Positions 1-40,433 of a DNA stretch of 40,433 nt are shown piece by piece. The notes under the pieces are model-generated. The model ran no database searches, had not been told where the DNA came from, and saw nothing but the letters and a program-made list of their open reading frames with translations. This stretch comes from Oligoflexia bacterium (GTDB taxonomy: Bacteria > Bdellovibrionota > UBA1018 > CAIMNF01): NCBI GenBank assembly GCA_903845155.1, contig CAIMWN010000033.1, forward strand, positions 1 to 40,433, given 5' to 3'. The translations under genes were made by a program, and so were the position numbers. Each line of letters starts with the position of its first letter. Positions within the stretch are counted from its first letter, which is position 1.

Positions 1-855
1 GGCCTATTGAGTGCGATTTGCTACTCCCTCATGAGCATTGTTGTTGCACATTTTGGTAGCGGTATCAGTGCATCAGAGTTTTTACTGGGGCGTTCATTAG
101 TCGGGTTAATTCTCTTAGCACCCCTAGTACTAACCTCTAAAAGCAAAAACCCAATCTCCTTCATGTTACTCATGAGAGGCATTATCGGCACTCTTGCAAT
201 CATCATTCTTTTCATCATGATTCAAAATGTGGGAGCAGGAACCGCAACAGCCATCCACTATACAAGCCCCATGTACATCACCCTACTTGGGATACTCTTT
301 ATGAAAGAAAAAATCACCTTTCAAAAAACTACCGCACTACTCTTGGTGATGATTGGTGTAATCATGCCCGTCTTTTCTAGCGTTGGGGAATTGAGCACTT
401 CCCTTCTACTATTAGGAACAATGGGAGCAATTTTTAGTGGCCTCTCATTTTTTCTTTTAAAAATGATGACCTCAAAAGCATCAGAGGTGGTTATTTACTG
501 GATGTTCTGCCTCGTGCAGTTTTCAATACAGATCCCAATGCATTTTTTGTCTACGAATCCTGTCTTTCACATCAGATTTTCTTCAATATTCTCTTCCATT
601 GGATTGCCTTGTCTAGCTGTTGGAACTTTAGCCTGTATCGCTCAACTTCTCATGAATAACTCTTTTAAAAAATTGAGCGCAACTACTGCAAGCTTACTGA
701 ATCTGTTAAGCATTCCATTTACGGTACTGATTGAGCACTTCATATTCCAACGCCAGTATGATGAATCGCAGTACTTTATGATTGGGTTGATCTTTATGGG
801 TATTCTTTTACTGAGATCTGCGCCTTCGAATCAAGTCATCAGTAGCCAAACTTGA
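1..855 (+). CDS. DMT/EamA-family transporter, 5' end cut by window
   Basis: Inner-membrane protein of the drug/metabolite transporter superfamily (EamA type), exporting or importing a small metabolite that cannot be named from sequence. The frame is open from base 1; a TTG at 7 is probably internal, because about 284 residues are visible against roughly 290-300 for the family. The protein is a run of about ten hydrophobic helices. The family-typical end of the first EamA repeat is visible (AIHYTSPMYITLLGILFMKEKI), and the second repeat has the matching SLLNLLSIPFTVLIEHFIF. It converges with the SDR gene on the other strand, two bases apart. Family call firm, substrate unknown. Confidence 0.85.
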   Translation, partial: GLLSAICYSLMSIVVAHFGSGISASEFLLGRSLVGLILLAPLVLTSKSKNPISFMLLMRGIIGTLAIIILFIMIQNVGAGTATAIHYTSPMYITLLGILFMKEKITFQKTTALLLVMIGVIMPVFSSVGELSTSLLLLGTMGAIFSGLSFFLLKMMTSKASEVVIYWMFCLVQFSIQIPMHFLSTNPVFHIRFSSIFSSIGLPCLAVGTLACIAQLLMNNSFKKLSATTASLLNLLSIPFTVLIEHFIFQRQYDESQYFMIGLIFMGILLLRSAPSNQVISSQT

Positions 856-857
856 TT

Positions 858-1619
858 TCAATAAGCTTTTGTAAAACCACCATCAACAGCAATATTAACG
901 CCCGTAATATGATCGGAAAAATTACCCAATAATGCCTCAACAGCATATGCAATCTCTAAAGGCTTTGCATATTTTTTAAGGGGCACGTTTGATGTCTCCT
1001 TTTCCAATAGCTTCTCAATACTAGTTTTTTCTGATTCTGCTTCGACTTTTAATTCAGCAACATATTCGTCTGTTAATACACCACCTAGCGATAGCGTATT
1101 TACATGAATAGAATCCTTACCTAAGTAGTGAGCTAATGTTTTTGCCTGCGCCACCCACGCACATCGCAAAACATTGCTAGTCGCATAATGACTAAGAACC
1201 TGTAATGAAGAAATCCCAGATATGAGAACTACTTTTGCACGTTCTGACTCTTTCAATAGAGGAATAAGTCGGCTAAAAAAATGAAGCGGCCCGATAAAAC
1301 TAGCATCAAAATACTTTTTCCATGCTTCTGGTGAAGCAAAAGGATCTGCAGTTGGCTCTAATTGAGGTGGCATCAATACGAGGCCATCTACTTTACCGAG
1401 AGTTGAAAAATCAAACTTATTTATGGCGCCAATACTGCTAAGATCTAAACTGAAAGCGGCGCCCTTTGATTCAGTCGTCTCACTAACCTTGCTCGACAGA
1501 GCTCGCAGTCTGTTTTCATCTCTAGCGAAAAGAATAATATCAAACCCTGCCTTTGCTAAATGCATGGTTAGCTCACTACCAATTCCGCCAGTTGCTCCTG
1601 TTACTATTATTCTCTTCAT
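858..1619 (-). CDS. SDR-family protein with altered active site
   Basis: Short-chain dehydrogenase/reductase fold, 253 aa, soluble. The nucleotide-binding TGATGGIG motif is at residues 7-14, an ARDENRL segment follows beta-2, and the C-terminal VDGGF motif is typical of FabG-like members. The active-site block reads SGISSLQ...HYATSN: Ser and Tyr145 are kept, but the lysine of the usual YxxxK is Asn149. The NNAG structural motif is replaced by LVLMPPQ. Reduced or changed catalysis is therefore likely. The substrate cannot be deduced, and the neighbours (a transporter and a sensor operon) do not define a pathway. Confidence 0.8.
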   Translation of the reverse strand: MKRIIVTGATGGIGSELTMHLAKAGFDIILFARDENRLRALSSKVSETTESKGAAFSLDLSSIGAINKFDFSTLGKVDGLVLMPPQLEPTADPFASPEAWKKYFDASFIGPLHFFSRLIPLLKESERAKVVLISGISSLQVLSHYATSNVLRCAWVAQAKTLAHYLGKDSIHVNTLSLGGVLTDEYVAELKVEAESEKTSIEKLLEKETSNVPLKKYAKPLEIAYAVEALLGNFSDHITGVNIAVDGGFTKAY

Positions 1620-1651
1620 CTTATCCTCTATTGATTCAACGTGCTGCGCAT

Positions 1652-4600
1652 CTAGACAACTTGAATGGGCACAAAACCACTCATTGATTTTGGTATTAAC
1701 TTAACACCTAAGCGCTCGTAACGATCACGCACTAACCTCTCCTCGTAGCGGCTAGTAACAAGAATAGACTGTGAAGCAATTCCTAGCTCTTCAATTAAAT
1801 CCAAACCAGTTTCATTGTGGTTTATTATTTCGTAATCCATTAAAAAAAGCACATCATCTAGATCTGCAAAATTTTTACCAAAATAAGTGCGCAAATCACT
1901 CGGACTTGAAAGATTCACTATATTTACTTTGACAGAAGGTAAGGCTTCAATTCTTTCTTTCCAAATATGATGAATCGCTTGGTCATCATCAAACACCACC
2001 AACGTTGTTCTACTTTTTAAGATCAAACCAGGTACGAACCAAGCAGAAGGGTGGTGCTTGGGTAAAGTTATGGCTATAGTCGTACCTTTATTGGGTTTAG
2101 ATTTAACGGTTAGACTTCCTCCCCAAGTCGAAACACTCTCTAATGCATGACTTAGCCCTAGACCGTAACCATTCTTTTTCCCGAATGTCACTCCACGCTG
2201 ACCAACAAGCTTAATCCGCTCATCTGTCATCCCTCTACCATTATCAGAAATTAATATTGAAATAACTCCATCAGATACCGTTGAAAGCGATACATCAACC
2301 CTACCCGCTCCGGCGACTAAAGCATCTACTGAGTTATTGATTATGTTTGAAAGAACTCTTTTGAATTCATTTTCCTGCAAAAATGAAAACAAACCATAAC
2401 TTTCTAATGTCTGATTAAATTCGATTTCAGTCTTTATCTGATTTCTATATTGTGTTCTCTTTTCGGTTATAACTGACTCAATTAAAGGCGCCAAGAGAGT
2501 TACGGACAATGGTTCACCTAATTGGACCACTATTTCGTCAACGGTCTCATGGGAAGGCACTTCTAAAGCTTTGTTTTTCTCTAGCAAAGAATTGGCTATA
2601 TCCTTTATCCTATTTACAGCATTACGAATGATAACTCGTCGATCTTCAGGGACTTCACTTAACGTAGACAGCATCATTTCGAGTGCCGATAAAGGTGATC
2701 GAATATCATGAGATACTTGTGAGGCAATTTTTGAGGATATCTCTTGGGTGATTGCTTTTTCTTTAAGCTTTGCATAAGAATCGAGCTCACTTGAAAGAAG
2801 AGCAAACTCGGATATTACAAAGTGTTCATCTGGTAAGCCGTCCTTCCTTTTTAATCGATCCACTTCTTTAATGATCTGTTTTGATGCTTGTAAAATTAAA
2901 ATGAAAAGCAAAAAACCTAAAACTGCATAACCAAAAATACTAATTACTACTCTATAAAAAACCGCCGAATTGATTTCAGAATAGTCACAGTAGAGACTAA
3001 CCATTGCTGCCTCTTTCTTCCTTTCTTCATCATAAAATATAGGCTTAGTTATACGCTTAACGTTTTTTCTTCTAGAAAAAGACTCACACTCTCCAAGATT
3101 ATTATTATTTATTGAGACCACAACACAAACATCTGTATTTTCAATTTGAATAGAGTTTACTCTTGCTAGAATCTCTGTGTAACTACCTTGTCTGACTGGC
3201 TCTTTTAAAGCTGCACTTAAAGCATTTAAAACAATTGTATTGCTATTCTCCTTTATTGAGCTTGCCTTATACTTATATTCCACGACATCAAAACTAACTA
3301 AGATCACCAAACAAACCGTTGTTGTGCCAATAATCGCTCTAGTCAAATAACTTTTTAATGATGTACTCGAAAGATAGACTGGCGTTTTGTCAAAAATGAT
3401 CAGGGTATAGCAAAATACTGTAAAAATAAGAATCCCAATAAAAAAAACTAACTCTGATGAAAATGAGTAATTCAGAAGTAAGCCGAAAGCAGCAATAACT
3501 CCAAATCCAATCAATCCAAACACTTCACCTATACTGCTCCAAGTAGCGCGAACGGATTCAGGAAGTTGCTTTATTACATTTGAAGAAATCCAGCCTTGCA
3601 AAAGTTGACCAAATGTTGCTGCGAACACGCAAAACACAAATAAAAGCATGCCGTTTAGCAGTGCTTGCTCAATTAAAAATCCACTTAGAAGCGTCAGTGC
3701 GGTAAAAACAAATAAAATCACTGGGGCAATTTGAAATATTTGCTGAGAGCTAAATTTCACAATTTTAGACGAGAGAAACTTAGAAGTTAACACCGTTATC
3801 AAATTAATTGCTAATCCAACAACCGTTCCCTTGAGCCATATACTTTTTAGCTCTGGATTATCAATACTCAGATATTTGTAAATTTCACCATAAAGATAAA
3901 AACTCGTACCTAACGACAAGAGTATAGATATCCCATATAGAACCAAAGGCGTAGGCATCATGGAAGCGACTTTTGCTACAGAAAATGTATTCTCCTCACC
4001 TTTAGACCTTATTTCGTTTTTAACTGATTTCAAGTCATGCGTAACCCTAAAATACACAACAAATCGGAGTAGAAAAATAAATGCTATCAGTAGTGAAAAA
4101 ATAATCTTTGGATTAAAATTGCTATAAAAAAAAGCAATTGAACCAATTGATAATGAAATTATGGGCAGTCCAATTCGAATTGGAAATGCATACTTGAACG
4201 AAGACACAAATAATGGGGGCGCATCTTCTATTGCAATAGAACTACTTTTAAGTTTTTCGTGATACCACTTCCCATAGGCAGCTGTATAAGCTCCATTAAT
4301 AAAAGAAACCGCAAATGCATCGGCAATTGCCTCAAGAGCAATAAGCATCCAACTGAAAGAAACAAGCCCTTTACTAATAGACAAAACAGCCAAAGCAAAT
4401 AGAACTGTCGTGATGAATTTAATTCTTAAGCCTATTTTGATGGACTGAACCCATCCAAACCTATCGGCAAATCGACCTGTTGGGATTTCCAATAGCCCAT
4501 TTATAGTAAGTTGCAAAAAAGCATTCCCAAGTATTCCTTTTGAACCAAACTCAGGTGTTGTTGCAATAATTGAAAGAAGAATTAAATTAGAGGAAAGTGC

Positions 4601-4663
4601 TGTTCCTCTATAAAGAGCATCGCTGCGTGCATAGTGTTTGACAAAGTCTAGAGCTTTTTTCAT
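1652..4663 (-). CDS. MFS-domain / sensor histidine kinase / receiver fusion protein
   Basis: 1003-residue membrane sensor. Residues 1-425 form an MFS-like domain of about 12 helices (FGWVQ-type loop near 70, PESVRAT near 368). A further helix at 441-459, an extracytoplasmic segment at about 460-570 and a helix at 571-591 follow. The kinase part has the H-box SHDIRSP with His652, N-box IINNSVDAL near 774, G1 DNGRG at 807-811 and G2 GYGLGLS at 832-838. The C-terminal receiver has FDDD at 891-894, phospho-acceptor Asp943, Thr970 and Lys992. There is no DNA-binding output domain, so phosphate probably passes to a partner elsewhere. Its start overlaps the solute-binding gene by 4 bp (ATGA), implying co-translation. 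The MFS part may be a ligand sensor or transporter-sensor. Confidence 0.88.
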   Translation of the reverse strand: MKKALDFVKHYARSDALYRGTALSSNLILLSIIATTPEFGSKGILGNAFLQLTINGLLEIPTGRFADRFGWVQSIKIGLRIKFITTVLFALAVLSISKGLVSFSWMLIALEAIADAFAVSFINGAYTAAYGKWYHEKLKSSSIAIEDAPPLFVSSFKYAFPIRIGLPIISLSIGSIAFFYSNFNPKIIFSLLIAFIFLLRFVVYFRVTHDLKSVKNEIRSKGEENTFSVAKVASMMPTPLVLYGISILLSLGTSFYLYGEIYKYLSIDNPELKSIWLKGTVVGLAINLITVLTSKFLSSKIVKFSSQQIFQIAPVILFVFTALTLLSGFLIEQALLNGMLLFVFCVFAATFGQLLQGWISSNVIKQLPESVRATWSSIGEVFGLIGFGVIAAFGLLLNYSFSSELVFFIGILIFTVFCYTLIIFDKTPVYLSSTSLKSYLTRAIIGTTTVCLVILVSFDVVEYKYKASSIKENSNTIVLNALSAALKEPVRQGSYTEILARVNSIQIENTDVCVVVSINNNNLGECESFSRRKNVKRITKPIFYDEERKKEAAMVSLYCDYSEINSAVFYRVVISIFGYAVLGFLLFILILQASKQIIKEVDRLKRKDGLPDEHFVISEFALLSSELDSYAKLKEKAITQEISSKIASQVSHDIRSPLSALEMMLSTLSEVPEDRRVIIRNAVNRIKDIANSLLEKNKALEVPSHETVDEIVVQLGEPLSVTLLAPLIESVITEKRTQYRNQIKTEIEFNQTLESYGLFSFLQENEFKRVLSNIINNSVDALVAGAGRVDVSLSTVSDGVISILISDNGRGMTDERIKLVGQRGVTFGKKNGYGLGLSHALESVSTWGGSLTVKSKPNKGTTIAITLPKHHPSAWFVPGLILKSRTTLVVFDDDQAIHHIWKERIEALPSVKVNIVNLSSPSDLRTYFGKNFADLDDVLFLMDYEIINHNETGLDLIEELGIASQSILVTSRYEERLVRDRYERLGVKLIPKSMSGFVPIQVV

Positions 4664-6132
4664 TGATTTATTAAGTCAAAAATTTTCGGCGTATACCTTA
4701 AATTACTAGCGGGCTCTTCAAGAGGCTTGCTCGTTAAAGTATATGCTGATGTTCTCCATGCTGGTACAACCCAACTCTCTTTTACCAATGTCATATCAAA
4801 GTCTCTAAATAGGTCAGACCTTCTTGACCAAGAAAGTTCTTTTGATGCAGCAGTTAATTTCAATAAAAGATCTTTCGAGTAACTATGAACCGAATTTTTT
4901 ACGATTTGGTTCAAAATTGGCAAAAAACCTTCTGGGTCGTTAAATCCACCTGCCCAGCGATCTATAATTACATCAACATCATGCAAATCCATTTTGGCAA
5001 AATCACTATTTTCAATAATATTAATTTTTACTCCGTGAGCACTCTCAATACTTTTAATTAAATCTGAATCAATGACCTCATTTTTTAACCGCGGAGGAAT
5101 AACGACTGAAATCTGAGACCAGTCAGGGTGCTTAAATACAACTGCCTTACTTAAGGTGGATACTGGCTTCGGAAATATTATTTCATTAATAATATGTCCA
5201 CTTACGCCCATTGGAATAAGACCAAAAGAAGGAGAAAAATGTAGAGACTCCCTTCTGAGTTGAATTAGTTCCCTTAGAATTGACATTTTAAATTTTTTAG
5301 CCTCCACACTAGTTGCGCTAGGTCCCTGTGGATTCCACCATGCCAACGTCTGACTAAAACTTACCCTTGGCCTAATTGAATACTTACTTTCATCAAAAAT
5401 TTTGTTTTTGCGTAAAGCATCCACTTCAGACTGACTAATGGCAGGCGCAAAATCAGGAAAAACACTTATTCTTTCTAGCTCATTTATATTTGCTGGAGAA
5501 AAAACAAGACACCATTCAACGCCGCTAATTTTCTTCTCATCTCGAAACTTACTGTTTTTAATATAAACCCAATTATTTTCTTTCTTTTGAAGTCGATAAG
5601 GGCCGCTTCCAATAAATGGTTCGAGACTTTGGCTTTCAAAAGTCCACCCAAACGGAACAACGCCTAGATGATCTCGACTTAAAACCTTAAGAATTGCTAC
5701 TTGTGGCTCTAAAAGTTCAATAATTAACTCAAATTCAGAAGTTGCCTTTATAGACTTAATCTTTTTTAGGAGCGGGTATGATTGAGATTTACTATTTTTC
5801 CAATGTCGCCCAATGGAATACTCAACATCTTTAGCTGTAATTTTTTTCCCGGTTGAAAAAACTGCATCATTTCGAATATGGAATGTTATTCGAAGTCCAT
5901 CCTCACTGACTACCCATGAGTCTGAAATAGATGGCGCTACATTTCCAAATTGATCTGACACAACCAAAGGTTCAATCACTTGGCCTATAGCCATTTGCTC
6001 TCTATATGTATCAAATTCAATAGTATCTCTAGGAAAAGAAGATGGAATCAAACCAATAGTTCTCATAATTGCAAATGCCTCTGAATTTAAAAGTATAGAA
6101 AAAATAATGATAAACATTTTTATATAAAACAT
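4660..6132 (-). CDS. Family-5 extracellular solute-binding protein (oligopeptide type)
   Basis: 490-residue protein with an N-terminal signal peptide (MFYIKMFIIIFSILLNSEAFA). The body is typical of SBP_bac_5: EPLVVSDQFGNVAPSISDSW, LRITFHIRNDAVFSTGKKITAKDVEYSI and GSGPYRL. These proteins usually deliver peptides, nickel or other solutes to ABC permeases, but no permease or ATPase gene is present here. The gene overlaps the HExxH gene upstream by 13 bp and the MFS-kinase gene downstream by 4 bp. A role as periplasmic ligand receptor for the sensor kinase is therefore more likely than nutrient import; this is inference from context. Confidence 0.85.
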   Translation of the reverse strand: MFYIKMFIIIFSILLNSEAFAIMRTIGLIPSSFPRDTIEFDTYREQMAIGQVIEPLVVSDQFGNVAPSISDSWVVSEDGLRITFHIRNDAVFSTGKKITAKDVEYSIGRHWKNSKSQSYPLLKKIKSIKATSEFELIIELLEPQVAILKVLSRDHLGVVPFGWTFESQSLEPFIGSGPYRLQKKENNWVYIKNSKFRDEKKISGVEWCLVFSPANINELERISVFPDFAPAISQSEVDALRKNKIFDESKYSIRPRVSFSQTLAWWNPQGPSATSVEAKKFKMSILRELIQLRRESLHFSPSFGLIPMGVSGHIINEIIFPKPVSTLSKAVVFKHPDWSQISVVIPPRLKNEVIDSDLIKSIESAHGVKINIIENSDFAKMDLHDVDVIIDRWAGGFNDPEGFLPILNQIVKNSVHSYSKDLLLKLTAASKELSWSRRSDLFRDFDMTLVKESWVVPAWRTSAYTLTSKPLEEPASNLRYTPKIFDLINQ

Positions 6133-6896
6133 TGAGAGTACACTTTCTCGATCATTTGTTTTGCTAATACTGTTAATTCATTGCTCTCAAGAGTTAAGCA
6201 AGTTTGCTTCAACAATCGTTTGTTATGACTCGAATCATGATCAATAGATTCTTGGAACTTAATCATCCTGTATAGCGCATGTGCTGCGTGCAGCCTTCCA
6301 ATGGTAGGCCTATCTGTTTTTTGTAATGGTGCATATTTCAATACTTTATCGCCGCCTGCTGCTACCAGCCTGTCAGTTGTATTGATAAGAAATAACTCTT
6401 GGTGCGCTAATTCATGTGTGGCAGAAAGCGCAAGCTCATGCTCACTCAAGTTAAACCAATCCATGGTTACGACAAGGCACCCATAAATAAGTGGAGTCGA
6501 AGCAGCTTTAAAGTCACAGCCATCAACAATTAATATGTTTGTAATAGTATTTGAAAAAAGCTTACCCAAACTTTGATTGTAATTATTTAGTCTAAACCAA
6601 ATTTTTTCACTCTCAACATTTGTACGCTCAGAAAACGGTAATGGCTTATTGCCTGGGATTGCACCCGAAATTAATTTGCTATTAAACTTAATGCCTAGGC
6701 AATTAATTGCTGTGTGCGCTTTTACAGCTTCAGTAATTTCACTGCTGTTTATTATCTTATAATAGACAGCAGATTTTAAGAAAATAGGCCATTCAGATGC
6801 CTTAGGGGAATCCAAGCGGGAAGACAGCGCACCTTCAAATGCTGGCAATAGCTTAGGGAGTGCCCACCCCCCTGCTTGGAGTTCCTCGATAATCAT
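6120..6896 (-). CDS. HExxH protein, probable aKG-HExxH-type peptide beta-hydroxylase
   Basis: 258 aa, no signal peptide. HELAH is at residues 161-165. It is followed by a pattern I recognise from the HExxH putative peptide-modification family (TIGR04267-type, since described as 2-oxoglutarate-dependent peptide beta-hydroxylases): a D/R pair, YAPL at 188-191, DRPTIG at 195-200 and a LHAAHAL helix at 202-208. Known members hydroxylate side chains in RiPP precursors using Fe(II) and 2-oxoglutarate. The gene starts two bases after the stop of a 24-codon ORF with a strong ribosome-binding site and has little SD of its own, suggesting translational coupling. An ordinary zinc peptidase is the alternative, but the downstream pattern argues against it. 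Confidence 0.7.
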   Translation of the reverse strand: MIIEELQAGGWALPKLLPAFEGALSSRLDSPKASEWPIFLKSAVYYKIINSSEITEAVKAHTAINCLGIKFNSKLISGAIPGNKPLPFSERTNVESEKIWFRLNNYNQSLGKLFSNTITNILIVDGCDFKAASTPLIYGCLVVTMDWFNLSEHELALSATHELAHQELFLINTTDRLVAAGGDKVLKYAPLQKTDRPTIGRLHAAHALYRMIKFQESIDHDSSHNKRLLKQTCLTLESNELTVLAKQMIEKVYSQCFI

Positions 6897-6898
6897 TT

Positions 6899-6973
6899 TT
6901 AATCTCTATCGATTCTCGCTTCTGAAAAAACTGTATCGTTGAAAATATCTAGGTTAATTAGTGTCGTTGACAT
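6899..6973 (-). CDS. Small peptide ORF, candidate modified-peptide precursor
   Basis: 24-residue ORF starting ATG at 6973 behind a strong SD (AAAAGGAG, 8 bp from the start codon), ending TAA at 6899. Sequence begins MSTTLINLDIFND and ends FSEARIDRD. It is acidic, with four aspartates, the residue type known to be hydroxylated by some HExxH enzymes. The stop is two bases from the start of the HExxH gene. Position, RBS and coupling fit a RiPP precursor. It could instead be a leader peptide that only sets translation of the next gene. Too short for homology; no cleavage motif is evident. Confidence 0.55.
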   Translation of the reverse strand: MSTTLINLDIFNDTVFSEARIDRD

Positions 6974-7002
6974 AATAGGGTACTCCTTTTGATTCGTATG
7001 GT

Positions 7003-7049
7003 TTTATATTAATTGCCGCAATCAGTCAAGAACTCATTCCAGTTGGAAT
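7003..7049 (-). promoter_or_regulatory. Candidate promoter and operator of the peptide/HExxH/sensor operon
   Basis: Minus-strand hexamers TTGACT (7029-7024) and TATAAA (7008-7003) are separated by 15 bp; an alternative -10 TAAAAC gives 17 bp. Seven bp upstream of the -35 is a perfect inverted repeat, ATTCCA-GT-TGGAAT (7036-7049), placed like an activator or repressor site. The rest of the gap to 7228 holds only a GGGGTTTTCCCC hairpin at about 7152-7163 without a T-tract, and no ORF I would defend. Confidence 0.45.
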
Positions 7050-7228
7050 TTATTAGTTAATGTCTGAATTCCGACCCTGTTTCAATGCGTGCTTAAGCAA
7101 GCTCCTTGCCAACCGCTAACTGCGATATAACCAATACCTAAGCAATACTGTGGGGTTTTCCCCAACAGCAATTTGCTGGTTATCACCTCAGTAAACCATC
7201 CAAACAGGCTAATGAACCCACCACCTCT

Positions 7229-7912
7229 TCACTCTCGCTTCAATAAGTAGACGCGTTCAAATACAGCAGAGCTTTGGAAGCCTTCATGGGTTTTAGTAAT
7301 ACCTACGTCCTCCTCGGTATCAAGCTCCTGCACATCAAACGAGGCACCATAAAGTGATTGAACCTCATCTCTATCCACTGAAAAAGGAGGGCCACGCCTT
7401 TGCTCTGAGACATATTCTAAGCTAATCAAAAAAATCATTTTGTTTTTAGTGCCATGACCTAACAATTTAAGTAAATGCTGAACATAAATCTTTCTTGTTT
7501 CTTTCGGTAGTGCGATTAAAGCTGCTCTGTCATAAACAATCGATACTGAACTCATGAACTCTGGCTTTACGTTAAAAAAATCGCCACAGTAGATAGTTAT
7601 AGAATCACTTCTATACACAATAAAGTTTTCAATATTTTCTCTCGAAAATTTGATCCCATTTTCGAGAAAAAAAGTATCGCAAGCAGCTTCACTGATTTCG
7701 ATGCCGATAACAGAATGGCCCTTCTGAGTAAAAAATAAAATATCTTTTGATTTTCCACACAAGGGCATCAGTACAGTAGTTTTCTCAATCTCGGGTAAGT
7801 ATCTTTGTAAAAATGGTTCAATTTGATCTTGGTGAAAATTTATATTCTTCATTGACCATTGCTGTAACCAATACTCGTTCCACTGCGCTTGATTTTCAAA
7901 TTTATTGCTCAT
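7229..7912 (-). CDS. tpm: Thiopurine S-methyltransferase family protein
   Basis: 227-residue SAM-dependent methyltransferase of the TPMT family. Family marks are W...W near the N-terminus, INFHQ, MPLCGKSKDI (SAM-binding loop), GHSVIGIEISEAA, and VYDRAALIALP with a following R..Y. Bacterial members methylate thiopurines and selenium or tellurium oxyanions; the physiological substrate here is unknown. Length matches the family (about 218-230 aa). It is divergent from the VirB9-like gene and may mark the chromosomal edge of the accessory region. Confidence 0.9.
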   Translation of the reverse strand: MSNKFENQAQWNEYWLQQWSMKNINFHQDQIEPFLQRYLPEIEKTTVLMPLCGKSKDILFFTQKGHSVIGIEISEAACDTFFLENGIKFSRENIENFIVYRSDSITIYCGDFFNVKPEFMSSVSIVYDRAALIALPKETRKIYVQHLLKLLGHGTKNKMIFLISLEYVSEQRRGPPFSVDRDEVQSLYGASFDVQELDTEEDVGITKTHEGFQSSAVFERVYLLKRE

Positions 7913-7987
7913 GCACTATCAATTCTACTCAATCTTAACGGTTATTGCACCAGAAGTTACATCTAGCTATAAAAATGGAGGTAAAAC

Positions 7988-8845
7988 ATGCGATTAAAAA
8001 GTTATACAAGCTCTTCAATTTTAATACTCACTCTCTTTCTATTTCCATCAACACTAAGCCAAGCATCACCAATCAGAGAGGTCACACCAAACTCCAGCAA
8101 ACTCATCCCAATTCACACATCACTCGGCTACTCAACTATACTCGAATTCCAAGAGAAACCAGTTTCATCAATATTAGGTGACCAAGATGCATTCAAATTA
8201 GAGTATGTCGGAAACTCCATCACACTTAAGCCACTCTTCCATAGTGCTAAATCGAATTTATTTATTTATACAGGGTTTGATCGTTTCAACTTTGCGATCA
8301 CCACTACTCCACCACCCAATACTGATTATGTGGTTCGAATCATCAAATCAAAGGATGAAAAACCCTCAAACTCATCGGCTCCTGAGATAACACAATCACC
8401 TTACACCGTAATCCCGTTTAACCTCAAATCTTCCCGAAGTGGATTTACACTGAAAGTGCAAGAGTTGGATCTCGCACGCGATATAAAAAACCCACGCTCA
8501 GCATCTCTCATTAAGTTTGATTTAGCCTCTAATGGGGAAGACCACCAATTTGTACCCGCTTCATTTGGGCTCAAACAGGAAGGTAAATTTCTTGATGTCG
8601 AAGGCATTTATCTTGAAAAAATGACAACATCTAAAAAGCAATCTCCCACCACAGGAGTAATTGCTGTTTTAAATCAACAATGGAAAAGAAGTACTCCCCT
8701 TACCTTAGTCTTTGCATTCGAGCGTGAAATCAAAAATAAAAGGCAATCTAGTCACATTCAGGTCACCTTCAATACGAATCAAAAAACAGTAAAGAAGGAG
8801 AAACTAAATGGCAAAACAGGGCTTTTTCAGGTCCCTCACTCATAA
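7988..8845 (+). CDS. VirB9/TrbG-like outer-complex protein
   Basis: 285 aa with a signal peptide ending near SQA-S (residues 1-26). Residues 45-105 resemble the N-terminal domain of VirB9/TrbG/CagX proteins: LGYSTILEFQEKPVSSILGD, then GNSITLKPLFHSAKSNLFIYT, then DRFNFAI. VirB9 forms part of the periplasmic/outer-membrane core of type IV secretion systems. SD GGAGGT at 7977-7982 sets the start. The 3' end overlaps the VirB10-like gene by 38 bp. The C-terminal half is divergent, so the call is for family resemblance rather than an orthologue. Confidence 0.65.
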   Translation: MRLKSYTSSSILILTLFLFPSTLSQASPIREVTPNSSKLIPIHTSLGYSTILEFQEKPVSSILGDQDAFKLEYVGNSITLKPLFHSAKSNLFIYTGFDRFNFAITTTPPPNTDYVVRIIKSKDEKPSNSSAPEITQSPYTVIPFNLKSSRSGFTLKVQELDLARDIKNPRSASLIKFDLASNGEDHQFVPASFGLKQEGKFLDVEGIYLEKMTTSKKQSPTTGVIAVLNQQWKRSTPLTLVFAFEREIKNKRQSSHIQVTFNTNQKTVKKEKLNGKTGLFQVPHS

Positions 8846-9752
8846 AACCTTCTTTGAACAATCAAGGTTCGCAGCTGAAAAGAGACAAAAACTAAATCTT
8901 AAAATCATTCTCACACTCTTCGGATCATTATTGGGTGTGGTCATGCTAGGAATTGTAATTTTCACACCTAGCGACGACGTAAGACCCACTCAACCGCCTC
9001 CAAAGCTTGAGTACACATCGGGTGTATCACTCCCAAAAGATATAAGTCCTCCAGAACTGCCACGAAATAATACTCAGCGGTTTACAAGTACATCACAGGG
9101 AGCTACCTCAAGCGGTGCCGGGAGCGCATCGGGTAGATCAAGAAATGCAAATCAAGTCATTCGCCGGGGCATGAATGGGAATGACCCTGGCGCATTAGTT
9201 CCAATGGGTTCGGTAATTCGTGCACGATTGATGAATAGTGTTCTCTCGACTAATACAGTAAGCCCTGTGGTTGCGTTAACGCTGCAAGAAGCTCAATCAC
9301 AAGACGGGCTGTCAATTCCACAAGGAACTAAAGTTCTTGGCTCAGCTACCTACGATGACCAGAGTAAACGCATTCAGATTCAGTTTCAAAACCTGATTTA
9401 TGAAGATGGAAGTCAGCACGCTCTTCAAGCAATGGCCGTGATGCCTGACGGATCAGCAGGGCTCAGCGGTGAATACCATTCTGGGGAAGGAAAACGTCAA
9501 CTTGGCCAATTCTTTGGAAATTTTATCGGAGGTCTAGCTGATGGAATGAAAGATCGATCTTCAAGCGGAGGATTCTACGGGGGGTCCATTGAGCCCGGGT
9601 CTATCAAAAACGGCCTCCTGAACGGAGTTTCTATCTCTGCATCAGACGAGGCTAAAACAATTGCGAATGAGATGGGTAGTGAAAAGCCATCTATGTCAAT
9701 TCAAGCGGGATTCCAATTTCAACTATTTCTGCAAAAGGAGTATGTGCCTTGA
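8808..9752 (+). CDS. VirB10/TrbI-like T4SS channel protein
   Basis: 314 aa. A single inner-membrane helix at about residues 30-52 is followed by a proline- and serine/glycine-rich linker (55-125) and a C-terminal TrbI/VirB10 domain: GSVIRARLMNSVLSTN, IPQGTKVLGSATY, RIQIQFQNLIYEDGS and DGSAGLSGEY. VirB10 spans the envelope and senses ATPase energy during DNA transfer. It overlaps both neighbours, forming an operon with the VirB9- and VirD4-like genes. SD AAGGAG precedes the start at 8808. Confidence 0.8.
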   Translation: MAKQGFFRSLTHKTFFEQSRFAAEKRQKLNLKIILTLFGSLLGVVMLGIVIFTPSDDVRPTQPPPKLEYTSGVSLPKDISPPELPRNNTQRFTSTSQGATSSGAGSASGRSRNANQVIRRGMNGNDPGALVPMGSVIRARLMNSVLSTNTVSPVVALTLQEAQSQDGLSIPQGTKVLGSATYDDQSKRIQIQFQNLIYEDGSQHALQAMAVMPDGSAGLSGEYHSGEGKRQLGQFFGNFIGGLADGMKDRSSSGGFYGGSIEPGSIKNGLLNGVSISASDEAKTIANEMGSEKPSMSIQAGFQFQLFLQKEYVP

Positions 9753-11473
9753 ATAAAGATGAAAAAGGAAACGTCTTCAATGAAACCTTCATCTTATGGG
9801 TAATATTTTTAGGGTTTTTAGGCTGGCTCCTCTATAAAGCACTTCAATTATTAAAGCTATTTTACCACGAGCACCACACACAGATTCACTACTTTCTACT
9901 TTCATCCTTAATTCTGATTGTTTTTCCAGTACTGAGCTATTTACATAACCGATTCATTGATTGGGTGGAAACGTTAAAAAACAAAAAAACACCTCCAGCT
10001 CAAATTCTTGTTGGAACCTCTACCAAAACAAAAAAGAAAATTTTCATCGAAGAAAAAGCACGCCTTTACCATACTCAAGTCATTGGAAGTACCGGATCAG
10101 GAAAAACCGAGGGAATTATTCTTCCTTGGATCTTCGATGACATTGAAAATGGACGTGGAATTCTTATCATTGACGGAAAACCGGAAGATAAAACACTCGC
10201 TAAACTCTATGGAAAAATCTCAAAAGAAGGTCGGGAGAAAGATTTTAGGCTGTTCTCGATGGTTCACCCCGAACTCTCTCACGCATTCAACCCCTTCTCC
10301 TACGGTTCGGCCGAAGAGGTCAGTGAGCGCATCTTCTCTTCCTTCGAAACCACAAGCGAGCACTATAAGTCTGTTCAGTTTTCTGGAACATCATCAGTAA
10401 TTGCTCTAATTAAATCACTAGGCATCACACCCAAGGCTGGGCTCATTAGGGAGTTGCTCAGAGATCAGGATTTGCTGAAAGACTGGTCAAAGCAAATTAG
10501 CAGCCCCGAGCTCTATTCGGATCTTGAAAAAATATTGTCTCTTCCTCAAGCTCAATTCCAAAAGGACTTTTCCGGGATTTTGGCTTATCTTGAAAACTTC
10601 ACAAAAGGTGCCGCCGCTAAAAATCTGAATCAAAACTATTCTGACATTCACTTTGAAGAGGCTTTACTAAATAAAAACATCATCTACTTTCAGCTACCCA
10701 CGCTTAAATCACCTACTCTTGCCTCAAATATTGGCAAGCTCGTCATTCAAACCTTTGCGGCAGCTGCAGGAGAGTTTCAAGCGCGCGCACTCAAAGAGCC
10801 TGACCAGATGTTTTCTCTCTATCTTGATGATTTTAACGATTATATGTACCCAGGTTTCGCATCCGTTTCAAATAAAGTGCGCTCAGCAGGCATTGGGATG
10901 ACCTTTGCCCATCAATCTTTAGGAGACCTGAACAAGGTTAGCCCTGAGTTCAAAGACATCATTATTGAAAACACCAATAACAAAATTATTCTCAAAATTA
11001 ATGACCCTGAATCGGCAGATTTCTTTGCAAGCTATATTGGCACTAACTCAACCGAAAAAGTCACTGAACGACAATCAAGAGGGTTTATTGGCACTCAAAA
11101 GTCGGGTGAACAATCAGTTCGTGAAACTGAAGAGTTTATCGTTCACCCGAATGTATTCAAGTCAGAGCTTTCACCCGGCGATGCGGTTGCTATTATCACT
11201 AACCCAAGTGCTCCGAGGAAGATCGAACGAATCAAATGTGAACGCATTAGAATAGATTCATATTCCTTTCTTCCTCCTAAAATTGTGCATAAGGAAATGA
11301 CCTTTATCAACGAGGCAAAGCGCTTTACAGCGGTTAAAAAGGACACCCATGGTACTACACAAAATAACACCGCCGCTCCACCTCAAACCACTACCCCGCC
11401 AGTCTTAGCAGTCTCTCAAGAAATGGCCGCAAACAAAGTAGAAGGAAAACATGTGCATGAACAAACGAATTAA
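9749..11473 (+). CDS. VirD4/TraD-type coupling protein
   Basis: 574 aa. Two N-terminal membrane helices (about 12-36 and 48-66), then an ATPase with Walker A GSTGSGKT at 113-120 and Walker B LYLDDF near 356. A TraM-recognition-like segment (KVRSAGIGMTFAHQSLGDL) follows. Coupling proteins hand relaxase-bound DNA, or effector proteins, to the T4SS channel. The start overlaps the VirB10-like stop by 4 bp. No VirB4/VirB11 ATPase and no relaxase are found nearby, so it may serve mobilisation through another machine or belong to a reduced system. Confidence 0.88.
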   Translation: MNKDEKGNVFNETFILWVIFLGFLGWLLYKALQLLKLFYHEHHTQIHYFLLSSLILIVFPVLSYLHNRFIDWVETLKNKKTPPAQILVGTSTKTKKKIFIEEKARLYHTQVIGSTGSGKTEGIILPWIFDDIENGRGILIIDGKPEDKTLAKLYGKISKEGREKDFRLFSMVHPELSHAFNPFSYGSAEEVSERIFSSFETTSEHYKSVQFSGTSSVIALIKSLGITPKAGLIRELLRDQDLLKDWSKQISSPELYSDLEKILSLPQAQFQKDFSGILAYLENFTKGAAAKNLNQNYSDIHFEEALLNKNIIYFQLPTLKSPTLASNIGKLVIQTFAAAAGEFQARALKEPDQMFSLYLDDFNDYMYPGFASVSNKVRSAGIGMTFAHQSLGDLNKVSPEFKDIIIENTNNKIILKINDPESADFFASYIGTNSTEKVTERQSRGFIGTQKSGEQSVRETEEFIVHPNVFKSELSPGDAVAIITNPSAPRKIERIKCERIRIDSYSFLPPKIVHKEMTFINEAKRFTAVKKDTHGTTQNNTAAPPQTTTPPVLAVSQEMAANKVEGKHVHEQTN

Positions 11474-11915
11474 AACGAATCTGACTCCACTCCCAATACT
11501 CCTGATTCTTCTTCAAGCGTGCAGTACTACCTCATCAGTTGGAACCAGTGCCGGAATCGGTGCTGGTGTGGGCGCAGTAGTCGGAGCCATTGCCGATGCT
11601 GGGCCCAATGGAAAAAACAGATTCAAAAATGTCGTCATTGGTTCTGCAGTCGGAACGATTTTAGGGGCTGGCACAGGGTTAGCCCTCGACCACTATAACC
11701 ACGATCAACGCGAGGATGCGAAAAAGGAAGGGATGAAAGAGGCCGTTGATGAAATGAATAAGCGATTTCAAGCGTCAGCAGGTGGAAATGAACCCCATCT
11801 TGTTCCACCTAAAACTGAAGCCAAATGGATTCCAGATCAGATCAGAGGAAGCACTTTTGTACCGGGGCATTTCGAATACTTAATTGTGTCGCCGGCGCGA
11901 TGGGAAGGTAATTAA
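11451..11915 (+). CDS. Glycine-zipper lipoprotein
   Basis: 154 aa. Signal peptide with lipobox LLQAC near residue 24, followed by a glycine-zipper stretch (GTSAGIGAGVGAVVGAIA and a second GSAVGTILGAGTGLAL), which often inserts in or contacts membranes. Start ATG at 11451 has SD GAAGG about 6 bp upstream; another ATG two codons later is possible. It overlaps the coupling-protein gene by 23 bp and the next gene by 1 bp. Its place in a T4SS-like operon suggests a VirB7-like outer-membrane anchor, by inference only. Confidence 0.75.
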   Translation: MCMNKRIKTNLTPLPILLILLQACSTTSSVGTSAGIGAGVGAVVGAIADAGPNGKNRFKNVVIGSAVGTILGAGTGLALDHYNHDQREDAKKEGMKEAVDEMNKRFQASAGGNEPHLVPPKTEAKWIPDQIRGSTFVPGHFEYLIVSPARWEGN

Positions 11916-12730
11916 TGCGAAAGAAACTTCACGAGCAAACTCCAAGAATCGGTCCACGTGACGTTAAAATATTGGAGGAGATATGGAGTTACGGATTTCG
12001 TACTTACGATGAACTGCACTCACGCTTCCTTAAAAACTACTCCAAGTCTTGGGGGTATCGAATCCTAAAGCGACTCACTCTTTTAGGGTATGTAGACGAA
12101 TATAGCGACCCCAAAGGTAACCTAATCGGCTGGAAAAGCGGCAGAACGAATTGTCTGCCTGACTATCTAAAGAGTGCAAAAAATCTCATCCCAACTGCTA
12201 AATCACCAAAATACTTCTCAAACTTCGAGCATGATCTCGCCTTAAGACTCGTCCTTGATGAGTTTAAAAAACTTCCCATCACTTCAGAAGTCAGTACCGA
12301 ACACGAACTTAGACGAAAAGCCTTATCGAGTATGAAGGGATATTCTAAGAGGGACTTAAACGAAATTTCATCAAAAATTCCAGACGGGCGATTCAAGTTA
12401 AAACTTGGTCAAAAGGAGTTCATTGTTGCACTTGAGATTGAGTTAACCCAGAAAACAGATGAGCGAATCCAATCAAAGCTTGAGCACTATATTGCGAAAA
12501 GCAGCTATGATTTTGTTCTTTATACTTGCGGAAATCAAGCCACTCTCAATGCAGTTTTACGAAATTATCAGCATGTACTTGCGCACTCCCCGAAGGTAAA
12601 ATTCTCCTCGAAGCGAAATCCGATCTACTTTTGCTCTCTTCTTGAGTGCAAAGAGAATCTAGTAGATGCAAAAATTTTCAGCACTCACGATAGTTTTAAA
12701 CTTTCACAGTTCTTAGCATCTCAGGTTTAA
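11915..12730 (+). CDS. Replic_Relax-like protein (replication/relaxation family)
   Basis: 271 aa. N-terminal winged-helix-like region (RDVKILEEIWSYGFRTYDEL...YRILKRLTLLGYVDEY), a central FEHDLALRLVLDEF helix, then IPDGRFKL and ALEIELTQKTDERIQSKLEHY, which has the look of the nuclease-like half of Replic_Relax proteins found near relaxase genes on plasmids and ICEs. Probable DNA-binding accessory protein for transfer or replication. It is the last gene of the T4SS-like operon and lies directly before a palindrome-rich non-coding stretch. Family call moderate. Confidence 0.55.
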   Translation: MRKKLHEQTPRIGPRDVKILEEIWSYGFRTYDELHSRFLKNYSKSWGYRILKRLTLLGYVDEYSDPKGNLIGWKSGRTNCLPDYLKSAKNLIPTAKSPKYFSNFEHDLALRLVLDEFKKLPITSEVSTEHELRRKALSSMKGYSKRDLNEISSKIPDGRFKLKLGQKEFIVALEIELTQKTDERIQSKLEHYIAKSSYDFVLYTCGNQATLNAVLRNYQHVLAHSPKVKFSSKRNPIYFCSLLECKENLVDAKIFSTHDSFKLSQFLASQV

Positions 12731-12734
12731 ATCA

Positions 12735-13032
12735 ACGTCACGCTGTGACGTCAAAACGTACATCCAATAAAACAAAAAAATCTTTACTAAGTGACTGATA
12801 TCAAAGGCCGCTGCTGCTTATTTTTAAAGGGGAACTGCCCCTTGATCGCTCCTGACCACTCCCCCTCCACGATGTTACTGGAAAGTGGTCAGGAGCTAGT
12901 GTCAGTAATATAAAAATAAGCAGCAGCGGAAGAACATAGAAATTAAATCAAATATCTATCATTAGGAAGGGAAGGAGAAGACAACCCCCAACACCCCCAA
13001 GAATAAATTCTTGTTGCCCGTTTTCTTCTCCT
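12735..13032. repeat. Nested palindromes in non-coding gap, candidate oriT or structured RNA
   Basis: The 349-bp gap 12731-13079 has no convincing ORF but several perfect inverted repeats. They are ACGTCAC-GCT-GTGACGT at 12735-12751; a 19-bp pair at 12808-12826 and 12911-12929; inside it AAGGGG/CCCCTT at 12827-12843 and a 13-bp pair GCTCCTGACCACT/AGTGGTCAGGAGC at 12848-12860 and 12884-12896; and AGGAGAAGA/TCTTCTCCT at 12973-12981 and 13024-13032 enclosing CAAGAAT-AA-ATTCTTG at 12998-13013. The position after a coupling-protein operon fits a transfer origin. A MITE-like unit or a regulatory RNA are alternatives. Confidence 0.6.
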
Positions 13033-13079
13033 CAACACCTCATCTTTACCCGTCAAAAAAAAACAGAATGGAGTAAAAA

Positions 13080-13412
13080 ATGAAACACCTACTTGAGCAA
13101 AAGATGATTCTAGCTACCCTCATTCATGCGACCTTTTTAGTTGCCATCATCAGTTACGCCCACGCATACACACCGACAACCGTTGAACTTTACGATGAGT
13201 CTCTTGATAAGAGCAGTGATGTTCCTGCATCACTTCCGGTCAGCGTGCCTCCAAGCCCGGACGATCTCGAAGGACTATCAGAGATTCATTCCGGCCCAGC
13301 TCCATCACCGACTCCATCTGCGCTCAAGGTCTGCAAGGATCTGGTAACGAACCACGGTTACAAAGTGTACAGCGTTAATAAACAAGCCACTCACAAAGTC
13401 AAAAAGCAGTAA
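13080..13412 (+). CDS. Small secreted protein of unknown function
   Basis: 110 aa. Signal peptide with cleavage probably after SYAHA (residue 29). The mature part is short, acidic and proline-rich (PASLPVSVPPSPDDLE, PAPSPTPSA), with one cysteine and a lysine-rich tail. SD GGAG at 13071-13074 supports the start. It follows the palindromic gap and precedes a second structured region, so it may be regulated by either. I do not recognise the family. Confidence 0.6.
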   Translation: MKHLLEQKMILATLIHATFLVAIISYAHAYTPTTVELYDESLDKSSDVPASLPVSVPPSPDDLEGLSEIHSGPAPSPTPSALKVCKDLVTNHGYKVYSVNKQATHKVKKQ

Positions 13413-13502
13413 TCCAATTTTGATTTCATCTTAAAGCCCAGTTCGTCTTCTTTCGTTTTTTAGTTGTCGGTGGTCTACGCATTCATTCTTTTCAAGTCCT
13501 CC

Positions 13503-13646
13503 GGCATTAGCCGCGCCAAATACTTTGTCACGGCTAGTGCCCGATGAGCATAGCTCACGGTTGTCGGCCTTGGAATGAACGCTACGCCTGCCCTGTTTGG
13601 GATCAGCCCCCTTCTCCGGTTCTACGAAAGGGGAGCTGATCTCAAA
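13503..13646 (+). other. Structured leader or origin-like region
   Basis: Gap 13413-13669. Three stem-loops in a row: GGCATTAGCCG (13503-13513) with CGGCTAGTGCC (13531-13541), one G-T wobble; TGAGC-ATA-GCTCA (13545-13557); and a long stem TTTGGGATCAGC (13596-13607) with GCTGATCTCAAA (13635-13646), continued inward by CCCCTT/AAGGGG. It ends 23 bp before the next gene. A structured 5' UTR of that gene or a plasmid-type origin are both possible. A minus-strand ORF across it looks like a shadow. Confidence 0.4.
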
Positions 13647-13669
13647 CCAACAAGCTCCAAAAAAACAAT

Positions 13670-14113
13670 ATGAACTTAACCAAAACTGAAATCGAACAAA
13701 AATTAGAACAACTCGCTTTTGATCGCACCACTCCATTTTGCTACTCGTGCTACAAAGATGCACCCACTGGTACATGTAAAGCCTGCATGAGTGACGACCT
13801 CATGAGATGCCTACCTGTAGTAGGAGTTGAATATGGAACTAACTGGGTAATCAAACATATCCTTCAGGAAGAACTCACTCCGGTTAATCTCGATGAAGCT
13901 TTTGAGGAGTCAGTTCGTGGATGTTATGAAGAGCAAACCACTGCGGGCTGGATGACACTGGATACAGTGAGCATTATGAAAGAAATGGATTCGGTTTCTT
14001 GGGGGTGCGCTCAATCTGAATGGGAATCTCAAGAGGCAGAAGAAGGAACGATCATCTCTTTTGATGCTGGGGCGACTTATTACTACGCATCAGATATTGA
14101 AACTCTTTTATAA
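13670..14113 (+). CDS. Zinc-ribbon protein typical of mobile elements
   Basis: 147 aa, soluble and acidic. The N-terminus has FCYSCY and CKACMSDDLMRCLP, two CxxC pairs spaced like a zinc ribbon. The remainder (GVEYGTNWVI, LDEAFEESVRGCY, GWMTLDTVSIMKEMDSVSW, SFDAGATYYY) reads like a well-conserved hypothetical protein I associate with plasmids and integrative elements, but I cannot name a function. No clear SD precedes the ATG; the structured region upstream may control it. Confidence 0.65.
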   Translation: MNLTKTEIEQKLEQLAFDRTTPFCYSCYKDAPTGTCKACMSDDLMRCLPVVGVEYGTNWVIKHILQEELTPVNLDEAFEESVRGCYEEQTTAGWMTLDTVSIMKEMDSVSWGCAQSEWESQEAEEGTIISFDAGATYYYASDIETLL

Positions 14114-14139
14114 TCTCTTTTACAGACTCCAAGTTTAAA

Positions 14140-14799
14140 TTAACTTGGCGTCTGATTTGAATTTCCGAAATCAAAATCAGTGAGTTTTAATCCTGAGGTA
14201 TCTGTATTCTGCCACAAAATAACTATCTTGATGCCTTCAATATAAATGAGGCTTGAGTCCTCCCCGTGGAATATCTTATCTCCAAAAAAATGAGAGTTCT
14301 TTACGAAATCACTTTTAAGACTGCTAGATGCCTCTAAATGTATTTTATGAATTCGTTCATAGGGACTCTTAGCCAGTTTTTCTAGGGACTTATTTTTTCT
14401 AACAAGATACTCGGCTGAGTATTGCATGGTCCAAAAATTAAACGGCAGGTCTAAATTTCGGTACTCATTTAAAGAATACCAGTTAAACCAAAATCGACCA
14501 TCACTGGTTAATCGTTCGCCTTTATTCCAGTGCAACGCTGGGTGCTCTAAGACTACTTTTGGCACACCCTCCTCCGCTGGAGTCACCGTGTAAAATGCAA
14601 TTCCAAAATTGTTGGCTCTTCTTTCTTTTAAGAACTCAAAATAAGTTCCATCACGCATTGAAACATAAAGACCATTCCAAGACTCATCTGGTGTTACGAC
14701 ATGTTGTTCTTTCGAAAATGGCTTATCTTTAAATTCTGCCGCAATTGTTCCATATGCATCCTTTGTACATCCAAAATACAGGTGATCTAAAAAAATCAT
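14140..14799 (-). CDS. DUF5829-like / VOC-like protein, third cistron of the abiE operon
   Basis: 219 aa, soluble. The N-terminus MIFLDHLYFGCTKDAY and the later SWNGLYVSMRDGTYFEFL resemble DUF5829-type proteins related to the glyoxalase/VOC fold; this is a weak match from memory. Its ATG overlaps the AbiEii stop by 4 bp (ATGA), the same spacing as between AbiEi and AbiEii, so it is probably co-translated with the toxin-antitoxin pair. Role unknown: it might modify or neutralise the toxin, or be a passenger. Confidence 0.6.
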   Translation of the reverse strand: MIFLDHLYFGCTKDAYGTIAAEFKDKPFSKEQHVVTPDESWNGLYVSMRDGTYFEFLKERRANNFGIAFYTVTPAEEGVPKVVLEHPALHWNKGERLTSDGRFWFNWYSLNEYRNLDLPFNFWTMQYSAEYLVRKNKSLEKLAKSPYERIHKIHLEASSSLKSDFVKNSHFFGDKIFHGEDSSLIYIEGIKIVILWQNTDTSGLKLTDFDFGNSNQTPS

Positions 14800-15731
14800 A
14801 CGGCTCTCAATTTATTTACCAGTTCTTTATTCTGCAATTCGAGCTTGGCTGGATTATTGGTTTTCAGTGTCTGAATATTTTGCAACTTCCATTGAATACC
14901 TGGAAAATCTTTTGCATGTTCAACATCCAACAAATCCCATTTCGGACTGCCCTCCGCAAACGAAATAAGGAAATTCTTATGTGCCTCGGTTAAGTTTGCA
15001 TGAATGCTACTTACCAGTTGAGTTCTAGCCTTCAAAAGCACATTTAATGGAATCACCTCAGGTGTCATTGATTTGAAGGTTTTTTCGTATGCAACTGATA
15101 TGTCCTTTTGGGTTGAAAATAGAACTTCTTGAAGTGGTCTGCCTGTACAAAGCAGATAAGATATAAAAAGAGACATCAACTTACCATCAATTTTTGATTT
15201 TTCGAAGAACATCTTCACATCAAATAAATCTCTAGGATGTTGCCTGTCGAGTGCCGCACAAAACTTGCCAGCATAGTTTTCGTTTTTAGTAAGCACTGGG
15301 CACTTAATGTCTTTTTGAAACACCTCTTGCGCTAAACCGCAAAGAGATAAGTTCTTGGGTTTTTCAAGGGTTCCGCGAATAACAAAGTTCGGTTCGATCA
15401 CTACCCCAGTTTTTCCAACGAGCAAATTCAACTTTTGAGTAAGTGAATTGCCGCCTACTCTTGTGAGCAAAGTTTTTGACTTTGGTATAGTTGCTTCTAG
15501 CTTTTTTGCGATGCGATTAAGTGCCTCAGAAATTTTAATCTGGGATTCTTCATACGACTCAATAGGAAGATAAACCAGATCAATATCCACCGACAGCCTG
15601 GGGAAATTTTCCAAAAATAAGTTGATTGCAGTACCACCCTTCAAAGCAAAGCACTCTTCTTGAAAAACCACAGGCAGACACTCAACCATTAAATTTGCTT
15701 GCTTAAGAAATGGGCTATCTTCGTAGATCAT
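14796..15731 (-). CDS. abiEii: AbiEii-type nucleotidyltransferase toxin
   Basis: 311 aa. Nucleotidyltransferase of the AbiEii/AbiGii toxin family: LKGGTAINLF near residue 30 with the acidic pair SVDIDLVY near 48-55, and the downstream AGKFCAALDRQHPRDLFDVKMF block. Known AbiEii-family toxins act as GTP-dependent or tRNA-modifying nucleotidyltransferases that stop growth, contributing to phage abortive infection and element stability. Translationally coupled to AbiEi by ATGA overlap. Catalytic motifs look intact. Confidence 0.88.
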   Translation of the reverse strand: MIYEDSPFLKQANLMVECLPVVFQEECFALKGGTAINLFLENFPRLSVDIDLVYLPIESYEESQIKISEALNRIAKKLEATIPKSKTLLTRVGGNSLTQKLNLLVGKTGVVIEPNFVIRGTLEKPKNLSLCGLAQEVFQKDIKCPVLTKNENYAGKFCAALDRQHPRDLFDVKMFFEKSKIDGKLMSLFISYLLCTGRPLQEVLFSTQKDISVAYEKTFKSMTPEVIPLNVLLKARTQLVSSIHANLTEAHKNFLISFAEGSPKWDLLDVEHAKDFPGIQWKLQNIQTLKTNNPAKLELQNKELVNKLRAV

Positions 15732-16507
15732 GCGCTCACCTCTGAATTGCGAGGAACAGTAATAAGGTATTCGGCATCAAAAACCCCATTTGGCTCGATT
15801 ACTTTTTTACCTACCCCCAAGTTAATCTTTGTTTTATTGATTTCCTTATACCATGCATGATTTGCTTCGCGCGCTAAGTACAAGAAAAGACGTTTCACTT
15901 TGAATGACTTACAACACTCAAGATGACTTTGAATTACTTTTGGACGAAGTGTAGAGAGTTGAATAAATAAGGCTTGAACCGATTGAAGCTCTCTTTTTTG
16001 AGGGACTTCAGCAAGTAACTCTAGAATCGCCCTTTCTCTTGAAGCTATTTTTAATTTAAACGAATTTATTTTTGTTTCAAAAAATGTCTGTACTGGTTCT
16101 TTTGAAAATAAACCGCTTTGTGAAAAATGAGGCCGCATATTCAAAGCTTCATTAAAAGCCCACTTGGGTAGCTTTGATCTCTGGGTTCCATATAAGTAAA
16201 TGTCTTTTATTTTTGATTGAGGCACTTGATCCATCACTCCATGCAGCTCTAATGCACTTTCTGCGCCTACATGGATTTCGAGTTTTAGCTGTGATTGAAT
16301 TGCTTCAATGGCAGCCATCCAATCAAGATGATCCCCCACTTTAAAATAGGCTCCTGTACCGATTCGCTTTAACCAACTCGATTCAACATATCGCTGAATC
16401 AAGCTGTCACTCACTCCCTGCAAATGCAGCCACGGTGTGGTTGCAATCAAGTTTTGAGGCCATTTTTCAAAAAGTCTGTTTATTTTAGACCCTGTAGAAA
16501 CACTCAT
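15728..16507 (-). CDS. abiEi: AbiEi-type antitoxin/autorepressor
   Basis: 259 aa. N-terminal winged-helix region (WLHLQGVSDSLIQRYVESSWLKRIGTGAYF) followed by the AbiEi core with VGAESALELHG and the SRERAILELLAEV segment. In known type IV systems AbiEi represses its own promoter by binding inverted repeats and antagonises the AbiEii effect. Here two GTTTATAAAC-like repeats lie upstream. A -10-like TATAAT ends 6 bp before the ATG, so the mRNA may be leaderless. Confidence 0.85.
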   Translation of the reverse strand: MSVSTGSKINRLFEKWPQNLIATTPWLHLQGVSDSLIQRYVESSWLKRIGTGAYFKVGDHLDWMAAIEAIQSQLKLEIHVGAESALELHGVMDQVPQSKIKDIYLYGTQRSKLPKWAFNEALNMRPHFSQSGLFSKEPVQTFFETKINSFKLKIASRERAILELLAEVPQKRELQSVQALFIQLSTLRPKVIQSHLECCKSFKVKRLFLYLAREANHAWYKEINKTKINLGVGKKVIEPNGVFDAEYLITVPRNSEVSA

Positions 16508-16513
16508 AGTATG

Positions 16514-16559
16514 ATTATAGCATTATTTATAAACTAAAACAGCATTTTTGTTTATAAAC
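16514..16559 (-). promoter_or_regulatory. abiE promoter with inverted-repeat operator
   Basis: Minus-strand TATAAT at 16519-16514 ends 6 bp before the AbiEi ATG. Upstream are TTTATAAAC (16526-16534) and its inverted copy within the 10-bp palindrome GTTTATAAAC (16550-16559). AbiEi proteins are known to autorepress through inverted repeats, so this is a likely operator. No good -35 is visible. Confidence 0.5.
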
Positions 16560-16640
16560 ATTCTTAAAACTATACTTTAGGTATGTTTTTGGTGAATTAA
16601 ATAAACAACAATGCTTTCAAGTACTTAGATCTGGGGGTGG

Positions 16641-16910
16641 TTAACTTTCGTCATCATCCCAAGCAAAGTCAAATAGGGCTTTCACCGTAACCCCAAGCAC
16701 CCGCGCATATCGAAGCAGCGTTGCTACATTTACGGGCGCAGTCCCCTTTTCGAGCCTCATGACAACACTCGGACTCATCTCGGCTTCACTAGCCAAGCGG
16801 TTCACTGAAAACCCCTTCTTTATCCGTAGTCTATAGCAATGCTCACCAAGCGCTACTTGGAACGATCTTGCATTATAGTGCTTAGACTTTTTAGGTTTCG
16901 CGGACGGCAT
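16641..16910 (-). CDS. XRE-family transcriptional regulator
   Basis: 89 aa, one helix-turn-helix domain (residues 20-78): LGEHCYRLRIKKGFSVNRLASEAEMSPSVVMRLEKGTAPVNVATLLRYARVLGV. Acidic C-terminus (FAWDDDES). Divergent from another XRE gene at 16992, with two perfect palindromes between them; a third TTCTTAAAGAA repeat runs right up to its start codon. The pair may cross-regulate like a phage or plasmid switch. Confidence 0.8.
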   Translation of the reverse strand: MPSAKPKKSKHYNARSFQVALGEHCYRLRIKKGFSVNRLASEAEMSPSVVMRLEKGTAPVNVATLLRYARVLGVTVKALFDFAWDDDES

Positions 16911-16943
16911 TCTTAAAGAATAAATCGCCCGTAACGCAGATCC

Positions 16944-16979
16944 GCTCTTTATAAAGAGCTAAAAGTTCTTTATAAAGAA
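16944..16979. promoter_or_regulatory. Twin operator palindromes between divergent XRE genes
   Basis: GCTCTTTATAAAGAGC (16944-16959) and TTCTTTATAAAGAA (16966-16979) are both perfect palindromes sharing the core TCTTTATAAAGA, with centres 21 bp apart (two helical turns). A degenerate third copy TTCTTAAAGAA overlaps the minus-strand start codon near 16910. The arrangement fits cooperative binding by one of the two flanking XRE proteins. Confidence 0.7.
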
Positions 16980-16991
16980 TAGTGAGCCATC

Positions 16992-17255
16992 ATGCAAAGA
17001 AAAGTACCTGAAGCCAAGAAACAACAAAAGATTGCCCTCGGACTATTCATGCAATCGCTTCGTAAAAAATCTAAACTAAACCAAAAAGAAATGGCCGAAA
17101 AACTTGGGCTCACTCAAGGAGCCATATCAAAACTTGAAAGCGGTAAAATGATTCCTGATCTACTCACTTGGCATCTGATATGTCATGAGTTTGATCTTTT
17201 TCAAAGTTACCTTACAGATTATAAGAAGGTCATTTTAGATAATTCTAATACTTAA
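16992..17255 (+). CDS. XRE-family transcriptional regulator
   Basis: 87 aa, a single HTH: LGLFMQSLRKKSKLNQKEMAEKLGLTQGAISKLESGKMIPDLLTW. Basic N-terminus (MQRKVPEAKKQQK). It starts 13 bp after the second operator palindrome, so it is probably autoregulated. The 3' end overlaps the convergent NTF2-like gene by 4 bp. Confidence 0.8.
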   Translation: MQRKVPEAKKQQKIALGLFMQSLRKKSKLNQKEMAEKLGLTQGAISKLESGKMIPDLLTWHLICHEFDLFQSYLTDYKKVILDNSNT

Positions 17256-17617
17256 CGCGCAAACCAGACGCGATCAATTAGTCCATCCCTAAAACCGTAA
17301 ATTGCTGTCGTATGTAACCCCTCAGGGAATAACTTCGCTCCAGTTACCAGTTCTTCGTCGATGATTGAGTTTTCTAAAACTATTCTACTTTTAATTTCGC
17401 ACTTAAGATTCGGGCTAGACGAAAATAAGCTATGGTATCGTTCTTTAAAAATTTCAATTCCAACTGAACCAGGCTTATTTGAAATCAAGAATGAAACGGC
17501 TACATCAGGGTGGTAGCAATTACAAAATCCCTGAAGATCGCCCTTATTATAACTTTCTAACTGTTGATTAACGAGCTTCAACATTTCATCTTTAGTCATA
17601 CTGAATAGCATAATCAC
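17252..17617 (-). CDS. NTF2/SnoaL-like protein
   Basis: 121 aa. Cone-shaped NTF2-like fold suggested by MLKLVNQQLESYNKGDLQGFCNCYHPDVAVSF, a mid-section GIEIFKERYHSLFSS and the terminal AIYGFRDGLIDRVWF, as in steroid delta-isomerase/SnoaL-like proteins. GTG at 17617 lies 5 bp after a strong AGGAGG; ATG at 17611 is also possible. Function unknown; an unexpected metabolic-type gene among regulators. Confidence 0.7.
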   Translation of the reverse strand: MIMLFSMTKDEMLKLVNQQLESYNKGDLQGFCNCYHPDVAVSFLISNKPGSVGIEIFKERYHSLFSSSPNLKCEIKSRIVLENSIIDEELVTGAKLFPEGLHTTAIYGFRDGLIDRVWFAR

Positions 17618-17653
17618 TTTCTCCTCCTTATTGAAATGCCAAAGGAGATAAAA

Positions 17654-18004
17654 ATGGAAAAGCCCACATTAGCAAAAATTGCGATTCACCTAGAATCAGA
17701 CACCGCACTTACCCAAGCTCTTGAAAAGGTAAATCATGAAAATACGGGAGGCCGGATAACAAAGACCGAACTTGCTAGCTGGATTATTATGCAAAGTTGC
17801 AAAAACCTTACTAAAAAAGTGATTGATGACGTTCGCGCAGAGCACTTCGATCAAGTCTATTATTTAGAAGCACTCGTAAAAAAGCTCAAGCACACAGGTC
17901 GAAACTCCCTCAGCTCTGAAGAACTTGAAGCACTGTTTCCAAAAGGTAAAAAAGCGCATAAAGACGTAGATCGCGCAAACAACGAAATCAAACCTCAAGG
18001 TTAG
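17654..18004 (+). CDS. Hypothetical protein, basic C-terminus
   Basis: 116 aa from the ATG at 17654, preferred because AAAGGAG lies 7 bp upstream; an in-frame ATG at 17636 lacks an SD. Mostly helical, with ITKTELASWIIMQSCK in the middle and a lysine-rich tail (FPKGKKAHKDVDR). It has the feel of a small DNA-binding or relaxosome-accessory protein, but I recognise no family. Confidence 0.5.
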   Translation: MEKPTLAKIAIHLESDTALTQALEKVNHENTGGRITKTELASWIIMQSCKNLTKKVIDDVRAEHFDQVYYLEALVKKLKHTGRNSLSSEELEALFPKGKKAHKDVDRANNEIKPQG

Positions 18005-18038
18005 TTTTTTGCAATCATCTCTATAGTTTAGCTCACTT

Positions 18039-18067
18039 TTGACAGACATATAGCTAGGCTATATAAT
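18039..18067 (+). promoter_or_regulatory. Perfect consensus sigma-70 promoter with internal operator
   Basis: TTGACA (18039-18044), 17-bp spacer, TATAAT (18062-18067). The spacer holds the inverted repeat TATAGC-TAG-GCTATA (18049-18063), ideally placed for repression by occlusion. The ATG at 18079 is 11 bp after the -10, so the transcript has at most a few bases of leader. Confidence 0.8.
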
Positions 18068-18078
18068 TGTACTTAAAT

Positions 18079-18312
18079 ATGGACTCAAAAAAGATATTAA
18101 AACTTCGTAAACATATCGGATGGAGTCAAACAAAAATGGCTCGCGCAATGGGTTGTTCTGTAACCACCGTATCGCATTGGGAGTTAGGATTAAAAAATCC
18201 CGGTAGAATTACCACTCGATTTCTAAAACTTTTACAATCACTGAATCCAGCTGAACTTAAAGTCATCATTAAAAAAATTGACTCAATCACTTCTAAGGAG
18301 CAAAAAAAATGA
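18079..18312 (+). CDS. XRE-family regulator, probably autorepressed and near-leaderless
   Basis: 77 aa from ATG 18079; an in-frame TTG at 18067 would lie in the -10 box and is rejected. HTH: ILKLRKHIGWSQTKMARAMGCSVTTVSHWELGLKNPGRITTRFLKLL. There is no SD. The consensus promoter with a palindrome between its hexamers directly upstream suggests tight autorepression. It precedes the serine recombinase gene and may control it. Confidence 0.8.
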   Translation: MDSKKILKLRKHIGWSQTKMARAMGCSVTTVSHWELGLKNPGRITTRFLKLLQSLNPAELKVIIKKIDSITSKEQKK

Positions 18313-18324
18313 ATTGGAGAATAA

Positions 18325-18537
18325 ATGTCAAAATTGGAGCGAAAAACCTCCAAAGCTCATTCAAAGACATTCTCTGTAGAAGAAATACGGTTCGAAATTG
18401 GTCAGGAGGAAAATCATGAGCGAATCAAAAGGCTCGCGTTCAAAATCGTCTCCACATTGGAGATCACAGACAACAGCGATGGGAAGAAACCAGAATCCCC
18501 CTTCAAAAGAGATTTCAGCAAAAAACTCGGGTTATAA
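18325..18537 (+). CDS. Small ORF overlapping the serine recombinase start
   Basis: 70 aa, charged (MSKLERKTSKAHSK... FKRDFSKKLGL), preceded by GGAG 8 bp before the ATG. Its last 122 bp overlap the recombinase in another frame. The SD and its position between the regulator and the recombinase favour a real gene or a coupling ORF; no family recognised. Confidence 0.4.
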   Translation: MSKLERKTSKAHSKTFSVEEIRFEIGQEENHERIKRLAFKIVSTLEITDNSDGKKPESPFKRDFSKKLGL

Positions 18538-20263
18538 AATCGCAGCCTACGTGCGCTTATCTCCTACCGACGAAATCAGAGAAGAGGGTTCACTGGTTTC
18601 ACATCCTCAACGTATCCGTGACTTCGTAAAATATAAAAATGCATCACACCCTGGTTGGGGCGAAATTGTAGAGATCTACGTTGATAAGGACTTATCTGGC
18701 AAGAACATGAAACGTCCTGCTTTCATCAAAATGTGTAAAGACATGAAAGATGGAAAAATTAATGCAGTGATTGCCACAGAACTTTCACGTCTAAGCAGAA
18801 ATCTAAATGACTTTTGTCAGTTCTGGGAATTCTTAAAAGAAAGACAAATCAAGCTCATTACCCTAAAAGAAAACTGTGATACTTCAACCCCAATGGGTGA
18901 ACTCACTATCATGCAAGCGGTTAACTTTGCCCAATTTGAGAGGCACACTACCGTTGCCAGAACCACCGACGGAGCTTACGCGCGAGCATTGCGTGGACTC
19001 GCAAACGGCGGCCCAAGAATGCTTGGGTTTGACCCACACCCCTCTCATCGCTGTAACTTGATTGTGAACGAATCTGAGATTGGCTATGCCAGGCTGATTT
19101 TTGAAAAGATGCTTGAACACAAGACCATCAGAGGTGTTCAGAAATTTCTCAATGACAATGGCTATAGGACAAAAGAATATGTCACGCTTGAAGGAGTAAA
19201 GCGCGGCGGCAAGAAATGGTCTTGCAGCACCCTACATCATCTCCTCACCAACATGCGCTATATTGGAAAAAAAGAAATCAACAAGCGCGGAAATCTATAC
19301 AAATCAGTCACAGGTGAAATTCCGCAATATACTGTCGTCGATGCAAAATGGCCTGCAATCATTCCATTAGAATTATTTGAAAGTGTGCAAAACCTCTTGG
19401 TATCGAATCGCAGCAAGACCAGACGATACACTCATCAGTACCGACTCTCAGGAATGATTTACTGTGGTGAATGCGGCAATCGCCTTATTGGTTCATCTGC
19501 TTATGGCAAAAGTAAAAAATTCTATTACTATGCCCACCTTAGAAAAAACACTCATCACAATGACAAGAGTTTAAAGAAATGCTCAGCTGAACGAATCCCT
19601 GCACTGCTGCTCGAAGAATTGATTATTGAACGGTTGAGTATTCTTTCGCAAGACAAAGACCTTCTTCGTGAGCTTGCTCTAGCATCCCGAAAAAACTTTG
19701 GTGATAAAATTGAATCCACAAAATCGCTACTACTTTCAAAAGAACAACAGAAGCGAAAATCCAAAGAACGGATTGAGGGGCTGATCGAAGCGGTTGCCTT
19801 CTCAACAGGATCAATTGATGCAAAACAGCTTCTCGTTCAAAAAATTGATGAAGAGAATGACTCTCTAAAGCGCATCGAAACTGAGCTTGAGGTACTGAAG
19901 CAAGAACAACGCTCTATGGACCCCGACCTCATTGATTTGGAGTCGGTCTTTAAACTCTTGGCTAGCTTCCGCAAAAGCTTCCAAACGAAGCCCGGCCACC
20001 TTCAAAGTGAAATCCTAAAGGACATCATTCACAGGGTTACGATTGGAACCAATGACAAAATCATTCTTGAGTACTTCGGATCAAAACAATCTGAAATTGA
20101 TATTTCTGGACTACAAAATAAAAAAGGGGCGGCTCCTACTAATGGGGCCACCCCTTTTTTCAATTTTACTCGTTCTCCATCTGACCTAGCTAGGTCTAAA
20201 GTTCGTACGTTGTACGAGATGGTGGGCGATGAGAGGCTCGAACTCCCGACCTTGACGGTGTAA
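18416..20263 (+). CDS. Large serine recombinase/integrase
   Basis: 615 aa from ATG 18416, chosen because CAGGAGG precedes it by 6 bp. N-terminal resolvase domain with catalytic Ser49 in AAYVRLS, conserved ATELSRLSRN and GELTIMQAVNFAQFER; recombinase domain (NGYRTKEYVTLEG, TNMRYIGKK); zinc ribbon GMIYCGECGNRL...KKCSAERIP; coiled coil near 440-500. It would integrate or excise an element by single-crossover recombination. The last 40 or so codons cross a terminator and the tRNA-Val fragment, giving the tail VGDERLELPTLTV; the natural end is probably near residue 565. The gene may have been joined to the tRNA region by integration. Confidence 0.88.
   Translation: MSESKGSRSKSSPHWRSQTTAMGRNQNPPSKEISAKNSGYKIAAYVRLSPTDEIREEGSLVSHPQRIRDFVKYKNASHPGWGEIVEIYVDKDLSGKNMKRPAFIKMCKDMKDGKINAVIATELSRLSRNLNDFCQFWEFLKERQIKLITLKENCDTSTPMGELTIMQAVNFAQFERHTTVARTTDGAYARALRGLANGGPRMLGFDPHPSHRCNLIVNESEIGYARLIFEKMLEHKTIRGVQKFLNDNGYRTKEYVTLEGVKRGGKKWSCSTLHHLLTNMRYIGKKEINKRGNLYKSVTGEIPQYTVVDAKWPAIIPLELFESVQNLLVSNRSKTRRYTHQYRLSGMIYCGECGNRLIGSSAYGKSKKFYYYAHLRKNTHHNDKSLKKCSAERIPALLLEELIIERLSILSQDKDLLRELALASRKNFGDKIESTKSLLLSKEQQKRKSKERIEGLIEAVAFSTGSIDAKQLLVQKIDEENDSLKRIETELEVLKQEQRSMDPDLIDLESVFKLLASFRKSFQTKPGHLQSEILKDIIHRVTIGTNDKIILEYFGSKQSEIDISGLQNKKGAAPTNGATPFFNFTRSPSDLARSKVRTLYEMVGDERLELPTLTV
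20117..20160. terminator. Rho-independent terminator, probably bidirectional
   Basis: A-run, GGGGCGGC, loop, GGGGCCACCCC and T-run (20155-20160). On the minus strand it lies about 60 bp beyond the 3' end of the tRNA fragment, so it may be the original terminator of the tRNA-Val gene; on the plus strand it falls inside the recombinase frame. Confidence 0.7.
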
Positions 20264-20265
20264 AC
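20220..20265 (-). repeat. attL: displaced 3' part of tRNA-Val
   Basis: 46 bp identical to 34648-34693, running from the CCA end to the anticodon loop of tRNA-Val. It lacks the 5' half of the tRNA and so is not a functional gene. It marks the left junction of the integrated element. Confidence 0.92.
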
Positions 20266-20309
20266 GTCCGTCGTTTGGTTGGAAATTTTGCGCAGCACCA
20301 AAAGCCCAA

Positions 20310-20420
20310 TATTTCTCCTTGCTTCACGATACCTCTCTTTGCCCTTCAAATAAAGGAAAAAAACAACTGCGGTTGTGGAACCTTCAAGCATCGACAATCA
20401 TCCATGCGCAAGGAGAAATA
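20310..20420. repeat. Long-range inverted repeat upstream of the integrase
   Basis: TATTTCTCCTTGC at 20310-20322 and its exact reverse complement GCAAGGAGAAATA at 20408-20420, 85 bp apart, between attL and the integrase start. It could be a regulatory fold in the integrase leader or a pair of recombinase/accessory-factor sites. Confidence 0.55.
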
Positions 20421-20427
20421 CTCACGC

Positions 20428-20448
20428 TGGAGTTAGGGCGGAGTTACG
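20428..20448. promoter_or_regulatory. Candidate integrase arm-type site, left end
   Basis: TGGAGTTAGGGCGGAGTTACG: two GGAGTTA copies 11 bp apart (20429-20435, 20440-20446). The same 21 bp with one change occurs at 34535-34555 near the other end in the same orientation. It ends 7 bp before the integrase ATG, so binding could also block integrase translation or transcription. Confidence 0.65.
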
Positions 20449-20455
20449 AGAAAAT

Positions 20456-21709
20456 ATGGTAGAAAAAATCGGCGTTAAGCTATTGGCCAAACTAAAACCA
20501 AAAGAAAAACCATTCCATATCCGCGATGATGAATTGAAGGGGTTTCTTATTCGGGTGCAGCCCAGCGGGGTCATGACCTACTGGTATGAATACAGAAATT
20601 CAAACGGACGCAAGCTGCGGGTTAAAATCGCACGCGTCGGGGTAATAACTCCTATTCAGGCGCGAGACCGAGCGAAAACTCTCGCTGCAGACGTCGTCCA
20701 AGGTAATGACCCCAGAAAAGGAAAAAATACCAAAAACGAACCGACGATGGAACAATTTTTAAAAGAGAAGTACGCTCCTTGGATTACCACCAGTAGAAAA
20801 ACTGGGGAAGAAACCATCCGCCGACTCCGTGCTCGCTTCGACTTCCTTTTAAACCACAAGTTGTCCGAAATCGACGCGTGGACCGTAGACAAGTGGCGCA
20901 CGCAGCGCCTTAAAGATGAAATAAAACATCAAACGGTGAATCGAAGTGTAGAATCACTGAGCGCAATGTTGAATAAAGCAATCGAGTGGGGAATCCTCTC
21001 CGCCCACCCCATGGGAAAAATTAAGCCCTACCGAGTTGATAAAAATGGACGCACTCGCTATTTATCGGAAGATGAAGAGGTCAGACTTCGCGCAGCCCTT
21101 CTTGACCGAGAAATTAAAATTCGCGAATCACGCGAACGGGGAAACCGCTGGCGAACATCACGCGATTACGAACCTCGCGCCACCCTTTCTGAAAAAATAT
21201 TTACCGACCACCTTCGGCCTATGGTTCAGATTTCAATTAACACTGGATTACGAAAAACGGAGTTGTGCCGCCTCAGCAAGGAAAATGTAGATTTTAAAAC
21301 TGGACTCATCACAGTTCTAGGCAAAGACGCGAAAGACGGAAACACCCGGCACGTACCCATGAATCGAGAGGTTCGGGAAACACTCCAGCAGTGGCTACAA
21401 CAAAACAACGAAAATACTTCCCCGTTTGTATTTCCATCCAAAAATGGAAAACCAATCCGCGAACTGAAACGAGCGTGGACCACCGTCCTTACAAAGGCGA
21501 AAATTCAAGAGTTTCGTTGGCACGACCTACGCCATTCCTTCGCGAGCAAATTAGCAATGAGGGGCGCTGACCTTAATACCATCCGGGAGTTACTCGGACA
21601 CAGCAACTTGAACATGACCATTCGCTACAGTCACTTGAGCAATACAAGCAAGGCCAACGCAGTAGAAATGCTGTCGGAAGTTGAACCAAGGTCTTGTTCG
21701 AATAGCTAA
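20456..21709 (+). CDS. int: Tyrosine integrase of the tRNA-Val element
   Basis: 417 aa from ATG 20456; the longer frame from 20375 adds non-conserved residues. N-terminal arm-binding DUF4102-like region (IRDDELKGFLIRVQPSGVMTYW), core-binding segment about 95-200, then the catalytic domain: Arg in TGLRKTEL (about 267), Lys in GKDAKDGNTRHVPM, HDLRHSFA (about 355), GHSNLNMTIRYSHL with Tyr near 390. All catalytic residues are present. P4-like integrases target tRNA genes, matching the adjacent attL. No clear SD; the double GGAGTTA motif occupies that position. Confidence 0.93.
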   Translation: MVEKIGVKLLAKLKPKEKPFHIRDDELKGFLIRVQPSGVMTYWYEYRNSNGRKLRVKIARVGVITPIQARDRAKTLAADVVQGNDPRKGKNTKNEPTMEQFLKEKYAPWITTSRKTGEETIRRLRARFDFLLNHKLSEIDAWTVDKWRTQRLKDEIKHQTVNRSVESLSAMLNKAIEWGILSAHPMGKIKPYRVDKNGRTRYLSEDEEVRLRAALLDREIKIRESRERGNRWRTSRDYEPRATLSEKIFTDHLRPMVQISINTGLRKTELCRLSKENVDFKTGLITVLGKDAKDGNTRHVPMNREVRETLQQWLQQNNENTSPFVFPSKNGKPIRELKRAWTTVLTKAKIQEFRWHDLRHSFASKLAMRGADLNTIRELLGHSNLNMTIRYSHLSNTSKANAVEMLSEVEPRSCSNS

Positions 21710-21739
21710 GTTATAAATGTGCCGTATATAAATAACCCA

Positions 21740-21775
21740 TTGACAAGAGTGCCGTCTGGATATATAGTACACACA
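21740..21775 (+). promoter_or_regulatory. Sigma-70 promoter of a leaderless regulator gene
   Basis: TTGACA (21740-21745), 17-bp spacer, TATAGT (21763-21768), then exactly 7 bp to the ATG at 21776, which would be the transcription start. GTGCCGT occurs both upstream (21719-21725) and in the spacer (21749-21755), 30 bp apart, as possible operator half-sites. Confidence 0.72.
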
Positions 21776-22072
21776 ATGTGGCCAAACTTAGGAAAAGTGC
21801 TCGATAAAAAAGGAATCTCAATGTACAGACTGGCGCAGCTGCTTGGGATTACGCCCAACGCTGTTAACGCATACTTTAAGGCTGGTGTGGACCCACGACT
21901 TTCAACAGTCTTAAAGTGGTGTCGAGCCCTAGACGTTTCAATCGAAGAACTCTTCGACTCAACACTAGACGAGACAGAAAAAACAATGCCTAAGCCTAAA
22001 AGCTCGGACAAAAACTACTATGGAAATCAACACGAGAGGATTCGAAAACCGAAGAAACTGAAAAAAGCTTAA
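21776..22072 (+). CDS. XRE-family regulator, leaderless
   Basis: 98 aa from ATG 21776. HTH: LGKVLDKKGISMYRLAQLLGITPNAVNAYFKAGVDPRLSTVLKWCRALDV; the C-terminal 30 residues are strongly basic (KPKKLKKA). An upstream in-frame start at 21719 is excluded because it spans the promoter. It follows the integrase and probably acts as the element's repressor. Confidence 0.8.
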   Translation: MWPNLGKVLDKKGISMYRLAQLLGITPNAVNAYFKAGVDPRLSTVLKWCRALDVSIEELFDSTLDETEKTMPKPKSSDKNYYGNQHERIRKPKKLKKA

Positions 22073-22084
22073 AAAAATCGCAGA

Positions 22085-22104
22085 GTCGAAGCACTAACTT
22101 CGAC
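22085..22104. repeat. Hairpin after the regulator gene
   Basis: GTCGAAG-CACTAA-CTTCGAC, a perfect 7-bp stem. It lacks an adjacent T-tract on the plus strand, so it is a weak terminator candidate at best and may be an mRNA-stabilising or attenuating structure. Confidence 0.35.
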
Positions 22105-22164
22105 CCCGCGAACCGAGTTGTGTGACATCTTTCGAGGCCAACACCAAACACCCACGAAGATAGC

Positions 22165-22221
22165 ACACACTCCAACGTCCGTCAATATTCGCAAGCACTT
22201 GTAACGCTTGCAGGAGTGTGT
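22165..22221 (+). promoter_or_regulatory. Nested leader hairpin masking the ribosome-binding site
   Basis: ACACACTCC (22165-22173) pairs perfectly with GGAGTGTGT (22213-22221), which contains the SD of the gene starting at 22226. Inside, GCAAGC (22191-22196) pairs with GCTTGC (22206-22211). The fold would hide the SD, so translation probably needs an opening signal or co-transcriptional timing. Confidence 0.55.
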
Positions 22222-22225
22222 ATTT

Positions 22226-22468
22226 ATGCCCATCTTAGAAGAAAAAAATATTAAAAAAAACAAAGGCCTTCTCACTGAAATTGAAGCTGCCGCCTTCATT
22301 GGCGTCTCTGAGTCTGCACTCGGGAAAGCCCGACGAGAAGGAGCAAGGCCTGGACACCTAACCGCTCCTCCTCATATTCGAGCAGGCCGTTCAATTCGGT
22401 ATTGCGAATCAGACCTACTGGATTGGGTGCAAAAGCACCGTTGCACTCCAACTCCTGCCTCTGAATAA
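22226..22468 (+). CDS. AlpA/excisionase-like HTH protein
   Basis: 80 aa from ATG 22226 (AGGAG 9 bp upstream). MerR/HTH_17-like fold: LLTEIEAAAFIGVSESALGKARREG...PPHIRAGRSIRYCESDLLDWVQKH, the pattern of AlpA and excisionase-type DNA-binding proteins that steer excision or activate integrase genes. Fits a regulatory/Xis role in the element. Confidence 0.72.
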   Translation: MPILEEKNIKKNKGLLTEIEAAAFIGVSESALGKARREGARPGHLTAPPHIRAGRSIRYCESDLLDWVQKHRCTPTPASE

Positions 22469-22507
22469 CTAACATCCCTGCAAACTTTCAATCTTTAAAA
22501 AGACTGC

Positions 22508-22540
22508 CGTCGCTGCATTTACTTGGGTGCTGCAGCGACG
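22508..22540 (+). repeat. Hairpin in the leader of the next gene
   Basis: CGTCGCTGCA (22508-22517) and TGCAGCGACG (22531-22540), a perfect 10-bp stem with a 13-base loop and no T-tract, 36 bp before the start of the next gene. Possible attenuator or processing site. Confidence 0.45.
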
Positions 22541-22575
22541 ACTTTAAAACAACGCGCCCAACAAAGGAAACAAAG

Positions 22576-23154
22576 ATGGAAACCATCAACAACAATTCAA
22601 CTGAGACAAGCGAACTGCAGGCAAAGTTGAATGCTTTACCCGCAGAGAAACAACAGTCATTCAAGGAGAGCGTACGAAATCTCACAGCGAGACTAATGAA
22701 TACGAAAGGACTCGAAAAGGAAGAAGCAGAAAAAAATGCCATTTTAGCAACCATGGGCGCTTATTTTCCGGCTCCGCAATCAAAAACAAATTCTGGTATG
22801 AGCGGAAGAAGAATTGAACTCATTCGTGAAATTCTTTATTACATGCTGAACTACCGAAAAGATGGGTGGGTAAAAGTATACACAAAAGATATTGCTGAAT
22901 ACTTATTCGCTTCTGGACTACGCTCCACCCCAACGGGCGCGCCCGACGCACGTTCAGTCGGCGATGCACTCGGTAAAAAAGGCCTTGGTTTACTGAGGAA
23001 ATCACTCGGTGAATATCCTTTGCCGAGCAAACCAAACGATTTTATCCATGACCCAGCAAATAATATTATTAGACCTTCGCCCGAAGAAGCGACCCTTGAT
23101 TTTTTATGTAAACGCTTCGGAGTCGACATCAGCTCTGAAACAACATCATCGTAA
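22576..23154 (+). CDS. Unknown element protein, paralogue A
   Basis: 192 aa. SD AAAGGAAAC before the ATG. N-terminal coiled-coil-prone part (residues 10-60), then a probable winged-helix domain: VYTKDIAEYLFASG, DALGKKGLGLLRKSLGEYPLP, DFIHDP, LDFLCKRFGV. The second half is clearly similar to the next gene, so this is a duplicated family. A DNA-binding replication or copy-control protein is possible; no family recognised. Confidence 0.6.
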   Translation: METINNNSTETSELQAKLNALPAEKQQSFKESVRNLTARLMNTKGLEKEEAEKNAILATMGAYFPAPQSKTNSGMSGRRIELIREILYYMLNYRKDGWVKVYTKDIAEYLFASGLRSTPTGAPDARSVGDALGKKGLGLLRKSLGEYPLPSKPNDFIHDPANNIIRPSPEEATLDFLCKRFGVDISSETTSS

Positions 23155-23163
23155 AATGTTGCG

Positions 23164-23189
23164 AGCCCTCTGACTCTTGTCGGAGGGCT
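23164..23189 (+). terminator. Strong hairpin between the paralogues
   Basis: AGCCCTCTGAC-TCTT-GTCGGAGGGCT, an 11-bp stem with one T-G wobble and a tetraloop, followed by TCACATATTTC rather than a clean T-run. Either a weak terminator or a structured leader like those before the neighbouring genes. Confidence 0.4.
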
Positions 23190-23237
23190 TCACATATTTC
23201 TATGCACACAAAAACCATCAACAAAAGGAGCTAAAAA

Positions 23238-23615
23238 ATGCGAAAAAAAGAAACAAAAGAAGAACTTGAATGGCGACTAACTCAACGTGCTCTTCGATTT
23301 ATGCAGGAGCATTACAAAAAAGGACTCTCGTCCGTATCTGCCCGTGAGATTGCCTTTTACTTTCACGAGCGTGCAATCCACTCATCTAAAAGCCGTTTAC
23401 CTGATTACAAAATCGTTGAACGCTTGCTCGGTCGTAGGGGACTGGGGATTGATGCTAAATCACCCGGATACTTTCGGATTCCAACGACCTCCTTCGATTT
23501 TATCTGGGACTCAGCGAAGGGCATCCGGCCTCAACCCCCACATCACATCGATGAGTTGTGCATCAAATACGGTGTGCTACCCCAAGAGGAAACACCCCAT
23601 GGCAGCGACTCGTAA
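23238..23615 (+). CDS. Unknown element protein, paralogue B
   Basis: 125 aa with SD AAAGGAG. It matches paralogue A along SAREIAFYFHE, LLGRRGLGIDAKSPGYFRIP, DFIWDSAKGIRPQP and DELCIKYGV, but lacks A's N-terminal coiled-coil part. The 3' end overlaps the next gene by 17 bp. Likely shares its DNA-binding fold with A; function unknown. Confidence 0.6.
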   Translation: MRKKETKEELEWRLTQRALRFMQEHYKKGLSSVSAREIAFYFHERAIHSSKSRLPDYKIVERLLGRRGLGIDAKSPGYFRIPTTSFDFIWDSAKGIRPQPPHHIDELCIKYGVLPQEETPHGSDS

Positions 23616-24669
23616 ACCTAAAGTGCGACCTGTGCCCCTCGCCCCTCCCACCGCCGTCGTCCTAGACGACTGGCGGAGTTCCACTACCACGCCCGTACAA
23701 AACAGTCCACAACCTGCACCACTCCACGCTGCAGAAACTCCAGGCACCTCCACCCTAGAAAAAAGTGGGAAACCTCGGGAAAAAGACCAAAAACAGGCAC
23801 ACCCGGACCCGGAGAAGAAAAACAGCTGCTACACCTTCGACCCACCACTCACCGTTCCCGACGGACTCCAGTTTATCTGGCGGCTGGGGCATGTTCACGA
23901 AAAGACCTTCAAACAAAAGCAACCAAGCGCAGCTCTGTCCGATTTTGTGACCTCCTACTTCCCGAACGCTCGCGCCTACTTTGTCAAATCACACATCTTC
24001 GCGGGCAGCAAAGAAAACAACCAAGTGCGTGCGGCTACAAACGGGCACATCTTGGTTGAAAAAAGTTTAGGCATCTCACACAAAACAGACACTGACCGAA
24101 AGCGAAACAAAAACATTTTCACAGACTCAACATTGGAAAGACTCATCCAATGCTGTCTTGCTGGCAATAGTCCAACGGAACTCGCTCTTGATGGTCTGCG
24201 AGCAGGATTGCAACTCCTCGTGGAAGATTTGCGAGAAAAAGGCGCAGACCTTCTGGATTGCCTGCCTTCCGAATTTTACCAGAAGTCCGCGAGACTACTT
24301 CGCGTGGAATTTTGCCGCGACTACAGCTCAGCATCATTAGAGCGCCAAAACCAAATGGAAAAAGACTTTCACAGGGCTGCTGTCCAATTTGATGGAAATC
24401 TTTACACCGAGCGGAAGTGGAAAGACGGAGGCATTTTACACTTATGCGTTCAACCCCGCCACACAAAAAGAAAATTTGGCAGAAAAGAAAAAACCTTCAT
24501 CAAAGGGTACCAAAAAAACGACCTCTTCAGAGTGGAAATGACGTACCACTACCCGAAATCCACGCAAGACATACTCACAGCAGAAACACTCTGTGATGAG
24601 TTACGAGAAATCAAAAAGGATGCTGACTTACGACTCGATTTTTTTCACGAACAACTAGGAGATGTTTAA
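23599..24669 (+). CDS. Possible phage/plasmid replication-initiation-like protein
   Basis: 356 aa from ATG 23599 (GAGGAA 8 bp upstream); the longer open frame upstream is a shadow of paralogue B. Residues 1-75 are proline-rich and disordered. The folded part has LLRVEFCRDYSS near 232, a LYTERKWKDGGILHL block, then KTFIKGYQKNDLFRVEMTYHYP near 300-320. The paired RVE motifs and YxK-like segment resemble gene II/X-type Rep proteins, but this is a weak reading by eye. It could equally be an unknown DNA-processing enzyme. Confidence 0.45.
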   Translation: MAATRKPKVRPVPLAPPTAVVLDDWRSSTTTPVQNSPQPAPLHAAETPGTSTLEKSGKPREKDQKQAHPDPEKKNSCYTFDPPLTVPDGLQFIWRLGHVHEKTFKQKQPSAALSDFVTSYFPNARAYFVKSHIFAGSKENNQVRAATNGHILVEKSLGISHKTDTDRKRNKNIFTDSTLERLIQCCLAGNSPTELALDGLRAGLQLLVEDLREKGADLLDCLPSEFYQKSARLLRVEFCRDYSSASLERQNQMEKDFHRAAVQFDGNLYTERKWKDGGILHLCVQPRHTKRKFGRKEKTFIKGYQKNDLFRVEMTYHYPKSTQDILTAETLCDELREIKKDADLRLDFFHEQLGDV

Positions 24670-24670
24670 T

Positions 24671-25174
24671 ATGCGTTACATAACTAAAAGTGAACTGTAC
24701 ACCTTGCTTGAAGGATACGGAGTAAACCCCACTTCATTTAAAAACTTACATTTGTGTCGCCAAATATTCGACATCGGAATCTACGACCCCGCAAGCGTTC
24801 CAAAAGGAGGCCAGGTTGAAGTTCGCACATTACGTGAACGCTTCGCCCACGAAATCTGGGGGTTTCTTGAAAAACGAAAGCGCGGTAATGGTACAGGTGC
24901 GGGGGACATTCCATTTTATTCCCTCCGTCCCGACTGGCAATCCCGCCGCTTTGGGTATCCGCCTCTCTTCGCAAGTCGCCTCGACAATGAAGAGCTGGTC
25001 AAAGCCATCCTCTTCGCAAGGATGAAATTCAGTACTCAGCAGGCGGCAGAAAAAAACGATACTCTCACCATCCGAGCTTTAAAAAACGAATACAAAAAAC
25101 GCCGTCGCACAGGGTGGGTGGACATCAACTACGAATCGCTCTTCAACAATCCTCCCTCCACTTTCCGAAAGTAG
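24671..25174 (+). CDS. Hypothetical protein of the element core
   Basis: 167 aa from ATG 24671, chosen because AGGAG is 9 bp upstream; the ATG at 24662 touches the SD. Basic, mostly helical, with YITKSELYTLLEGYGVNP at the N-terminus and LKNEYKKRRRTGWVDINYESLF at the C-terminus. It slightly overlaps the Rep-like gene region, suggesting one operon. No family recognised. Confidence 0.55.
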   Translation: MRYITKSELYTLLEGYGVNPTSFKNLHLCRQIFDIGIYDPASVPKGGQVEVRTLRERFAHEIWGFLEKRKRGNGTGAGDIPFYSLRPDWQSRRFGYPPLFASRLDNEELVKAILFARMKFSTQQAAEKNDTLTIRALKNEYKKRRRTGWVDINYESLFNNPPSTFRK

Positions 25175-25379
25175 ACGAGCACTCTACAAAACGACAACTC
25201 CCAAGAGACCATATTTTTTAGCCCTTCCTTTGTCACGGGAGCTCCTCCGACCCCACGAGCAAACCCAAAATAGCGAAGAAAACCAAATAACTGGGAAAAC
25301 ACTAACGGAGAGGGAACCACGGTGTGTCTGACGCGATATCTTTACGAGATATAGTCCAAAAATTTATAATAGAGGTAAC

Positions 25380-26345
25380 ATGAAACCTCCTACTGCTATC
25401 ACAAACTCTCGTTTCCCCATGGTCTCCACAACGCAATTCCGCTCGTTGATTGAAGAGTGGCTCCGGTCGCATGATGTTTCGGAAGCGAGCAGGGTAGCAT
25501 ACAGGAGAAACATCCGAAACTTTCAGCGATGGTCAAAAGTGAACTGTTCACAAACACCAACCCGCGAAACTATTCTGGCTTACAAAAAATATCTCATCAC
25601 CCAGAAATATACAGCATGTACCCAATCAAATTACCTCAGTGCAGTCCGCGAGTTTTTCAAATTCATGGAGCGAGTTCACGGTCTACCTAACCCCACCAGA
25701 GACTTAAAAGGTGTCCGCCAACCTTCAGGGCATCGAAAAGATGCCCTGTCACTTGATCAACTCCGGGCATTGTTTTTATCTGTGCCCACGGACTCATTGA
25801 TGGGCCTTAGGGACTCATTAATCCTACAAATCGCGGGGCGACTTGCGCTTCGCTCCTGCGAAATGTCCAGAGCTGACATTGGTGATGTTCAAAGACGTGG
25901 GGACAAACACATTTTGCTGGTGAGAGGAAAAGGGAAACTAGAAAAAGACAACTGGGTTGTCATCGGAGACGACTGTTATGCTCACATACAGCGCTATCTT
26001 TTAAGCCGGGGTACAACGAAAGCAACTGACCCTCTCTTCATTTCGCTTTCTGATAACTGCTATGGAGCCCGCCTAGGAACAACCTCACTTAGAAAAATTA
26101 CAAAATTTTATCTCAGAAAAATCGGCCTAAATTCACCTCGCATAACCCTTCATTCCCTCAGACATACAGCGATCTCGCTCTCACTTCAAGCGGGAGCCAG
26201 CCTACTCGAATGTAAAGAGATGGCCCGTCACGAAGTAATTACCACTACCATGGTGTACGCGCACTCGGCCCACAGATTACTCACTTCTGCCGAACTCAAG
26301 TTGGAGAAGCTCCTGCAGAGTGAAATAGAAGAAAAGAAGGAGTGA
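25380..26345 (+). CDS. Second tyrosine recombinase (XerC/D-like)
   Basis: 321 aa. SAM-like N-terminal domain (residues 15-100), then catalytic motifs: Arg in LALRSCEMSRAD, Lys in VRGKGKLEKDNW, HSLRHTAIS, and ARHEVITTTMVYAH with the Tyr nucleophile. It lacks the arm-binding domain of the first integrase, as Xer-type proteins do. GAGGT lies 4 bp before the ATG. A TTTACG/18 bp/TATAAT pair at 25341-25370 and a hairpin ATATCT-TTACG-AGATAT lie upstream. The 205-bp gap before it holds nothing else. Possible role: dimer resolution or mobility of a nested unit. Confidence 0.88.
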   Translation: MKPPTAITNSRFPMVSTTQFRSLIEEWLRSHDVSEASRVAYRRNIRNFQRWSKVNCSQTPTRETILAYKKYLITQKYTACTQSNYLSAVREFFKFMERVHGLPNPTRDLKGVRQPSGHRKDALSLDQLRALFLSVPTDSLMGLRDSLILQIAGRLALRSCEMSRADIGDVQRRGDKHILLVRGKGKLEKDNWVVIGDDCYAHIQRYLLSRGTTKATDPLFISLSDNCYGARLGTTSLRKITKFYLRKIGLNSPRITLHSLRHTAISLSLQAGASLLECKEMARHEVITTTMVYAHSAHRLLTSAELKLEKLLQSEIEEKKE

Positions 26346-26349
26346 TCGG

Positions 26350-26883
26350 ATGTCCAATCAACTTGTTCGGAGAACCGATCTCTTCTCATGGGAATCGGTG
26401 ATTTCACCGAAAATACTTATGATGATTACTATAAAAAAGTTCCGATACCTTGCAGGTATAGCGGCGCTTGTACTTACAGCACTCAGTACTCCAGGCTGTG
26501 GTGGTAGCGATGGAAAAAACGGTAGCAGCGGCATGACTGTCTCAGCCAGCTACCATTATTTTGCTACAAATTGTACTGGAGCTGAATTATTTGGAACGGG
26601 TGCTGCTGCCTGCATGAATACACTTAGATTAACAGTTTTCAGTGATGGCAGCAGTTACTACGCATTTGATATTAATACTGGTGCCGCTGATATCTCTCTT
26701 AGCGGCTATGTCGCCGCACCTGCCGGGAGCAACACTATCAACAACACCCTTGATGGTGGAGGCAACAATAAGCTTCAGCTAGTAATGAACACTTCCGTTT
26801 CCCCACCAGCGGTTAGCGCAAAATTTAGTAGTGATGGAACCTGGAATGCGGCAGCAAAAGCATTCACATTGGCGGTTGACTAG
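26350..26883 (+). CDS. Putative lipoprotein
   Basis: 177 aa from ATG 26350, which has AAGGAG upstream. A more natural secretion signal starts at the ATG pair 26419/26422 (MITIKKFRYLAGIAALVLTALS) with a lipobox-like TPGC and a following GGSDGK linker, so the true start may be there. The mature part is glycine/serine-rich and beta-like. Short inverted repeats (GATCGG/CCGATC; TCGGTGA-TT-TCACCGA) sit between the two candidate starts. Function unknown. Confidence 0.6.
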   Translation: MSNQLVRRTDLFSWESVISPKILMMITIKKFRYLAGIAALVLTALSTPGCGGSDGKNGSSGMTVSASYHYFATNCTGAELFGTGAAACMNTLRLTVFSDGSSYYAFDINTGAADISLSGYVAAPAGSNTINNTLDGGGNNKLQLVMNTSVSPPAVSAKFSSDGTWNAAAKAFTLAVD

Positions 26884-26884
26884 A

Positions 26885-27196
26885 ATGAGCAAACTTAAAC
26901 TTCATCTGACCCTGAAAAAACTGATTGCAGAACATGAAATTACTCTAAGAGAGTTAGCAAAAAAAACGGGTGTACCACAAGCCACACTGTCAGCTTACAC
27001 TGCTGGCGCAGGGACCTCAAAGCCCGAGCACATATTGGCATTGTCCCAATTTTTTAAGGTTCCCATGGAGACTCTCTTATTTGGTGCTGATCATCAGCCA
27101 CCGCCCACTCTCGACGAGGTTCTCACTGAAGGTGTATTTGAAGGATGGTTAAAAGTGCGAATCGAGCGAGCTATTCCAAATAAACGGAAAGGCTAA
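26885..27196 (+). CDS. XRE-family regulator
   Basis: 103 aa from ATG 26885, one base after the lipoprotein stop, implying coupling. HTH: LTLKKLIAEHEITLRELAKKTGVPQATLSAYTAGAGTSKPEHILALSQFFKVPMETLLFG. It is placed inside an operon of exported proteins, an unusual context for a repressor. Probably regulates this operon. Confidence 0.78.
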   Translation: MSKLKLHLTLKKLIAEHEITLRELAKKTGVPQATLSAYTAGAGTSKPEHILALSQFFKVPMETLLFGADHQPPPTLDEVLTEGVFEGWLKVRIERAIPNKRKG

Positions 27197-27200
27197 ATAA

Positions 27201-27845
27201 ATGCGTCAGCTCAAAATAGTAATAGTTATGTTATCGATTTTTACCCTAGCAGCTTGTTCATCCATGCCCCGCACAAAGTGGACCGATAAGAACATGAGAG
27301 TTTTCGTAGATCCTGATTCAATTGATGCTGAAAATTATGTCCGCATTCAACAGGCACTTGTTCAATCGCACAAATTTGTAGTCATCGATCGTGCAACTTC
27401 GTTTGAAGCCATTAAAAAGGAACAAGAACGCCTTCATCGGACTCAGGTAGATCGTTTTGAAGACAGACAAAAGTTTGCACTCTACGGAAAATTGCTAGGA
27501 GTTGGCGCAATCGTAGTGGCTCACGCTCAATGTGAAAACAAATCTTCATGGTGGAACTCGACAAACAATCATTTGGTTTGCCAGCAATTCTTATCCATGG
27601 TCGATGCCAATACTGGCGAAGTGTTCCTAGCGGTCGAAGGCGAGAATTCGGGTCCAGTAATTGCTTCAATGCCATATGTAGTGCCTGACTGGAAAGACAC
27701 AGTTGAAAAGCTCCTCGATGAATACCCTAAGGAGTTCGAGCAACGTTCTGCAAGTAAGACACTTTTGGAATATGAAGAAGTGGCAAAGGAAAATGCGATT
27801 CGACAAAAAGAAATCGTGAATGAAAGAAAGCCAGCCGGAGAGTAA
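27201..27845 (+). CDS. CsgG/LpoB-like lipoprotein
   Basis: 214 aa. Signal peptide with lipobox LAAC near residue 19. The core IQQALVQSHKFVVIDRATSFEAIKKEQERLH...YGKLLGVGAIVVAHAQ followed by MVDANTGEVFLAVEG follows the pattern of the CsgG/LpoB-like fold, periplasmic lipoproteins that build secretion pores or activate peptidoglycan synthases. Too short for a full CsgG pore. Helical, charged C-terminus. In operon with membrane and secreted proteins. Confidence 0.6.
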   Translation: MRQLKIVIVMLSIFTLAACSSMPRTKWTDKNMRVFVDPDSIDAENYVRIQQALVQSHKFVVIDRATSFEAIKKEQERLHRTQVDRFEDRQKFALYGKLLGVGAIVVAHAQCENKSSWWNSTNNHLVCQQFLSMVDANTGEVFLAVEGENSGPVIASMPYVVPDWKDTVEKLLDEYPKEFEQRSASKTLLEYEEVAKENAIRQKEIVNERKPAGE

Positions 27846-27850
27846 TTTCA

Positions 27851-28342
27851 ATGAGTGATTTAATTCTAAACCACAACGTAAGCATAAAAGCTCCGCTTCT
27901 GTCATTAGCACTCAAACTTATGACAGCAGCGATCGTAATCGCAGTTTGTTTTTATATTGGCAATTTACCCCACCAAGATATTGGGCATCACTATTTGTCG
28001 GTAGAAAATTTTGGCACTGGCATCTGTTTGGGTGCGATAGTTTGGTTCGCGCTACTTGTTAGCGGAAATATTGCCCTTGGGATTTTCGTTCTAGTCGCAC
28101 CAATCATTGGTTTCATTCTTTTTCATGACTTCAAACAGCTCCGAGCACTCGGCCTTCTCCTCATGGCTTCTAATGCAATCGCCTGTTCATTTTTTGTGGC
28201 CGATAAACTCGATATCTCGCTCATGGTTGGAACACTCACTGCACCAATCCTGTTGTTGGCAATGATCTTTTCAGTCGTTATAGGCGAATTTAAATATATT
28301 TTAAGAAGCGTTTTTGGAATTGGAGCAGAAAATGAAAAGTAA
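27851..28342 (+). CDS. Integral membrane protein of unknown function
   Basis: 163 aa with about five hydrophobic helices (about 18-40, 57-72, 74-93, 98-118, 125-148). No conserved motif recognised. It overlaps the next gene by 11 bp and follows the CsgG-like gene by 5 bp, so it is part of the same operon and probably a membrane partner. Confidence 0.6.
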   Translation: MSDLILNHNVSIKAPLLSLALKLMTAAIVIAVCFYIGNLPHQDIGHHYLSVENFGTGICLGAIVWFALLVSGNIALGIFVLVAPIIGFILFHDFKQLRALGLLLMASNAIACSFFVADKLDISLMVGTLTAPILLLAMIFSVVIGEFKYILRSVFGIGAENEK

Positions 28343-29081
28343 AATATTGGTGATGATGTTATTGGGTTATGGATTCATTATGATCGAATCAAACGGTTCA
28401 CATGCTGACATCTTTGGTAGCACTTGTGCTGAGGTATTAGATGCCATGTCATCCACCGCTACTTATTGGCTTAATCATCCTGACAAAGACTGCAAAGGAT
28501 ATGATGAACAAGTCGCTGAAGCCATACGAAAATGTCGCCATCCGAATGGATTTGAAAGCCCTACGGACCCACTAGGCCAAAAAAGAAAGTCCGCTTTTGA
28601 AGGGATCGAGATATGCGCACAGCACATTGCCAAATTAAATAAAGTAGGCGCCGAACATGCAAAAGTAGCCAAAGCAAAACGAAAAGCCGAACAAGAGGAA
28701 CTTGCTAAAGAACAACAGGATATACAAAAAAAACTCGATGCGGCTGAAGCCAAGGATAATACAAATGAATGTAAAGCGGCGAAAGCAAAAGCAAACTACT
28801 GTGGCCATATTAATATCGCTCACATGAATGAATTACAAATTGAGCACGAAAATGAAATTGGCAAACAAGTTGGATATGTGAACGCAACAAACTTAAGAAA
28901 CGCTGCTTCGAGTAAAATAATTCTTGAAAAAGAAGCTGCAGCACTTCAAAGCCTATATCATCAACTCTCCGGTCAATCCATCAATAAAGGAATGTGTAAC
29001 ATTACTGATGACCAGTCACTATCATCACATGTGGGATTGGATACCGGTAGTGACGTGAGGAAATTCTGCGCTTCGGAATAA
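28332..29081 (+). CDS. Secreted coiled-coil protein with cysteines
   Basis: 249 aa from ATG 28332 (GGAG 6 bp upstream); the in-frame ATG at 28314 is less likely. Signal peptide (residues 1-26, cut near SHA). The central region is a charged alpha-helical coiled coil (AKVAKAKRKAEQEELAKEQQ), flanked by several cysteines (CAEVL, DCKGY, CRHP, EICAQ, CKAA, YCGH, MCNI, FCASE) that could form disulphides. Last gene of the exported-protein operon. Function unknown. Confidence 0.6.
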   Translation: MKSKILVMMLLGYGFIMIESNGSHADIFGSTCAEVLDAMSSTATYWLNHPDKDCKGYDEQVAEAIRKCRHPNGFESPTDPLGQKRKSAFEGIEICAQHIAKLNKVGAEHAKVAKAKRKAEQEELAKEQQDIQKKLDAAEAKDNTNECKAAKAKANYCGHINIAHMNELQIEHENEIGKQVGYVNATNLRNAASSKIILEKEAAALQSLYHQLSGQSINKGMCNITDDQSLSSHVGLDTGSDVRKFCASE

Positions 29082-29132
29082 ATTTCAATCATTGAAATTA
29101 TTTTTCAATGCTCTACATCCGTAATATTACAA

Positions 29133-29579
29133 TTACGCAATCTGATTCGAAATATTTTTTTGCAAGGCTCGTGCCAGCTTCCGCGCAAGGTCCGAAGCCG
29201 CTTCGTCGGTATTCCTAGATGATTCGTCGTCTTTTCGAGCCATCTGTTTTATGAAATCTATTTCTTCCAACGCATCTTTAAGTGGCTGTATTCGGGATTG
29301 ATAGTCCCCCATCGATGCGCGATAAAACCCTCTTATGATTGAATCAATTTCTTCGAGGATCTCCATATACGTCAAATCTTTTGGAACTTTTCGGCAGAGC
29401 CCGTTTTTGAAAAAGAGATAGCCTCCGGATTTGGCAAAAAATTCGACCATTAGGCGTCGGTATTCTTCACGACCAGGCTCCAGCTCTTTCTTTTTGGATA
29501 GCAAAATGATTTTCGACAAAGTCACCACTCCTACCAAATAAATTAAGTGGCGAAAAAACCTTAAAACATTACTCGCCAC
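29133..29579 (-). CDS. Membrane-anchored hypothetical protein
   Basis: 148 aa from GTG 29579. One hydrophobic helix near 9-28 (FRHLIYLVGVVTLSKIILL), then a cytoplasmic helical part ending in ARKLARALQKN. It overlaps the zinc-ribbon gene by 11 bp in another frame. A start further inside is possible. A 10-bp inverted repeat spans the junction. Confidence 0.45.
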   Translation of the reverse strand: MASNVLRFFRHLIYLVGVVTLSKIILLSKKKELEPGREEYRRLMVEFFAKSGGYLFFKNGLCRKVPKDLTYMEILEEIDSIIRGFYRASMGDYQSRIQPLKDALEEIDFIKQMARKDDESSRNTDEAASDLARKLARALQKNISNQIA

Positions 29580-29582
29580 TTA
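29544..29582. repeat. Inverted repeat at an overlapping gene junction
   Basis: TAAGTGGCGA (29544-29553) and TCGCCACTTA (29573-29582), a perfect 10-bp pair with a 19-base loop, covering the stop of the zinc-ribbon gene and the start of the next. In mRNA it could control translation of the downstream gene. Confidence 0.5.
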
Positions 29583-29781
29583 CAATCTTGCCGCATTTTT
29601 TACATTTCACGGTTAGTTTCAATCCCGCTTCTACTTCAGCAGAAAAATTACCTTCTACTCGATCAACCTCTCGGTCAACCCTCGACATAAACGGATAGTC
29701 ATTTTCTGAAACATATACTGAACCAAGCACTTTACAATGAGGGCATTTTACGTTGATTGCATACCTATCCCTAGCAGCCAC
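29569..29781 (-). CDS. Small zinc-ribbon protein
   Basis: 70 aa. CPHC near residue 13 and CKKC near 60 form a two-knuckle zinc-binding site around a beta-rich middle (FSAEVEAGLKLTVKCKKCG). AAGGAG lies upstream of the ATG on the minus strand. Function unknown, possibly nucleic-acid binding. Confidence 0.6.
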   Translation of the reverse strand: MAARDRYAINVKCPHCKVLGSVYVSENDYPFMSRVDREVDRVEGNFSAEVEAGLKLTVKCKKCGKIVSGE

Positions 29782-29810
29782 AAGACTCCTTCAATTCGAG
29801 TTCACAATTA

Positions 29811-29846
29811 CGAAAAACGGGGCCCTTGCGGGACCCCATCTTCGTA
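29811..29846 (-). terminator. Terminator of the GIY-YIG gene
   Basis: On the minus strand GGGGTCCC-GCAA-GGGCCCC is followed by GTTTTTCG, flanked by an outer ACGAA/TTCGT pair. It begins 8 bp beyond the stop at 29854. Confidence 0.7.
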
Positions 29847-29853
29847 TTTTAAA

Positions 29854-30291
29854 TTACCATCCCTTGTAGAGGCTTTGTGCGGGACTTACCGTGAAATCCG
29901 TCACCAACATTCCTGTTTTCCCAGTTGAGATCACTCTTGTTGGGGGAAAGGGGAAGTTATCTCTATATTCATCGTTAAGTGGCGGTTTGTGCTTATAGAT
30001 AAGAGCTGCTTCTACCCGTTCTCGATCCTTTCCCGAAATTGGGGCTACCGCAAAACATAGCTCCTCACCAGCCTTTAAACGCTTACTCCAATCCCCAGAT
30101 CTATCGTGACTGACAATTCGATCCCCTACATTTTCAGATTCCCCAATATAGAGAATTTCGTGAAGGCTGACAGTTTTAGCGGGTCGATTATGGGTACAGC
30201 GATAAACAACGTAAATCCCAGCAACCCTAGGAACGCTACTATCGTTTTCTTTTCTCCAAAAACCATCAAAATTTACAGTAAAAACAGACAT
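29854..30291 (-). CDS. GIY-YIG family nuclease
   Basis: 145 aa. GIYVVYR near 26 and LYIGESENVGDRI near 47-59 (GIY...YIG with the catalytic Arg), and the metal-binding Glu in VEAALIYKHKPPLN near 93. A single-strand-nicking or homing-type nuclease fold; stand-alone members occur in mobile elements and defence loci. No DNA-binding domain is visible besides the catalytic one. Divergent from the sigma-like gene. Confidence 0.82.
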   Translation of the reverse strand: MSVFTVNFDGFWRKENDSSVPRVAGIYVVYRCTHNRPAKTVSLHEILYIGESENVGDRIVSHDRSGDWSKRLKAGEELCFAVAPISGKDRERVEAALIYKHKPPLNDEYRDNFPFPPTRVISTGKTGMLVTDFTVSPAQSLYKGW

Positions 30292-30364
30292 TTAAGACCT
30301 CATTTGTTATTCTTTCTCGCAAGGTCAGGCAACTCATCACATTGATGGGCTCCCCCTCACCCCA

Positions 30365-30429
30365 ATATCTGCTGATCAACTCACTTTTTTGCCATTAAAC
30401 GGCAAAAAAATATTTTAACCAGCAGGTAT
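30365..30429 (+). promoter_or_regulatory. Nested palindromes in the divergent intergenic region
   Basis: Outer pair ATATCTGCTG (30365-30374) and CAGCAGGTAT (30420-30429), one mismatch; inner perfect pair TTTTTTGCC (30385-30393) and GGCAAAAAA (30401-30409). TTGCCA (30389-30394) and TATTTT (30411-30416), 16 bp apart, could be the promoter of the sigma-like operon, with the inner palindrome as operator. Confidence 0.45.
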
Positions 30430-30472
30430 CATCGAGGAGCTATAACTATGACTGGAGAATCAAAGTCGACGT

Positions 30473-31162
30473 ATGAAAACCGAAGAATTAGCACTTTTCA
30501 ATGCAGCGGACTGGGGTGCCATAAGGACGGCTTTAATCCGCTACGCGGAGATGAAATGTTTTAATAAGTCTATTAGGTCCGTCAGCGAACTACCCGAAGG
30601 AAAGGAACCCGCCGACATTGCACTTATAGCAATCCAAAAGACCCTCGAATGGATTTGCACTGGAACGGAAGGGACGGGAAGCAGAAAATGGAATCGGCAA
30701 CTCAACCCTGAATTAATTGACCACCTTAAAGATGCCGTCGACAGCGAGATTAGTAACTTGATTAATAAGAAGGAACATCTTTCTACTAACTACTCTGCAA
30801 GCGTTGATGAAGAAACCGCTGCCGAAATCTTTCAATCTTCGATTGATGAAGCCGCTCCTTCAAGACAAACACCAGAAGATGCATTTCAGTCACTGCAAGC
30901 AGCGCCCGATGACGCAGAACTGCTCGATATTTACCTACTTGAAGTTTACGCAGTTTTAAACGAACGAAAAGACGAGGAAGCTACATTAGTACTCATGAGT
31001 TTTGAGGAACAAGCAAAAGGTGACGGAATACCGAAACATCAAATCATCGCCGAACAAACAGGAATGAAAATTGAAACAGTTAGAAACGCTGTGAAAAGAA
31101 TTCGAACCGCAGCCATAATGGTAAAAGAAAAAGTAATCGGGAGAATGACTAATGAGCAATAA
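30473..31162 (+). CDS. Sigma-factor-like HTH protein
   Basis: 229 aa. N-terminal part (WGAIRTALIRYAEMKCF, LPEGKEPADIALIAIQKTLEW, WNRQLNPELIDHLKDAVDSEISNLI) resembles region 2 of a group of sigma-70-like proteins; the C-terminal HTH is IPKHQIIAEQTGMKIETVRNAVKRIRTA. The middle is acidic. ATG 30473 has no SD; a strong GAGGAG (30434-30439) instead serves an ATG at 30448 in another frame that stops at 30564. Forms an operon with two downstream genes (11-bp and 26-bp overlaps). Probably a transcription regulator of the module. Confidence 0.6.
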   Translation: MKTEELALFNAADWGAIRTALIRYAEMKCFNKSIRSVSELPEGKEPADIALIAIQKTLEWICTGTEGTGSRKWNRQLNPELIDHLKDAVDSEISNLINKKEHLSTNYSASVDEETAAEIFQSSIDEAAPSRQTPEDAFQSLQAAPDDAELLDIYLLEVYAVLNERKDEEATLVLMSFEEQAKGDGIPKHQIIAEQTGMKIETVRNAVKRIRTAAIMVKEKVIGRMTNEQ

Positions 31163-31592
31163 TAAGAAAAATAAAATCCCACTAAAAAAACTTGTCGATT
31201 TCATTCACGACGAAAATAATAATGCCTTTTACTCTTCAGACGAGAGTCTCAAAAGGTTTGATGATGGCCTGTCTTTAATTTTGAAAAGAGCAAACTCCGC
31301 CCAAGCTCATTCTTGGATCAATAAAGCAAAGGGAGAGATTTCAAAATTTAACGAACAACTCAAGAGTTCATTAATTGAGAAATACTCTAAACTTTCACGA
31401 GTAGAGCTGCTTGCTGAGTTCAAAAAGGAATCACTAGGCGGTTTAACATTTCAACACCAATTCCGTAACAAAAAACCCGAAGACCTTTCTGAAGACGAAT
31501 TACGTTCAATCCTAGAGGACCAAGAACTTTTAAAATCGCTTAACAAGCAGAAGGGAACTCCACCAGATGGCTCTGGCGAAGACAAAGGCTAA
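31152..31592 (+). CDS. Hypothetical protein between sigma-like and ImmA/IrrE genes
   Basis: 146 aa, charged and helical, SD GGGAG 8 bp before the ATG. Segments SRVELLAEFKKESLGGLTFQHQFRNKKPEDLSEDELRSIL suggest a small helical C-terminal domain. Overlaps both neighbours. Placement suggests a regulator or anti-sigma-like partner and possible ImmA/IrrE substrate; this is inference only. Confidence 0.6.
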   Translation: MSNNKKNKIPLKKLVDFIHDENNNAFYSSDESLKRFDDGLSLILKRANSAQAHSWINKAKGEISKFNEQLKSSLIEKYSKLSRVELLAEFKKESLGGLTFQHQFRNKKPEDLSEDELRSILEDQELLKSLNKQKGTPPDGSGEDKG

Positions 31593-32364
31593 ACAAGTCA
31601 TCGACCGCTTTCAGATAGACTCGCCCGAAATACTCAGTCACTTAGAAGAAATCTGTTGGGAATTAGGTGCGCCTGTTCGGTACGTCCCCATGTCTGGCGC
31701 AGACGCACGGCTTACGATGACCGGTGAAACCGGAATTATTTCTATTGCTGCAAGCGACAAAGGAAAACCAAAAAGTCGATTTTCTATCGCTCATGAACTT
31801 GGGCACTTCCTTCTTCACAAGGATATTAGCTCGGCACTGATTTGCGGACAAAACGAAATGCGCTGTTGGTTCTCAAAACAAGAGAACTATGCCCGCGAAA
31901 GTGACGCAAATGAGTTTTCTTCAGAACTATTAATGCCAGACTTTCTCGTAACTCCTACAATAAAAGATAAAAGACCCAACTTTTCCTTAATTGATGGAAT
32001 CTCGGAGACGTTTGGAGCTTCTACAACGGCAGCAGCTATTAGATTTACAGCTTTAACCAAGGAAGCTGTTGCAATCGTTGCGTACAATAAATCGAATGGT
32101 TACTTGTGGTCGGCAAGGTCAAAGCTATTTATCGAGCAAAATTACTTTATACCATCAGGAAAATTAAGCTCTTACACACTTGCGCACGACGCAGTAAATT
32201 CGAGCGACAGTGGAACAATGCAATCAATAGATGCAACAGCTTGGCTGAATCTACCGAGTTGGCTTGCTGAAGAAACAATCAAAGAGCAAACCCGATATTC
32301 TAGAGAGTATGATTTTGGGATTTCCTTATTATGGCTGGATTCCGGAAAACTGATTCGAAATTAA
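31567..32364 (+). CDS. ImmA/IrrE-family metallopeptidase
   Basis: 265 aa. Zinc-binding HELGHFLLH near residue 77 with the downstream ESDANEFSSELLMP helix (third ligand Glu). Family members cleave XRE-type repressors or similar proteins (ImmR, DdrO) to trigger excision or stress responses. The C-terminal 120 residues form an extra domain (YNKSNGYLWSARSKLF...). Encoded last in the sigma-like trio and tail-to-tail with the endonuclease gene (4-bp overlap). Confidence 0.88.
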   Translation: MALAKTKAKQVIDRFQIDSPEILSHLEEICWELGAPVRYVPMSGADARLTMTGETGIISIAASDKGKPKSRFSIAHELGHFLLHKDISSALICGQNEMRCWFSKQENYARESDANEFSSELLMPDFLVTPTIKDKRPNFSLIDGISETFGASTTAAAIRFTALTKEAVAIVAYNKSNGYLWSARSKLFIEQNYFIPSGKLSSYTLAHDAVNSSDSGTMQSIDATAWLNLPSWLAEETIKEQTRYSREYDFGISLLWLDSGKLIRN

Positions 32365-33176
32365 CAGTCTTTTCTAGCTCTCAATAGTTTCGTAAGCGTT
32401 GGTTCCCATTCATCTTCAACACTTTTTCCTATAAAAAGATGATCAATCAAACCTTGATTATGCAGGTCAATAAAACGAGCAAGATCAGATTTGCGAGCAT
32501 TCCATTGATCCTTCCCATCAAGAAAGACAATATGACTAATTTTATGTTTAGATTTTTCTTCAAACTCTCGAATTTCACGACCAACCAAATGACATTCATA
32601 GACAGCATCACTCATTTTACTGCCGCCACTTGTTTTGCCCCAATATTCTTTAATTTCCCAAACGATGTAAGGATCACGCAATGCCGGAATTGCTCCATCA
32701 AGATTTCTGGCGGTAACGTGTAAGTGATTATCAATACACCAAACACATCTTCTCTGTGGATTACCATCAACAGTCTCTTTAAAGTTAACACACACTCTCT
32801 GCGCAATAGTACCAACCGTCGCAATCAACGTTTTTGAAGATTGGTGATGATCCTTGCTTTTGGTCTTCGTTATTTCCCATTCAATTGATTCGGACTTACA
32901 ATAAGCCTTCGCTTGTTCCTCAGTTCTCAGTGAATCTAGTGCTCTTTTTAGTAACTGTTCTCGGTGTGAACCATACTTTACAATTAATTTTGCTGCATCA
33001 TCGCTAATATTTAATAAATCCCACCATCTTGAATCGCTTTTTTTTGCCGTAGAAAGCTCCAACAAAAACGCTTTCTGTTCAGTGCCACGAAGTGAGCAAT
33101 AAAATCGTAAAAGCTCCCAAAATGGATTTTTCCATCCAAGCTTTCTCCATGCCTCTATTTCAAGATCACCGTTCAT
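32361..33176 (-). CDS. Probable type II restriction endonuclease
   Basis: 271 aa. PD-(D/E)xK-like core: LDGAIPALRDPYIVWEIKEYWG near residues 158-180, with Asp and E-x-K spaced as in restriction nucleases, then GGSKMSDAVYECHLVGREI. Next to a controller protein and an N6-adenine methyltransferase, so the role follows mainly from context. Site specificity unknown. Its ATG overlaps the stop of a 51-codon gene. Confidence 0.7.
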   Translation of the reverse strand: MNGDLEIEAWRKLGWKNPFWELLRFYCSLRGTEQKAFLLELSTAKKSDSRWWDLLNISDDAAKLIVKYGSHREQLLKRALDSLRTEEQAKAYCKSESIEWEITKTKSKDHHQSSKTLIATVGTIAQRVCVNFKETVDGNPQRRCVWCIDNHLHVTARNLDGAIPALRDPYIVWEIKEYWGKTSGGSKMSDAVYECHLVGREIREFEEKSKHKISHIVFLDGKDQWNARKSDLARFIDLHNQGLIDHLFIGKSVEDEWEPTLTKLLRARKDC

Positions 33177-33328
33177 TGAACACCTTCAAAAATTGGGGGC
33201 GGTTTCATAGACTCCAAAAAATGGTCAACTCGTCCGAACATCGAACAGAATTTTTTAATTATTTGGCATAAAAGAGCAGAGAAACGAAAAGACACTGTGT
33301 CCTTAAAATCGTAAAATTGATCGCTCAC
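33173..33328 (-). CDS. 51-aa small protein between controller and endonuclease
   Basis: GTG start at 33328 overlaps the controller stop (GTGA) and its TGA overlaps the endonuclease ATG (ATGA), so all three genes are coupled. Sequence begins MSDQFYDFKDTVSFRF and ends KPPPIFEGVQ, with two cysteines in the middle. No family recognised. The double overlap is strong evidence that it is translated, or at least that it couples translation to the endonuclease. Confidence 0.6.
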   Translation of the reverse strand: MSDQFYDFKDTVSFRFSALLCQIIKKFCSMFGRVDHFLESMKPPPIFEGVQ

Positions 33329-33561
33329 TTTTCTACTCCTACACCCTGAACGAGTTTGGAGAGTGAAACACCCAAAGAAGAAGCTATTTTTACCATTACC
33401 GTGAGTGTTGGATTTCTCTCTCCACGCTCTAGACCACCCAGGTACGTTCTATGCATCTCAGCATAGTCAGCGAATCCTTCCTGGGAAAAACCTTTTTGTT
33501 TGCGAAGCTCGCGTAACCGAGTCCCAAAGTGAATGCACTCTGGGGTCTTAACTTGTGGCAT
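33325..33561 (-). CDS. Restriction-modification controller (C) protein
   Basis: 78 aa from ATG 33561; upstream TTG/GTG codons are less likely. HTH: FGTRLRELRKQKGFSQEGFADYAEMHRTYLGGLERGERNPTLTVMVKIASSLGVSLSKL, the pattern of C proteins that activate their own and the endonuclease gene and time methylation before cutting. Operon order is C, small gene, endonuclease. Confidence 0.82.
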   Translation of the reverse strand: MPQVKTPECIHFGTRLRELRKQKGFSQEGFADYAEMHRTYLGGLERGERNPTLTVMVKIASSLGVSLSKLVQGVGVEK

Positions 33562-33584
33562 TGACACCAATATGTTACAATGCT

Positions 33585-33594
33585 ACTTATAAGT
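33585..33594. promoter_or_regulatory. Candidate C-box
   Basis: Palindrome ACTTATAAGT (GACTTATAAGT on the minus strand) between the divergent C and methyltransferase genes, resembling C-protein operator half-sites. It covers the first in-frame ATG (33580) of the methyltransferase frame, which argues for a later methyltransferase start. Confidence 0.5.
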
Positions 33595-33603
33595 CTACAG
33601 CCT

Positions 33604-34464
33604 ATGAGTATCAATTTAAACATGCAACCTGAGTTCGACTTCAAAATTGAAACAACAATCGTTGCTCCAAAAAAGGCTGACCCTTTCATTAAGTGGGCCG
33701 GGGGTAAACAGGCTCTCGTTAGCCAATTAATTCCTCATTTCCCAAAGTCTTTTTCCAGATATTATGAGCCCTTTATTGGTGGGGGAGCTGTTTTTTTTGC
33801 AACTGAACATCCAGTGTCAATTATCTCAGACCAAAATGAATGGCTTATCGACACATATGAAGCTATTCGTGATGATTGGAAAAAAGTAGCAGCTACTCTT
33901 GATACACTACCCAATACTAAAAACGATTTTCTTCGCGTTCGCGCTATTGCCCCAAAGTCCTTAAATAAAATCGAACGTGCTGCTCATTTTATTTATTTAA
34001 ACAAGACATGTTTCCGCGGCTTATTTCGAGTAAATCGCCAAGGCCATTTTAACGTACCTTACGGTGCTTACGATCGTCGTTACTACGATCCCGCAAACCT
34101 CTCTGCTGCTGCTACCGCGCTATCTGGAACAACTATACTTCGGGGTGACTACGAAGCTGCAGTTGTAGGAATAAGTGAAGGTGACTTTTGTTACTTTGAT
34201 CCGCCCTACTACAAGCTTGGCGGCTTTGCAGACTTCAACCGCTATACTGCTGGACAATTTAGAGAAAAAGATCAAGTCCGTCTTGCGGCTCTTTGCAATG
34301 AACTTTCCGAACGGAATGTAAAATGGGCGATGAGTAATAGTGATACGCCGTTTATTCGAGATTTATATAAAAAATATCGGAAGGTTCAAGTCAACGCGAG
34401 AAGAGAGATTAATTTAAAATCTCAAGAACGTAATGTCTCCGAACTTTTAATTCTAAACTATTAA
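33604..34464 (+). CDS. D12-class (Dam-like) N6-adenine DNA methyltransferase
   Basis: 286 aa from ATG 33604; starts at 33580 or 33622 are also possible, none with an SD. Motifs: FIKWAGGKQALVSQL (SAM binding), YEPFIGGGAVFF, NKTCFRGLFRVNRQGHFNVPYG (target recognition) and catalytic YFDPPYYKL. Methylates adenine at the site cut by the neighbouring endonuclease; the sequence recognised cannot be read from motifs. TTGACA at 33561-33566 may be its -35. Confidence 0.9.
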   Translation: MSINLNMQPEFDFKIETTIVAPKKADPFIKWAGGKQALVSQLIPHFPKSFSRYYEPFIGGGAVFFATEHPVSIISDQNEWLIDTYEAIRDDWKKVAATLDTLPNTKNDFLRVRAIAPKSLNKIERAAHFIYLNKTCFRGLFRVNRQGHFNVPYGAYDRRYYDPANLSAAATALSGTTILRGDYEAAVVGISEGDFCYFDPPYYKLGGFADFNRYTAGQFREKDQVRLAALCNELSERNVKWAMSNSDTPFIRDLYKKYRKVQVNARREINLKSQERNVSELLILNY

Positions 34465-34534
34465 AAATCAAATAAGACCGGGCATTCGCATAGGGCATAA
34501 CTTGACAAATACAATATCCCCATGTTTTTTTTAT

Positions 34535-34555
34535 TGGAGTTAGGGTGGAGTTACG
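34535..34555. promoter_or_regulatory. Candidate integrase arm-type site, right end
   Basis: TGGAGTTAGGGTGGAGTTACG, one base different from 20428-20448 and in the same orientation, 93 bp inside attR. Two GGAGTTA copies are spaced 11 bp apart. There is no gene here, so its conservation is best explained as a recombinase site. Confidence 0.65.
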
Positions 34556-34604
34556 GATGTGCAAGAAGCGTAAAGAAGTATAAAATTTTTGGATGCGGTG
34601 AAAA

Positions 34605-34645
34605 TAAAAAAGCCCCTCTTCTTGCGAAGAAAAGGCATTTTTAAA
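34605..34645 (-). terminator. Terminator after tRNA-Val
   Basis: On the minus strand GCCTTTTCTTC-GCAA-GAAGAGGGGC is followed by TTTTTTAT, starting about 9 bp beyond the CCA end. It lies inside the element, so it is supplied by it. Confidence 0.7.
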
Positions 34646-34647
34646 GT

Positions 34648-34693
34648 TGGTGGGCGATGAGAGGCTCGAACTCCCGACCTTGACGGTGTAAAC
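34648..34693 (-). repeat. attR: element-side 3' part of tRNA-Val
   Basis: 46 bp identical to 20220-20265. It completes the intact tRNA, from the anticodon loop to the encoded CCA. Confidence 0.9.
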
Positions 34694-34723
34694 ATCCTGC
34701 TCTACCAACTGAGCTAATCGCCC
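34648..34723 (-). tRNA. tRNA-Val (anticodon UAC)
   Basis: 76 nt including encoded CCA. Acceptor GGGCGAT/ATCGCCC, D arm GCTC...GAGC, anticodon loop TTTACAC with UAC at 34690-34688, T arm GGGAG-TTCGAGC-CTCTC. The anticodon stem has one U-G wobble and a G-A mismatch at its base. Serves as attB for the element. Confidence 0.95.
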
Positions 34724-34745
34724 TAAAAACTGATTTTATTTTTAT

Positions 34746-34782
34746 ACCGAGTTTTAGATGAAAAATCCACCTAAAACTCGGT
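34746..34782. repeat. Hairpin between rpoC and tRNA-Val
   Basis: ACCGAGTTTTAG (34746-34757) and CTAAAACTCGGT (34771-34782), a perfect 12-bp stem 7 bp beyond the rpoC stop. On the minus strand it is followed by an A-rich rather than T-rich stretch, so it may be a processing or 3'-stabilising hairpin rather than a standard terminator. Confidence 0.55.
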
Positions 34783-34788
34783 TTGAAA

Positions 34789-37700
34789 TTACATAGTTCG
34801 AAGTGAAGCAGTTTCTGCTTCGTTCGTTGGAGCGGTATCCACGGTATTTTCAGTTACTTTAGCAACGAGGTTACGGTATTTCGCAAGACCCGTTCCCGCA
34901 GGAACCAAACGACCCATAATCACGTTCTCTTTCAGACCTTTTAAGTAATCGACTTTACCGGTAATTGCCGCTTCAGTAAGAACCTTAGTGGTCTCTTGGA
35001 ATGAAGCTGCAGAAATAAAGCTCTCAGTAGTGAGGGAAGCTTTAGTGATACCGAGAAGGATAGGCTCAGAAGTTGCTGCCTGTCCTCCGTTCGCAAGCGT
35101 CTTACGATTCTCTTCTTCGTACATGAAACGTTCAACTGATTCGCCAGATAGGAATCTGGTGTCACCGTTGTCGAGAACTTTCACTTTACGAAGCATTTGG
35201 CGAACGATTACTTCAATGTGCTTATCGTTAATCTTCACACCTTGTAGACGATAAACTTCTTGGACTTCGTCCACTAAGTATTTCGCCAGGGACTTATCAC
35301 CCAGTACGCGCAATACGTCGTGCGGATTAATTGGGCCATCCACAAGTGGATCACCGGCTTTAACATAATCCCCTTCATTGACCGACAAATGTCGTCCTTT
35401 ACCGATTAAGTATTCGCGTGGTTCGCCAGTATTATCGCCTGTTCCATCCGGAGATACGATTACTTTACGTTTTCCTTTGGTGTCTTTACCGAAAGAAACG
35501 ATACCGTCGATTTCAGAAACCACAGAAGCATCTTTTGGTTTACGTGCTTCGAAAAGCTCCGCAACCCGTGGAAGACCCCCGGTAATATCTTTTGTCTTTG
35601 AAGTTTCACGGTGAATTTTCGCAATCAAGTCACCCGGCATGATGTCGGCGTTATCCGCCACAATCAAGTTTGAACCCATTGGAAGGTTATACCGACCCAT
35701 CCGTTGTGAGCCAGTCACTTGAACTACATTACCACTTGGATCAGTAATGAGAACTTTAGGACGCTTATCAGTTTTAGATTCGATGATTACTTTGTGCGAG
35801 AGACCAGTAACAGCATCGAACTGCTCTTGCATGGTGAGACCTTCTTCAAGATCTTCATACACGAGTTTACCTTGAACCTCAGAAATGATCGGAGTGGAAT
35901 ATGGATCCCATTCAGCAATCATAGTTCCGCGCTCAACCGCTGCGCCTTCAATTAACATTAATTTCGCACCGTAAACTACTGAATAACGTTCGCGTTCGCG
36001 TCCGTTTGCATCTACGACGGTAAGTTCACCGTTTCTGCTCATGATAATAGTGAGACCTTCACGATTTTTCACTGTAATCACGTTGTGGAATTTAACTGTT
36101 CCCTTAGTTTTAGCCTGTAGGGTTGATTGTTCCGCTGACCTTGATGCAGCTCCTCCGATGTGGAAGGTACGCATTGTTAACTGAGTACCCGGCTCACCGA
36201 TTGATTGAGCTGCAATTACACCCACAGCCTCACCGTTATTCACGATGCGACCACGCGCTAGATCGCGTCCGTAACAAGAAGCACAAATTCCGTGGCGTGC
36301 TTGGCAAGTGAGTACTGAACGGATGAACACTTTATCCACTCCAGCCAGGTCAATTGCTTTCACACTATCTTCATCCAGTAGGTAGCCATCTTTAAAGAGG
36401 ACGTCTCCGCTGACTGGATCAAGAATATCTTCAAGAATCGTACGTCCTAATACCCGTACACTTAATGCTTCGATCACTTCTCCGCCTTCGATAAGCGGAG
36501 TCATCATAATTCCATCTTTGGTTCCACAATCAGGTTCAGTCACAATTACATCTTGTGCGACATCGACGAGACGACGAGTCAAGTATCCTGAGTTGGCAGT
36601 TTTAAGAGCTGTATCCGCGAGACCCTTACGAGCACCATGGGTAGATACGAAGTATTGGAGTACCGAGAGACCTTCGCGGAAGTTCGCGATAATTGGAGTC
36701 TCGATGATTTCACCACTTGGTTTAGCCATCAATCCGCGCATTCCTGCGAGCTGACGAATCTGAGCATTCGATCCCCGTGCTCCTGAATCCGCCATAATGA
36801 AAATAGAATTAAATGCAGGACCAGTCAAAGTCTTCTCTTTTCCCGCCCAGCCTTCTGGCGCATGGAAAGTTTGAGTAGAGATGTGCTTCATCATCGCAGT
36901 CGTTACTTGTTCACCGGTTTGTGCCCAAATATCGATCACTTTGTTGTAGCGCTCACCATCAGTAATGAGACCTTCAACGTATTGGTTTTCAATTTCTTGA
37001 ACCTGTCCATAGGCCACTTCAATGAGAGCTTTTTTCTCTTGTGGAATGATCATGTCATGGATGGAGATTGAAATACCGGCTTTCATCGCTTGACGGAAAC
37101 CCGTCTGCATAATTTGATCGGCTAGAATAACTGTCTTTTTGTTTCCAGTTCTACGGAAACAAATATCAATTAATTCTGCCAATTCTTTTTTACCAAGAAC
37201 TTTATTATAGAGTCTGAATTCAATTTCGACCGGAACAATTTCAGATAAAAGCGCACGACCTACTGTCGTAGCTTCAATAATGCCGTTAATACGACATTTC
37301 ACTTTAGCCTGAAGATCCACTACTCCTGAATCGAATGCAAAACGCACTTCGGTAGGATTAGAGAAAATCTTCCCCTCACCGCGAGCAAACGGACGTTCGC
37401 GAGTCATGTAGTACATTCCAAGAACGATATCTTGGGATGGAACAATGATTGGCTTTCCGTGAGCAGGTGAAAGGATGTTATTGGTCGACATCATCAATAC
37501 GCGGGCTTCAATTTGAGCTTCAATTGACAATGGAACGTGAACCGCCATTTGGTCACCATCGAAGTCGGCATTGAATGCCGTACAAACAAGCGGATGAAGT
37601 TGAATTGCTTTTCCTTCAATCAATAATGGTTCAAATGCTTGAATCCCAAGTCTGTGAAGGGTCGGCGCACGATTGAGAAGTACTGGATGCTCTTTAACTA

Positions 37701-38943
37701 CTTCTTCTAAGATATCCCAAACTTCTTGCTTCGTTTGTTCCACCATTTTCTTCGCAGACTTAATGGTAGTGACATAACCGTACTCGATGAGCTTGTTATA
37801 AATGAATGGCTTAAATAACTCGAGCGCCATTACTTTTGGAAGACCGCATTGATGTAAACGGAGTTCAGGACCAACTACGATCACCGAACGTCCAGAATAA
37901 TCTACGCGTTTTCCAAGTAAGTTTTGACGGAAACGACCTTGCTTACCTTTGAGCATGTCAGAAAGTGAGCGAAGTGGACGTTTATTTGGACCAGTGAATA
38001 CTTTTCCGCGACGACCGTTATCAAACAATGCATCTACTGATTCCTGAAGCATGCGCTTCTCGTTTCGGATGATGATGTCTGGAGCGTTAAGTTCCACGAG
38101 ACGGCGAAGACGGTTATTACGATTGATGACACGGCGATAAAGGTCGTTCAAGTCAGAAGTAGCAAAACGGCCACCATCAAGTGGTACGAGTGGGCGAAGT
38201 TCTGGTGGAATCACCGGAATTACGTCCAACATCATCCAATCTGGCTTATTGGTTTGGCTGGTTTTGAATGCTTCTACTACAGTCAAACGTTTTGTAAGTT
38301 TAGTTTTTTGAGCTTCTGAAACTACCGCTTTTAAGTCACGGCGAAGCGTACGGGAAAGAAGTTCAATGTCGATCTTTTTCAATAACTCACGAATTGCTTC
38401 TCCGCCCATTCCGGCAGTAAACGCAACACCGTCTTTAAGCAACTGAGCATGTTTTTCTTCAGAAAGAACAGTTCCCGCTTCAACATCAGAGTTACCTTGG
38501 TCAACCATAACGTAAGACTCACAATAAAGAACTTTTTCAAGATCTTTCAAAGTGAAATCAAGGAGTGCACCCATACGTGATGGAAGTGAGCGTAAAAACC
38601 AAATGTGAGCTACTGGGCAAGCAAGCTCTATGTGGCCTAAGCGTTCACGGCGAACTTTTGATTGAATTACTTCAACACCGCACTTTTCGCAAACCACACC
38701 ACGGTGTTTCATGCGTTTATACTTACCGCAGTTACATTCGTAATCTTTTACTGGTCCAAAAATTTTTGCACAAAACAAACCATCGCGCTCAGGCTTGAAT
38801 GTACGATAGTTAATAGTTTCTGGTTTCTTGACTTCCCCGAAACTCCACTCACGGATTTTTTCAGGTGAAGCTAAGGAAATTCGAATTCCTTTAAAACTTA
38901 ATGGATCTTTCGGTTTGTCGAAAAAATTTAATAAATCTTTCAT
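34789..38943 (-). CDS. rpoC: RNA polymerase subunit beta'
   Basis: 1384 aa, full length. N-terminal zinc finger [20 protein letters not shown] near residue 70, the active-site [15 protein letters not shown] motif with three catalytic aspartates, the trigger-loop region ([16 protein letters not shown]) and the second zinc site ([16 protein letters not shown]). It catalyses RNA synthesis with RpoB. The start [17 protein letters not shown] is of the delta/Bdellovibrio type as I recall it. It lies 101 bp after rpoB; the gap has a small hairpin (GGCGAAATCGCC) and an SD. Confidence 0.98.
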
Positions 38944-39044
38944 CGTTTCGTGCCCTCTTTTGCTTTGTATCTAAACTTAAAATTACGTTTTTAAAATTAC
39001 ACCGAGGCGATTTCGCCCCGGCGCAACTGATTCGTTATAATTTG

Positions 39045-40433
<1,389 letters not shown>

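Follow-up and report, generated by a model that had tools for sequence, protein, structure and literature searches.

A putative operon for making, modifying, and sensing a peptide signal in Bdellovibrionota

We report an operon of a member of the Bdellovibrionota whose products probably (we estimate about 0.7) make a ribosomal peptide (RiPP), oxidize it after translation, bind it in the periplasm, and sense it, with the self-produced, modified peptide acting as a signal. This make-modify-bind-sense reading had been put forward in a preliminary description of the same DNA and is largely supported by the analyses below; we infer the secretion, ligand binding, signaling, and exact chemistry.

Results

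Four coupled genes on the minus strand

The operon lies in the window, the whole stretch of 40,433 nucleotides analyzed here, with the following parts.

6983-6988, minus strand: ribosome-binding site AAGGAG, from the sequence
6899-6973, minus strand: 24-aa precursor ORF, peptide MSTTLINLDIFNDTVFSEARIDRD, from homologues and a core profile
6120-6896, minus strand: predicted aKG-HExxH-type peptide hydroxylase, 258 aa, from TIGR04267 and ChlH matches and an AF2 model
4660-6132, minus strand: family-5 (oligopeptide/nickel type) solute-binding protein, SBP5, from PF00496 and the N-terminus MFYIKMFIIIFSILLNSEAFA
1652-4663, minus strand: fusion of MFS-like, periplasmic sensor, histidine kinase, and receiver regions, 1003 aa, from HisKA, HATPase_c, and the homologues L010 and L124
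858-1619, minus strand: SDR-family oxidoreductase, 32 bp downstream and perhaps an optional fifth gene, with a paralogue elsewhere in the genome

All four coupled genes of the preliminary description are present, with the spacing it gave: a gap of 2 bp (6897-6898) after the peptide gene, then overlaps of 13 bp (6120-6132) and 4 bp (4660-4663). The ribosome-binding site, called strong in that description, stands 9 nt upstream of the ATG of the 24-aa ORF, and this ORF is conserved in relatives; the operon recurs in a congener (G004), complete with a 24-aa homologue of the ORF. Apart from the MFS-like domain, no gene for export and none for a protease was found in the window operon. The SDR paralogue is 81% identical and precedes another histidine kinase gene with the same divergent receiver domain (HK-RR*) in the same genome (G000:C277, L009); in G004 no SDR gene follows the operon. 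The preliminary description had not foreseen four features treated below: Sec-type leaders in relatives, a resemblance to the Pseudomonas precursors PflA/PosA, a sigma-54 promoter, and the exchange of one modifying enzyme for another.

A binding protein encoded beside a putative sensor kinase

The binding protein is of the oligopeptide/nickel-binding type (PF00496, E=6.5e-28) and begins with a Sec-like signal sequence. As described earlier, it comes without permeases, no ABC permease gene adjoining it. The signal sequence, the 4-bp overlap with the kinase gene, and the lack of a permease fit a LuxPQ-like, binding-protein-dependent sensor kinase. We distinguished four regions in the fusion protein.

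3374-4663, minus strand: MFS-like 12-helix region, about residues 1-430, from the motif-A-like EIPTGRFADRFGW, model helices, and a sub-threshold MFS_1 match in L124
2984-3226, minus strand: putative extracytoplasmic sensor region, roughly residues 480-560; C513 and C526 invariant in the alignment, and an alpha/beta segment flanked by two long helices in the model
2708-2710, minus strand: predicted phospho-accepting His652 in SHDIRSP, invariant in alignments
1655-2011, minus strand: divergent receiver domain (RR*), D943/T970/K992, recognized by these residues, the DDD residues, and a beta-alpha fold

The kinase part of the fusion claimed earlier stands (HisKA, HATPase_c); the MFS and receiver parts gave no Pfam match in the window protein and rest on motifs, residues, and the model. 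For the MFS-like region, Pfam MFS_1 did not match the window or L125 parts, and its match in L124 was sub-threshold (E=0.0011, 18.4 bits versus 33.4); the motif-A-like sequence is common to the window fusion, L125, and L124. Hydropathy gave 10 segments before residue 465, some long enough for two helices, and about 12 helices appear in the region in a low-confidence model (pLDDT 64.4, too poor for fold conclusions beyond the kinase core). The receiver-like domain found no match in a profile search against the PDB. It occurs at 86 places in 34 of 55 genomes of the order. A single genome (G039) has 19 kinases of this type.

The genes are linked elsewhere as well: SBP5 and a histidine kinase lie on the same strand within 6 kb at 33 of 44 HExxH loci, and five loci have neither. 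The G019 locus has a precursor and an MFS gene with no SBP5 or kinase beside HExxH; a sister genus (G012) has two SBP5 genes, HExxH, and HK-RR*, and a precursor was looked for there and not found. Trees of the HExxH, SBP5, and kinase proteins are congruent (Mantel r of 0.86, 0.72, and 0.71; 0 of 2000 permutations), in tests that partly reflect shared species history, with HExxH and SBP5 agreeing most closely of all pairs (r=0.86). Among the 11 other congeners examined, the operon was present in just one, so it is dispensable.

The SBP5 and HK-RR* module also stands repeatedly beside genes for other RiPP enzymes, namely YcaO, DUF4135 (LanM-type), radical SAM, and nitroreductase. Nine or ten of the 26 YcaO places in the order are within 6 kb of an RR* kinase, where about 0.16 would be expected. 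We see an even chance that Bdellovibrionota use modular peptide pheromones, in which a constant SBP5 and a dedicated kinase family, often sigma-54-wired, are combined with an interchangeable aKG-HExxH enzyme, YcaO, LanM-type dehydratase, radical SAM, or nitroreductase to give each lineage or paralogue a private chemical signal.

These arrangements bear on two other readings. The peptide might be an antimicrobial RiPP, with SBP5 and the kinase only monitoring the product to tune its synthesis and signaling being secondary. Such dual use is established for nisin, which acts as an antimicrobial and tunes its own synthesis via NisRK; moreover, the tandem cores of some relatives would suit a product made in quantity, and the neighboring MFS region is a possible exporter. 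However, the clade-I operons that were read contain no immunity gene, peptidase-exporter, or ABC exporter, and what stays constant is SBP5 next to a kinase while RiPP enzymes are swapped, as in a receptor family. We regard an antimicrobial as unlikely, if the best of the alternatives.

Alternatively, the sensor could read foreign peptides, for example from prey, with the HExxH and peptide genes being merely a co-regulated output. These are bacteria of a predatory phylum, and nutrients are the usual cue of binding protein-kinase pairs, as in the SBP-activated kinases of Pseudomonas (PMC11113362). Yet the precursor and enzyme genes come first and are translationally coupled to SBP5, and the closest tree agreement, that of HExxH with SBP5, is what would be expected if SBP5 tracks the enzyme product; we judge this reading improbable. 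A simple nutrient sensor was also considered and rejected.

The predicted modifying enzyme

Family score and fold both place the HExxH protein among the aKG-HExxH peptide hydroxylases and not among ordinary peptidases. Two conserved motifs were located in it.

6402-6416, minus strand: HELAH metal-binding motif, H161, E162, and H165, invariant in 23 relatives
6288-6311, minus strand: RPTIGRLH motif, R196-H203, candidate third metal ligand or aKG site; R196, P197, and H203 invariant, aligning with RPPSGLLH of ChlH

S133 and D175 are likewise invariant among the 23 relatives, together with R196, P197, and H203. The protein scored 46.1 bits against TIGR04267 (cut-off 40), in keeping with the peptide beta-hydroxylase pattern noticed earlier, and all 13 relatives scanned matched this family at E<=0.01. 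Its best solved relative in a profile search was ChlH (PDB 8s5f, E=3.3e-9), and the AF2 model (pLDDT 91.8) found the same structure as its best Foldseek match (E=2.4e-8, TM 0.57). A scan of the genome contigs with the single window protein gave no match, and an alignment of 13 relatives was required. No HExxH relative was found on the plasmids searched.

An enzyme of this kind might still be a protease, or purely a processing enzyme that trims the peptide, rather than an oxygenase. HExxH is a protease motif, and PflC hydrolyzes a leaderless peptide at the same site (PMC12636437), the window peptide being one without an evident separate leader. Against this, TIGR04267 is matched above its cut-off, the fold is that of ChlH, peptidase folds appear only at E>0.3, and RPxxGxLH is common with ChlH. 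We consider a protease as improbable as a sensor of foreign peptides, and an ordinary metallopeptidase operon was considered and rejected.

The precursor and its core

Judging by its sequence, the 24-aa ORF is a real precursor gene. Its core is as follows.

6908-6946, minus strand: core motif IFN-x6-ARID, in the register of PflA IFD-x6-ARMD, from a core alignment with PflA/PosA; the enzyme is predicted to act at the ARID Ala or before it

Against a core profile from which its own clade was left out, the window peptide scored 29.3 bits, a score reached by 0 of 20,000 shuffles, and is therefore no chance ORF. A chance match to IFN-x6-ARID, in what is a post hoc comparison, is about 8e-7 per 24-mer. 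The x6 segment reads DTVFSE in the window peptide, and the core consensus is IF[DN]-x6-ARxD, a pattern that fits PflA/PosA, RiPP precursors of Pseudomonas. For the 24-aa ORF in the window versus G004, pN/pS was 0.45, with 24 codons being too few to weigh.

A precursor with this common core was found in 15 of 16 clade-I HExxH operons across Bdellovibrionota, the locus with none seen being L083. A small ORF or core thus recurs beside HExxH in relatives, in G004 (24 aa), in L124 (24 aa), and in 12 further loci with a C-terminal or repeated core. The core comes singly in a 24-aa peptide, C-terminally in Sec-leader proteins, or as tandem repeats. Several cores per precursor are seen in G100 and G103, both near-complete genomes. 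In relatives a Sec-like leader is joined to the core; in the window, G004, and L124 the peptide amounts to roughly a single core unit, extended at its N-terminus by 3-5 residues. Cores were identified by reading translated ORFs, and repeat limits in four large Sec-leader precursors and in the 262- and 295-aa repeat proteins were set by eye. In several relatives the Ala of ARxD gives way to Ser, Pro, Leu, or Met, L124 reading PRVD at the corresponding site; PosC-type cleavage, which requires the Ala, therefore cannot be general. At clade-II HExxH loci (L086-L093 and others) the candidate precursors are of other kinds, with C-termini such as YSRHSFIR, ASFIAGH, and RDHSFA, and these were kept out of the ARxD family.

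That the tiny ORF, 2 bp upstream of the HExxH gene, is a leader or translation coupler with no peptide function is very improbable given that its protein sequence is conserved in the cores of precursors of 70-295 aa from other families, and given their tandem repeats and their position, always beside HExxH. Leader-peptide attenuation was considered and rejected.

Transcriptional control

We identified one candidate promoter for the operon.

7096-7112, minus strand: putative sigma-54 (-24/-12) promoter TTGGCAAGGAGCTTGCT, matching the consensus at 12 of 13 positions and lying 139 nt upstream of the peptide start

The G004 operon has a counterpart, TTGGCAGAAGGATTGCA, at -149, again with 12 of 13 consensus positions; the background is 0.0053 matches of at least 12 positions per 460 nt. 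In 13 of 20 relatives the in-operon regulator has a sigma-54 promoter in front of it, versus 0.021 expected per operon, and all three in-operon response regulators tested contain a Sigma54_activat domain. A cognate sigma-54 activator is absent from the window and G004 loci and encoded in the operon of many relatives; some 20 sigma-54 regulator candidates lie elsewhere in the window genome. The promoters at the window and G004 loci, taken with the in-operon sigma-54-activating regulators of most relatives, suggest autoinduction, which we consider likely for this operon.

Discussion

Taken together, these data suggest a route from gene to signal. As its sequence shows, the operon encodes an aKG-HExxH enzyme and a 24-aa precursor that is in essence a single core unit. 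By homology, the enzyme would oxidize the core, most likely by beta-hydroxylation between IFN and ARID, and/or attack at the ARID Ala, which would leave MSTTLINLDIFNDTVFSE-NH2 as an amidated product, in the way that PflC/PosC act on ARMD. Specific cleavage or amidation at ARID, proposed by this analogy, is tentative and somewhat on the doubtful side. Since Pfl/Pos enzymes also cleave oxidatively and amidate, +16 Da on its own may not be the right readout. The peptide would then exit the cytoplasm, possibly via the fused MFS-like domain, for which we put a role as exporter just short of even odds; relatives with Sec-leader precursors show no MFS-like domain. In the periplasm, SBP5 may capture the peptide or a trimmed form and contact the sensor region of the kinase. 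A phosphorelay would lead to a sigma-54-activating response regulator, supplied here in trans, which would activate the sigma-54 promoter ahead of the peptide gene and close a positive feedback loop.

To our knowledge, communication among bdellovibrios and their relatives is largely unexplored, and the operon makes the question directly testable in a laboratory host. If true, the self-made-signal reading would mean that Gram-negative predators use ribosomal, enzyme-modified peptide signals whose synthesis, receptor, and feedback are encoded together. It predicts substrates, product masses, ligand, and promoter; monoisotopic masses were calculated as 2785.36 for the peptide, with +16 for each hydroxyl group gained, 2058.00 for MSTTLINLDIFNDTVFSE-NH2, and 2058.98 for the corresponding acid. 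A receptor with a swappable enzyme would also be a handle for genome mining, the kinase and SBP genes pointing to unknown peptide chemistry.

Consistent with the preliminary description, we found no described system with the composition of the window operon in the literature searched. The pfl/pos systems of Pseudomonas have an aKG-HExxH enzyme beside a precursor whose C-terminal core, IFD-x5/6-ARMD, is in register with IFN-x6-ARID. Their HExxH enzymes beta-hydroxylate the core and cut oxidatively before ARMD, PflC/PosC hydroxylating a Gln run and PosC needing Ala for cleavage (PMC12636437). Unlike the window, where neither a nitrile-hydratase-like leader nor an MNIO-nitroreductase partner is present and no Gln run precedes ARID, pfl/pos have all of these, as well as a GNAT and two transporters, and no binding protein or kinase is reported for them. 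The function of the Pfl/Pos peptides was not established by the authors (PMC12636437), and our reading, if true, would offer one for HExxH peptides of this type. In the pes cluster of Peribacillus (nitrilobacillins), the aKG-HExxH enzyme PesO acts on the residue (Pro) before R(V/T)D(N) of its precursor (PMC13060819), a site resembling P/A/S-R-x-D here and PRVD of L124; unlike the window, that cluster has an MNIO, an asparagine-synthetase-like nitrile synthase, and M16 peptidases, and no sensor (PMC13060819). ChlH/ChlBH (8s5f) shares the fold, HExxH, and RPPxGxLH with the window enzyme but forms part, as one domain, of a radical-SAM fusion whose substrate is a cyclophane peptide.

On the sensing side, LuxP-LuxQ (AI-2), like other binding-protein-dependent sensor kinases and the window pair, has a periplasmic binding protein encoded beside a (hybrid) histidine kinase, and LuxPQ reads a self-made signal; it differs in its non-peptide ligand, a LuxP outside family 5, and a synthase outside the operon. 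Nisin and subtilin (NisRK) are Gram-positive, with a kinase that binds the peptide directly and no binding protein, other chemistry, and control that is not by sigma-54, but share with our proposal a modified, self-made peptide that controls its own operon via a two-component system.

Conserved precursor and operon

The preliminary description holds for the four minus-strand ORFs at 1652-6973, for the couplings between them and for the ribosome-binding site. Its reading of an operon that makes, modifies and senses a peptide is right in outline. The sequence shows a conserved precursor, the family and fold of the oxygenase, the operon with the co-evolution of its genes, and a sigma-54 element. 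The HExxH protein, described as of the peptide beta-hydroxylase type, matches TIGR04267 (46.1 bits against a cut-off of 40), and the binding protein matches PF00496, in agreement with family 5 (SBP5). Of the described MFS-kinase-receiver fusion, the kinase stands, with HisKA and HATPase_c found in the 1003-aa protein, but Pfam recognized neither MFS nor receiver; these two assignments come from motifs, from one homologue with a weak match and from a model of low confidence.

The entire operon is present in G004, a genome of the same genus, where the 24-aa peptide reads METTTINLDIFNETIFAEARVDEH and that of the window MSTTLINLDIFNDTVFSEARIDRD. At L124, a locus in an Oligoflexales MAG, MSEINLDIFLEDSIAEPRVDRAAF precedes HExxH, SBP5 and a further MFS-kinase fusion. 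In other families, 92-102-aa precursors with a Sec-like leader carry the same C-terminal core (L074, L075, L076-L081, L084), genome G019 encodes a 70-aa protein carrying the core twice, and 295- and 262-aa proteins (L082 and L085, respectively), with about six tandem copies each, lie upstream of an epimerase-like gene and HExxH-SBP5-histidine kinase (HK).

Secreted-looking precursors, both with the tandem repeat [ND]xxLDLLRxxxFSE[SA]R[VI]EIL
L082:7429-8316
L085:7769-8557

From these forms, a recognizable precursor is therefore present in 15 of the 16 clade-I loci (HExxH loci related to that of the window, with cores of the type IF[DN]-x6-ARxD), and the small ORF by the HExxH gene is conserved in G004 and L124 and, as the core of longer precursors, in other families. 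With a core profile built from the other families only, leaving out the window, G004 and L124, the window peptide scored 29.3 bits, a value reached by none of 20,000 shuffles.

HExxH matches were found in 67 of 369 genomes of the phylum. The proposed link between the operon genes recurs elsewhere: 44 HExxH loci were read, of which two are second fetches truncated at contig ends (L144, L145) and several are weak or unrelated matches; no more than 6 kb from HExxH, and on its strand, SBP5 was present in 38, HK in 34 and both in 33. The HExxH, SBP5 and HK trees were concordant (Mantel r 0.86, 0.72 and 0.71; 0 of 2,000 permutations), in part through common species history. Nine residues of the enzyme, including H161, E162, H165, R196 and H203, are invariant across 23 diverse relatives. 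Its structure model is confident (pLDDT 91.8) and has ChlH (8s5f), an aKG-dependent RiPP oxygenase, and SjiH as its top fold matches; ordinary metallopeptidases appear only at E>0.3.

Distant HExxH loci with a conserved 423-430-aa protein between HExxH and kinase
L139:1070-2341
L140:6441-7721
L141:4526-5818

Possible export and sigma-54 regulation

Within clade I, the loci read have an MFS-like protein only where the precursor is leaderless (four cases): the window, G004 and L124 carry it as part of the kinase fusion, and G019 has it as a standalone MFS_1 gene. None was seen at the Sec-leader loci in a nonexhaustive search. This association (Fisher p=0.0007, with three of the four leaderless cases forming a single clade) suggests that the peptide may be exported by the MFS part of the fusion.

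The window peptide is preceded, at a distance of 139 nt, by a predicted sigma-54 (-24/-12) element that fits the consensus at 12 of 13 positions, and G004 has an independent 12/13 element 149 nt ahead of its own. The first operon gene in relatives is often a response regulator with a sigma-54 interaction domain, and elements of at least 11/13 lie upstream in 13 of 20 regulator-led operons (expectation 0.021 each), from relatives that are not fully independent. No sigma-54-type response regulator was found near the window operon; elsewhere its genome encodes about 20 candidates. Peptide binding, signaling and autoinduction, like the modification chemistry and export, are inferred steps of the scheme.

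A second HExxH clade (clade II), with other candidate precursors (L086-L093, L128, L129, L136), has 144-170-aa proteins with a Sec-like leader, of a type unlike clade I and ending, for example, in YSRHSFIR, IYAKASFIAGH or FRDHSFA. These loci encode a sigma-54 regulator, and their sigma-54 promoters are strong.

Other features of the window
8808-11473, type IV secretion-like genes (VirB10/TrbI-like, VirD4-like)
14796-16507, gene pair, AbiEii/AbiEi toxin-antitoxin-like (by eye only)
18398-21709 and 25380-26345, recombinases
29161-29177, minus strand, perfect sigma-54 consensus CTGGCACGAGCCTTGCA

The type IV secretion-like genes and recombinases probably form an integrative element; the G004 operon has a different setting, adjoining ribosomal protein genes. 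A Bdellovibrionota operon (L123) lies on a contig labeled as a Streptomyces griseus MAG, probably a mislabeled bin.

A wider candidate receptor family

Matches to a profile of the divergent receiver (RR*) occur at 86 places in 34 of the 55 genomes of the order, 19 of them in G039 alone. Among the 60 places read, SBP5 adjoins the kinase without HExxH at about 25, and another RiPP-type enzyme is present at about 17 of these, both numbers being counted by eye on gene maps.

Enzymes beside SBP5 and HK-RR*
YcaO, clear: L100, L103, L106, L113, L149, L158, L168, L186
YcaO, weak matches: L156, L164, L172, L182
DUF4135 as in LanM: L108, L155
Radical SAM: L153, L170
Nitroreductase with GNAT: L162

A small Sec-leader ORF is often present at these loci, which are candidates for further RiPP-sensing systems. 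Conversely, the order has 26 YcaO places, and at 9-10 of them, again counted by eye, an RR* kinase is found no more than 6 kb away (expected, ∼0.16).

A second locus of the window genome (L009:1308-4921, contig C277) encodes a periplasmic-binding-protein-like ORF and an HK-RR* that lacks MFS, together with an SDR sharing 81% identity with the one at 858-1619 in the window; neither HExxH nor peptide was found there. At L175:7476-9844, the neighbors of an HK-RR* are a Peripla_BP_6 binding protein and an O-methyltransferase, which would fit the use of this kinase family for a nonpeptide signal.

Comparison with known RiPP systems

The Pseudomonas RiPP precursors PflA and PosA end in AAIFDQQQQIQARMD and AAIFDTQQQQARMD, respectively. 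The aKG-HExxH enzymes that act on them beta-hydroxylate the Gln run and make an oxidative cut ahead of the Ala of ARMD, yielding an amide (PMC12636437). The window core, IFN-x6-ARID, is in register with PflA but lacks the Gln run; the likeness was spotted post hoc, and its chance value of 8e-7 per 24-mer is to be weighed accordingly. In the pes cluster, it is the Pro ahead of R(V/T)DN that the HExxH enzyme hydroxylates (PMC13060819). Because the PflA/PosA and pes enzymes act there, the position preceding R-x-D is, by analogy, a plausible candidate target in the window peptide, and the chemistry may be similar, but several relatives have Ser, Pro, Leu or Met where the Ala of ARxD would stand.

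We found no description of this combination of parts in the literature searched, in which most subscription papers were lacking. The kinds of component are already known, namely, a RiPP enzyme, a binding-protein-dependent kinase and RiPP autoinduction; the modular receptor-plus-enzyme family has a fair chance of being categorically new.
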